64,000 nt of DNA from NCBI GenBank assembly GCA_020152595.1, contig JAIGNY010000904.1, forward strand, positions 228,501 to 292,500, given 5' to 3'. Origin of the DNA: Chiridota heheva (taxonomy: Eukaryota > Echinodermata > Holothuroidea > Apodida > Chiridotidae). The first letter of the stretch is position 1. The number at the start of each line of letters is the position of its first letter. The translations under genes were made by a program, and so were the position numbers. The notes under the pieces were generated by a model. The model did not search any database and was not told the DNA's origin. It saw nothing but the letters and a program-made list of their open reading frames with translations. Positions 1 through 64,000 of this stretch are shown one piece after another.

Positions 1-111
1 AAATTGTAAGGAAAACATTTTTATGTAGAATTTCTCAGGGTGCTTCTTAAATTTGCCAACGAAAGTGAAAATATATTAGCTTGTCATATCTTTCTTTTTG
101 GAATCTCCTAG

Positions 112-286
112 ACAAAGATGAGTTGTTTCATTATGAATATTTGAATGAATTTGATGTTTTCCTAGATCATGACCAAGAACTGAAAGGTGGTATTTATCGT
201 TCTTCCAATCCATTTGGTATCTTTGATGAGAGTCCCAGCATGCTGTTGGGGCAAATGATGTTTATGAACCAGATTCCGCCAGTCAG
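112..286 (+). CDS. ZFYVE26: ZFYVE26 exon 1 of window
   Basis: Acceptor AG at 110-111 after a T-rich stretch; donor GTAGGT at 287. The exon encodes KDELFHYEYLNEF and then SMLLGQMMFMNQIPPV, which follows the human segment ending LLFERQVPPERL. The first two bases finish a codon from an unseen upstream exon, and two bases (AG) are left over at the end. Confidence 0.88.
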
Positions 287-3200
287 GTAGGTATCTATAA
301 GTGAAGTTTTCATTTGAAAAATATTTATTTAAGTATAATTTTAATGTATTTCTGTTAAAAGTATGTTGAACAATTGGCTTAAATATTGATATAATAGTAT
401 TATTAGTATTGTAATTATTTTGATATTATGAATGAAATAATGATTCTTGTTTTATTGGTAAAAATGTCATGAATCATTTGTCTTGTAAGTGATATATATA
501 TATTTGTTGTTAGTCAATTGGAATGGTTAAAGATAATTGAAAATGAATTTTAAAAGCATAAAAAGGGAAAGAAAGTTCTTGGTGCTAACGTCAATAGCCT
601 TAATTATTTTTCTGTTTAAATTTTACTGTAACAAAACATTGATCTGCTTCTATAATGTTTGTTTGTTTGTTACTCAAGATCAAACTTTACATTTACATGA
701 AGGATATGTCTAACTTATGTTTGTAAATCAGTTCCAAACCTCAGTTTTATAATAACATAATATAGTGTATAAATTGAAGCTAATTTGTTGAAAATGTGCA
801 TAAATTGTCAGCAGAGGATTCGATACTATTAACATTGTCAATATGTGAATGATTTTGTGCTGACATTTTGACATTTTTTGAAAAAGTAATGAAAATTGTT
901 GTCACATTATTCTTTTGAGATCTTTCATGATGATTGATTATCTTTTGGAATAAGAGAATATCATTATAATGGGTTACTTTTCCAGTCAGTTAGAAGTCTT
1001 GTTGCTGGAAAATATAAAAGTGATGTACATTTTGTTATTATTGTGAAGGTTAGAAGATGTGGCCAACAAGCTTAAACTTGACTTGGTGAGGATAACCATC
1101 CAGAGTTGTTGCCCGGTTATACCAGTATCTCCAGCCTTGCCAAAGAGGATAACACAATTGTTGCCAAAGCCATCATCCGGTGTTATTGTGCTGAACGAGC
1201 CCCTGGGGATGGAGGAGAACAAGACGGCAAGGTTGCCAGGCACCGTAGCCTTCCATCTGCTCACGCGAATGATAACACTAATGAAAAGTGAGTCAACCTG
1301 ATCTTCTCACAAAGATGTGACAGACCACAGAATTGTCCTGAAGTAAAGGGGGAGGGTAGAGTTAAGGCTTTTCCCAGGGAGTGTCGGATACAACCGACCA
1401 TGAAATTGCTCAGATGCTTTCAGTACTCAGGAGAAATATAGAGTGCTCAAGTAAATCTAGATATAGAAGGAATATGAAAAACAGTTGTTAGGATAACAAT
1501 TAACAAACCTGTGACTCTTTTAAATGTCATGACATTCATTCGTGATATTTCAAAATTTGTAAGCATGTGATGAAGGAAGTAGATTTGTCTACATTAGTAG
1601 TGTGCAAGGTTAAGAATAGTAATGTTATTTGTTTAATACTATTGCTGCCTGTAAAGTGCATGGATATATCAACTAACTTCCTAGGATGTTGACTTCAAAG
1701 TTTATTTGTGTGTTGGTAATACTTACCTAAGCAGCACCTCTTTTTAAGCATTTCATTATAATTAATCACTTTTGAAACAAAGTATGTTTCTTCAAAAGAT
1801 TAGAAGTTATCACATAAGTTGTAAAAAGTATTTTTCAACTGCATTTAGGCATTACAAAAGAGTCACTGCATCCTCACAATCCAAACGTTCTCCTTGCTTG
1901 CCCCTGTACAATTCCCAGAGCTCCCCACAACTCAAAGTTCTTCCAAAAAAATCCGCCAGATAAAATAGTCTCCTTCCTTTGCATCCCTCTACAACCATGT
2001 TTAATTCTCCTCTTCCACCCCTCTCTACTTTGTTTTTAGTTTTACCCATGCACCTCCTCTCTCGATCACAGCTTTCTGGCTTTTGTTCTTGAATTTCTCT
2101 CATTCTTCCCCTGGCTCTAAAATGATTGACCTCTCAGGCACAATTTGACCTTCGTTGTCGTGGTGCGTTAAGACCTCATCAAACAAACAAACAAAAGAGT
2201 ATATTCTCATGATATATTTAACAAAAAACAAAGAAATCAGGATTACTAATACTTCTCAGCTCAAAAGTGGTTAAGGATTATAATCTTTATTTTAAATAAC
2301 TTATAGATCTTGAGAATTTATGAGGTTCTGATTTTGAACCATTGAAGTGATGTGTAATTATTTTATGCTACCTCAATATGTTTCTTTTGATAGGTCAAAT
2401 ACAAGGACCGGATTGGTCGGCCATCTTTGATTTAAGTGCAGCCACTAGAGTTGCCTGTCACCCTGAGTACCACAGCATCCAGATAGCCTGCCAGGAGTTA
2501 GCCATGGTGGATCTAAATCTTTTGTATTCAAATGCCGAGAGAATCTGCTTCTTTGTCAATGTCTTGAATTTGCTACACATTCATGCATCTGTACATCACA
2601 TTCATATGCAAATTATGACTAAGATGAAGGTTGGTTGAAGGTTTTGATTATATGATGAAAAGTGTAATTGGCAAGAAATTACTCTTGAAATTTTGTTCAA
2701 CTCAAAAGATTTTCAGCTCTACAGCTGTACAATTGCTAAGATATCTTTTTGAATAACTCGATTTGCTTAATTCTAATATCATGAAAACCTTTTTCTACTG
2801 GTATACTCACACGTTTATCTTATTAGCATCATTTGGACTGCTCTGTTAACCTGATGTTTGATCTTCTATCATACCATTTGATTAACTTGGCTCTCCTCTG
2901 GCACTACATAGCCTTTGTTGACCCAAACCAACCAATCTGATAATGAAGAAGACCTTGCTTAGCACATGAGCATATTCTTAAATGTTATTGTTGAGGAGGT
3001 TCATCATTGCTAATAATGGTATCCATATTCCTTATTATTTAATGCATCCTGTATTCCTTTTTTTGCAAAAAGTTTTGAAACAGCAAGGCAACTAAGCCCT
3101 TTCAGCTTCATTTATTATTCTTACTATTTTTCTCTCCTTCTTGCAATGCATGTTTTTATCCTGCTCAGCAATAAAAACACACCTTGAACTTTTGTAGATG

Positions 3201-6200
3201 TTTTATCATTTGCATCATGTTTCCTTACAGAAAGAGATGTTTATTCCATCCCACACTAGACATCGATCCCTTTCCTCTCCACCAACACCCTCTGTGGAAG
3301 GTATTGTGCCTCCGGCTGGTAGTAGCTCAGCCACGCTCAGCATGCTGACTCACCTCAGCAAGTACGCTTACAAGATTGGACAAATGGGTGTTGTAAGGTA
3401 AGATGTCATTCATTAGATTCATTTTGCATTAAAAAAAAATAATTTAAGCAAGACTTTATAGAACAGGATAGCAATGTGAAGATTAAGTGGAAATGGGAAA
3501 AATACATTAAATTGTAGTGTATGATATATACTCATATCAGTAGTCTCTTTGCAGTTCTTTTGCTATTTATTATCCGCTCACCATTGAAGTTGGTGAAAAG
3601 GGGATTTGGCATCTTTACCGTTCTTCCATCCATCAGTCCTTTTGTTTGTCTGTCAATCAGTCTGTCTGTTTGTCTGTATTTATGTCTGTCTGTCCATCCA
3701 CATGTACTGTTTAGTTTACTGAGAGTCTGCCAGTGGAAAGGAATTTCAGCTATTTTTGTGTCTCGCTTAAAAGGAAATTGTTTAATGGAGACTCGCTTTA
3801 AAAGAACTAAAAAGTGCATTCCAGAGATGAAAAGCAATAAAAACATTTGTGTCTGGCATGAAAGAAACGTCATTCAATAATGTCTCTTGCCCCAATAGAG
3901 CAGTCTTTAATAGAAATTTAACAAAAGATTTACGATGTCCTCCAAATGAAGTGGAACATATATATTTTTTCATTCCTTGCAGTGCCTTTGATTTGCAGTT
4001 TATTGTGCTGCGTAAAGGTCTTCCACCACCATCTGTGTTTGGGCATACACTGGTGGACAGGCTTGTTGGTATGTACAGATTTTGAGAAAAATTCATGTTA
4101 ACGTTGAACCCAATTCACATTGCTTTTGCTGTGATATTATTTTTTAGGACTATTTTAACAATCTTCGAGCTAAAATATTTGTTTAATTGTTTGGGTTATC
4201 ATAAGCAACAAAATTGCTTAAATTTTCAGAAGCTTTTTTCTATTATTAAGTTAAGGAATATTCAAAACTTTGATGCAAAGATTCTCTCAACCAATCTTTC
4301 TTTACAAATTTCTAGATTAGATTTTGGAAGCATTCCCCTTTTTCAATACTGGTGAGCAAAAAGGGAATTTTGATTGCTTCAACATTTGGTGTGAAAGGTA
4401 CAATAATAAAAAAATCCAAGTATCAGGCGCAGAGAAAGGGCACAGCTTGAGGTATATTTTGTCAGAATATACACTTACCTTGTTTACCTTAAAGATTTTA
4501 AGAGGGTTGTAGGGTGATAGTTTTACATGTCTGTTTTTATTCTCAGAAGTTGCATTTGTGATGCTGGATGTGCTCATGTGTTTAGGGTGGCTCTTAGGCA
4601 TTTCACTTCTTTGCATGCTATGCACATCAAGTATTGTATGCATGACATACTGTTTGTGTTTCAAATACAAGTTCCCATAGGCTAAATGTTAAAAATATAT
4701 TTTAATCTGACTGTTTTAAAAATAGTGCTTATTACCTGCTTTGTGATTTATATCAAGTATTCACAGCAAGTTTAATATAAAGATTTCTCAGTAGTCCTAT
4801 GAATGCTATCTTTCAGCGTAGTTTTTGTGTGGATCTCTAAAATTATTTGTGTGGATCTCTAAAATCATTTGTGTGGATCTCTAAGATTATTTGTGTGGAT
4901 CTCTAAAATCATTTGTGTGGATCTCTAAAATCATTTGTGTGGATCTGCTTCTTTTATTGCTGTTTTCTTCCATCAGATCTCAGTCCAGCAGACCCCTGGT
5001 ATCCTTATGTACCTGAACCAGATACAAGGCTTGTATTTGTCATCAGTACTGGCTGTACTTCATGCCCACCTCTTGTGGTAAGCTATTTAAATCAGCTGGT
5101 GTTCTTTATAAAAATTTTGCATTTGTATTAACAATTTGCATGAAAACTTTATTTTTCATATCAGTTTAGATTTGATGGTTCGTGTCTACTTTACCTCATT
5201 TTATGGGTGATTTGTAACATGTACATGTGAGAATATTGATATGTCTTATCCATGCATTGTGTCAGTGCACTGATTGAACAGTATATGCTCTCTGCTAATG
5301 CAATATTGATAACTATTTCAAATTTCATTTATCAAGACATGTGTACAAACCTAATTGAATATATTATTTGTGTGTCCACTGAAGCTAAGATCATACATGT
5401 GATGTCTCACCAATGTCACAATTGACCTTTCTGAGTTAAATTATTGACAGTTTTTTCAACAAATTTGCCTAGCAACAAAATCTACTGGTACAGTACAGCT
5501 AGCTAAGGGTGTGCGTTGCGCTAATGCAGTTAGTGCAATATATTGCACAAAACAAATGTCTGCACACACATACTGAATGACAACAAGATGGTGAACAAAA
5601 ATTGCGCCTACAGGTTTTGTAAATCTGATTCCCATTATTACCTAGAATGGTTAGCAAACAGAATTTTGTTTATTGCTTTTGCTAAAAACTCTGAAGATCT
5701 GGAGAAGTGCCGTAAGTGGATCAAAGCCTCCGGCAGATTACATGAATATCTAAATGTCAATGCAATGGTTATGCATGAGGTGTATTTGCCCTACCTAGTT
5801 ACCTTGTTGCTATGGTGGGCGTGGCCTATTTTCTTACAAAGAGAGGTCAATTAAGTTACGCATGTACAAGTTAAGTGCACATAAGTTTAAAGTTGCTCAT
5901 GTGGTTTTAGAGTACATGTGGTTATATGCACATGCACTTATGTATAGATTATATGTAGTTATGTATATCACATGTTGTTATGTATAGATCACATGTTGTT
6001 ATGTATAGATCACATGTGGTTATGTATAGATCACATGTGGTTATGTATAGATCACATGTGGTTATGTATAGATCACATGTTGTTATGTATAGATCACATG
6101 TGGTTATGTATAGATCACATGTGGTTATGTATAGATCACATGTGGTTATGTATAGATCACATGTGGTTATGTATAGATCACATGTGGTTATGTATAGATC

Positions 6201-9200
6201 ACATGTGGTTATGTATAGATCACATGTTGTTATGTATAGATCACATGTTGTTATGTATAGATCACATGTTGTTATGTATAGATCACATGTGGTTATGTAT
6301 AGATCACATGTGGTTATGTATAGATCACATGTTGTTATGTATAGATCACATGTGGTTATGTATAGATCACATGTGGTTATGTATAGATCACATGTGGTTA
6401 TGTATAGATCACATGTGGTTATGTATAGATCACATGTGGTTATGTATAGATCACATGTGGTTATGTATAGATCACATGTGGTTATGTATAGATCACATGT
6501 GGTTATGTATAGATCACATGTGGTTATGTATAGATCACATGTGGTTATGTATAGATCACATGTGGTTATGTATAGATCACATGTGGTTATGTATAGATCA
6601 CATGTTGTTATGTATAGATCACATGTTGTTATGTATAGATCACATGTTGTTATGTATAGATCACATGTTGTTATGTATAGATCACATGTGGTTATGTATA
6701 GATCACATGTGGTTATGTATAGATCACATGTTGTTATGTATAGATCACATGTGGTTATGTATAGATCACATGTGGTTATGTATAGATCACATGTGGTTAT
6801 GTATAGATCACATGTGGTTATGTATAGATCACATGTGGTTATGTATAGATCACATGTTGTTAAGTATAGATCACATGTCATACATGACTTGAGCAGGATA
6901 TAATTTATTGCAACTTTTCAATTTTATACCAATAGTAGAAATAAGTTAAGCTTAATCCTTATTTTATAACATAACAAAAACAATTTAAAAAATGAACTAA
7001 TTAGTATTCCATGCTGAACTATTTGGTGAGCAAGTTTTCTCTTATTTCAAGATTCTGAAAGATAAAGATATGGATGAACAGTTGGATATAGTGATGCAGG
7101 AGTATCTTGAACATCACATTGAGGTCCATGAAGCCAAACATGAGGTATCATCTTCATTATAATCATAATTAGTTTTGGTTATCTTCAGAAATTCTTACAT
7201 TTAAATTAGTAGGAAGTAAGTGCTTCTGGCAAACATTAAGGTTTCAAAGACATTTATCACCACTTTTAAAGACTAAATTAAGGAATTCAATACAGATTTT
7301 GAGCTACCTTCCTGTTCTTGCATCACAAGTATTGCATGTATCAAAAATCTTTGGTCAGTCTTAAAGACCAAATAAGTTCTTTTTAAAATTGAAAGACTAC
7401 TTTTCTCAGATTCTTTTGCTAGTTTCAATGCAATAGGAACCACAACATGTTTGAAGCTGTTTATATACCTTTAGCATTGTGTTGTGCCCGGTGAATTATT
7501 TTAACTCTACACCGATTAACTTTAAAGTGTTCAGTTGTTATCACTCTGATCCAGTGCCATATACCAAGTGAGATGTCAGCAGTCCCCGTATATTTCGTTA
7601 AAGGGATAATATTGTGCATGCAGAGGCTGTGTTCTTACCAAAGCATGTTCTATATACTGTTCCTTCTTTTCTCTCATGATGTCACATTCTAAAATATTGT
7701 CAATTCTGTCCTCTAGATAATCTTTCCACAACTTTTGGAGTGGTTTCGTAAGGATTTCACTGGACGTAAACTGTTGAGCTCTAGTAGTCAAGGTAATATC
7801 TACACTGGCCTTTTGAACATGATTGTGCCTCATGTCTCACAGACCCTTGCAGAAAAGCTGGAAATGTACACACTACGATTTTCCCCTGGTAAACTTGAAG
7901 TGGAGCCCACATTAGAAGATGGAAGCCAGTTTTCCAATGAAGGAGGGAGTAAGTCCTGCAAGAATTATTAATATAATTTCCTAAGGAATAGCTGGTTCTA
8001 CAATCATGGTTTGGTCCTCACACTCATTTCCCCTATCTGGAGGACAGCTATTGTCACCCCCGTCTCTAAACCATGCACCTCCTCTCTCGATCCCAGCTTT
8101 CTGACTTTTTGTTCTTGTATTTCTCTCATTCTCCCCCTGTTTTCTTTCCTTCCTACCTCTAGAATGATCTGACCTCTCAGGCACAATTTGACCCTTGTTG
8201 TCATGGTGCTGTTAAGCCCTTAACAAACAAACAAACAAACACATTATCCTATGATGCCAGGAAGTTTGTAATTCAAGTTGTATCCTGTAAATTGATTGTA
8301 ATAAATCAAATTGAATGTGTAATAATTGCTCTCATTGCATATTTTTAATCAATAAGGAAGATATTTGAGATAATTTCTGTTCTGTATTGCAGGTGTAAAG
8401 GAGACTATTTTGAGGCAAAAGTCAGTCTGCCTCAAGATCAAGACGGAGAAGTTTTGCTACAATTTTGGTTTCAGTTTCAAACATTCAGCAATTTCACATC
8501 ATTTAAAGCTGAAAAGAAGGTTATCATCACCCGAGAGGATGCCATCGGAAAGCTTGGCATCTGATGGGGGCAAGCAGAATTCCAAATCACTTTTTCGAAT
8601 GACTGAATCCACCCTTAGCTACCTGCAGTCCAAATCAGAGCTGTTTGCCACATTGGCAGGAGTTGCCAGCCAAGCAGTGGATGATATCATATTCAGCTCC
8701 GGTGCATCAATAGACTTTTCGTCCTCTCTCAGTACATCTCTTGGAAGCCCTAAAAGTTTGGTTTTTGAGGAAACATTTGGAAGTGACCGAGTGTTTGAGG
8801 AGGAGGAGGAGGAGGAAGATTTGTCTGAGTTTGCAAAAGTCCTCGCATCATCGAAGAGTTACCCATCTCTTCAAAGACACATCAAAAGCTTTTTTTCAGA
8901 AATTTTATCTGTCACCCATGATCCAGTGGAAAGTAACATCATAACAAATCTGCTGTCTGATGATCCACTCACCATTCCAAATGTTAGAGCTTGTATTCTA
9001 GCCAATCAAAGCTCTAATGAATTTCAGAACCTTGTGTACCATGCCTTGGAGAAACAGGTCCTCCAGCGTAATTGGGATGCTGCCACAAATTTGTTAGACT
9101 CATTGTCAGGTTACGAAAAACATTTCAAAGGGGATTTCCAGATTCTGAGGGATTTTGTGTTGTGCTGTGCTGCCAAGGGGGTGGAAAGCACCCACAGAGA

Positions 9201-12200
9201 GGGCCAGGGTCAGCTAAACCTCAAGTGGAGACATCTGTTAGGAATCTCAAATGTTGACTTACAGTTGCACATGATACTGAGCATGCTCACAAGACTGCCT
9301 ATTGATGCTTGCCTTCAACTGCTAGAAATGGTGCTAGCCCGGCGTGTGGACGGCGGCTTCATAAGTCAAAAGTTTGAAGAGATGAAGATTTATAAACAGG
9401 TAAGTTTTCATAGAAAGAAGGAGTTTGGTTCAGTGATAAAAAGAGGCTGGGTATATACCTTGGTTCATGAAGATAAAGAGTCGGTGATGCTCTCTGGATT
9501 AGGCACCATTCCCCAGCAGTACTACTCATTTACAGCTGAGTAGACTAAATAAAGTGGAATTAAGTGTCTTACGCAAGGACGCAACAAATGATTTATACTA
9601 GCTATCAAAGCCGGTACACCTTTTAAATACCTTTTAGCTAATGGTTGGCTTCTACAATGTAACAAGATGGAATGGATTGTATGTGTATTTAACAGCTCTA
9701 ATATCATGGATTTGTAGATTTTGCTGGTGTTTTGGTATTTTATTTAAAATCTCTTTAAAGAAAAATAAATTGTTTTGTATTTGTGCTCTTTACTGATATA
9801 AAAAGTACTGGTGTGTGCTAATATTAATCCAGTATGGGGAGTGGATTTATTAAGATTTTCTGCCAATAATGTTTTGATGAAAATGTTGATCTATCTGTGG
9901 ATATTGTTCTGCCTCCAGATCACTGATTGCAGCAAAGATTACCACCAGCCCACAGATATTATGGATGAAGATGGGACACCATCCATCACGGATTACTCTC
10001 TCAAATGGCAACAGGTTGCTGCCGGCTCCTCAGAAGAACCTCAAAAAATATTTGACATCATCATATCGGCTGTAGATTTTGAGCTTGCTGCTAAATGGGC
10101 AAACCAACATGAAATACTTGATCGATTTCAGATGGTAAATACATATATCAATTTTGTAATTTACAAACTGCTGTAGGTATTCTTTTCATGATCTATACAG
10201 TATGAGATATGGTAGGTGGTGTACTCACCCCTGAATGTGGTATGCATCAGTATAATGAATAACAATCAAATGGGTTGTCAGATCTGAATGATTTAGGATA
10301 AGCTTTTGAAAGATACGAATTGATTTTTGCTGATCTGTTGATGCAATCCTCAACCATCTTTTGAAAGTGCCATTTTAAGGAAACTAAATGACTCTATATT
10401 GAAAAATACTTTAAAATTAAATGGTCCATAGTCCATTCTGCTGACTGTGCTTTGCATTCTTTCACAGTGAAAAAGGAGTTATTAAAAGCTGTGATACATT
10501 TAGACAAAGGCATATCTGTGTTTAGAAATTAGGATTCTGATATGGAAAGTATGGAATGAACCTTAAATGATTTAGAAATGGGTTAGTAGAAAAACTTACT
10601 CAGGTTGTGGTATTTGCATGTTAATATGTTTCTGTAATCTTCTTTCATAGCAAATTAAAAAGAAACGTCTGGAGTGCCTTCTCAAAGATAGCAATAATGC
10701 ATTACAAGCCAACCAGGTAAGTTCAGATATTCCTTCACAATTAAAGGTATATGGACAGGTACAGATTTTGCCATAAATATGTTCCTTTTAATATTATGAA
10801 CATTTCATTAACATACATCTATCAGAAATGTCCTCTCATTTCTGAGATAATCGCGAAAAAGTGAAAAATTAAACCCCAAGAAACGGTTTGACTTCCACTA
10901 TTAAAAAAAGGCATGTGATGTAAGATTAAGGACACAGCAAGACCTACAATGCATCACTTCCACAGTGTCACATTAACCTAAGCTACTTTAAAACATCAGT
11001 ATCATTGAATCAGACATCAGAATATCACTTAATTAGCGATATGCTAATTGCTAGCTATTTTAGGACATTTTCTTGTGGATAAAGAAGAAATATCGACTCA
11101 AGTTTTGATCCATTATTTCTTTATGATTGGCGAACTCCACTTGTTACATTAGGCTGTAAGTATTAGTGTATGGTACATTGTAACTTTCACATAATGTTAG
11201 TGTTGTGCTGTCCTATCCTTACATCAGGAAAAAAGAAACAATATGTAATGAGAATATGTTTGGAGACCTAAAAGTAACCAGATTTTTCACATTTTGTGAT
11301 TGATTTTACAAAAAGTGTTTGTGGTGAGTATTTATGAAGGGCATTTGTATCAATTTATGCAAAGTGGTTGCTACCTGTCCGTATACCTTTAACAATTGTA
11401 AGGGATGAACTTGTGTGGACTTGTGCCTTTTTCACACCACCTAGACACTTTTTGAGACTGCAAAATATAGAACTGATAGTATTTTGACATTATATAGTCC
11501 TACACAGCTAGGGTTTGTTTCTGAGATATAGGACTCACAATTCAAAAAGAAAGGAACCATGTTATGTTTGATGTTGATTTTTCACATTTTAATTTTTCTG
11601 AGTATTCAAATTTCATTGAACATTTGCAACATTATAAATCTGAATTCCAATGTTATTTCCAAAGTATATTCTATTCCTGATTTCTTACTACTCTGAACTT
11701 GCTGAAAAAGGTTTAGCAGTTGTTTTATTATAAGGTTTGCCAATTTATGAATATTATGTGCTCTGTTATATCATTTGAGTTTTATAGATGTAAACCTTAT
11801 TGACACATGAAACGTTGATGATATGATTATGATTGTCAACTTTTTCAGCTATGATTATGTCAACCGTCAAGCTAGCATTGCAAAAACCCTGCAGTGCCAG
11901 AAGATGTGCATTCCCTTAAAACTTAAACTAAGTTCATTCTTGACACACTGCCTCATTTGTTACCACAGATTATACTGTCTAATAAGATGGTTAATAGGTA
12001 GAAGTGTATTTAGTTAACTTATTACAAGGAATTCAAGAAATTTTGTTTCCAATTTTTATTGACATTTAAATGGAGAAATAAGTTGATCAAAAAGTGTGAC
12101 TTTAAGAATTTAGTGCAGTGTCAGTAAGGGAAAGTGGGTGTCACTATTTTAGTATTCAACATAAACTCTTGAATTTATGAAAATGTGTTTTTTCTCCAAT

Positions 12201-15200
12201 TTTAAAGGCTCTGTAATTTGAACAGCCAGACTTATCAGACAATTCTTGAAGTTATAAAACTAGTTGGGTTTTTTCAGTTTTAAAGGTTTGTAAAATTTGA
12301 ATGGTCAGACTGTCTGACAGAGTTGCAATATTATATTATTATTATTACAATTAAAAATAGAAATGGCATATATTGAAAGCTATCTTATTTAACATGATAT
12401 ATGGAAGAGATAGTTTTGTATGAAAATGTTGCCTTTTAATGCTACCGAATTCTTGTGAATACATGAGATGTTTTCTTGTTTCACCAGATTCTTGGAGGAA
12501 TTGAAGATCGCGAGGAGGCGATGATCCTTTGTCGTTCGCTCCTTGATTCACCAGCGGTCTGTCTCGGCAGCATTGTTTTCCTTGTGCAATACATTATCAG
12601 CAATTATAGTGAGATGGTTACAGATTATGAAGAGCTACAAGCATTGTCTATTGGAGTGAAGGTGAAATTTACAGCACTCTTCTTAACCATATGAAAACTT
12701 ACAAAACAGGCACTGTGTAAACTAAACAATCACAGTTGAGAGGACCATAAACTAAAATAATTTGCCCGTGGGTGAAGTTACCTTATAGGTTAGGGTTCAA
12801 TTTGGACCTTTGCGTGTAAGTAGGTTAGGGTTAAATTTGGACCTTTGCGTTTAAGTAGGTTAGGGTTAGATTTGGACCTTTGCATGTAAGTAGGTTAGGG
12901 TTAAATTTGGACCTTTGCGTGTAAGTTGGGTGTCTGAATTTATTGCAAAGCAATTAAAAAGATCTGAAAACAATAAGAATAAAATATTTTGAAATTGTGT
13001 AATAGATTAAAGATTCTATGAGTATTGATTTGGTCTGTTTCTTCACCAATTTTTTTAATGATAGAAAGAATAGGATTGTCCATAATTCAGGAAACTTGAT
13101 ATTCCCGTATTAACTCGTGTTTGTCCCCGTAACTAGTGGAGATGTTTCAGGAATTCCATTTACAAAATCATTGCTACCAACTTTTGTTTTTGCATGAGAT
13201 CATTTTCATTTCTTGCTGAGATGAAATGATCTAACCGTGTTGTGTTATTGTAGTAGCAGGTCACACTGCAGAGAGGTGTGGTGCTTGCAAATGGTGAGCA
13301 TTGACTGGCTGGTCAACTAAGACCCTATTGTTTACCTTCATAGTGGTTTATGGTTGGGACAACAATAAATGACCAAAGACAATCATTATAAAAGAATTTG
13401 CTAATGAATCAAGGTCAGTGCTGTATTTGAAGAATCCATGAATATTTATTATTTTTTCAAAAATTTAGAAGAAGATTGTTGATTGTTGCCACTTACTCTT
13501 CAAATGAGACTCAAAGGGTGGCATTCCTGATAAAGATAGGGTAGGATAGAGTTATTGAAATCATTTCTTATTTAATCCTATTTCTCACTGAAAATTCAAG
13601 GCTTCGCATTAGTGATCCAATGCTGCACTATTATCTTGTAATTTCTTAAAACTATTCTGAACAATCATCTGTGATCTGCTCTTTTGATGGTTCTGTATGC
13701 AGGCCCTGTTGTGTTTACCAGAGAGGGCTCAAGAAGATTATACCCACTTGAAGGGGAAGCCAGACCTAATATTGGAGCAACTTCTTATGAACATGAAGGT
13801 AGTTTTAGCAGTTTTATTTGCTTTGATAAGATTATCTTGCAATTTCATACGAGTGTCACATTTTTCTTTAGTAAATGTGGAATGTCATCCCACTTTACCA
13901 TATAGTGTACCAAAAGTACTGGGTATCCCTATTTTAAATGTCTGCTTTTCCAAGAACTGTTTGAAAGAAGATTATCAATTTTTCTCAAAATTGTTTTTTT
14001 GCCATAAGTACCTAAATGGTTATCTTATATGTATTTCCAATCTCACCAAGATGCATTGTTTGTGGCCAGTAAAGGGAGTCGGCTGGCAAAGGATGATTAA
14101 AGCTTCTCTGTGTGTTCTCTGTTGCTTGATATCTTTACAAATGACAAGCTTCAAACTGATGGATAAATTAACTTTCAGTTGGAATAAGGTCTATGAACAC
14201 ATAGGCAATCTCTTTTTCCCCAAAGATTTTAATATTATGAGTGCATATTTCTATTCTGTAAGACATAAAAGAGGATTATAAAAATTCACCTTAACATCAC
14301 CTTTTTTGATCAGGTACATTTCTTTTGCATTGATCCTAGGTTGAGTGGGCAGGCAAAGTCTACACAGTCCTGCAACAGGAACTGGAGAGCACTCTGCTCA
14401 CTCACCCATCACCATCCTCACTGAAGAAAATGATACACCGTTATGCAAAGGAGGCCATTGATTTGCATGTTGTTCAACCCACCAGCCTAGGTATTTGGGA
14501 AACATGTATTACATAGAAATGAGAGTTAAGATGACAGTGTAAGGCTGGTACCTAAGCCAGCAAAAGGTGACCCTTTGATGTATGATGTTGGTACTCACAT
14601 CTTAAAGCCAGCAAAAGGGAACCCCCTGATGTGTGTCTGTGGGATGATTTTGTGTGAAGTTGGTGCTCGCATTATCCTAAAGCCAGCAAAAGGGAACCCC
14701 TTGATGCTTATATGTGAGATGATTTTGTGTCAAGTTGGTGCTCGCATTATCCTAAAGCCAGCAAAAGGGAACCCCTTGATGCTTATATGTGAGATGATTT
14801 TGTGTCAAGTTGGTGCTCGCATTATCCTAAAACCAGCAAAAGGGAACCCCTTGATGCTTATATGTGAGATGATTTTGTGTGAACTTGGTGCTCGCATTAT
14901 CCTAAAGTCAGCAAAAGGGACCCCATGATGTGTGTCTGTGAGATGATTTTGTGTGAAGTTGATAATCACATTTTCCTAAAACCAGCAAAAGGGAACCCCT
15001 TGATGCGTATCTGTGAGGTGATTTTGTGTGAATTTGGTAATCGTATTATCCTAAAACCAGCAAAAGGGACCCCTTGATGTGTATCTGTGAGATGAATTTG
15101 TGTGAAGTTAGTGCTAGCTTTATCCTAAAACCAGCGAAAGTGGAAACCTTTGATTTCTTTCAATCTTTTCCTTTTTTTGGATTTGAAAGTGATTGCCCTC

Positions 15201-18200
15201 TAAATGAATAATTAATTTGTCGTAATATTATGACAGTGGAATTTACTTTATGATCAAGCATCATCTTTCATGATAAAAGGCAGTAAAAGGAACAAACTAG
15301 TGAAAGTATTTAAAAATCATTTTCTGATTTCATTAATATTCATTTTTTGGAATGATGGAATGATTGAACCTTGCACATATAATGCAATTAATAGACATTT
15401 TAATGTTTTTTTTTGTATGAAACAATGATATGTTTTTCTCAAGTGCCTTATACTTGTTTCGAGGAAAAATAATTATATATTTTGAAGCAAATATTTTAAA
15501 TGGAACGTTGACTTAATTGATTTTATCTGCAAGGATATTTCTTCTTGAATGTATCTAGCTACAATTTGCTAGCCTAAGCAATTAAACAATTTTGGATATA
15601 TGGCTTTTGTGAAAGCATTATCAACTTTTATAGCACTGCTTTTATGCATATTTTGAACATATTTTCTTTCAAAGAGCTCTATCTAATGCATGTATTGCAC
15701 AATTTAGCAATGATTAGCACATGCTTAATAAAGTGAAAGTATGTACTCTGTGCAGTTAATGATTGATTTCTAACATATTATTATATGTAAAACTTGTTCC
15801 AAAGTAATCTATTCCCTGTCAGTCATTGAGTTCCTTGAAACTTTCTGGATTTTCTATTATTATGAACGGATGGGTATGATTATATTCAAGCTCCAATCCA
15901 TAGTATTTTGTATTTGTTTGCATGGATTGCTATGTTTTTATTCCTCTTTAGATGACAGCTTTGAAGTCATCAGTAATCTTTCAGATGAGTGGGAACTTAC
16001 CTTTGTGACTGGTAAACCAATTGAACAACGCTCCCTTTAAAAAAAAAAACTTATAAAAGCACTGTTGGGTTAAAGTAGTCTTGGATCTTAGTCGCTGTCA
16101 TTCATTTGCTGTTTTTGTTATAGATTTACCTTCATTTTATACTTTTAATGAATTTTAAAGGAAGCTCATCCCTCACGCGGAGCATGACCTCTACCTCTTT
16201 GATGAGTCTCACCACTGTTATATCACCCAACTTTAAAAGTAGAGGGCGCCACTCAACTAATGTACCACCACCATCTATACCTGTGCCAAGAAGCAGTTTA
16301 GACAAAGGTTATAATTTGTTTTGAATTTTGTTGGTGTTTGTTTTCATGTTTGTTTCAGGAAGATTAAGTTGTAATGAAAAGAATCTTATTAATAATAATA
16401 CATAAATTTATATAGTAGCACATTACGTTTAAGGAAATTAGATACGAAAACAAAAATAAGAATACAGAAATGACAACATAAATAGAAATACAATGGATCA
16501 AGCTGCACATTACATTAATGTCTTTTTAAACAAAAGTTTTGAAGAAGGTCAGGGATACATTATTAATACATTTGAGTTCAGTTGGGAGTGAATTTTACAA
16601 CCAAGGACCTTTATAAGCAAAGGCCCTTTCGCCAAGAGTTTTATGCTTAATACAGGGAACAAATAGGGACTTGAAACGAAAGTCATAGCAGGATGATTTT
16701 TCAAGTACCATTTTACATAGATATTTTGGAGCAAGGCCTTTAATGCACTTGAAAACTTGTAAAATAATTTTATAATCAATTCTTTGTTTGACTGGCAACC
16801 AGTGAAGGGACTTCAAAACAGCATTGATGTGAGAAAATTTTGGTAGTCTGACAATCAACCAAGCAGCACCATTAAGTATTCTTTGAATTCTGTAAAGTTG
16901 ATAATCAGGTAGTCCAACAAGAAGTGAATTACAATAATCAATGTGAATTATAACAAAAGCATTAAGGCCTGTTGTCATAATAGTGGCGGTTGCCGTATCA
17001 CTGCAGCCGATGCAGCTTCAGACTGTCACTATGCAGGTGACTTTTAACGATAGACCATCCACACTCGGTGCCGCGTATCACGATTTTTGATGAGCTGGGT
17101 AATTCACGCATGAGAGATTTCACGGCCGCCACGGTATAGGAATTGCCAACATGATAATAAACAGATTAGATGTATGCAAATGCCGCGGTGTACTATAAGA
17201 CTGTTATTGTGAAAATATTCACATTTGATAGACGCGACCGCCGTGGCATACGAGTTCACGATCTTAAAAATAAACTTGAAACAGAAAATAGTTTTCTTCT
17301 TTATTAATTGTCTTCTTTATTCCCTGGAAAACTTCGATTTAGTTTTCCAATATAAAAACGGTATATTTGGAGAATTATAAACTTAATTGTTGCATCTTTT
17401 TTTGGGGAGGTGAGGGCATGAAGAAAGTAAAATAGAATAAGTTTATCCTACCTCACCATGCCCACCGTGGTATAAAGATCGTCAATATGAATTCTAGAAA
17501 AAAAAATAGCAATCTCCTGTTTTGATTATTCCCTTGAAGTTTCGACATAGTTTTCCCATATTGAAAAAAGGTTAAATCAAATTTTGGGATGCATGTAAGG
17601 GCAGGAATAAACTGAAATAAAAAAAAAAAGTTTATGCTACCTTACCATCCCAAAAATATAAATTAATTCCATATATTCCATATAAATGTGTTACAGTGTG
17701 TCTTTTCTTCTCCTCTCTATGTCAAGGATTTTATAATCCCCTCGGCCCTGTGTTGTTTTTCCAATCTACCTATTCCTAAATAGTTGGCCCAGAAGAATTT
17801 GCGTTGAAGGTTAGAAACACACATGGATCAATGAATCAAACCAGGGTAGCAATGCAAAGAAATCAAGAAAATTCATATGCAACGATGACCTTTGGCCTAT
17901 TGTTGAAAATATTCCAGCTTTTAAGAGTCTGCTAATGTGCGATAAAAACATTGAAGAAATTCACATTTTACACCTATTGTGATAAAAATTAAAGATTTTT
18001 CCACGTCTTTTAACATTTAAAAGAGTAACAATTATTTCAAACAAATAATTGTATTTACAGACGGATTAAATGTTTGCCTGGGTATTGTTATTGTTTTTAC
18101 GACCGGATTACGCATCACAAAATCAGCACGTGTTGACATAAATTAATTAGGTAACAGGCTGCTCATGCTCAAAACTCCGCAATATTCTCACGCCTTGTGA

Positions 18201-21200
18201 TCTGTCTTCTCAAGTTGCGGAATTCACACGTGGCCGCTATAGCGTTTCTCAACATGTGTAGTTACGGACAATAAACAATCATTAACTTGAATATTTATTG
18301 ATACATAACAGCCCCATCAGTGCTGATTCGGGTGAAAATAGAATGGCTAAATCATTCAAAAAGCTATTTCAGGTGCACTAATTTATACGGTGCAGCAGAT
18401 TAGACCGTATCACTGCTTTAAACGCAGTTTGGCAGTGACCCAGATATTTCTCGCAGCAGTAGCGACATCAAAGAGGAAATTGCATAATCCCGCTTTCTAT
18501 CTTTGTATCAAAATACAGTTGTTTTGTTTTCAATGTGGGAACGAATAATCGGGTTAGACCAGAGGATCGATTATCGTTACATTATCGTTACATAAATATG
18601 ATGAATGTTAAATATAATACAAACAGAAAAACGGGAAGAACTAATTTGAATTTCATATTAAAGTGGTCATGCTAATTACGCGAAACTTAATTGTGCATTC
18701 ATATCAAGGTTTAATAATTTTATTTAGGTCCTATCATCAATAATGACTTGCAATCAGCAGAGCTGGGAAGGGGGTGTGCGGGGTTCAGCCCAATAATTTT
18801 AGTTCGGATATGTCCTTCTTTTTTTCCATGAAAGTCTAATAGATTTTCTCTCTGGTTTCTTTCTTTTTAGTGAGATAAGTATTCTTTACCTTGTATTATC
18901 TATTTGATTTCTTTACTGTTAAGCATGCAACAGTTTTTTTTGTAATTTTCTTTTGCTTTATATTTATTTTAATAAGCTTTTTTTTTGTTCTGCATGATTT
19001 TTTAAATTTGTATTCTTGTTCCTCGCATTTTATATACTGTCATGTCTGGCGAAGGAATGAAAAAGATATTTCTTTTCTACGGTATATACTGTAAGTACAA
19101 CATTTATTGGCCTACTTCTGGTTGCTCCCCCCCCCTCCCCCATTATTGTGGAATTACGAGGGAATACTCCTATAATGGGGGTATTCCCCTCTACCCTAAT
19201 TAACATTTTTCCTTGTCTCCTGTTGTATAAATACAATTTGTTCTCCACACGACCGTGACATTTACACTTGTATTTAGCTATTGATCCCATCCAATATTTT
19301 TAGTCTATTTACCTACAGGGGACAAGAAATACCAATAAAAAAAAGAAGATAAGTTGGACGATTTTTACCATCCCCTCCCTGTAGCCACAACCGCTCCTGC
19401 CCAATGCCCCCGTCCCCTCTAATCAATGGAAAATCGCATCATACCTCTAACTCTCCCCCATTACTTTACATGAAACTAAATCCGGCATGGACCCTGGGTA
19501 CTCAGTTTATTGCACAATACATGACAATGGACGGTACTACTGAATGTATTAGGGACGTGATATTTATACCTAATAAAGTACACATTGAAGTGAGTTTTTT
19601 TATCCCTTAATAATCTACCGACAACTATTTGAGAAAAAAATCAAAAATGTTGTACTTTTAAGAAAGGAATTTGAGATGTATACTTACGAGTTTTCCACTT
19701 TTAATTCCCATAGTACAGTGGCACTTTCTTCTTAGCGGCTAGAAGTATGATAACTTGTGTGGCCTTATACATACCAGGTAGGAGGTTGTACATAAATTAT
19801 GTCCACATGGATGGTTGGAAATTACGGAGATATTTTGTTAAGTTCAAGGGGAAAACAGTAGTAATTTCTTCATCAATTATGGTGAACAGTTCCAAAAAGT
19901 CAAATGAAACAATTCGGGAAATAACTTCAAAAAGAAATTTCTTAATATTTCATGTCTCTATTTTTGAAGTCACCAACAAATTTGGTACCATGATTTCTAT
20001 GTTTTGCGTTGCTCATTGAACAAAGCGTTTTGACAAAGAAAGTACATTAAATATAAGATTTTCTGATCGGGATAATTTTTTATTCAAGAACTATTTATGT
20101 AAGAATAAAAACACTAGACAAACATCAATATTTAAGATACGATCGTGACTGTTTTATTTCTTCAATTTAATAGTACATGTTAACTTGACTTTCACACTTA
20201 CTGCACATACGAGAAGCAGAAAGTGCATGTTTGCATTACGTAGTAAATATAAATGAATATATTTCTAGATCTGACGAAAGCTTTTGACACACTTGACCAC
20301 AACATCTTATTAAAGAAACTATATAATTATGGCATACGTGGTCCCACGTTATCCTGGTTCACTAGTTACCTATCCGACCGTTCTCAATATGTTTCTATCT
20401 TAAATTCAAATTCAACTTACCGTAATATTGCATATGGTGTACCCCAAGGATCCATTCTTGGGCCTCTTCTTTTTTTACTTAATATCAATGATTTACCCAG
20501 TGTTAGCTCTAAGTTTAAATTTATATTATACGCTGATGACTCCAATGTACTTTGTGACAGCTGTGATATCAGATCATTGGTAAATACTCTAAACAGTGAA
20601 ATGCCTAAAGTAATTACATGGTTTAAATCTAATAAGTTACATCTTAATGCAAATAAGTCGGTCGCTATTCTATTCCATACTCATCAAAATCGTATCAATA
20701 CTTCTGGTTTCCATATAGTAATAGATAACAAAAATATTTTATTTTCTGTATCAACTAAGTTCTTAGGGTCATTATTGATAATCATTTATCTTGAAGTAAT
20801 CATGCAAGCTATGTTTGTGATAAGATTTCAAAGGGTATCGGCATTATTGGCCGTCTAAATATCAGCTTCCACATAATATTTTGCTTACTATTTATAATAA
20901 TTCAATATTACCTTAACCTGGGGGTTCACCTACCATTAAAATATTACGAAACTTTTCATCCTCCAGAAAAGAGCATTGCGAGCCATCTCCAATTCTTCCT
21001 TCAATTCCCCGTCAGCCCCCCCCCCTTTTTTTTTTAAATTTAAAGTCACTAAATATGTTTGATTTATTTAATTACCATACTTCTATTTTTATGTTTCGTT
21101 ATTATAAGGGCACCCTTCCAAACATTTTTTCACATTATTTTGCTTCCAACAGTCAATTCCACATGTACAATACATCAATGCCAATGATTTACTAACTCCA

Positions 21201-24200
21201 CTGTACAATCTTGATATCTCTCAACATTTTATAAAATACAAAGGCATTTTTATATGGAATTCCCTACTAATCAATCTTAGAAATTGTTCCACTCTCATGA
21301 CTTTTGAAAGTAAACTTAAAGCCCATCTGATCAAATCCAGTAGTAATTCTAGGAACTAACTCGTCCTTCACTTTTGGTTTTTGGTATTTTATGTATATAG
21401 CGTAACTATTGAATTTTTTTTCTTTCGTTTTCTTTTTTTTCTTTTCTTTTCTTTTTTTTCTCATTTCTTGTAACTGTGTAAGGGGGTACCTCACCTACAG
21501 ATACATTCGTGTCTTCGGAGTGCTCCCCCAAACCAATTAACTTTGTAAATATGTCACTTTTGTTATATTTTGTATTATGGTTTGAAATAAAGTGCGATCA
21601 ATCAAAATAACGGTAGCATCTTTCACGCGGCGGATTAGTGTGGGTTGCTATGGAAGGTCTATTGTTAAGATCCTGGCGGAGATCTCGCGATAAGGATGCA
21701 GTATACTCGCGTTAAAAGGGCGTCCACTTACGACTACGGGCCTAATAAGGGTTTTCATGGAATCTACTTTAAGATATTTGGCAATCTGACGAATGTTATA
21801 AAGACCTTGATAAGCTTTGGCACCATGAGAATGCTGCGGCCTTCTTAGTAGGAATAACTGCACTCTTTTATTTGACACTGCCGTAGTATGAAGTTTATAT
21901 AGTCATGCATTCAAATTCAAACACTTTCACAAATTTCATATTTTTTGTGGGCAAGTTTACTGTGTAGTTATTCTCAAATGTATTTTTAAATGTTAGCAAG
22001 AAATGATGTCTACTAACCATTGTCATCAACAATCCCATTTCATTTATTTTTCCTTGTTTGATTACATCATAGCCTTAATTCTCACACAACCATCTACTTG
22101 TAGATAATTCACGGCTCGCCTATCCAAATGGCAACATTACTCCTAGTGTGAAACATTTTGTATATATTGAAGATTTTGTTCTTGTGGAAATATGTCTGTG
22201 AAAATGATGAAATTGTTTTTATGGAAATTGGTTAATTTAAGGTAAAAAGCTGATATTCTGGATAAGAAAGGTTTCTAATTTTAAGCATTTTTTTATGGTA
22301 CCCCAAATGATGACGATGATGGTGGTTCCATGTGTCACACAATTACGGATTTCTTCAATGTTTGGGCTAGAGATTTATGTGAAAAGTGCCAAACATGGCT
22401 TCCGTGTAGACATGTGATTGAGGTAGGGGTAACGCAATTAACATGATGACGTTGGTTTGACCTCCATTGAAATTAATGTCAATGAGTGCAAGAAATAAAG
22501 TGAGAAGTGTTTGTAACGTCATTTATATAAATGTTGAAGAAGCTGATGGAGGTATTAAAAGGCAGGACCAAGTATCTGTGGAGCATAGTCATATTACTCA
22601 AAGACTGACAGCGATATATATAAAAGCGTGAATTTCAAAAAAATATAGTACCAATGAGGACCACGCAGAAAATAAGCCCAGTGACAAGGGCATATGCTTG
22701 ATTGTTATGCGTTCCTCAAAAGTTTTGTTATATTGATGTTTTGGAAAAATGTGGTATTTCTGTGTCAAGTGTAAAGCGGATTGTTCCGACAAGAAATCAA
22801 AATAGCCAAGTCCCTATTCCACAGAAGAAAATGTGCTGCCCACGTAAACTGGATGAGAGCATCGAGAGGAATCTTTTCTACGTCTTTGTACTCCAGCAGA
22901 TTGGAGTAACCGTTTGGAGGAGAATGTTCCTTCGCCTACAGGAAGGAACATGGTCCTCCAAACGGTTACTCCAATCTGCTGGAGTACAAAGACTAAATGG
23001 TTCATGCAGGACTGTTTGACGAATGTTAAACTGTAATGGCAATTTGTACCTACAATCGAGGAAGATAAGCGCACATGAACTGACTTTGCGCGGCACATGA
23101 AAAAAAGAGAAAAATACAGATGTTTGGACTAAAGAGGTTGCATTTTATTTAGATGCCGCTTTATTTCTGCATAAACTGAATCCTTTGGATCAAGCCCGGG
23201 CACCGAAAACAAGAGTATGAGGGAGGAAATTAGAAGGGTTGATACAAGGGTGTCTGTCAAAAGGACAGAAAGGTGGAAGTGGAGGGGATATACTGAAGGG
23301 CAGGATGAAATTGTAAAATGAAAAAAAAAGCTGGGGGGGGGCTACATCTCTGTCTGTATTGTGAGAAGGCAGGTATATAGTTGAGAAATATTTTGCCGTG
23401 TTTGATGTATTTATTTCCGAGAGAGAAGAATGGGATGAAGGAGTATTAAGTCTATTCCAAAGGATTACATTGACCTGGTAATTGCAAGCATGATAAAGAG
23501 AATCGATGAGATTATTTGGAAGCGTGGACAACATCTGAAATATTGACATTATATTCTCTGTGGAGAGTGTGCACATTATCTGAAAACACTATTTCTTTCC
23601 AAAACGCACTTTCAAAAAACATTACCGCTTTTATCCTCGACCGACTGAGTTGGTTCACTGTCTGCACAAATGCATCTGTCTAAAATGGATAGAACAAACA
23701 TTTCAGCAACTCAAAAAAGAATGCATTCATCACAATGTCAATACATGTCAGTATTGTAATGCATGCTACGATTTATGGGCTTTATACACACCCTTTGTGG
23801 TCATTTCAAACAAGAAAAAATATGGAAAAAAACATATTTCCGTGCAAAAACAATGTAACCTCTTCCAGCCCCCCTCCCCCCACCATAGCCCCGCTCTCAG
23901 AAATAAATAAAATAAGATATGCCAAAATATTTATCAACTAAATTTGTAAATTATTGGGGATAAATATATTCTGGAACCATCAGATGATTGTTAGCAAGCA
24001 ATTTTGACAATATCAGAATAATACAAAAAATTCCTCCTTTTCACAAATTTCATTATTAACCCATGAATTTGTATTTTGGACAGGGATTATACCATCACAG
24101 ATGAAACAGAAACGAGTATTCTTTTAATGCTGACAACAGTTCTTTTTTCACAGTTTCTGAAGGCATTTCTTTGGTTACATTTCACTTGTATTTTTGTGAC

Positions 24201-27200
24201 AACACACTTCATCTTCATTTGTATCACCTGCATCATGCTTTCATTTCATCACCGCACTTTATAGCATCATCAAGTCCTCTGCAACCCAAGAGTCCTCACA
24301 ATACCAGAATCAGCCCCCAAATCTTCACAGGCGCAGGATCATTCAAGAGGGTGTCATCGATCGGTCCCGATGGAAAAGAAAAGGAGTTTGTGCTTCCAAC
24401 TTCGCCACCAAATAAGGAGGACTGGGTGCCAGATGGATCAGTCACGCATTGCATGTTGTGTAAAGAAGAGAAGTTTAGTATGGTAAGTTTGATGTTCAAG
24501 TTAGATGTTTAATGTTCAAATACAATTTTTTGTGCTCCAAAGATATTGCCTAATCTGAGAAAGGGGCTAAGTAATCACGCTTCTCTCAAATCTTTGTCTA
24601 TAAGCTCTTTGATTGTCGAACCAATTACCATGCTGCTTCACACTACTTAATTGTACTAAGCCTATCTTTAGTCTGGCTTTGTTATTAGTGAAGCTAATGT
24701 TCATTTTCAAGTCTACATGTGGCCGAAAATTATTGAAGTATCTTTTCCTTTAAAATAAGCTCCTTGTAAATAAATGATTTGAAATAAAAACAGACTTCAT
24801 ACAATATTGCCATTCAATCCATTTAATGGTACAACTTGTGCAACCCATAAGTTCTTTACATTGACAACATCTTAATAGCAGTATTGAGAGCATATAACAA
24901 TGTACCTATCCTTAGCCACTTTGAGTAAAGTTAACCTGATGCAGACTGTTGGACTGTTGGTTTGAAGTCTAACAGCATTTAATCTTAAACTAGGAATTTG
25001 GTATTAGGTAACAGTGGGTATGATGCATTTTATATGGATTAATGATGGCCCTAACATTAAACTTTATGAGCTTTCAGCCTAGGTATAGGAACTGGGGGAG
25101 GAGTGGGAGGGGGGCGGGGCACTGGGCAAACATTCCCCACACTTTTCCGGAAAATGACAAAAGTGCCCCTTTTGAAAATGAAAAGTGCCCCTCAAATACT
25201 GTCAAAGGTGCAAGAACTGATGGAATTTGTACACACTTTTTGAAAAATATAACAGACGTTCCCCTTGTAAAATGAATGTCCCTTAATTACTGTCCAAACT
25301 AGCAACTTTTGTCAGTGCCATGTACAGGAAAATGAGTTTCCATTGGAAGATTACCCATTTCTAAAAATGAAGTTCGCATTTTACTTTACTTTATTATCTA
25401 TAGACAGGGGGCAGATATATGCATATGACTTGGGAGCTGCCCCCTAAGAGGTTGTGCCTCCCTCCACTTTTTGAAAGCTTCCTACACCCCTGGCTTTCAG
25501 TGTTCAGGTGTTGTTGCCAGCACATTCCACTGAAGAAAAAAATATGAAATACAAACTGTTGCAGTTAGATGGTTCATTGAAAAGGTTATTTCTTCAGTTT
25601 CTTTCAAAAGTAAAGTACTTTTGGCTTTAACTCAAAATAATAATTGGTTTCAAATGATTGAATAGGTTTGATGAGAAGCTTTGGATGTTTGGTTGAAACT
25701 GATGCATAAGACCTCACAACTAATTGTAGTTAAGGCATTAATTGTTGTCCTTGCAGTTGAATCGTCGACATCATTGTAGAAGATGTGGGCGTGTTGTATG
25801 TTGGCGCTGTTCACAGCTTAAAGCTCTTGTTCAAGGCTATGAGGATACTCCTGTCAGAGTTTGCAATGAATGCTACAATATGTTCATCATGCCGAGGTGA
25901 GAACAAGTATTTATGAAACTCCTAGATGACATTATTCTCAGCCTTAGAATGGCATCTAAGACCAGGCACCCTGATATTTATTCACTAATTGTTGTTTATT
26001 GAAGGGTTATAGCATGTTTTTTTTTCATGTAGGCGCTAACAATTGATCCTGAATCCATAGGGTCAGACGGGATGAAGAACAAAGGTGGTGTATTTTCAAA
26101 AAAAGCGCCATTCGATGTGCATGCTTGACCTCTTCAAACTTTTTACTTAAAAGAATTAGATTTGCCCACGATGAGAAGATGCAATATTATTTTGACAAGA
26201 AATGTTTCTCATCAAATTGAAAGTCATCTGTTATTCTTAGTATCCTTCATCTTTGCTTTCTCCAAGGCACCTAGGAGGAAGGTTGAGCTCAACACCTGTC
26301 TCTCTTGAAAAGCGTCCAAATCTTGTACAAGGTAAGCAGAACAAATCTTTTCTTATCAAAAGTTTTTCAAAAAATGCAGTCATTTTAGCTTTAGTGGTAT
26401 TTTGAATAGGTATATTTTATCTTTGTATTCCAGAAATTGAATTCATTCTGGATTTTTTTTTAATTCAGTCTTCTTTGTGAGTTGTTTTCATCATATGGTG
26501 TTTCAATCTGATTTTGTAGTTAGGGGGATATTATTGCACAAGCCAAGAAAGTTATACTATGTGCAACTCTTTACACATTCAGTCTTTAGTCATAATTTGT
26601 AGAAGTGACATGTACTAGTCGACATTGTTTAAAGCTTTGGAATATGATTGCTACCTAATATTCCAGGATCTACGAAAGAAATTTCTGCAAGTTCATAGGG
26701 GACAATGGGCATTGAGCTTCTGTATAGACTTGGCTATTGCCTCGTTTGCTGAAGGAGTCAAGCTAGCCATCATCCAGCAGCAAAAGGACATTAGGGAAAG
26801 CTGTGTGGCATTACAGTACTAAGGGCCCCTCTTCAGTATTAGAAACACATGTGGAACTTGCTTTGATTGAAATTGCTTATTTTATTTGAAGTATTAAATA
26901 TTGGAACAAATAACAAACAGTGATGAAAGATGAACGTATTTTATTAATTGTGTGGTTTAGGCTCTGGTCAGTCCTCGGGCCGTGCAACCCCTCATTCTGC
27001 TGGATCTGGAACTCCAACATCCAGTGACCAGAACCAGTCAGACTTTGCTGCAAACCTGCTGGTACGAGACATTGAATGGCGCCTATCAACAGATACAGAA
27101 GAAAATCAGAGAATCAGAGAGGAGTTCTGCTTTGATAAGGTACAGAATCTGACTTATTTTTAAAAGGGTAGTGTTTTCCTGATAAATCCATATGTTATGT

Positions 27201-30200
27201 TTAAGTATCTCTTAAAATGTTAGTTTCTTTATGGCCTCAGAAATTATTGAAGTTTCCTTAGAAATCCTTTAATAATTGGAATTTCTTCAGAAAATGTAAT
27301 GTTTATAGAATCCAGGTTAACATTTCCTCAGAAGACAAACTGTAAGCTTTTGTTCATTCCTAATTTCCTTAGAGATTCATGTGGGATGGCAAATGGGAAA
27401 TAGTGTGGATGGCAAATGGAACATAGTGTAAATGGCAAATGGGACATAGTGTAGATGGCAAATGGGACATAGTGTGGATGGGACATAGTGTGGATGGCAA
27501 ATGGGACATAGTGTGAATGGCAAATGGGACAAAGTGTGGATGGCAAATGGGACATAGTGTGGATGGCAAATTGGACATAGTGTGGATGGCAAATGGGACA
27601 TAGTGTGGATGGCAAATGGGACATAATGTGGATGGCAAATGGGACATAGTGTGGATGGCAAATGGGACATAGTGTGGATGGCAAATGGGACATAGTGTGG
27701 ATGGAAAATGGGACAAAGTGTGGATAGCAAATGGGACATAGTGTGGATGGCAAATGGGACATAGTGTGGATGGCAAATGGGACATAGTGTGGATGGCAAA
27801 TGGGACATAGTGTGGATGGCAAATTGGACATAGTGTGGATGGCAAATGGGATATAGTGTTGGACGGCAAATGGGTCATAGTGTGGGATGGCATATGGGTC
27901 ATAGTGTGGGATGGTATATGGGTCATAGTGTGAGATGGTAGAGTGGGTGGAGGGTGGGATGTCATAGCTTCTTTTAAATGTACTTGTCTCTTTTGCTGGT
28001 AATGTGTATCTGTAGCTTCTGCATGCATGCCATGATTGTTTCTACCATTCTAATTAGTAAACATTTTTAAAGAATGAAATTGATGATGCACTAAGCTTTG
28101 GACCAGGTTTCATTTTATATTTTGGAAGGAAAATTCCTTGTTATAGTCAGAATAAATAGGTCACAAAATTTTTGCAAAACTCTTATTTGTTGAAAAATGA
28201 AACAAAATTATTTTGGGACAACAATTGCATATTTACTTTAGAAAGTGAGTCACACACATGTTGATTAATTAATTGTTTAATTGATTAATTAATTGTGGTT
28301 GTCCTTTCAGGCACCCAGCACATCCCTCTGTCTCTCCATCTTGGAGCTTCACGATGAACCTTTAGAGTGTGGCAGGAAGCTGCTGGAGTATGTGGAGAAA
28401 CTCTCTGAAAACTTGTGTCCAATTCAGCCTGGAGTCTCAAACCCAGAGGTGGATTACAATTTAGTCATAAGGTAAATTCAAATAGCTTTAAAATGTAGTA
28501 TCTCCTGAGCAAAACACTTTCTTCACATTGCTACTGCTTTCTATGATTTACAATGAATGTGTTAGTTTGCTTGTCAACAAGAAGTAATGAATATAATTTG
28601 GTAAACCCTTATTTGCAGCTTTTTGGTGCCAATGGAAAGGTGAGGAACTCTTTTGCCTGTGTGTTGGTCCATCTACCTAGTACACTTCTTCTATTCCTCC
28701 AATATTTTTCTACCTCTAACATAATTTAACCTCTCACAATTTGACCTTTGATGTCATGGTGCCGTTCAACCTCATCAAACAAACTATCAAGTCTACGTAA
28801 AGCATTGAATCATGACTTGAAACATGAAATGAAAGATATCACACAAGTGTCTGCATCTGCTATTTGTTGTGCATAGATAACCAGGATCTGTATCAATATT
28901 TGGAGTTAAAATGATTTTTTATCAATGAAAGTAAGTCGAGGAAAGTATTGTGACTTAACAGATGTATATGCTTTACTATGTGCACTGTGGCTGGTGCATT
29001 ATTGAGATTTTGTTGTTATATGTGAGGCCAAGCAAATTTTTCTCACACAATTGTAATCAAATTGGTTGTAAAAAAAAAAAAAATCATTTTCTTGCCATTC
29101 CCTAATTTACTCCTGTTTTCAAAGTTGCACATATTTTGCACAAATCTTTGTCAAAATTCAATTTCAGCATTGAGCAAGGGATCTTGCATTAGACCACAAG
29201 TGTAGGTGACAATAGTCTTGAGTAATATAGTTTTATGAAATGAGGAACTTTTATTGAATATGTGATGTCTGTATATTACAGCATGATGAGAAACCTGCTG
29301 TTGAATGCTAAGCTCAAATTTGTTCGTGGAGAATATGGGACTAGAGTGGAACAGTGCGACAGCTACCTCAGCAGAGTAGATCTACTCAAACTATTTGTTG
29401 CAGAAAACACAGCTGATATCCCTAGCATACAACAACTCACGCAGGCTGATAAAGCAAGGTGGGTGCAAATTATCTACATCTCATCAATGATCATTACATT
29501 GCATTCAAATTTACTTATAATTGAGTAACATGTTGGATGTTTCTCATGAATTGAGTGACATGTTGGATGTTTTTCATGAAATAAGTGACATGTTGGATGT
29601 TTCTCATGAATTAAGTGACATGTTGGATGTATCTCATGAATTGAGTGACATGTTGGATGTTTCTCATGAATTGAGTGACATGTTGGATGTTTCTCATTAA
29701 TTGAGTGACATGTTGAATGTTTCTCATGAATTGAGTGACATGTTGGATGTTTCTCATGGATTGAGTGACATGTTGGATGTTTTTCATGAATTAAGTGACA
29801 TGTTGGATGTTTTTCATGAATTAAGTGACATGTTGGATGTTTCTCATTAATTGAGTGTTAGTTGGATGTTTCTCATGAATTAAGTGACATGTTGGATGTT
29901 TCTCATTAATTGAGTGACATGTTGGATGTTTCTCATGAATTGAGTGACAAGTTGGATGTTTCTCATGAATTAAGTGATATGTTGGATGTTTCTCATGAAT
30001 TAAGTGACATGTTGGATGTTTCTCATGAATTGAGTGACATGTTGGATGTTTCTCATGAATTGAGTGACATGTTGGATGTTTCTCATGAATTGAGTGACAT
30101 GTTGGATGTTTCTCATGAATTAAGTGACATGTTGGATGTTTCTCATGAATTAAGTGACATGTTGGATGTTTCTCATGAATTGAGTGACATGTTGGATGTT

Positions 30201-33200
30201 TCTCATGAATTGAGTGACATGTTGGATGTTTCTCATGAATTGCAACTTCAGATTTTAATGCCTTTTGTATATATGTCCTGTGTTTGTGGTCAAAGATATC
30301 GCATCTTGTTTTGTTGGAATTAGGAGAACACTCTTGTTTGATATGCACCTTAAGAACTCTATTATTTTCAACATTTGCCTGTGTAACCTTAAAATTCATC
30401 AGCGGGTGCTTTTACTCTGTTTTAGTTTACCTTCTCTTGGGTTGCACATTTTTGTTTTTTAAGTTACGTTGAAAGAATTTGTCTTCATATATGACCTTTG
30501 CTGTCAACATACCATGAACCAATCATCTATGAATAGGATGGTGAAGGGACAGAATGAGAATAGCGCCACTTTAAAGGCCAGATAACCTTAGATGTGATTT
30601 TAGTCAAACTTGGTGCGGTTGTGCTGAATTGAAGAGTTTCGAGGTCATAAGAAGTTGACCTTATGAATATTCTTGAGGTGGTCCTTATATGGTTTTTGGT
30701 AACACAAATTTACTGGTTACTGGTTGTACTAATATTTTGTCTATCTAAGAATAAAAGTTCCCCAATTTTTAAGACACTTATTTCATTCTTTTGCATCAGA
30801 ACCTCAATGTATAGTTGTGTTCTGGTTAAACAGAAGTTAAGAGTTTAAAGACAGTTTTAATAATTAGTAACTGATTGCCAGTTTTGTATATTTTATAATG
30901 AAAAATTGACATGCCTTTGATGTTTCTCTCCATGTGTAGACAAGTGCGGGACAGATTGGTAATGGCGGAAAGGCTGTCTCTTGCCATGGAAGTATCCACC
31001 AAGTGTGGGGTGGATCCCTCAGCCGTGTGGTCTGCTTGGGGGTCAAGCTGTCTTCGAGCTGGTGATTATCAAACTGCCAGATCGAAATTTTCAAGAGTCT
31101 TAAAGGTACCTACATATTAAATAAATTGATGCAATAATTGCAGTGTATTGAGTTCTGCAAATCTTAACTATTTTTGTTATGAACTCATCATAGTAACATT
31201 TTAAAACACATCTCTGGGTGTGTTTTCATTCTCAGAATCATTGTTTGTAGGAAAGTAACAAACAACTTAAACCCTTAGTCTACCAAGGGTGTTCAAAACA
31301 CAGGTGGCATTTTAGGAAACATTTCACAATGAATACTTTTTCACAAATTTGATCGTCTTCATATTTTACTTTTACAACTTTTATTAGGGAAAACTAAGAT
31401 TTGAACTTTACACTGATGTACATAAGTTTCATGTCAAATGTTCAAGAGTTATGCAAATGGGTCACTATTTTGCATAGCTGGTGTCATAAAACTGCTATCT
31501 ATATGATATTTTGCTCTCTTGGGGCCAGTGACAATGGGTTTTTTTTTATATTATGTCTTAGGTATGAGCAAAATTTGATTAGATTTGAACAGTTTGACTT
31601 GTCTAAATAATTTTGACCAAAAATGAAATACAAATATTCTTTCTGCAAGTGTTGTTTTAATTTTTTTGAAAACAAATTCGTTTTGGTAATTTTCTTTACA
31701 AAAAAAGGAAAATTCTGTATTTTTACCTTTAATTTATGCAAGAAAAGAATCATTATAAACCCACACAAATTGGAAAGATTCAATGGAGTATTTTTAAATC
31801 ATACTAAAGTCATCCATATTTGACTTTGGTATGGTCCTATGATTATTTTTCAATTTGGTACATGAAAAATGCTGAATAATTCAGCATCAAGTAGATAGGT
31901 AAGGGTTAAGTAATAAAAAGCTAAGTTTTAGACAGGTGGATATTGTAATACATTGTCATCACAGGCTGTTTACATCTTATAATGAGTTTGATATTGATTA
32001 CTGCTGAGAAAACAGACAAAAACTTGATATTCTTTAACATTTAAAGTATTAGTTCATTGGTAAAGCAAGTTCATCTTAAATAAAAGAGGACTGAAAAAGA
32101 AACAAAATGGTGAAGAAACTACCTTAATATCTTATTATGTTATTCATTTTAAAGATCTGTCTCATTTGTGTTCCAATGACTGGTATGGAAAGTCTACTGT
32201 AAAAGACTGGGGGCATCATCCTCACTTTCTCAACAATTGTTAATGTATTTTAAAGAAAAGTACTTTAAACATTTTAAACAATTTATTTTTGTGTTTAAAA
32301 TTTCTTCAAGGGGTAAATAAATTTGACTTTACTGCTTTCTTGACATATCCTATGCTTTCTTGGTCACACAATCTCAAGAAGAACAAAAATTGAGTAGAAT
32401 ATGTGAGAATGTGATATCACAACTAGTCTGCTTTCAAGTAAGATAAACTTTCTTGACCACTAAACTAATCCTTTTCAGATCCCTTAAGATGTTGTAGAGG
32501 ATTATTTTGGATTTTCTTCTCTCTACCTTTAGCCTATTCATGACAAGAATGCTTCTTTGCCGCCATCTAAACTGTTGCAAGATATTATAGAATATTTGGA
32601 ATCTTCAACAGCACAGTCGATCAAAGTAAGTTATTTGGACATAATAATAATTTGGAAAATATTATAAACTTCTTTGGCTTCACAGACATTTGAAACCAAA
32701 GAGGGGGATAATGTAAGGTATGTTTGTGGTGATGTGGTATATATATTTAAACTGACTGTATACACAAGTGCTCTAATCCTTGTCTCAATTTGTGGATATT
32801 TCCGGATTTTGGTTTTTATTCTGGCTAAGTTTTACCATATTTTACATTATTTACATTTTTTGGCTGCATATTTTTATTTTGTTGTTTTCATTAGTTTCCT
32901 CAATTGTTAAATTTTTGTTGTTTTTTGTTTTTGCTGGTTTGTGTGGTATACTAACTCTATCCTACTATACACATTGTTGTTATAAGCTAGGCCTTGTGTT
33001 AGGCTTTGTTATTTTTTTTATTTTTTATTTCAGTGTATAGGCTTATGTGTTTAGTGTAGGCTAGTATATTGTGTGTTGAAGCTAAGGTTTTGTTGGGCCT
33101 ATTGTTCCTTTTTAGGTTGCTGCTTTTGGTTTTCTTGGCTTCTGTTAATTATATTGTATGATCATGAAGAGTTCAATTTGCTCTGATAGCTGTAATATGT

Positions 33201-36200
33201 TGGTTGATTTCCAGGAGTCCAATGTGACACAAAGTTTTGAGGAAGCTTTGGCTGATAGTTTTGTATTTGTCTGTTCAAAGTGTACAAGGTTAAAGGCTTT
33301 TGAGTTTAGACTTTCTAGTTGTAGTTGTATCATTGAAAAGGTTGATGCTAGTGTGCAGACTGAGTTTTGTGGCTTAGATGTGGGTAGTCAGACATGTGAT
33401 GTTGATAGTTTTTTGGGTGAGAAATTTGATAGGTTTCTGTTCGGGTAGATAGTCTTGGATCAGATTCTATTGACATGCCTGATATAGGGTTGTCTGTAGT
33501 TGTTGATTGTACAAGTACCATTGGTCGTGAGGTTGTTGACTCATTTTGTATGTTGCCTGTGGATTCTGTTAGGCATAAGGTGTTGTGGATAGGGGATTCA
33601 CTTGTAAGGCTATGTTGACACAGAGTTTTGTGGAGTAGATCATAGTAGAATAATTAGGGTGTGTCCTCCAGGGGCTAGGGTTTGATGATGTTAGTTCTCC
33701 TGTTGAGATTTATGTAAGGGTGAAGATACCATCTTAGTTTCAGTAAGTACAAATTATATTTTAAGGAGAAATGTAGATTCTGTTAGGCGTAGTTTCATGG
33801 ATTTGTTATTCATGTTGAAGAACACAGGTTGTAAGGTTTTAGTTGTTGGTCTGTTGCCGCGTAAGGTTAGTTCCTTCATGATAGATAAGATGTTGATCAA
33901 TAGTTGGCTAGAGAGTATTTGTCATTTATTTGAGTTCAGTTTGTATATTTATGGCATAAGTTTGAATCTCTGGTTGATTGGTTTATGAGAGATGGTTTGC
34001 ATTTAACTAGGAATGGTGCTCGTATTCTTGCTAGGGGTGTCAATAGGGCAATTAAGAAGGTTCTGAGTCCTTTAAGCTAGTCACAGGGGTGAGAGTTTAA
34101 ACCCACCTGTCAGGCATGTTTCTGGGGATAGGGGTTGTTCTAGTGGTAGAATTAAAGTTATGTTTTCAAATGTTTGTAGCATTTTGAATAAGCATGATGA
34201 GCTGCTGGCTGAAGTTTCAATTAGTAGACCTGCTATAATTGGTATTACTGAGAGTTGGATTTATAGTGAAATTAGTGATTCAGGAGTACATATTCCAGGC
34301 TACTCAGTTTTTAGGAAAGACAGATTAGATACTCTCATTGGTAGAGGAGGTGGTGTTTTATTGCTTGTGAAAGACAATTTTAATTGTATAGATAGGACTG
34401 CTCAGTTTTCTTTTGGTTTTTCAAATTGCCTATGGTGTCAGCTTATTGTTGATGGTGATGTTGGTAGTTCAGTGGTTGTTAGTGTTGTGTACAGATCACC
34501 AAATTCTAGTCCTAATAACAATCAGAAATTGCTTGACTGCTTCAGGAAAGTTGCTTCTAGGAGGGTTATTGTTTTCAGACATTTATTGGAATCATTGTAC
34601 TAGGGGTCCACATGGTATAAAGATTATCTGTAAGTTGTATCCGACTGTTTTTTACCCAGCATGCATTGTTTCCCACGGGTGGTAGTAATTTTCTTGATTT
34701 GATTTTCAGTAGTGAAGAAAGTATGATTAGAAAATGTGCTAAGTAGTGGTAAGGTAGGGTGTAGTGATCATGACCTCATTAGTTTTGATCTGTATTGTTT
34801 CACCAAGGTTTCTCCAGCTAATAAACTGGTTTTAGATTTTAAGAATGCTGACTTTGCTGCACTTCAAGATGGATAATTTGTCATTCGATTGGACTTCTTT
34901 GCTTTGTGACTTAGATCTTTCTAAAGCATGGGATTGGTTTGTCTCATAAAAGAAAGTCTGTAGGCATAATCGACCAGTATCGATGTCTCGTAAGGTTTTT
35001 GTGGGCTGTTCGGAAAAAGAAGAAGTTCTTTTAAACACAGTGGGTGTCCTGCGGAGCTTGCTAAGTATAAGAATCATGAAAAGTTCACAAAGGTTTGATA
35101 AGAGATACTAATGTTTTTGAAAAATGTTTGTCCAAAGAGGTTAAGATTAATTCTAAGTCGTTTCATTCTTATGTTCACTCAAAGCAAAAAAAAATGCCAG
35201 AAGGTTGTTGGTCCCCTTCAGGGTAATGACGGTGTTACTATCAGTAGTGGTCAGGATATGACTGAGATTTTGAATGACTACTTTGCGTCTGTTTTTACTA
35301 AGGAGTCCCTTAATGATGATGTTGTGGATTATCTTAATGTGTACTCTCGAGTATCCATTAAGGATGTTGATTTTTCAGCTGGTGTTATGTCTAAGAAGTT
35401 AAAGGGTTTGAATTCAAATAAAGCACCCGGTCCAGATGGTTACATCCTGCTGTCTTATGAGTGTTCTGCTGTTCTTTCTGTTCCCCTTAGTATTATCTTT
35501 TTAAAGTGTTTTGATGTTGGTGTTGTGGAGAATTGCTAATGTCACACCTTTAAAAAAAAAAATGGTGATCACAGTTTTGCCCTGCAAGTATTAGCCAGTG
35601 AGTCTTACTAGTGTTGTGTGCAAGGTCATGGAGTCCATTGTTGAGGATGTTGTACTAGATTATTTACTGGTCACTCGTTTGTTGAATTTGTCCCAGCATG
35701 GGTTCTACCTAAGAGGTCTTGTGTTTCTAATTTGTTGGAGTTTCTTGATGATGTTACTGGATGTTATCTGTTTAGATTTCCAAAAAGCATTTGATAAAGT
35801 CCCATTAGGCAGATTCAGGATGAAAACAAGAGCACTTGGTGTGGAGGGAAAGTGCCAGTTGGATATATATTCTTGGTTAGTTGATAGGTCACAAAGAGTA
35901 TTTGTTAATGGTGAAGTATCTCCATGGAAGAAGGTTACAAGTGATGTTCCTTGGGGTTCTGTATTCTTCATTAATGATATTGAAGTTTCCTTTGGCTTCA
36001 GGATTTGTAAATTTGCTGATGACACTAAGCTCCACAGGATTTTTGATGATGCTAGGGATTCTTCACTTTTGCAAACTGATCTGCATAAGTTGGTTTCTTG
36101 GTCGCAAATTTGGCAGATGTCATTTAATGTTGATAAATGCAAAGTTTTTTATTTTGGTCAGAGCAATTTGGCTTTTAATTACTGCATGAATGGTTAAAAT

Positions 36201-39200
36201 CTTGGTTGTGTTAATCAAGAAAGGGATCTAGGTGTTGTCATTACTAGCAGTCTGAAGCCTTCTAAACAGTGTGCTTTAGTAGCTGCATGAGAAAATAGGA
36301 TGCTTGGTTTGATTATAAAAAAGAAATGTTTTCTTGGTAGAGAGTTTGTTCGTAATTTGTATAAGCAGTTAGTCAGGCCTTACCTTGAGTGTACTATTCT
36401 GGCTTGGAGTCCCTTTTATGAGAAGGATAAGTTCATTTTGGAGCAGGTTCAGCGAAGAGCCACTAGACTTATTTCCAAAGTAAGAAATCTCTCTTATGAA
36501 GCTAGGTTGCAAATTCTTGGTTTGACCACACTTGAGTTGAGAAGAGTACATAGGGATATGATTCAGGTTTTTAAATTCCTATCTGTAGTGATGCTTTGAC
36601 TTCCTGTTATTTCTTGCATTTTTCAATTCAATCCTCATGTGACATGTGGTAGCAGTTTGAAGTTGACCAGACTTTTCATGGATAGATATTCGGCGTTTTA
36701 GCTTCTCGCAAAGAATTGGTAATGAGTGGAGTGATTTGTTTTGAGTGGGTGCTTAGCTCCAATTCTGTTTGCAATTTCAAAGTCAACATTCATGGTTCTC
36801 TGGGCGTCCTTTATTATTATTTTTTGTTTTGTTTTGTGGTGGTGGTGGTGTTAGTTTGGACTTTCTATGGGGTGACTAACCCTTCTAAGCCCGTCATCTT
36901 GTTATGTTATAACGAAGATATGAATAGGCTTGTGAAATTAAAGATGGGGATAATGTAAGGTATGTTATTGGTAATGAAAATATAAATAGGTTTGTGAAAA
37001 TGATTCAATCACCTCATCTATTTGCCAGTGGAAACAAAGGTCTTGAGATAGATTTTGAGTGCTCTAAATGTTTTATTTGCTGAAAGTGGAGAGCTGGGAT
37101 TTTGCAAGGACAGAGAGTAAATTAAATCACTTAGAAATATTTTGAGGTATGTATCTGAAGACAGGTCAGGGATTGCCCCATGGTCAAGCATAAGCATGAA
37201 TGTGCAGATGTGATTTTGAGGTACATATCTGAAGACATGTCAGGGACAGTCAAGCTTTGCCCCATGGTCAAGCATAAGCATGAATGTGCAGATGTGATGT
37301 CACACTATTTAAGCCTGTTACCAATTATTTGTATATGTCTATAAGTCTCTCAGAGCTCTGGAGCAGAATAACTTTTTGTAAGAATCAACATGTTTTTTCA
37401 TCAATATAATTTTTAATTGTCCTCTATCATTTAACATGTACATTGAATATTCTTTTAATCAAACTGACAGTGTATATTACAGTGAATCTTATATTACAGC
37501 AAATCTTGTACATCATTGATATAATTCAGTTTTGTTGGACACTTTCTCATCCCTTCCAAATTGCATATACACATCAATTCCTTCAGAAATTTTGCAATTA
37601 ATATCACGATCCTTCTCTTTTGCAGGCTCAAGATATCCTGAACACGTCTTCAACATCCATCAGAGAGTTCATTGCCATGCCTCAGAGGGTAGGAATTCAT
37701 ATCATACAAAAGTTTCTTTACCAAGCTGTATTAAATGCACAAAGTAAATGCATGTATTTTGTTTGTAATGGAAACAGTCCAAATTTTCTTTGCTGCTAAT
37801 GGTATATGGATGGGTGTACGCATTGCAACCAAAATGATTAAAAATCGTTTGATAACAAAAGATTTCTCAAAGTCAGTCATTATTTGTCAATCTTGAAGCG
37901 TTTGAAACTAGTTCACAATATATATATTTGTGATGTATCCAGTGCTTTGTAATCCTCTGTCTGCTTCATGCTATCAATAGCTCACTGACAGTTAGCATAG
38001 CATAGCAAGGTTTAACGGTTAGAAAGCATTCAGTGCTGGACATTATATCAAGACGGCCAAGGCCTTTGATAACCAGTTGTGAACTCACTGTTGCAGACCT
38101 ACCGGGATACGAACCCGGGATGTGCGGGTGAGAGGACAAAGCATTGACCACTACACCATGGTGTTAAATGTTTCTTCAAGTGGAAAAGACATTCTCAGAG
38201 ACTTGGACCAAAGAAGCACAAGCAGCGAAAAGTACAAATATTTTGAACTGCTTTCCATGCAGTTCATGCAATGCTAGTTCTGCATACATCAAACACTGCC
38301 ATAACTTACAGAACCTGCATTAAAGACTGCTTTTTTCAGACTTGCTCATTTTGAGTGGATTTCATTATTGTTCCTTCCACAGAGGAGTAGTAATGCCAAT
38401 CTTCAGACTCTGCCTATGAAGGAATGCCTCTTCTACATAACCACTTATGCCTCACATCTCACAGCAGTGCAATTCTACATGAAACATGGCCTCCTATCCG
38501 TTGCTATGGAGTACATCACCAACAATGTAAGTGGAGAAAAGTTTCTTCTTTACGTCGACTAAACTGGTCTGTAAATGGTAGGAAAGGTCCAACATTGTGA
38601 GATGCTGGAGGTAGCTGTTTGAATGTTAGGTAAAAGGATGGTTGTGTTAAGTTTATTTCCTGTGTCTTTTTATCAATGTATTGTCCTCTCTATAATGAGA
38701 AAACTGTTTTCTTTAAAATGAGGAAGGCATTATTTTTGTTCACAAATAGAAATAAATATCTCAAATTTTCATTCAGTTTTTTTTCTCTTCAGCTGGGTTG
38801 ACCTCAGTTTTCCCCTCGGTATGGGAATCAATAAAAGTTCATTGTTGAACTTTATGAAAATTAAACATTAATTAAACCTGGTGGTAAGTTTAGCTAGATT
38901 TTTAAAATTCTGCTAAAAATCAGGAAAATGTCAAAAAGTTGCATCAAAATTAGATAGAAATTAACCATCTTAAAGCTATTTGGATTTACAGACCTAATTA
39001 TTCGAGAAAATGTTCAGATTTCTGATGACCAAATAACACAGTAATCTTATGTAGGCTTAGAGCATAAAAATCAACCATGGCTATTATAAGAAGAACACCA
39101 AGCAGACATAAAATGGGATTTTGAGGAAATCACAAATATGTAGAAGTAAATGGAAAGCTGTTAAAACTAGATTTTAAGCGTTGAAAAGAGTGAAATATTC

Positions 39201-42200
39201 TAGGATTGTTGAGCAATTTAAGGTGACATCTATTGATATCTCTCTTTCAATTGTAGTCCATTAAATGTTCTACCACAGAAGAGATGCAAAAGACTCTCTA
39301 GCACAGTTTGGTGTCATAGAAGTCATTAGTAGCTGCATATGAAGATTAAAACTGATGGAATTATGCCAGAATCAACTTTATAAATTTGGCTTACAGTAAA
39401 CAATTATGAATCTTTGATCAGACCTAACATGGAACTGAAATCAAGCTTTTTGTATGGAATTCAAAGATTTTTCATTTTTTTTCTGAATATGAACAAATAA
39501 TGACAGACATGATGCATTCAACAGAGCACAGTCATTTAGTGGTATATGCATTTTCTTACACAGCATTGCACAAGTGAGGTTTTCTTGGAGGGCATCTACC
39601 TACCTTGTTTGAGGCAGGGGAAGCTAGGTCTCCTGGAGCAACACCTATCCCATCTGGACCCAAGCTTGGAGAATTGGAACCAGTACCTTACCTCTGTATG
39701 TCAATATCTCAATAAACACAAGCTCAACCATGTGCTTTACAAGATGCAGCTATTCATGAAGGTGGGGTTTTCAAATACATTTTGGTATATGATGGTATTT
39801 TTTTTTCAATGTTGCTGCATCGAAAGTGTGGAACAGTCACCTGTGCGGCTCACAGCAGCTTGGGAACTTTTCCAGGACAAATTCTGATTGATTCATATTA
39901 GATAGTGTCATGCACATTTAAGATTTATAGTCATGTTTATTTGACATATTTTTGGTTGTTTTTGCAAAGGGCTCTAAGCATTGGTGAATACCATCCAACA
40001 CTATATCTAAGTATCAATGTTATTATTATATGTATATGATAAGAATTTATGACATACTGTATTCATAGTCGACAAAGTAGTATTGTATGTTGCCATGTTT
40101 TAAAAAGCAAACTAGTAGGAGCTGATCAGTTGTTTGCATAATTATGTTCCCTAATGATTAACATGATTTTGTAGGACACAGTGAATTTTTGAAGATGTTC
40201 ATGAATCTCATTCTTGTTATTTCAGGATTTTGTAAGGGCAGCTATGACATGCATTAACTTCTTCCAAAGTGGAGCAAAGACATACACAGACCTGCATGAT
40301 CAGCTGCATTATGTGAACTATGCAAAAGATCACCTTCAAACCATGCTGGACAAGAAAGAATGGGCAGGTGCCATTAGAGGGTGGAGCGAGGGAAGTGCCA
40401 GGATGACTCTTTCACCATCACAGCTTACAAAGTAAGTTTCTTGTTCATACATCCATCTCACCTCACCTAAAAAACGTTATAAGTTTACAGACTTACAACG
40501 TGCAGTGGAAGGTCATCAAAACGTCAATAGTTGTGGCAAATGATAATAAATTATCAAATCTTTTCAGGAACCTTTGAATCTATAGCAGATAATTTACAGA
40601 AGCATCAAGTTAAAATTAAAGGGGAAGGGAAGGCTTTTAGCTCTCCCTTTTCAATACATGTGGACAATCTTTCTTGTCTTGCAGGCATCCTTGGCAGGTC
40701 ATAGGAGTTTTAGATTAGTGTGAGGTTCAACATTAGTCTGTGTGATATTCCAGACGGAGTTAGAATTAATGATAAATTTCCCGTGGTTCCAACTGAATGT
40801 GTCCTAAATCTTCCGCGAAAAATTGTGGAAGAAAAAGTGCAATGAATTGTCATTTGCTTTTATTTTTTATCTATTGGACTCTTTTTCTTCTTAATTTTTT
40901 TCAAATGACAAAATAACATGAAGTTTGTAAATATTGAAAAAGTTGTCTTTGTTATCGTCCCATCTTTTTATGAATAAAATATTTCTTACCACGAACTCCC
41001 GTTTATAACCACCAGAACTGTAGATTGTTTCCAACTACTATTCCAGATAACTGAAATCTTTCTGTAATTTCCACAGATCTTGTCCTTAAACACTAAGTTA
41101 CAATCCACGCTCAAATGCCACCAATTCTTCTTTTCTCATTGGCAATCAGTTAACTAAGTTTCATACAAATCATCTCATATTCATCTTTATGACATTCCAC
41201 CAGCTAAATAGAGTTGAGAATATAACTTCCTCCATGGTGGAGGTAGAAAGTCATAGGAATTAGCTGCTTAATTGTATTACATAATCCTGACTTAATTCAA
41301 TTTCTTACTTAATATTTTACAGACATATGAATACAATTACTATCCAGATAGAGGTCACTAAGTTTCTGTACCGTGCCCAGTTTGGCAAAGGGAACCCCAT
41401 CAAGAAAGACGACACCCTCTTCACACCTGTACAGGGTTCAACACCTAAACTGCCAACACTTTTTGGGAACAGCAGGGAGAAAGCTGAAGTTGCTCATAGG
41501 GTAAGTGTCATTTCAGATTGCTAAATACTGCATTCTTATATACGTGTAGCCTGCTCTTTGACATTTTGATGAAGGTTCAGCCCATTTCAAATATGGATCA
41601 GCAATATCTGCAAAAGTAGTTTACATAATGTCAAATGGCCAAAATTTACAGGTCCAAAATGGACCAATCATATATCGGGGAATCTTATTGACCAATCAAG
41701 TACTGGGGGATTCTTGGCTCTCTGCACAATTCATGCACATTATAGGGTCAAGCGAATTAAAAATATTTCCAAATATGCTCATCATACATGTATTATACAT
41801 GAAGCTAATACGCGTGTGTGTTGTTGCTTGTAACTCTTCCTCTAGCAACTTCAGCTGATTGGTTTGAGTAACAAAGGAAACACTCCCCAGGAGTTGATTG
41901 GTTGGGTAACAAAGGAAACACTCCCCAGGGGTTGATTGGTTGAGTAACAAAGGAAAAACTCCCCAGGAATTGATTTTTTGGGTAACAAAGGAAACAATCA
42001 CCAGGAGTTGATTGGTTGGGTAACAATGGCACTCTCCAGGAGTTGATTGGTTGGGTAACAAAGGAAACACTCACCAGGAGATGATTGGTTGGGTAACAAT
42101 GGCACTCCCAGGAGTTGATTGGTTGGATAACAAAGGAAAACTCCCCAGGAGTGATTGGTTGGGTAACAAAGGAAACATTTCCTAGTAGTTGATTGGTTGA

Positions 42201-45200
42201 GTAAATCACATTCGGCTATTTCGATAAGGTCTAAACATGTTGGTAACATCTGCACTATCTGTTTGTATTGGTAAAATGTCATTTTGTGTTGTGCTTAGAG
42301 GTGAAAAACCATCTTGGGTGAAGAAACCACTCGATACCTTGTTTCATTGGGGAGATATAGAAAATTAGTCCAGAGGTTCAAGTTTATCTTATATGAAAGC
42401 AGACTTCAAAGAAACCACTCTACCTTGTTTCATTAGGGAGATTTAAAGAATTAGTTCAGGGGTTCAAGTCATATCATATATGAAAGCGGGCTTCAAAGAA
42501 ACCACTCTACCTTGTTTAATTAGGGATATTTAAAGAATTAGTTCAGGGGTTCAAGTCATATCTTATATGAAAGCAGGCTTCAAAGAAACCACTCGATACC
42601 TTGTTTCATTAGGGAGATTTAAAGAAGTACTCCAGGGGTTCAAGTCTATCTTATATGAAAGCGGATTTTAAAGAAACTACTCGATATCTTGTTTTATTAG
42701 GAAGATTTAAAGAATTAGTTCAGGGGTTCAAGTCTATCTTGTATGAAAGCGGACTTAAAAAAACCCACTTAATTTCTTGTTTCATTAGGGAGATTTAAAG
42801 AATTAGTTTAGGGGTTCAAGTCTATCTTATATGAAAGCGGACTTTAAGGAAACCACTCAATACCTTGTTTCATTAGGGAGATTTAAAGAATTAGTTCAGG
42901 GGTCCAAGTCTATCTTATATGAAAGCGGACTTCAAAGAAACCACTCGGTATCTTGTTTCATTAGGGAGATTTAAAGAATTAGTTCAGGGGTTCAAGTCGT
43001 ATCTTATATGAAAGCGGATTTCAAAGAAACCACTCGATACCTTGTTTTATTAGGGAGATTTAAAGAATCAGTTTAGGGGTTGAAGTCTATCTTATATTAA
43101 AGCGGACTTTAAAGAAACCACTCGATAACTTGTTTCATTAGGGAGATTTAAAGAATGAGTTCAGGGTTTAAGTCTATCTTATATGAAAGTGGACTTTAAA
43201 GAAACCACTTGATATCTTGTTTTATTAGGGAGATTTTAAAAATTAGTTTAGGGGTTCAAGTCTATCTTATATAAAAGCGGACTTTAAAAGAAACAAATAG
43301 TGAAGAAAGCATTCAAAACTTTATTCCGTTAAGGAGGTATCTAATTTAAAAGTTTGCTATCATTTAAAAACGACTGAAATCAGACTAGTTGTGATGTCAT
43401 ACATAGCCTCAGATTCCTCAAAGTCTTTATGTATTCTATCATATTTTGTCCTGCGATTTTGTGTCTTAAAAACCATGGGTTATGTCAATTAAGTAGTGAA
43501 ACTGAATCTAGGAAGGGTCTTTATAATATTCAACATGAAAAAACATCGAGAAAAATAATTTAAATAGTGAAAAAAATGTAATGAACTTCCTTTAAAATAC
43601 ATTAACAATTGTTAAGAATGTGAGGATGCAGACAACAAACTTCCAAAGTAGACTTATTACACCTGTTATTTCTACACAAATATGACAGAGCTTTAAACTT
43701 GAAGATCTCCTTAGTGGAATAAGGTTTTTTGAACGCTTTCTTCATTATTTTGTTTCTTTTGAAGCCCTTTTTTTTATATAAGATGGACATGATTGACCCC
43801 TGAACTAATCCTTTAAATATCTCAATGGAATAAGATTTGGAATGGATTTTTGAATGCTTTCTTCACCATTTTGTATGACGACGACGAGTGAACACACAAT
43901 TACAATGACGGGGTCTTCACCTGCGTATTCGGTTATGATAGTAACAATGCTATCACGAAACGCTTAATATGACCCGGAGGAGAACACAGGTACGACGTAC
44001 GGACAGACATAACATCGTCAACCAAGTCAATGTCCACAGCCTTTGATAACCTAGTTTTGGTGCACTGGCGACCATTTTGTATCTTATGAAGTCCTCTTTG
44101 ATATAACTTGCTGGACCACTGAACTAATCCTTTAAGAATATCACAAGTTTGTTTGGCTGGTTTAGAAGAGTGACACCACCAACTTGTTTCTCAACAATTA
44201 TAAATGTGTTTTATTGAAAATTTAGGTAAACTCTATTTCCTTATTAAAGTTTTTTATTTTAAATGTCTTTGAATAGTTGTCACAGGTCTTCCATCTAGGC
44301 TCTGTTTTGCTACTCAATGGGCAGAGCCTATGCAAAAGGTATCAATATTTATGTTCATCATCATGAACCTATGTCAAAATGAGTTGATTCAAACCATTTT
44401 CAACAAAATGTGGAATTGGTTTATGGAAACAGCATCGTAACTTCTTGGTGTAAATAAATATTTTTTCATTCTCTTGTGACAGTTAGGTATTATTATACTG
44501 CAAAACGTTATATTTATATATCCTACTAAGTCATTGTTATTATTTGTAAGATGTAAATTTCTTTTTTTGAGAGAAATTACATATCAAATGGAATTTCCGA
44601 TGGCCAGAATTCCTTGCATATAAATTGACCCATGATTTGCTATATTAGGATTTCATCTTTTCATTCCAAACATGTGATGTAGTACAGGATTAAAAGTAAT
44701 AGAATTGTGAAGCTCGGTGGTAGATAGTCAAACTCCTATCCCAAAGGCAATGGGTTTGATTCTTGGCACTAGTGCTTGGTTTGATTCTTAGCACAAGTCC
44801 TGTGTTGTATTTTAGAGCAAACTGCTTTAATATTCAACTTGTTTCAGTTTGCTCAGCTGTTCAATGAGTTCCAGCATTGCTGGGGAGTTAACCTAGGATG
44901 GACTGTATCCTGTCTAGGAAGAGTCAATGATTCTCATCCACTTGCACCATGGAAATTAGGTTATGCACCAGCCTTCATGGTACGGGAAATGATTTAAATA
45001 TTTTATAGAATAAAAACATTTTATGTAGACTATGATAAATTAATTTCATGCGATTGTCAATGACAAGAAATTAGCAGAATTGACCCAGAAATTGTTTTTC
45101 TTGTATTTTCAGGTTCTCCTGGGTGGCAGCAATGTTGATGAAGGGTTTAGTTTGGCCTTTCGCATCATTCAGGTATGACTTTTAAAGGTAGTTCTTCTTG

Positions 45201-48200
45201 TTTGTGATAAGAAATGCAAGTTTTCCTCATATATTTTAATGAAATTTTGCTGTTTGAGTTTGAACTTCAGTTCTAACACATTTTCCACTGTATTCCCAAG
45301 GACAATAAACATTGATTAAGTTTGATATCTTTTCCTGTATGCTTGGTCAGTATGATTTACTATTTCATCATTCTTTATGTTATTCCATTAATTCAGGATT
45401 GTTTGCTGAGCTCCTTTAAGCTACAATCTTGGACAAAACTTATTGGGACACCCTAGTTTCCCGTTCAATGTTGGTGAAATGAGTAGAAAATGTTGATAAT
45501 TGCTTTCCATGTCTCTGTATTTCCTAGTGAAATATTTTGACAACATTGAAAGAAGGAGAGGGGGGGCTTAAAATAGCTGTACATAAATGAATATTTGAAA
45601 TAACATGCAAACTTTCCGGTAAGCTGGTAAGGTGTCCCAACAGTTTTGTCCAAGATTGTTGAATAAGTTCTGTATTTGTAATGGCTCCATATGTTGGTTT
45701 AAGCTCTGTGTGCAAGAATACCTTGATCTTAACATGTTTTTAAAGTTTTCTGAAGATCTCTTCAAAATGCAGTATTTTTAGGTTGAGCAAACAATAACAA
45801 TTTGATTGGTAAACTTATTTTAGGTTAAAAGTAAATTCTTTTTATAATTCTCTTAATACACTATTATGTTTCCCTTCTACTTGGATGTTAAGCATTGTTG
45901 CTACACTTTCTTTGGTAATATCAGGATTTTCGTCTGTCTGATGCTCTCATCTACTCCCGGGCTGGAAGGTTTTTAGCCTCCTGTGGGAAGCGGAAAGAAA
46001 TTGAATACCTGATTAATTGCATTAAGGGGACAGGACTCTCAAGTGATGACAATTGTGATGAAGTCTTGATGAATTGTATCAGAGTCATGGTGGACAATCC
46101 AGCCTTTCTGAAGGATGCAGAGGCTTTGGTGAAGATCATCAAGAGTGATAGTAACAAGGTGAGGCTTTGGCTTTATCTTGAGCACAAGACAAAGTTCGGA
46201 AGAAACTTTTAGTTTTCTAGATACCACAAGTTTAAAAAGTCAACATCAATTATAAAGTCAAGTCTAGTTAAAAAGTCAAGTCTAGGTAAAAATTCAAGTC
46301 TAGTTAAAAAGTCAAGTCTAGTTAAAAAGTCAAGTGTTAACCCTTCATTTCCAATTTGACATGCACTTTTCAAAAAAATTTACTCGTCAAATAGGCCTAC
46401 AGAAGTGATTCTGGTATCATTTGAAAAAGCTTGAATAGTTCTTTCAGCAAATGTAACTTTTTGAAGATTTATAAAAAAAATGGGTTGAAATTAAGAAAAT
46501 TAAAAAAATGCAAAAAAAAAACGAAAAACGATTTATTTTTTCAAAGGCTTATTTGCCATACTTCCAGACCTTGCTTTTGCCTGAAAACATGTGAGGAACT
46601 TAACAAAGACATCAAGTTGTGATTTTTAGCCTTTTTGAGACCAAAATTGAAGCTATCAATCGCGATACAACTCACCTATGCGAAATATACTGTAAGAAAG
46701 GCCAATTTACATGCTTTTGATAGAAATCTTTATTCATGCTGATATTTAAGTATGAAAACAAATCCTACAGTAGGATATACGCAATGTAGTCTAGCTGTAA
46801 GGTGTGGTATTACTGTGTGGGCGCCCTGGGTTTGAATACCACACCAGATGCACGGCTTTGTTTTTCGTGAGTAATTACAGCGGTGATTATTTCTTTGTTT
46901 ATTTTCATTCTTTTTGCAGGTTTTGCTTTGAGAAAAAAAAATTAGGACTGGTATCATTGAAAGGAAATAACACAAACAATTTTAATATGCAAAAAAAGTT
47001 TTCCATTTTTATTATTCACAAGAAAAAATATAAGCTCAAAATAATTGGCCTAATTTCAACTAAAATTTGCATATTTATGTCGATGTTTTCTTTGCTTTGA
47101 CTTTTTTATTGAAAATTTATTGTCTTAGCAGTCACATAAACCAAACTTGATACGTGATACAAAACAAAAGGAAAGTTATGAAAATCAATTTTGAAAAAAA
47201 ATTCACGTTTTGGACCCCCTGGGACTTTTAAAATTAGTTGTTAAAAGTTTACACATTTTGAGGCATAAAATTACAAATTTGTGTACAAAATAAGAATATT
47301 TTTCCATAACATCTTGAGATTGCAAATCAAAATTAGTACACTGATTCCATTTTATGTCTCGTCTGACACCCACAGTTAAGACAATAACTAAATTTTGTGT
47401 AAAATATTTACTAGGATTCTTGAGTCTGTTGTGTCACTTATTGTCTCATACCAGTCACTTTGACACACATCTGCTAGTTCTTATGTATCTCCATAATGGA
47501 GTACTATTCTGACCAGCCTCAAGCAAATTATTAACACCAACCACCACCTGCATTATAAGAATTTCATTCTCTTTCTGAATTTCTGCTTAGAAATGGTCTT
47601 GATGTAAATTAAGGGGAACTGCCTTGCTCAGCCATTTGGTCCATTAGGGAGTGATTTTGGGAGTTTTGGAGAAAAAGTGATTGAATTCATGATCATTTTG
47701 AAATTATTTAAAATGATATAGGTTTCCAAAATCTAGCTGGCTGGATTAGATCATTCTACTGATCTGTAATGAGTAGGTGGCATTTAATGACAAACAAATC
47801 TTGAAATGCTCATATTTTAACAATTTCTTTTTTCATTATTGGTATAATTACAATTATCTTGTTAGTTTGTTCATGTTCATAGTATGAAAATTGTTGAATT
47901 TCAGTTGTACGAGTAGTGGGCCCCCTCAATATTATTTTGCCTTAGAAAAAAATCCATATTGTGCATTGGAACCTCAAAACATTTGGTTTTCTGGTAGTTT
48001 GTTTTTGTCGTGTTCTATTCTGTTTAAGATTACAATTTACAAACAAATTACAGGATCAAAGTACGAACTATGTCCACATGAAACTCTTCCTGACCCCATT
48101 AAATTTACATCTATGTACTTTCAGACTGTTTGTGTAGTTAAACTAATAAAAAGAAAGTGGGTGGATGCATGCGATCTTGTTTACTAATCAGGTGTGTTTT

Positions 48201-51200
48201 AAGGGTGTGCACAAATAATAACGCTTTATGAGGTCATTAGCAAACAAAGGTCAAAATAAATTTAAAGCATCCTGCAAGGAAATAAGATCAAAGGTTTGTC
48301 ATTCTTGGTATTTCTTAAACAAGTTTGTAATCTAATACTAATGTTGATGTTAATTGTTTATATTAACAGAAATTGATCCTTTTTAATAACTGACACACTT
48401 TCAATTCAGGAAACAGTTATTTAGTTTCATAAATATTATCAGTATTTTGTGTGGTATGTAAGTATACATCTGAACTTCTATGTGTGGATCAAGCCACTTC
48501 ATAAACACAATTTGTGTATGCATGATAATGTTAATTCTAGTAAAGGTCACTTATGATAGAAATAGTAGAGGTTGTATTTAGACGTACACTGTTCACTGTC
48601 ACAATATGTTATTTAGAAGATAACGCTCACTAAATTGACAGATTATGAGGAAATTCTTTCTAGAGAGTAATAGTTTCAAATATTAAAGAAAGCAAGGTAT
48701 TATTTTCTTAACATTTCCTGTTTACCAGTTTCCTGCTACAACCCAAAATGTATTTCAGTAGGGAGATAAACATTTGATATCTGCTTCATCACATACTCAT
48801 TGTGCTGAAATTGTAAAACAGCATTTTAACTTCTGATGTGCCAATAATACATTTAAATTTCTTATATGCAAACTGTATATTCAACTTCTAATGAAGTAAT
48901 ATTCACTTCACACTTACTGCTCCCTTCTCCTCAAGTAGATTTGAGGCCCTCAGCACAGAGATCCATCTCTTCCTGTCTTGTGCCACTTCACTGACTTGGT
49001 TCCAGCTCCCCCATCCAAGCATCTCTCTCTCCTTCTCTACCAGTCGCCTCTAAGTTGTTTTTGGCCTGCCTCTTTTTCTTTACCCAGCTGGTGTCCAGCA
49101 AAAAGCTACTCTGAATTATTGGTGGCATCTCTACGTAAATTATGTCTGATTTCTATCCATCTTTTCTCACGAATTGCTATGCTTGTCAGTACCATCTTTG
49201 TCTTTTTGTACAAGTCATTATTTGAAATATTACTGTTGGCCATCTGACTTTTGATATTTGCATAGGCAGTTTCATTGGAATGTATGTACTTTTTTTTAAT
49301 GTCATCCTCATTCATTCTCCATGTGCAAGATCCATATAGAGGCACTGTCATTACCTTTATTTTAGATATTTTAACTTTTGTTCTTAAGCTGTAGTTGTTA
49401 GATTTCCAAATGTTGTTTAAGGTGATGAAAATGTCTCTAGCCTTGCCTATTCATCTCCTTGTGTCAATCAGTGTTCCGCCATCTTTCGTCAGGGTTGCGC
49501 CTAAGTATGTGAATTATTTAATGTCATGCACCTCTTTTCTGTCACTGAAAAAGCATCTTGCCTTCTTGCGTTAATTCGCATCACCTTTGTCTGCTATTAT
49601 TCATTGATAGCCCTACATATCCTGCATTGGTTTGAAGTCATGAAATTTTTTCCTGTAAATGATCCCATTTGCTTGACAATAAGGCTATGTCATCGGTGTA
49701 ATCTAAATCTTCCAGTAGCATGCAGAAGTTCCACCTAATGCCATTCCTGTGACTATTGACAGTACGTCGCATTACCCAGTCAAGTGGAATGAGGAACAAG
49801 AAGCCTGACATGGGACATTCTTGCTTCACACCTGTAGCTACATCCAACCAATCTGATGTTACACCTTCATACAGGACTGCGGATTTACTTCCATCGTACC
49901 ACTGCTTTATAATATTGGTAACCTTCTGTGGTACACCATAGTGGCGCATTATATCCCACAGCTTTGCTCTGTCAATACTGTCAAAGGCCTTTTTAAAGTC
50001 AATAAATGTATAAGCGAGATTGCCATTCTATACACTGTTCTAAAATGTTTCTGAGGATGAGTATCTGTTAACTAGTGCCCCTTTCTTGCCTGAGCCCTGC
50101 TTACTCAGGTCTAAGTTTCCTGTCAACTGCATCCTTCATTTTGTCAATAATGATGTGCATCCTATAATCTTACTAGCTCTTGGTAGTAGTGAGATGCATC
50201 TGGAATTATTGCATATGGTAAGATAACCCTTCTTCGGTATTATGGTAATTAGGCTTTTCTTCCAGTCATGAGGCACTGTTTCCTCTGACCATATTTGATT
50301 AAACAAGCTGTGTAGTTCATAAGTGAAATAATATTAGCAAATGAAAATCCACCTCAGCCATTAGAATGTATTGATCATTCTATGCACTTTCATTGTCACA
50401 ATTTCCCAGCTATGTATTGTAGAATGTAATCATGTCTATAGGCCAGTGACACAGCCTGGGGTGGGGAAGGGGGGGGGAAGGGTGCCCATACCACTCGTTA
50501 AACTTTCAATGAATGTCCTCGCTCCCCACAACTCAATTGCTGAGTTCTTTCAAAAAAATCCTCCAGATAAAATAGTCTCCTTCCTTCAGCATGCATCCCT
50601 CTACAACCATATTTAATTCTCCTCTTCCACCCCCTCTCTTCTTTGTTTTTGTTTTACCCATGCACCTCCTTTCTCGATCACAGCTTTCTGGCTTTTGTTC
50701 TTGAATTTCTCTCATTCTTCCCCTGGTCTCTTTCCTTACTACCTCTAAAATGATCTGACCTCTCAGGCACAATTTGACCTTCGTTGTCGTGGTGCCGTTA
50801 AGACCTCATCAAACAAACAAACAAACAAACTGAATTACACACCCAAACATTAATATGCAGTCCCCGAGCCCCATAAAGTTGGTGTTGAGGGCCGAACTTC
50901 CAAAGCTCTGCAGATTCCCGTGTTTGATGTCAAGAAATGGCTGAATGTGATGAAGAATTGTTCAATATGGAGACTGGTTTAAATAGCAAATCCCCTGAAA
51001 GTAGGCAGAGTTTCTGGTTTTGATAGCAAAGAATTGCTGTTATCATATGTACAAAAATTACATTTTGAATTATCGAGCACAGTACCCTTACAAAAAATGA
51101 GTACAGTACACTTACAAAAAATGAGAACAAATGATTATTTACCATATAGCAAAAAATATCTTTAGCTGTAACAGTCTGTGGTAAATGTCATTGATAGAAA

Positions 51201-51879
51201 TTTCTTCCTCCATAACGAAAAAATAAGGAATATTTTAGGAAAAATTGATGATCTGTAGTACTCTTCACAGCTTCAATGATACATACACACATGACATTAC
51301 CTCAGTGCTAGAACTGAATCTTTTTATTCACAAATGACTTTTATAGAAAGCTATAGCTATTGTGAACTCCGAAGATGCTTTTAAAGTTTAAGCTTTGTAT
51401 GGAAACACTCTTTACTATTTTATTATATTGGAAAAGAAGATTGTTGTTGTTGTAGTTTAATATGGTGTTTACTTTCCTCAAAAAAAAGAAGCAGTTTTGT
51501 GACTCCTAAAGCTACTGAAGAAACTAGAAACCCCCACCCACATAAGGACAATCCACCATTTTGTAGTAAGATCCATATTCAAAAATCTTGTACCTGCTCT
51601 TTGGAAACCTAACATTCCATTACCATGTCCTCATTTTTGTTTCCCCAGATCAATGCTCTTATCGTTTGTGGCAAGCTGAGAAACGCATATCTTCTTGCTG
51701 TTAAAGGGGAGCGAGAGGAGGATGTGCAGCGAATAGCTGGTGCAGCTGAGAGAATGGGACAGGCGCAAGTCAAGGGCTTCTGTGATAAATGGCTGACAGC
51801 ACAGGCCCAGAAGAGGCAACATGAAAAGGATGCAGTTGATTTTCTCTTCAATAAGAAGGAAAAATCCAAGTGGAAGTGA
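112..51879 (+). CDS. ZFYVE26: Spastizin / FYVE-CENT orthologue (zinc finger FYVE domain protein 26), 5'-partial, 32 exons plus a candidate microexon
   Basis: Spliced gene whose exons join in frame for about 1,918 codons to a TGA at 51877-51879. Known role of the family: a very large PI3P-binding protein of late endosomes and lysosomes that works with spatacsin (SPG11) and the AP-5 adaptor in lysosome reformation and autophagy; it has also been linked to cytokinesis. Order in the encoded part: region matching human around its QVPPERL motif (here QIPPVRL, residue about 57); a DUF547-like domain (about 150-390); a helical region beginning TLSYLQSKSELFATLAG; LEQLLMNMK (about 960); a Ser-rich linker; FYVE finger (about 1133-1202); helical repeats to the C terminus (CDSYLSRVDLL, KFSRVLK, MTCINFF, LPTLFGN, GKLRNAYLLAVK). 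All junctions have AG/GT sites and matching phases, so the gene looks intact. The N-terminal part, about 1,200 residues in human, lies before the window. The DUF547-like segment is the main oddity. Identity is very secure; individual borders are predictions. Confidence 0.96.
287..1048 (+). other. Intron 1: no other feature seen
   Basis: AT-rich intron. I see no repeat, RNA gene or further exon in it. Confidence 0.6.
1049..1287 (+). CDS. ZFYVE26: ZFYVE26 exon 2 of window
   Basis: Acceptor AG at 1047-1048, donor GTGAGT at 1288. The leftover AG of exon 1 plus G gives Arg, then LEDVANKLKLDLVRITIQSC, matching the human stretch ending VIVSCCCEP. One base is left over at the end and fits the next exon. 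A second frame is also open here, but the spliced phases select this one. Confidence 0.87.
1880..2200 (+). mobile_element. 3' tail of the RNase H-type LINE family, 5'-truncated copy
   Basis: In intron 2. The sequence from about 1890 to the (CAAA)n run at 2180-2196 closely matches 50505-50830 and the tail of the LINE copy at 53325-55605. Shared blocks include TCCCCACAACTC, the Cys/Leu-poor CT-rich stretch, CTCAGGCACAATTTGACC and the ending CATCAAACAAACAAAC. The rest of intron 2 (1288-1880) shows nothing recognisable. Confidence 0.75.
2394..2629 (+). CDS. ZFYVE26: ZFYVE26 exon 3: start of the DUF547-like domain
   Basis: Acceptor TTTTGATAG before 2394, donor GTTGGT at 2630. Encodes IQGPDWSAIFDLSAATRVAC, then ERICFFVNVLNLLHIHA. 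The last stretch aligns with the hallmark DUF547 (PF04784) segment of the type FWINVYNALVIH, with the canonical Trp and Tyr replaced by Phe and Leu. Ends on a codon boundary. Confidence 0.9.
2630..3230 (+). other. Intron 3: no other feature seen
   Basis: AT-rich intron without recognisable repeats or coding potential. Confidence 0.55.
3231..3397 (+). CDS. ZFYVE26: ZFYVE26 exon 4: DUF547-like domain
   Basis: Strong acceptor TTCCTTACAG, donor GTAAGA at 3398. Starts KEMFIPSHTRHRSLSSPPTP, a Ser/Pro-rich insert, and ends HLSKYAYKIGQMGVV, which fits the DUF547 YNIGG segment. Phase runs 0 to 2. Confidence 0.91.
3636..3700 (+). repeat. TCTG/TTTG simple repeat in intron 4
   Basis: Degenerate tetranucleotide run of TGTC/TGTT units. 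The rest of intron 4 (3398-3982) contains nothing else I can identify. Confidence 0.7.
3983..4068 (+). CDS. ZFYVE26: ZFYVE26 exon 5: DUF547-like domain
   Basis: Acceptor CATTCCTTGCAG, donor GTATGT at 4069. Encodes AFDLQFIVLRKGLPPPS and GHTLVDRLV. It corresponds to the DUF547 segment of the type SLDDIEHGILR; the usual Glu-His pair is Gln-Phe here. One G is left over. Confidence 0.9.
4826..4945 (+). repeat. 22-bp tandem repeat, about 5.5 copies, in intron 5
   Basis: Units start at 4826, 4848, 4870, 4892, 4914 and 4936 and share TGTGTGGATCTCTAA. The array ends 31 bp before the acceptor of exon 6, so it abuts the branch-point region. Upstream, 4069-4825 is plain AT-rich intron. Confidence 0.9.
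4977..5077 (+). CDS. ZFYVE26: ZFYVE26 exon 6: DUF547-like domain, SCPP motif
   Basis: Acceptor TTCTTCCATCAG, donor GTAAGC at 5078. Encodes DLSPADPWYPYVPEPDTRLV followed by FVISTGCTSCPPLV. The G-x-x-S-C-P-P core is the most recognisable signature of the DUF547 family (FALNCGSKSCPP type). Ends on a codon boundary. Confidence 0.93.
5588..5779 (+). pseudogene. THAP-like zinc-finger exon remnant in intron 6
   Basis: From ATG at 5588 the + frame reads MVNKNCAYRFCKSDSHY, then FIAFAKNSEDLEKCRKWIKA and SGRLHEYLNVNA. The CxxxxC start and the LEKC..WIKA(C)GR block are typical of THAP domains, which occur in P-type transposons and host genes. A GTGTAT that could be a donor follows at 5780; the later CxxHF part of the finger is not in this stretch. 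Most likely a relic of a THAP-bearing element or retained exon, unrelated to ZFYVE26. Confidence 0.5.
5940..6885. repeat. 21-bp minisatellite, about 44 copies, in intron 6
   Basis: Unit reads TATGTATAGATCACATGTGG plus T, with a TTGT variant in place of TGGT. Every unit holds the palindrome CACATGTG. Because 21 is a multiple of 3, frames stay open on both strands for about 300 codons; these are not genes. Variant units are clustered and show a longer-range pattern. Confidence 0.97.
7052..7144 (+). CDS. ZFYVE26: ZFYVE26 exon 7: DUF547-like domain
   Basis: Acceptor CTTATTTCAAG, donor GTATCA at 7145; exactly 31 codons, phase 0-0. Encodes ILKDKDMDEQLDIVMQEYLE and a short charged tail. This parallels the DUF547 helix after SCPP, with its D/E-EEL...A...FL pattern. 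Confidence 0.9.
7145..7716 (+). other. Intron 7: no other feature seen
   Basis: No recognisable repeat or RNA; ordinary AT-rich intron. Confidence 0.55.
7717..7948 (+). CDS. ZFYVE26: ZFYVE26 exon 8: end of the DUF547-like domain
   Basis: Acceptor TCTGTCCTCTAG, donor GTAAGT at 7949. Begins IIFPQLLEWFRKDFTG, the equivalent of the DUF547 motif LPKLLEWYARDF, and continues NIYTGLLNMIVPHVSQTL with no recognised similarity. One base (A) is left over. Confidence 0.92.
7992..8241 (+). mobile_element. Internally deleted derivative of the RNase H-type LINE family
   Basis: In intron 8. The first part (7992-8070) matches the reverse-transcriptase region of the LINE family, including TTTGGTCCTCAC and CTGGAGGACAGCTAT; the counterpart in the minus copy is near 60875-60945. 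It then jumps directly to the 3' tail (ATGCACCTCCTCTCTCGATC ... CAGGCACAATTTGACC) and ends in a (CAAA)n run at 8222-8241. Confidence 0.65.
8393..9399 (+). CDS. ZFYVE26: ZFYVE26 exon 9 (large exon)
   Basis: Acceptor TCTGTATTGCAG, donor GTAAGT at 9400; about 335 codons. After a basic and Ser-rich stretch comes TESTLSYLQSKSELFATLAG, matching human ALAFLKSRSKLLATVA. A Glu run encoded by GAG repeats lies near 8801-8820. The exon ends LQLLEMVLARRVDG...FEEMKIYKQ, matching the human region ending LAELQVYQK. The reading frame runs on into the intron to 9543, but the match stops at the donor. Confidence 0.95.
9400..9918 (+). other. Intron 9: no other feature seen
   Basis: The exon 9 frame continues to a stop at 9541-9543, but the extra residues have no spastizin similarity. 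No repeats seen. Confidence 0.55.
9919..10134 (+). CDS. ZFYVE26: ZFYVE26 exon 10
   Basis: Acceptor CTGCCTCCAG, donor GTAAAT at 10135; 72 codons, phase 0-0. Contains YSLKWQQVAAGSSEEPQKIF and VDFELAAKWANQHEIL, parallel to the human DWQTLRSCC ... EYELCEEWG region. Confidence 0.93.
10135..10650 (+). other. Intron 10: no other feature seen
   Basis: AT-rich intron without recognisable content. Confidence 0.55.
10651..10716 (+). CDS. ZFYVE26: ZFYVE26 exon 11 (22 codons)
   Basis: Acceptor TCTTTCATAG, donor GTAAGT at 10717. Encodes QIKKKRLECLLKDSNNALQA and two more residues, equivalent to human HQKHLLHLLERRDHDKALQL. Phase 0-0. Confidence 0.9.
10741..11392. mobile_element. TTAA-flanked MITE with terminal inverted repeats in intron 11
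   Basis: TTAA at 10741-10744 and again at 11389-11392 flank a 644-bp element. It starts AGGTATATGGACAGGTA and ends with the near-perfect complement TACCTGTCCGTATACCT (one mismatch), with weaker pairing continuing inward. It has no coding capacity. TTAA duplications are typical of piggyBac-type transposition, although the termini lack the usual CCC. The rest of intron 11 to 12487 is AT-rich, with an imperfect duplication at about 12195-12325. Confidence 0.75.
12488..12661 (+). CDS. ZFYVE26: ZFYVE26 exon 12
   Basis: Acceptor TTGTTTCACCAG, donor GTGAAA at 12662; 58 codons. Contains EEAMILCRSLLDSPAV and ends EELQALSIGVK, matching human EIQALYVGSK. Confidence 0.94.
12786..12925. repeat. 35-bp tandem repeat, four copies, in intron 12
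   Basis: Four units start at 12786, 12821, 12856 and 12891, each beginning TAGGTTAGGGTT and containing TTTGGACCTTTGC. Each carries one telomere-like TTAGGG. The remainder of intron 12 (to 13702) shows nothing else. Confidence 0.92.
13703..13798 (+). CDS. ZFYVE26: ZFYVE26 exon 13
   Basis: Acceptor CTGTATGCAG, donor GTAGTT at 13799; 32 codons. Encodes ALLCLPERAQEDYTHLKG and LILEQLLMNMK. The last nine residues are identical to the human protein, the best conserved block before the FYVE finger. Confidence 0.96.
13799..14339 (+). other. Intron 13: no other feature seen
   Basis: A + frame stays open through much of this intron after exon 13, but it shows no family similarity and crosses the donor. 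Confidence 0.5.
14340..14490 (+). CDS. ZFYVE26: ZFYVE26 exon 14
   Basis: Acceptor TTGATCCTAG, donor GTATTT at 14491. Encodes VEWAGKVYTVLQQELESTLL and then IHRYAKEAIDLHVVQPTSL, matching human VDWATVAVQTLQQLL and SRYAEKALDFPYP. One G is left over. Confidence 0.93.
14540..15150. repeat. 75-bp minisatellite, about 8 copies, in intron 14
   Basis: Units are spaced 75 bp (for example CCAGCAAAAGGGAACC at about 14607, 14682 and 14757) and share GAGATGATTTTGTGTGAAGT. The middle copies are nearly identical and the outer ones diverged, so expansion came from the centre. 75 is divisible by 3, which explains a spurious 117-codon frame. The rest of intron 14 (15150-15951) is AT-rich without recognisable features. 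Confidence 0.93.
15952..16011 (+). CDS. ZFYVE26: ZFYVE26 exon 15 (short)
   Basis: Acceptor TATTCCTCTTTAG, donor GTAAAC at 16012. Completes a Gly/Asp codon and encodes DSFEVISNLSDEWELTFVT. It lies in the linker before the FYVE finger, where human conservation is low; support comes from splice sites and phase. Confidence 0.78.
16161..16307 (+). CDS. ZFYVE26: ZFYVE26 exon 16: Ser/Thr-rich linker
   Basis: Acceptor TTTTAAAG, donor GTTATA at 16308 (weak donor). Encodes SSLTRSMTSTSLMSLTTV and VPPPSIPVPRSSLDK, a low-complexity linker like the Ser/Pro-rich segment before the human FYVE finger. Phase fits both neighbours. Confidence 0.77.
16390..16980 (-). mobile_element. CR1/L2-type LINE 3' fragment
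   Basis: The minus strand encodes the C-terminal part of a reverse transcriptase: HIDYCNSLLVGLPDYQLYRI, LNGAAWLIVRLPKFSHI and LKSLHWLPVKQRIDYKI. It then has a tail with TATATAAATTTATGTATTAT ending near 16390, as is usual for CR1/L2 elements. 5'-truncated and inactive. Confidence 0.85.
16981..20240. other. Intron 16, central part: unidentified, locally GC-richer sequence
   Basis: From 16980 to about 17300 the base composition is clearly less AT-rich than the rest of the intron, with CCGCCACGGTAT-like blocks repeated imperfectly near 17140, 17235 and 17465. Ancient repeated segments resemble one another at about 17260-17390 and 17470-17590. No coding similarity recognised. 18780-19600 holds T-rich and C-rich low-complexity sequence. 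Confidence 0.4.
20245..21608 (+). mobile_element. Non-LTR retrotransposon fragment (reverse transcriptase), 5'-truncated
   Basis: The frame 20253-20858 reads FLDLTKAFDTLDHNILLKKL, YGVPQGSILGPLLFLL and FILYADDSNVL, the RT core motifs with an intact F/YADD. A frameshift follows, then C-terminal RT-like sequence (KGTLPNIFSHYF, FLYGIPY) with stops. The 3' end carries GGGAGTGCTCCCCCAAACC-like sequence and AATAAAGTGCGATCAAT near 21590. Lies in intron 16. Confidence 0.85.
22730..22880 (+). pseudogene. Possible helix-turn-helix transposase fragment
   Basis: The + frame reads LEKCGISVSSVKRIVPTRNQ and then PQKKMCCPRKLDESIERN. The pattern GIS..SV.RIV ... RKLD resembles the N-terminal HTH part of some DDE transposases. 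It stops being meaningful where the hairpin at 22882 begins. Weak evidence. Confidence 0.3.
22882..22993. repeat. Near-perfect 112-bp hairpin (inverted repeat) in intron 16
   Basis: Arm 22882-22932 starts GTCTTTGTACTCCAGCAGAT; arm 22943-22993 ends with its exact complement ATCTGCTGGAGTACAAAGAC. The first 40 positions pair perfectly, two adjacent mismatches follow, then nine more pairs around a loop of about 10 bases (CGCCTACAGG). Confidence 0.95.
22994..24264 (+). other. End of intron 16: no other feature seen
   Basis: AT-rich with a purine/pyrimidine-biased part near 23200-23340 (GAGGGAGGA and G runs). No coding similarity or RNA recognised. Confidence 0.45.
24265..24482 (+). CDS. ZFYVE26: ZFYVE26 exon 17: first half of the FYVE finger
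   Basis: Acceptor CGCACTTTATAG, donor GTAAGT at 24483. After a Ser/Pro-rich part it encodes EFVLPTSPPNKEDWVPDG, close to human EFVPPATPPARHQWVPDE. It then gives HCMLCKEEKFSM with the first zinc-binding Cys pair and the WxxD motif that contacts PI3P. Confidence 0.96.
24483..25756 (+). other. Intron 17, splitting the FYVE finger: no mobile element seen
   Basis: 1.27-kb intron lying between the first zinc-binding Cys pair and the RRHHCRRCGR block. A small degenerate duplication with AAAGTGCCCC occurs at about 25155-25200. Confidence 0.55.
25757..25896 (+). CDS. ZFYVE26: ZFYVE26 exon 18: second half of the FYVE finger
   Basis: Acceptor GTCCTTGCAG, donor GTGAGA at 25897. Encodes LNRRHHCRRCGRVVCWRCS and VRVCNECYNMF. 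The basic RRHHCRRCGR signature, the remaining zinc cysteines and the RVC motif are all intact, so PI3P binding is expected. Confidence 0.98.
26267..26331 (+). CDS. ZFYVE26: ZFYVE26 exon 19 (short)
   Basis: Acceptor GCTTTCTCCAAG, donor GTAAGC at 26332. Encodes HLGGRLSSTPVSLEKRPNLV, a linker after the FYVE finger without recognisable human counterpart. Phases fit exons 18 and 20. Confidence 0.8.
26332..26960 (+). other. Intron 19: short unexplained open frame, otherwise featureless
   Basis: A frame at 26625-26822 reads FQDLRKKFLQVHRGQWALSF and CIDLAIASFAEGVKLAI. It has an internal CCAG acceptor-like site but no matching donor in phase with exons 19 and 20. I recognise no family. Confidence 0.3.
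26961..27139 (+). CDS. ZFYVE26: ZFYVE26 exon 20
   Basis: Acceptor GTGTGGTTTAG, donor GTACAG at 27140. After a Ser/Gly-rich start it encodes IEWRLSTDTEENQRIREEFC, matching human VEWILDLKEEENELVRSEFY. Confidence 0.95.
27381..27945. repeat. 21-bp minisatellite, about 25 copies, in intron 20
   Basis: Unit GTGGATGGCAAATGGGACAT plus A. Copies in the core are near identical; from 27850 the units become longer and more divergent (GGGTCATAGTGTGGGATGG). Open frames on the minus strand are a by-product of the unit length. Confidence 0.95.
28311..28471 (+). CDS. ZFYVE26: ZFYVE26 exon 21
   Basis: Acceptor TTGTCCTTTCAG, donor GTAAAT at 28472. Encodes APSTSLCLSILELHDEPLEC and VSNPEVDYNLVI, matching human APSASLCIAILNLHRDSIAC and LTNPEVDAGLL. 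Confidence 0.96.
28620..28795 (+). mobile_element. Diverged 3' tail of the RNase H-type LINE family in intron 21
   Basis: Shares CTCACAATTTGACCTT, TGTCATGGTGCCGTT and CCTCATCAAACAAAC with the other tails. Older and shorter than the copies at 1880 and 50505. The rest of intron 21 (28472-29281) is featureless apart from an A run near 29070. Confidence 0.6.
29282..29458 (+). CDS. ZFYVE26: ZFYVE26 exon 22
   Basis: Acceptor CTGTATATTACAG, donor GTGGGT at 29459. Encodes MMRNLLLNAKLKFVRG and CDSYLSRVDLLKLFVAENTA, matching human IMKQLLFSAKMMFVK and CDSYISKVDVLNILVAA. Confidence 0.96.
29525..30242. repeat. 30-bp minisatellite, about 24 copies, in intron 22
   Basis: Unit contains GAGTGACATGTTGGATGTTT and CTCATGAATT. 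It begins 67 bp after the donor of exon 22. Units differ mainly at one A/G (TTGAG versus TTAAG) and at a TCATTAA variant. Long open frames on both strands follow from the unit length. Confidence 0.96.
30243..30939 (+). other. Rest of intron 22: no feature seen
   Basis: AT-rich sequence between the minisatellite and exon 23. Confidence 0.5.
30940..31105 (+). CDS. ZFYVE26: ZFYVE26 exon 23
   Basis: Acceptor CTCCATGTGTAG, donor GTACCT at 31106. Encodes LSLAMEVSTKCGVDPSAVWS and then AGDYQTARSKFSRVLK, matching human LGVEVSTKTGLDTTGAW and AGNLTAAREKFSRCLK. Confidence 0.96.
32070..32470 (-). repeat. Dispersed repeat related to the 88-bp array of intron 29
   Basis: On the minus strand it holds GGATTAGTTTAGTGGTCAAG and TTATCTTACTTGAAAGCAGA followed by CTAGTTGTGATATCAC. 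These match the unit at 42345-43290 and its edge at 43380-43400. The rest of intron 23 (31106-32070) is AT-rich without features. Confidence 0.5.
32533..32625 (+). CDS. ZFYVE26: ZFYVE26 exon 24
   Basis: Acceptor TCTCTACCTTTAG, donor GTAAGT at 32626; 31 codons. Encodes PIHDKNASLPPSKLLQDIIE then YLESSTAQSIK, matching human RLVQDVVEYLESTVRP. Confidence 0.93.
32686..32712 (+). CDS. ZFYVE26: Candidate 27-nt microexon of ZFYVE26
   Basis: Acceptor GGCTTCACAG ends at 32685 and donor GTAAGG starts at 32713. The nine codons read TFETKEGDN, phase 0-0, so inclusion or skipping keeps the frame. The intron from exon 24 would be only 60 bp. The 3' half and donor recur at about 36935-36965, beyond a retrotransposon. 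It could be an alternative exon or chance. Confidence 0.45.
32713..36938 (+). mobile_element. CR1-like non-LTR retrotransposon with SGNH-type ORF1, decayed
   Basis: ORF1 remnants: a Cys-rich part (VCSKCTRLKAFEF) near 33270, an SGNH hydrolase block with VLWIGDSLVR near 33580, VLVVGLLPRKVSS near 33840 and DGLHLTRNGARILARG near 33995. ORF2: apurinic endonuclease from 34160 (IIGITESWIYSEI, RGGGVLLLVKDNF, VVYRSPNSS). Reverse transcriptase: NSNKAPGPDG near 35410, LDFQKAFDKVPLG near 35775, FADDTKL near 36012, then LVRPYLECTILAW. Several frameshifts and stops make it inactive. Flanked by an imperfect direct repeat of about 40 bp (32690-32730 and 36930-36970). Confidence 0.9.
37142..37302. repeat. Two-copy tandem duplication of about 78 bp
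   Basis: Two copies share TGAGGTA(T/C), ATCTGAAGACA(G/T)GTCAGGGA and CCCCATGGTCAAGCATAAGC. The second copy carries a small insertion (CAGTCAAGCT). Between the LINE and exon 25. Confidence 0.85.
37626..37688 (+). CDS. ZFYVE26: ZFYVE26 exon 25 (21 codons)
   Basis: Acceptor CTTCTCTTTTGCAG, donor GTAGGA at 37689. Encodes AQDILNTSSTSIREFIAMPQ and Arg. It lies where the human protein reads LRTQSLSLAVIPEGK; similarity is modest, but splice sites and phase are good. Confidence 0.87.
37965..38165 (-). mobile_element. tRNA-derived SINE (Glu-like head) in intron 25
   Basis: On the minus strand the head reads TGGTGTAGTGG (A box, 38148-38158) and CCCGGGTTCGTATCCCGG (B box with its stem, around 38103-38118), followed by an unrelated tail toward 37965. 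Spacing and boxes fit a tRNA-Glu-like pol III promoter. The acceptor stem is not convincing, so a SINE rather than a functional tRNA. Confidence 0.6.
38383..38526 (+). CDS. ZFYVE26: ZFYVE26 exon 26
   Basis: Acceptor GTTCCTTCCACAG, donor GTAAGT at 38527; 48 codons. Encodes MKECLFYITTYASHLTAVQF and YMKHGLLSVAMEYITNN, matching human YQECLFYLHNYSTNLAIISF. Confidence 0.96.
38527..39563 (+). other. Intron 26: no other feature seen
   Basis: AT-rich; no repeat or coding similarity recognised. Confidence 0.55.
39564..39761 (+). CDS. ZFYVE26: ZFYVE26 exon 27
   Basis: Acceptor TTTTCTTACACAG, donor GTGGGG at 39762; 66 codons. Encodes SEVFLEGIYLPCLRQGKLGL and LNHVLYKMQLFMK, matching human PEVFIEGIFQPSYKSGKLHT and YYHILYELQQFMK. 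Confidence 0.97.
39762..40225 (+). other. Intron 27: no other feature seen
   Basis: The exon 27 frame is open into the intron up to 39887 but without family similarity. Confidence 0.5.
40226..40431 (+). CDS. ZFYVE26: ZFYVE26 exon 28
   Basis: Acceptor CTTGTTATTTCAG, donor GTAAGT at 40432. Encodes DFVRAAMTCINFFQSGAKTY and YAKDHLQTMLD, matching human DQVRAAMTCIRFFSHKAKSY and KAKDHLKIYLQ. Confidence 0.97.
40432..41322 (+). other. Intron 28: no other feature seen
   Basis: No recognisable repeat or RNA. Confidence 0.5.
41323..41500 (+). CDS. ZFYVE26: ZFYVE26 exon 29
   Basis: Acceptor TAATATTTTACAG, donor GTAAGT at 41501. Encodes HMNTITIQIEVTKFLYRAQF and LPTLFGNSREKAEVAHR, matching human HMNTLQLQMEVTRFLHRC and LPTLFGNNHMKMDVACK. 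Confidence 0.97.
41850..42205. repeat. About 38-bp minisatellite, about 9 copies, in intron 29
   Basis: Units share GGAGTTGATTGGTTGGGTAA and CAAAGGAAACACTCCCC with small deletions that vary the period. Each unit contains GATTGG, the complement of a CCAAT box. Directly precedes the 88-bp array. Confidence 0.9.
42340..43295. repeat. About 88-bp tandem array, about 11 copies, in intron 29
   Basis: Successive copies of CAGGGGTTCAAGTC are 87-89 bp apart. Units also share GAAACCACTCGATACCTTGT, TTAGGGAGATTTAAAGAATT and CTTATATGAAAGCGGACTT. The sequence shows no open frame. Confidence 0.92.
43296..44160. repeat. Inverted and dispersed relatives of the 88-bp unit
   Basis: Around 43725-43890 and 44070-44130 the complement of the unit appears (GAACTAATCCTTTAA, GCTTTCTTCACCATTTTGT). 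Opposed to GTGAAGAAAGCATTC at about 43298, this forms an inverted pair some 500 bp apart. A stretch at 43875-44075 between the inverted copies is less AT-rich and unidentified. Confidence 0.6.
44710..44800 (+). repeat. Possible tRNA-like SINE relic
   Basis: GCTCGGTGGTAGA (A-box-like) at about 44712 and GGGTTTGATTC (B-box-like) at 44752 have tRNA-like spacing. TTTGATTCTT is repeated just after. No complete cloverleaf seen. Confidence 0.35.
45113..45172 (+). CDS. ZFYVE26: ZFYVE26 exon 30 (20 codons)
   Basis: Acceptor TTGTATTTTCAG, donor GTATGA at 45173. Encodes VLLGGSNVDEGFSLAFRIIQ, matching human VMLGGKNVEDGFGIAFRVLQ almost position by position. Confidence 0.96.
45424..45658. mobile_element. 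MITE with about 30-bp terminal inverted repeats in intron 30
   Basis: Starts CAATCTTGGACAAAACTTAT then TGGGACACC; ends GGTGTCCCAA then CAGTTTTGTCCAAGATTG. The arms pair with only a couple of differences. 235 bp, non-coding. The CTTGGACAAAA-type terminus recalls Tc1/mariner elements, but a clear TA duplication is not preserved. Confidence 0.75.
45925..46158 (+). CDS. ZFYVE26: ZFYVE26 exon 31
   Basis: Acceptor TTGGTAATATCAG, donor GTGAGG at 46159; 78 codons with no stop. Encodes DFRLSDALIYSRAGRFLASC and EVLMNCIRVMVDNP...IIKSDSNK, matching human DFQLDAAMTYCRAARQL and ILLNCLEAF...IHNDDNK. Confidence 0.95.
46247..46335. repeat. 18-bp tandem repeat, about 5 copies, in intron 31
   Basis: Unit TTAAAAAGTCAAGTCTAG with a GGTAAAAATTC variant. 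Begins about 90 bp after the donor of exon 31. Confidence 0.85.
46780..46880 (+). repeat. tRNA-like SINE relic in intron 31
   Basis: TAGTCTAGCTG (A-box-like, 46787) and GGGTTTGAATACC (B-box-like, 46828) with tRNA-like spacing. No full tRNA fold, so a SINE head rather than a gene. Confidence 0.45.
46881..48910 (+). other. Intron 31, middle: no feature seen
   Basis: AT-rich sequence with A-rich runs; no repeat family or coding similarity recognised. Confidence 0.45.
48915..50320 (-). mobile_element. RTE-type LINE fragment in intron 31
   Basis: The minus strand encodes RT pieces: VPQKVTNIIKQWYDGSKSAV, VATGVKQECPMSGFLFLIPL and LEDLDYTDDIALLSSKWDHL. Downstream it reads SNNDLYKKTKM and EKRWIEIRHNLRRDA, the usual C terminus of RTE-like proteins. 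Several stops and frameshifts; both ends truncated. Confidence 0.85.
50505..50830 (+). mobile_element. 3' tail of the RNase H-type LINE family in intron 31
   Basis: Nearly the same sequence as 1880-2200: GATAAAATAGTCTCCTTCCT, TCTCGATCACAGCTTTCTGG, CAGGCACAATTTGACCTTCG, ending in (CAAA)n at 50810-50830. The high similarity of the two tails suggests recent common origin. Confidence 0.8.
51649..51879 (+). CDS. ZFYVE26: ZFYVE26 last exon with stop codon
   Basis: Acceptor TTTGTTTCCCCAG; stop TGA at 51877-51879. Encodes INALIVCGKLRNAYLLAVKG and FCDKWLTAQ, matching human AYLICCKLRSAYLIAVKQ and ICAQWLLTS. It then has a longer Lys-rich tail (NKKEKSKWK) than the human C terminus. Confidence 0.97.
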   Translation: MNALIVCGKLRNAYLLAVKGEREEDVQRIAGAAERMGQAQVKGFCDKWLTAQAQKRQHEKDAVDFLFNKKEKSKWK

Positions 51880-52604
51880 CGCTTCATTGCATTGATCCAA
51901 CAACTCAGAAATGAGGCAAAATGTATTTTAAAACTAGCTACAATTTTGACGAGCATCTCGATCACAAACTAATTTTTATATTTTGATAAAATTTGAAATT
52001 TAATCCCTTTCACACCTGCCTCTGAGATACATGTAGATGGTTGGAAATTTTATTATGTCTAAAATGTTGGTGCTTTGAGTGTTCTCCTCCAGTTTTTTTA
52101 TTCATTCATCATTTTTTTTTATAAATGTGCATTTGGCAACTGCAACAAAAGCACACAGAGATGCATTTTCATTAGGTAAAAATGTTGCAAATGAGCTGCT
52201 TGCTACCTAGAAAGTTTATTATATATACAGATCGTATAAATTATGGTGTAGCTTACTTAATTTAAAATTCAAACAGCTCTGGTTGGAAATCTGAAGGAAA
52301 TTTGCCTCATATATTACACATGTTGCTATAAGCTTTATAAGTCTGTCTGAATTAAGTAGCTCATGTAGTATTTAATAAGCTTTCGTAAGGATTGCCATCT
52401 GCTTATTAAATTAAAGGTTTTACATCAGAATTAATATCATCAACTGCAAAACTAGATCATGTTCCTATTCAAGCACTATGCAGCAAGAGTGTTCATGTAG
52501 CAGGTTCATAAGTATTCAGAAGATTGTTTTGTTATTGCAATTATCTTTCTGAACAGCATACTGGGATATTAATATAAATGGTTGTACATAAATTTACCAA
52601 TAAA
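51880..52604 (+). other. ZFYVE26: 3' untranslated region of ZFYVE26 ending at a poly(A) signal
   Basis: AT-rich sequence after the stop. AATAAA lies at 52599-52604, followed within about 50 bases by GT-rich sequence (52617-52645), a plausible cleavage region. No transcript is available to prove the end. Confidence 0.6.
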
Positions 52605-53120
52605 TTATTTGATTTGATTTCTTTCATGGATGTAATTGGGGTGTGATTCTTACATTTCGGGCATTATGTATTATACTAAGGCAGCATCAGTGGAAATGCC
52701 ATACTTAGTTTATTAATTAGTATATTAATTATGTATAGTAATTGGTTAGCTTGGCTTTACTCTCAGTGAAAATTTGATATATTTAAAATAGAATTGGCTT
52801 CATTATACTGTAGGAGCATGAAGTCTGAGCAAACAGCATTGTGAAAATCATAATTAACCATTGACATATGTATAGATTTTATTGGTGATAAAGATCAACT
52901 ATTTTTATACTTGTAAGCTCACATGTGTATAATTTAGGCTTCATTACAATATTATTCATAAGAAATTGTTTCTGTCATTTTATTTTAGTGTATTAATAGT
53001 CATGCATCCCAGTTCTTTTAGTTTGAAGGCTCATTGTGTAACTATGCAAGTATTGTTTTTATGTCGGCCTAATTATGTGCCTTACATCTTTCATAATACT
53101 CAAGTACCACAGGAGAAAGC
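52605..53120. other. Intergenic sequence after ZFYVE26: no feature seen
   Basis: AT-rich, without recognisable genes or repeats. Confidence 0.5.
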
Positions 53121-53240
53121 TATATCACTAGTGTAGTGATGGTAATACAAGTTATTAAGCTATATCACTAGTGTAGTGATGGTAATACAAGTAAATAAGC
53201 TATATCACTAGTGTAGTGATGGTATACAGTTTAATAGTGA
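53121..53240. repeat. 40-bp tandem repeat, three copies, each with a hairpin
   Basis: Units at 53121, 53161 and 53201 (the last diverging near its end). Each contains ATCACTAGTGTAGTGAT, which folds as a 7-bp stem with a 3-base loop. Confidence 0.85.
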
Positions 53241-53324
53241 TATGTTCATGTTTTCAGGTACCATTGATAATGTCACCAATAATAAATGGGATTGGTAGAA
53301 CATAATATCAGAAAATGACATATT

Positions 53325-55605
53325 TCATCCTTGCCATCCCCATAGTCCTCACCTGCTGTCTCTGTAAAATTATGGAAAGGATCATTATCCAGAGGCTAAC
53401 CTGGTTCTTTGAGACAAATCGAATCTTCTCCCGTCGCAATACCTTGGACCAGTTAATTATGCTCGATACCGCTATCTGGGAATCATCTGCAAAAAAGGAA
53501 CACCTCTTTGCCATTTTTTTCGACCTCGAAAAAGCTTTCGACACTACTTGGAAATACGGCATTATGGCAAGCTTCACACCATCGGCCTCAGAGGACTTTC
53601 CCATCTTTATTCAAAGCATCCTCTCACCCAGGCAAATTCAAGATCGTATTGGCCACACCCTTGTCCAACCCCTACCCCCAAAAAGAGGGCACCCCGAAGG
53701 CAGCATCCTCTCCCCTACTTCTTCAATCTGAGCATTATCAACTTCATGGACAACCTTGGCCTCAACATCAAATGTGCCGTCTACATGGACAACTTCACCA
53801 TCTTCTACTCCTCCCTTAGCTTTTCACTTGTCAAAATAGGCTCCAAGTTAGCCTCAACGGCTGCAAGACTGGTGCAACAATAACGATTTTAAATTCATCA
53901 AAGACAAGACAGTCTGCATGCACTTCTGTCATTTCAACAACCTCCACCCAACCCAAACCTCATGCTCAACGACAATCGCATCTCTAAAGTTAATCACACT
54001 GAGTTTCTGGGTCTAACCCTAGCTCTCCTATAAGCAACACATCGCCAACCTGAAACTAAAATGCAACAGCTCCCTTAACTTCCTTCAACTCCTCTCCAAC
54101 ACCACTTGGAGTGCGGACCCCCCACGCTCTTCTCAAAATCTTCAAGCTCATTATTCGTGTCAAGCTTGACTACGCAGCAATATTATCTACTGTGCCGCTT
54201 ACAAGTCTTACCTCCACCACATCAACACCATCAAAAATAAAACCCTCTGGCTTTGTCTGGGTGCCTACAAGACCTCCCCACCACCAGCCCTCACATTAAA
54301 GCCAACGAACTCCCCCTTCCTGCTAAGGTGTAGAAAGCTTAGCCTTTTCTATGCTTTTAGAGCTCCCACCAACACCCAAAAGCCCTGTCTACAACCTCAT
54401 TAAGTATCTCAATTTCCCCATTCTCTTTGATAGGACTAAAACCCTACCCCCCTTCCTTCAGCTTACACATCAGACCCGACCTCCACCATCTCGGCATCAA
54501 CCTGCCACTCTTGGCACCTTCTCCTGGCCCACTTTTCCTCCCTGGGCCACACACCAACCCTTTCATCCACCTGGTCCTCTCCACTCAGCACAAAACCCAA
54601 ACCCACCCCAACCTCTTCAACCAAATCAAAGACCAACTCTCAAACTACACCTCCATCTATACTGATGGCTCCAAAGAAGTCGACAAGATGGCTGCTGCTG
54701 CCGTCATTCAAGACATCACCTTCAGTAGCAGGCTTCCCAACTACTCGGCCGAGGCCAAGGCCATCCTACTCGCCCTCAACTATATCGACTCCTGGCTCAG
54801 CCACTTTGCCATCTTCTCAGACTCCAAGTCTGTTCTTAAGACTCTAAGTCTGTTCTTACTTATTTACTTAATCTAAGTGGGATAACCCCACATTCCACCT
54901 ATGAAAACCCCTTTCGCACCCCCACTCTAGTTACCCAGCCATGTTGGCTCCCAGACAATGACAAAGATGATTCAGCTGCTAAGCTTGCCCTCAACCTCCC
55001 CTACCCCTTTCCCAAAACCCTTTCTAACATCAAACCGCTTATCACTTCCCTTGTTTGTGACTGCTTGCAAACCTCATGGGAATCCCAAATTGATAACAAA
55101 CTCCACAACATCCGGCCCACCATTCCAACCAAACCCACCATCTGTAGTCTCTCCCATATTGAAAACGTCCACATTACCCGCCTTAGAATAGGTCACACAA
55201 ACCCCACTCACTCCCACCTCCTTACGGGCTCCCCCTCCCCTCTGCAACATCTGCCATTTCCCCCTCACAGTCCACCACATCCTCCTTGCATGCCCCCTCT
55301 ACAACCTCCCCAGAGCTTCCCTCACCCCTCACAACCTTTAAGCTGAGCTCTTCCAGAAAACCCTTAATCATGCCTTAACAACCATATTTAGTTCTCTTCT
55401 CTCACCCCTGTACCTACATTTACCCCTTTTTTTACACCCCTGCACTTCCTCTCCTAATCCCAGCTTCCTGGCTCTTAGCCCCGTATTTCTCTCAGACTCC
55501 CTGTTTTCTTTTTTTCTACCTTTGGAATGATCCAACCTCTCAGGCACAATTTGATGCTCGCTGTCATGGTGCTATAAAGCCCTCATCAAACAAACATATT
55601 TCAAA
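53325..55605 (+). mobile_element. LINE of the RNase H-containing family, 5'-truncated copy with complete 3' end
   Basis: Reverse transcriptase pieces: CCLCKIMERIIIQRLTWFFE, IFFDLEKAFDTTW, GHPEGSILSP. A Cys-His-poor middle follows, then RNase H (SIYTDGSKEVDKMAAAAVIQ, EAKAILLALNYIDSW, FSDSKSVLKTL). The 3' UTR ends CTCAGGCACAATTTGATG ... CATCAAACAAACA at about 55605. Frameshifts make it inactive. The nucleotide sequence is markedly C-rich compared with the surrounding host DNA. RNase H after RT places it near the I/R1-type clades. Confidence 0.88.
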
Positions 55606-56640
55606 CTTTAACATGCAGGAACTTTACCCCTTTTTGCTATTATAACAGTAGTAATACCCAGACTTGAAAGTAATAGTACTAAGTAAGCACAAAATGAATG
55701 TTATTGCCATTTTATACACCTCGTGGAAGGTGCTGTTTATGAACAAGGCAATATGCTGAGTTTAGGTAAATTCTCCTTAGTGAGATTACCTTACGTGAAA
55801 TTGCTAATGGAAGTAAACAAAAATTACTGTGTCAAAATTTAATATTTACTACATTAAATTCATTTCTACTCTACATGATCAAGTGCCATTGTTGTCATTT
55901 AGAATGTTTTTTGCTTGTTATTTAAACTAAAAGTTATTGCAATGAAGGGTTCATACTTTGTTGAGTTTTCAATACGGAGCAATTCAGAGTTCTGTCAGGG
56001 TGTACAGTTTAACTAATTAGATAAATTGACTCAAGTGATTCAATTGGGTAACTGTAGAATTACCACATATAATTGCCAAGAAAATAGTTGCTATTTTTGT
56101 GTAAAGTGGGAAATATGACAAAAAATCTGAAATTTACTGTCAAGAGTGATAAAAGTCCTGTGTATGTATTGGAATATGATTGTACATCTGCATTCTTTGG
56201 TCCAGACAAAGAAATTACCCCTGGGTGTAAGATTATTTCCTTGCATTAAAGTACTAGCACAATAGAAAACAATATCTGAGTAAATCTTCAGCTGAAGATG
56301 TTGCAAGTTATATTGTTGAATACTGCATTGAATTATATGGTATTGTATGAAAATCATTTAAATAAATCACATTATAAATAGTAATAATAATATCAATAGT
56401 AATTATATCATTCATATTTCTTTTGACAATATATATACATATATAAGGTGGATTTCATCTAAATAAAGATACCACAAAGCTATTTTCTGAAATTTGTTTG
56501 CAACTATGTAAAGTGTATAACCCTTAACCTAGGCTTCATGGCTTGAGTGAAACATGGCACCCTTATCAATAACATGTCGTGGAAAATCTTTTGCATTCGG
56601 TCAAATCCCTAAATACTTTGACAAGCCAACCACAGAAAAG
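55606..56640. other. Intergenic: no feature seen
   Basis: AT-rich sequence with a short TATATA stretch at about 56430-56445. Confidence 0.5.
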
Positions 56641-56689
56641 TGGATTCCTGCTATTGTAAGATCCAGGCAGGATAAACAATAACAGTCTT

Positions 56690-56806
56690 CTGATTGGCCT
56701 ACCACTGACGGATATATCAAGTCGTCTCCTTATTGGCCCACCACAGAAGGATATGTCAAGCTATCTCCTGATTGGCCTACCAAAGAAGGATACATCAAGA
56801 CTTCAG
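56690..56806. repeat. 39-bp tandem repeat, three copies
   Basis: ATTGGCC(T/C)ACCA recurs at 56693, 56732 and 56771 with GAAGGATA(T/C)(A/G)TCAAG in each unit. Confidence 0.85.
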
Positions 56807-56814
56807 AAAATTGT

Positions 56815-57000
56815 AGGAAAAAAGACCACATCACCTCGGTTGTATATTACCTCCACTGGCTGCCTGTTTGTAACAGGATTATGTACAACATTCTAATCCT
56901 TGATTACAAGGCTCTTAAGCAGAGGGCACCTGTTTGGTATATTCCAGCTTGTGTACTTTTTATTCATCTTCACTGTATATCCTTCAAACACCACCTGCTC
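56815..57000 (+). mobile_element. CR1/L2-type LINE fragment
   Basis: The + frame gives VVYYLHWLPVCNRIMYNILI and DYKALKQRAPVWYIPA, the conserved C-terminal RT region. Only this short piece is recognisable. Confidence 0.65.
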
Positions 57001-57289
57001 GAACTAGTACATGGTCACACGGCTTTTTCCAGCACTCCCTGTTTGCCAGGCACACTATCCCTCCCATGCCCACCTAAGTCATCAATCCCCCAAGGTTTTT
57101 TTTGGCCTTTCCTCCTACACGAAAGCTCTCCACAACCCAGCCTTCTATTGCTCCAAATACTGCCAACACGGTAGACATTTCCACGACTTCTCTTTCCTCC
57201 TCACCGACGGCTCCACATGAGGTTCCTCAATCCATGGAGTTGCTGATCTCCTCACCCTAAGCATACAGCATAGTGGGGGAAATAGTTAC

Positions 57290-58240
57290 TAAGCTCTGTG
57301 ACTTTTGGCACAAAAATGTACAAATTAGTATATAATTACCCCCTAAAATTACATATTTGACCTCTGACCCTAATCACTGAAACAATTGCAATTTTTAACA
57401 TTTATTGCACCCTACCATATGACACCACCATTCATGCTCACGTCACAATTACCATTCCATAACTATAGAGGAAATGGCGAAAAAAGGTCAATAGTTCTGT
57501 GACCTTTTGACCCCAGTCTACAGGACAATGGGTCGGTATAGGTGGTATAGGTCTTGTACTTTTTTGGTTTAAAATGCGGCAAAACTTTTGCATAGAAAGC
57601 ACTTAATTTGACCTACAGTTATTTTAAATTTTTATTAGAATGTTAAAACCTACTCACCTATGCAATTTGTAAAGATACCAAGCAATTCCTTCAAAAGATA
57701 CAACCATCACCAAAAACTTTGTTTCCTTTGACCTTTGTATCCCAAAAGCTTGGAGACTAATAACCCTCTAAAATCGCATATTTGACCTGTGACCGTAACC
57801 ATCAAAACAACTGAAATTTTTGTGCATTTATTTTACCCTACTATATGACAGTGCCCACGCTCAGATTACTCTTACCATTTTAAAACTATGCGGGGAATTG
57901 GTTAAAAGGGGTCACTAGCACTTTGACCTTTTGACCCCAGACTTTACAGGACACAAGTTCATGTACAACAGTATCATGATACAAACATAGGATTGGTATA
58001 GGTCTTGCACTTTTAGAATTTAAAGTGGCACAAAAATGTACAAATTAGTACATAATCCCTAAAATCACATATTTGACCTCTGACCCTAATCACTAAAACA
58101 ACATCTGAATTTTTTTTAATTTATCGTACCCTACTGTATGACACCATTCATGCTAACATTACACTTACCATTCCATAACTATAAGGGGAAATGGTGAAAA
58201 GTGGTTTTTGACCCCATTGTCTACGGGACACAAATTCATG
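57290..58240. repeat. Diverged tandem segments of 250-370 bp
   Basis: Three segments share CACAAAAATGTACAAATTAG, ATTTGACCTCTGACCCTAAT and CCTTTTGACCCCAG, at about 57310-57535, 57770-57945 and 58020-58230. No coding potential. Confidence 0.7.
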
Positions 58241-58249
58241 TTTTTAAAC

Positions 58250-58845
58250 CCGGGAACAAGACCAATGAATTACTTGCCATTTCTCAACTAGAAAAATGTA
58301 CTGCTGATAATCATGTTGGATGGTGGCACATAAATTAAAACTTAATGACTCTAAAACTTAATTCATTATCCTCGGCACTCCCTCAAAAATTTTTGAAATA
58401 GATGTCAATTTTATTAAAATTGGTTCTGTTAATGTTACTCCTAAGCAAATTCAGAATTTAGGAATTATTTTTGATGAACATATGAAAATAGAAAAGCATA
58501 TCAAGAAAATTTGCAAGATTGGGAATTACTTCTTATATAATCTTTAAAAAACTCGGGAAACATGTCCCAGACAGCCATGCATACGTTAGTTAATGTGTTC
58601 ATTCATAGTCATTACTGTAACAGTTTATTTTCACAATATTCCAAATTATCTCATTAAAAGGCTCCCAACTTATCCAGAATATTACTGCCAAATTACTTGG
58701 TAATTGCTACAATGCCCCCTCAAAAGTCCTTGGTTAACTTCACTGGTTCCACTTGTGTTTCTTATTCAATTTAAACTTCTTGTTTTTGTTTTTAAATTCC
58801 TATATAAAGTCTTATCTTTCTGATCACATTCGCCCAGTTTACAGC
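58250..58845 (+). mobile_element. CR1/L2-type LINE fragment
   Basis: Broken + frames read KLNDSKT, KIGSVNVTPKQIQNLGIIFD and EKHIKKICKIGNYF, the RT thumb region. It abuts the truncated end of the minus-strand LINE at about 58845. Confidence 0.7.
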
Positions 58846-61720
58846 AATAGGGAAGCTCTAGGAAAGGGGGCAAGCAAGGAGAATGTGGTGGACTAAGGGT
58901 AAATGGCAATTGTTGCAGAGGGGTTGGGCGGAGCCAATAAGGAGGTGGGAGTGAGTGAGGTGGGTGTGACCTATCTAAGATGGGTAATATGAACGTTGTC
59001 GACACGAGAGATGTTGTGGATGGTGGGTTTGAGCGGAATGGTGTGCTGGATGACAGAGTTTGTTATCAATTTGGGAGTCCCATAAGGTTTGCCAGTGGTC
59101 ACGAACAAGGGAAGCGATAAGCAATTTGATGTAAGAAAGGGTTTTGGGAAATGGAGGAGGTTGAGGGCAAGCTTAGCGGCTGCACCAGCCCTGTCATTGT
59201 CAGGGATGCCAACATGGCTGGGTATCCAGAAGGAATACTTTTCCAGCAGAGGGCGGGTAAAAGGAGTTTACGGAGGAGGTGGAATGTGGAGTTATCCTAT
59301 TTAAGATTGAGTAAAGAAGTGAGGACAGCCTTGGAGTCAGAGAAGATGGCCAAGTGGTGAATACTCAATAAAGTTAAGGGCGAGGAGAATAGCCTTGCCT
59401 TTAGCGGAAAAGATGAACGAGTAATCGGGAAGCCTGCTACTGAGGGTGATGTCTTGGATGACGGCAGCAGCAGCCATCTTGTCGCCTTCCTTGGAGCCAT
59501 CAGTATAGATGGAGGTGTAGTTTAAGATTTGGTCTTTGATGTGGTTGTGGAGGTTGATGAATAGGTTAGGTTTGAGTTTTGTGATGAGGAGAGGCCCAGG
59601 TGGATAGAAGGGAGGGGGGTGGCCCAGGGAGGAAAAGTGGGCCAGGAGAAGGAGCCAAGAGTGGTAGGGTTGATGCCGAGATGAAGGAGGTCTGATTTGA
59701 TGCATAAGCTAAAGGAGGGGGATAGGGTTTTTAGTCCTATCAAAGAGGGTGGAGAAATTGGGGTACCTAAAGAGGTTGTAAACAGGGTGCTGGGTGTTGG
59801 TGAGGACTCTAAAGCATAGGAGAGGCTAAGCTTTTCACACCTTAGCAGGAAGGAGGGGGTTGTTGGCTTCAATGTGAAGGCTGGTAATGGGAGAGGTCCT
59901 GTAGGCACCCAGACAAATCCTGAGGGCTTCATTTTGGATGTGGTTGAGGTAAGAGTGGTGAGCAACACAGTAGACAATATTGCCGTAGTCATGCTTGACA
60001 TGAATGATAAGCCTGAAGATTTTGAGGAGAGCATGGCGATTCGCACCCCAAGTGGTGTTGGAGAGGAGGCGGAGAAATTTGAGGGAGCTGTTGCATTTCC
60101 GTTTCAGGTTGGTGATGTGTTGCTTGTAAGAGAGTTTGGGGTCTAGCGTTAAACCCAGAAACTTAGTGTGTTCAACCTTAGTGATGCGATTGCCATTGAG
60201 CATGAGGTTCGGGTTGGGGTGGAGGTCATTGAAATAACAGAAGTGCATGCAGAGTGCAGACTATCTTGTCTTTGGAGAATTTAAAACCGTTTTATTGCAC
60301 CAGTCATGCAGTCGGTTGAGGCCAAGTTGGAGCCTACAGTATTTTCGACATGAGGAAAGCTAGTGGAGGAGTAGAAGATGGTGAAGTCGTCCACATTTGA
60401 TGCTGGGGCCAAGATTGTCTGTGATGTCGTAATGCTCAGGTTGAAGAGAGTGGGGAGAAGATGCTGCCCTGGGGGACGCCCTCTTCTTGGGGGTACGGGT
60501 TAAAAAGGATGTGGCCAATACGAACTTGAAACTGCCTGGGTGAGAGGAAGTTTTGAATAAAGATGGGGAAGTGGTCTCTGAGGCCGATGGTGTAAAGTTT
60601 GCAGATAATGCTGTATTCCCAAGTAGTGTTGAAAGCTTTTTCGAGGTCGAAAAAGATGGCAATGAGGTGTTCCTTTTTTGCAAAGGATTCCCAGATAGTG
60701 GTGTCGAGGGTATTGCAACGTTTCCGGAAGCCACTTTGGTGAGGGGAGAGGATTATGTTGGTCTCAAGGTACCAGTTACTCTTTGGTTAATGATCCTTTC
60801 CATAAATTTACAGAGACAGCAGGTGAGGGCGATGGGGAGGTAGCTGGAGGGGTCGGTACTCTTCTTCCCGGTTTGGGGATGGGGGTGATGATAGCTGTCT
60901 TCCAGATACAGGGAAAGGATTGTGAGGACCAAATGTGGTTGAGGATGGTGAGTAGGGTAATTAATTGTGGCCTTGTTGGGGAAGTGTTTCAGGAAGTGGT
61001 TGGGGATGTTATCTGGGCCCTTGGAGGTGCAGCCAGCGTCATGGATGGCCTGGTTTAATTCAGAAAGAGTGGGTTTGATTTAGAGGGGTGTTGTAGCTCT
61101 CGGTGTTGTCGGAGGAAAAGGTGATACTCCGGGCTTCATCGCGAGCTTTTTTGGTTTTGAAAGCATTGGGGTACTTGGCCCAGGACGAGATGTTGCTGAA
61201 AGAGGCGGCGAGGTGGTTAACGATGTCTTTTTACGTGGTGAGAGGGCTACCTTTCCAGGAGAGATGGGAGATTTGCCCACCCTGCCGTGGAAGCTGCTAA
61301 CCATTCTCCAATTCTTCTTAGTGGGGGTGTTGGTAGTGAGAGAAAAGATGAAGTTGTTCCAAGTGTTGGTTTTACTGTCCTTGATAGTGTGTCTGGCCTC
61401 TGCATGGCTGATGCGAAAGAAGTAGTGGGTGGTCAGGTTAGTTTTGAAGTTCCCAAGGGCCCTTTTCCTGTTCTTAATGGCTGTTTTGCAGTCATCAGAG
61501 AACCAGGAGTTGGGGGTGGTTAGGGGGTTTGAGCAATAGAGCAGGTGGCGATGTTAATACGGATGTTACTGAAATTTGACATGGGATCCTCACCCTCGAG
61601 GAGATGGGAGAGGTGCGATTCACAGAGGGTTTTGAAAAGGGGCTAGTCGGCCTTCATAAGGTCCCAATTGGGGATGTGGTCAGTGGGGGGTTGAAGTATA
61701 TATAAGAGGGTAGTGGTCAC
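58845..61720 (-). mobile_element. LINE of the RNase H-containing family, minus copy, RT and RNase H part
   Basis: Reading leftwards from 61720: SDHYPLIYTSTP (end of the endonuclease), RT fingers with SKGPDNIPNHFL, TCCLCKFMERIINQRV and STSKKLSTLLG (FFDLEKAF in another frame). Then NGNRITKVEHTKFLGLTLDP, NTTWGANRHALLKIFRLIIH and RICLGAYRTSPITSLHIEA, and RNase H SIYTDGSKEGDKMAAAAVIQ. Same family as 53325-55605. It lacks the 3' tail, being cut at about 58845 where another LINE fragment begins. Many frameshifts. Confidence 0.87.
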
Positions 61721-63426
61721 TAATTTTGGTAAAATGATCCTGCAGATGCCAAACAAATCATGTTCAATTGATCCCTTACCAACTTGGATCCTGAAGGATT
61801 GTCTTGACGAGCTATTGCCAGTTTTATTAAAGATTGTAAACATGTCACTGAGTTCTGGCACTTTCCCATCAACCTTGAAATCTGCCATTGTCACTCCTAC
61901 CATCAAAAAACCATCCCTGGACACAGAAATTCTCCAAAACTATCGTTCTATTTCCAACTTAAAATTTCTTGCAAAATTGATAGATAAGGCTGTTTCTTTG
62001 CAACTACAAGACTACTTGTGTGCCAACTCACTACAAAACTCCCTCCATTCTGCCTACCTCAATAATCACTCAACAGAAATTGCCCTGTTACGCATTTACA
62101 ATAATCTTCTCCTTGCTACTGATGACCACAAAGAGTCACTTCTTGTCCTCCTCGACCTTAGTGCAGCATTTGACACTATTGACCATCAAATTATGTTTAA
62201 TAGGCTGCATACTGTGTACGGTTTGGATGGAATCACTCTCAATTGGATGAAATCATATTTTGCAAACCGCTCGCAGGTTGTAACCATTAAAGATACAAAC
62301 TCTTCGCCCCGGTATCTCGACTATGGAGTGCCTCAAGGATCAGTAATCGGACCACCTGTTTTTACATACTATACTTCCCCTATGGAAAGCATTATCACAT
62401 CTCATGGCCTGCATGGGATGATTTATGCAGATGATACACAGGTTTGTGTCAATGAATAGAAACGAAAAAGACCAAGAGTATTGCAAAACTTGAATCGTGT
62501 GTAGAGGAAATCAAGACATGGTGTGCAGACAACAAACTAATTCTTAATGATAGTAAAACTGAAGTAATTCATATTTCGTCACATTTTCTAAGCACTACTC
62601 CAGTTTCCTCTCTTATGATTGGTAATTCATGTATATCTCCCGTTTCCTGTGTTAAAAACCTGGGTGTTATTTTTGATGATAAGCTTACACTGCTACCACA
62701 TGTAAATAATATATGCCGCTCCGTTTCACTTGCCATCAGAAAAATCAGCCAAATTCGTATATATCTTGATCAAAAGTCGACTGAGACACTTATTCACGCA
62801 TTTGTATCATCCAGACTTGATTGTTGCAACAGTATCTTATTTGGACTTTCTTCTCAACAAATCTCTAAGCTTCAGCGCATTCAAAACACTGCTGCCAGAT
62901 TAGTTACTCTCACAAGTAAGAAATCTCACATTAAACCCATCCTCCACCAACTTCATTGGCTTCCTATATGTGAAAGAATAAACTGCAAGCTTCTCACCCT
63001 CACATACAAAGCCATCCATAGTCTTGCTCCAAATTATATTACCAACTTACTCACCTTACAATTACCAACTCGCTCACTCAGATCTAACAGTGCTATTCTC
63101 CTAAAGCCGCCAAAATTAACACCAAGACTTACGGTGAACGTTCTTTTTAATCTGCAGCCCCCAAACTCTGGAACATTCTCCCAATCTACATCAGAAATGC
63201 CCCTACTTTAGATATTTTTAAGAGTGTATTGAAAACACACCTTTTCATGAGTTCCCCTCATTGGACCTTGTAACTTTATCCTGCTTGTATCTTTTTAAGT
63301 ATGGTTTTTTGTTCTCTTACTGTTTGTATCTTCAGGTTTTCTCATGTTTATTTGTTTATGTAAAGCGCATTGAGACCGTTTGGTATAATGCGCTATATAA
63401 AAATGTATTATTATCATTATTATTAC
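61721..63426 (+). mobile_element. CR1/L2-type LINE inserted into the minus-strand LINE, 5'-truncated
   Basis: The frame 61713-62458 begins in the RT: NKSCSIDPLPTWILKDCLDE, LLVLLDLSAAFDTIDHQIMF, YGVPQGSVIGPPVFTYY, MIYADDTQVCVNE. After a frameshift near 62460 it continues TWCADNKLILNDSKTEVI, VKNLGVIFDDKLTLLPHVNN, SRLDCCNSILFGLSSQQISK and LHQLHWLPICERINCKLLTL. The 3' end has GCGCTATATAAAAATGT and (ATT)n, standard for this group. Only one major frameshift, so a fairly young copy. Confidence 0.93.
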
Positions 63427-64000
63427 CACAGAGTTCAGCAGGGACCTTCCAGCTAAAATCAAGTAAGTGGAGGGAACAGATAGACAGGTCAATACAGGTG
63501 AGGGAGCCTGTGGCAGGGTGAAGGTAGGTCGGTGAATAAGTGTTGAGCAAGGAGAGGCTGTGCTGTCAAAGAGTGTTTTCAAGAGCTTGCCTCTGGGGGT
63601 GGTGGTATTGGAGCCCCACAGGGGATTGTGGGTGTTTAGGTCACCAAGAGGGATGAAGAGGGGGTGAGATTGTTAAGGCTGGTTGGCATCGGGGGGAAAG
63701 GGGATAGATATTGCAAAGAATGAAGGTTTTGTGGGGGGAGATAGACATACAGGTTGGTGTTCACATGAACAGGGCTGTGTGGGAAATTGTGTCTAACGAG
63801 AAAGGAGATGCCCCCACAGGCGGTCGGCATCCACTTGATGTTTGTGATAGCAAGTAAAGTTGATGAGGAAAAAATGGTCAGTGGTTTTAAGGTTTCTTGA
63901 AGGCAGAAGACGACGGGGTTGAAGGTGGCAGCTAGTAGGTCAATTTCTTCAGAATTGGCCTTAAGGCTCCTGATGTTTCATTGTTTAATGTTGTAAGTGT
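63427..64000 (-). mobile_element. Minus-strand RNase H-type LINE, endonuclease part (runs off the window)
   Basis: Minus-strand frames give CGGISFLVRHNFP, GDLNTHNPLWGSNTTTPRGK (endonuclease catalytic motif) and LLDFSWKVPAELCG. The last is normally followed directly by SDH; that motif lies at 61715 on the far side of the CR1/L2 insertion. Same element as 58845-61720. Confidence 0.85.

Follow-up and report, generated by a model that had tools for sequence, protein, structure and literature searches.

Spastizin (ZFYVE26, SPG15) is a cargo-sorting protein of late endosomes, and mutations in its gene underlie a human hereditary spastic paraplegia; its part in AP-5 sorting is only partly understood. 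DUF547 (PF04784) has, to our knowledge, no assigned function in biochemical terms. In human cells, CIMPR and sortilin are reported to be pulled down by an SPG15 fragment made up of residues 1–709 (PMC5806898). In other eukaryotes, the domain is drawn in a comparison of Entamoeba PTEN (PMC9122207) and listed together with DENN in an Oxytricha table (PMC5940158); two plant papers list DUF547 and FYVE as separate genes. As described, the Entamoeba and Oxytricha cases resemble the locus reported here in combining DUF547 with a trafficking or phosphoinositide domain, although their hosts are unrelated to spastizin. They fit a membrane-traffic theme without proving it. Our literature search found no paper linking DUF547 to spastizin or ZFYVE26, and the automatic domain annotation of public databases may already list a spastizin DUF547. 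Prokaryotic DUF547 proteins, such as that of Zobellia amurskyensis (locus L055) and the haloarchaeal WP_004966405.1, share with the domain described below the ordered motifs, including SCP, QLD..YL and W(F/Y)R.DF. By contrast, the domain of Chiridota heheva is spread over six exons, contains a Ser/Pro-rich insertion and lacks E124, H125, H162 and C167.

The host gene and its exon model

The window, that is, the whole stretch of 64,000 nucleotides analysed here, opens within a + strand gene. Between positions 112 and 10134, ten exons bounded by AG/GT splice sites join into one open frame of 850 amino acids (Table 1). An earlier note on this DNA had proposed that exons 3–8 are in phase with flanking spastizin exons and carry the hallmark motifs of DUF547 in order. 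The single open spliced frame bears this out, and the motifs (FFVNVLNLLHIHA, YKIG, DLQFIVLR, FVISTGCTSCPPLV, DEQLDIVMQEYL and FPQLLEWFRKDF) are all present, in order and one per exon. No in-frame stop occurs in the 912 nt that exons 3–8 contribute as whole codons, versus 18 and 25 in the alternative frames, and not one of 5000 intron mosaics of the same size, drawn from eight of the nine introns with the tandem-array intron excluded, is open. A codon-bias score trained on the model's remaining four exons gives the domain a log-likelihood of 60.2 in frame 0, compared to a mean of -34.5 (s.d. 12.5, maximum 11.6) for intron mosaics. This bias supports coding by exons 3–8.

Table 1. Positions of the features recognised in the ZFYVE26 gene of the window
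Feature	Position	Strand	Evidence or remark
ZFYVE26 exon, first in window	112..286	+	aligned to 8yad_C from 1181
ZFYVE26 exon 2	1049..1287	+	aligned to 8yad_C up to 1238 (VSCCCEP)
Exon 3, DUF547 N-terminal part (FFVNVLN...HIHA)	2394..2629	+	carries FFVNVLNLLHIHA
Exon 4, Ser/Pro-rich stretch, then YKIG	3231..3397	+	Pfam half-match
Exon 5, DLQFIVLR, corresponding to the IEH motif	3983..4068	+	Pfam half-match
Exon 6, FVISTGCTSCPPLV, counterpart of HFALxCGAxSCPP	4977..5077	+	Pfam and prokaryotic profile
Exon 7, DEQLDIVMQEYL	7052..7144	+	prokaryotic profile
Exon 8, FPQLLEWFRKDF, domain end	7717..7948	+	prokaryotic profile
Exon 9, ZFYVE26	8393..9399	+	8yad_C alignment resumes: 1293-1321 weakly, then 1412 onwards
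ZFYVE26 exon	9919..10134	+	falls in the 8yad_C alignment ending at 1567
FYVE zinc finger exon region	24105..25920, ends approximate	+	exons joined by eye
Open frame with last recognised exon piece, C-terminal ZFYVE26	51613..51879	+	stop at 51879

The only PDB sequence matched by the 850-aa product at E up to 10 is 8yad_C (ZFYVE26, 2539 residues), which we take to be the human protein. The flanking exons align to its residues 1181–1238, 1293–1321 (weakly, -0.2 bits) and 1412–1567 with a whole-sequence E of 4.5e-5; the three stretches are individually weak (i-Evalues of 0.16, 1900 and 0.15) but collinear. Exon 9 has a single match in the whole genome. Downstream exon pieces, picked and joined by eye, match 8yad_C residues 1596–2526 (E 8.1e-97), and a FYVE finger is recovered from two exon pieces likewise joined by eye (E 1.6e-21). 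Since the alignment is collinear and is complemented by the downstream pieces and the FYVE finger, the gene is assigned as a ZFYVE26 orthologue with the domain inside it, as had been claimed. The two proteins thus share the blocks 1181–1238, 1412–1567 and 1596–2526 together with the FYVE finger, and they differ at the point of insertion: between the aligned blocks, 54 residues in 8yad_C face 419 in this protein, or 173 versus 570 if the two better stretches alone serve as anchors. Neither a profile of 54 prokaryotic DUF547 sequences (see below) nor the window domain by itself matches 8yad_C at E<=10. Given the 54-residue interval and the missing profile match, the human protein has no recognisable DUF547 at this point, in accordance with the poorly conserved linker described in the earlier note, which measures about 54 residues and in which DUF547 is undetectable with the prokaryotic profile.

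Homology and residue pattern of the inserted domain

The spliced translation is a significant match to PF04784. The 850-aa product is hit with an E of 5.1e-13 and 49.5 bits, above Pfam's curated DUF547 cut-off of 27 bits, in one stretch covering residues 183–353 and profile positions 5–125 of 125, and no other Pfam family matches it at E up to 1. For the isolated 236 aa, the match improves to E 4.9e-14 (52.8 bits). Both halves of the domain are recognised separately and in the correct order, each just below the cut-off: the N-terminal half (exons 3–5) at E 8.5e-5 (profile 5–64, 23 bits) and the C-terminal half at E 7e-6 (profile 84–125). Thus, the identification of this region as a DUF547 homologue holds.

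An independent profile was built from prokaryotic relatives. The query set comprised three plasmid proteins and one canonical paralogue from the same genome; 536 relatives were counted, 80 loci were retrieved and the proteins of 54 of them were aligned. This profile scores the window domain at 59.5 bits, compared to 7.6 bits for the best of 2000 shuffles, 859 of which were reported at all. The C-terminal half accounts for 57.9 bits and the N-terminal half for -1.6 bits. The prokaryotic alignment is thus good for the C-terminal half and poor for the N-terminal one, whose assignment therefore rests on Pfam. Using tblastn, the domain matches eight of 72,556 plasmid records; seven of these are haloarchaeal, and six of the seven contain an annotated DUF547 gene, matched at E values from 1e-6 to 1e-2. 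Viral contigs yielded no relatives of the domain, and in the phage records searched a single phage matched twice, at E 0.8 and without DUF547 annotation. In PDB, the DUF547 profile has nine chance-like matches (best E 0.02) and the window domain alone has two (E 1.5 and 2.1), so that no solved relative is found by sequence. The domain is also unmatched in NCBIfam; this is no test, because a canonical DUF547 protein likewise lacks a convincing match there.

An exon-by-exon Pfam search of the 1.1-Gb genome revealed two further DUF547 genes, designated C503 and C2575, and overlooked the domain of the window itself. It follows that the spastizin domain lies far from the family core and that more diverged DUF547 copies could exist. 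Two joined exons of C503 reach 130.6 bits with DUF547. The two paralogues belong to the same family as the spastizin domain, the likeness extending to HIHASV in the latter versus VIHANV in C503. They differ in that both paralogues keep H162 and C167 (HFALVCGAK), the His and Cys of HFALxCG, so that among the three known DUF547 genes of this genome these residues are lost only in the spastizin copy.

The alignment of the 54 prokaryotic proteins contains twenty fully invariant columns. The spastizin domain keeps F79, N82, N85, R129, F163, G168, C172, P173, D220 and F221 and replaces W80 (by F), Y84 (L), E124 (Q), H162 (V), A164 (V), L165 (I) and C167 (T), with E124 and R129, as well as H125 (51/54; Phe here), depending on a by-eye register of exon 5; L66, G138 and W252 have no confident placement. 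The register was set by eye with the help of the Pfam half-matches because the insertion shifts the middle of the domain out of register in MAFFT alignments, and the Pfam half-match whose end lies one residue past DLQFIVLR is in agreement with it. At the level of motifs, FWxNxYN, each residue of which is present in 54/54 sequences, reads FFVNVLN, with F and both N kept and W and Y replaced. The Glu of IEH/N (54/54) is absent, DLQF being found instead, as are the His and the first Cys of HFALxCGAxSCPP (54/54 each), where the spastizin domain has VFVISTGCTSCPP. In CTSCPP and WFRKDF, the spastizin domain retains the Cys-Pro of SCP and, from the C-terminal motif W(F/Y)R.DF, its DF (54/54). The strictly conserved polar positions that have been lost are the DIEH Glu together with, in HFALxCGAxSCPP, the His and the first Cys. 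The replacements pointed out in the earlier note are real, and further family-invariant residues are replaced as well; of the Glu-His pair of DIEH that it had singled out, the Glu is strictly conserved in the family and the His is not, being present in 51/54 sequences and replaced by Asn in C503. Judged by these residues, the domain is classed as a diverged DUF547 homologue and not as a functional canonical DUF547, a classification that reflects the loss of the conserved His and Cys, although these residues are not Pfam's criterion.

Possible roles of the spastizin DUF547

On sequence grounds, we favour the reading that the gene is a ZFYVE26 orthologue with a complete, strongly diverged DUF547 that probably forms a self-folding, non-catalytic docking or structural module. 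The domain would fold by itself and lack catalysis, should the family be catalytic at all; within the endosomal machinery of AP-5, SPG11 and SPG15, it may act as a docking or structural element of SPG15. In the human protein, a short linker bridges this position. A non-catalytic module for binding or structure appears most likely, and a binding part more likely than an enzyme, because several residues kept by related domains are replaced. Should the His and Cys that the spastizin copy has lost have a role in catalysis or metal binding, its domain would be inactive; however, since DUF547 is itself only a putative enzyme family, the term 'dead enzyme' would be a deduction from conservation.

With less confidence, we suggest that DUF547 may be ancestral in animal spastizin, as an additional docking (once perhaps enzymatic) module of the AP-5/SPG11/SPG15 coat. 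It would have been lost in vertebrates, and the human linker at about 1238–1293 would be its scar.

Alternatively, the domain could be a decaying remnant without present function in this species, heading to loss as in human. The loss of invariant residues and the missing DUF547 in 8yad_C would be expected in that case, but the six exons are open, in frame and show coding bias, and the motifs are still ordered across the whole profile, which makes decay unlikely. We are more doubtful that the domain is a still active DUF547 with a shifted active site, which would act on a substrate at late endosomes: E124, H162 and C167, each present in 54/54 sequences, are replaced, H162 and C167 being kept by both C503 and C2575, even though the open frame with coding bias and the invariant N82, N85, R129, C172, P173, D220 and F221 would be compatible with activity. 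That exons 3–8 are a separate nested gene or a mis-assembly, unspliced to ZFYVE26, was rejected as highly improbable, for although the gene model is known here from genomic sequence, the shared strand, the phases at both borders, the frame free of stops, the codon bias and the continuity of the contig (no N in the window, a single contig of 1.3 Mb) all agree.

The insertion follows the counterpart of residue 1238 and thus lies outside the cargo-binding piece of SPG15 (residues 1–709; PMC5806898). As to the AP-5/SPG11/SPG15 machinery, the SPG48 family (PF14764) is represented in the genome by two neighbouring exons above the cut-off (E 4.3e-10 and 2.9e-7) and a third below it (E 0.089); the control for this family gave a below-cut-off match in E. 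coli. SPG48 is presumably AP5Z1 of the AP-5 complex. For SPG11 (PF14649), the exon-by-exon genome search, run without a positive control, gave no match at E 0.001 and two below-cut-off matches (E 0.59 and 0.77). The locus puts DUF547, a family of unassigned function, into an endosomal machine whose ZFYVE26 component has a structure entry (8yad). As the domain is missing in human, it offers a concrete comparison between its binding partner in this animal and whatever does the job in the human protein.

Minor observations on DUF547 loci and the window

At locus L006 on C2575 (1024-1734 of the locus), several short frames match the same part of DUF547 with weak scores, two of them with SGHEYSL...IE; they look as if they were duplicated exons. 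On haloarchaeal plasmids, a redoxin or peroxiredoxin gene adjoins the DUF547 gene in all three loci fetched (L001, L002 and L003), and in two of the three a radical SAM gene adjoins it as well. Within the window, exons 6 and 7 are separated by an intron with a long tandem array of a unit of ~21 bases (CATGTGGTTATGTATAGATCA) at about 5950-6880. LINE-type reverse transcriptase-like open frames were recognised by eye at 20253-20858, 34076-36599 and 61695-63211. Two further long open frames, at 27328-28049 and 29474-30411, are repetitive and are therefore probably tandem arrays.
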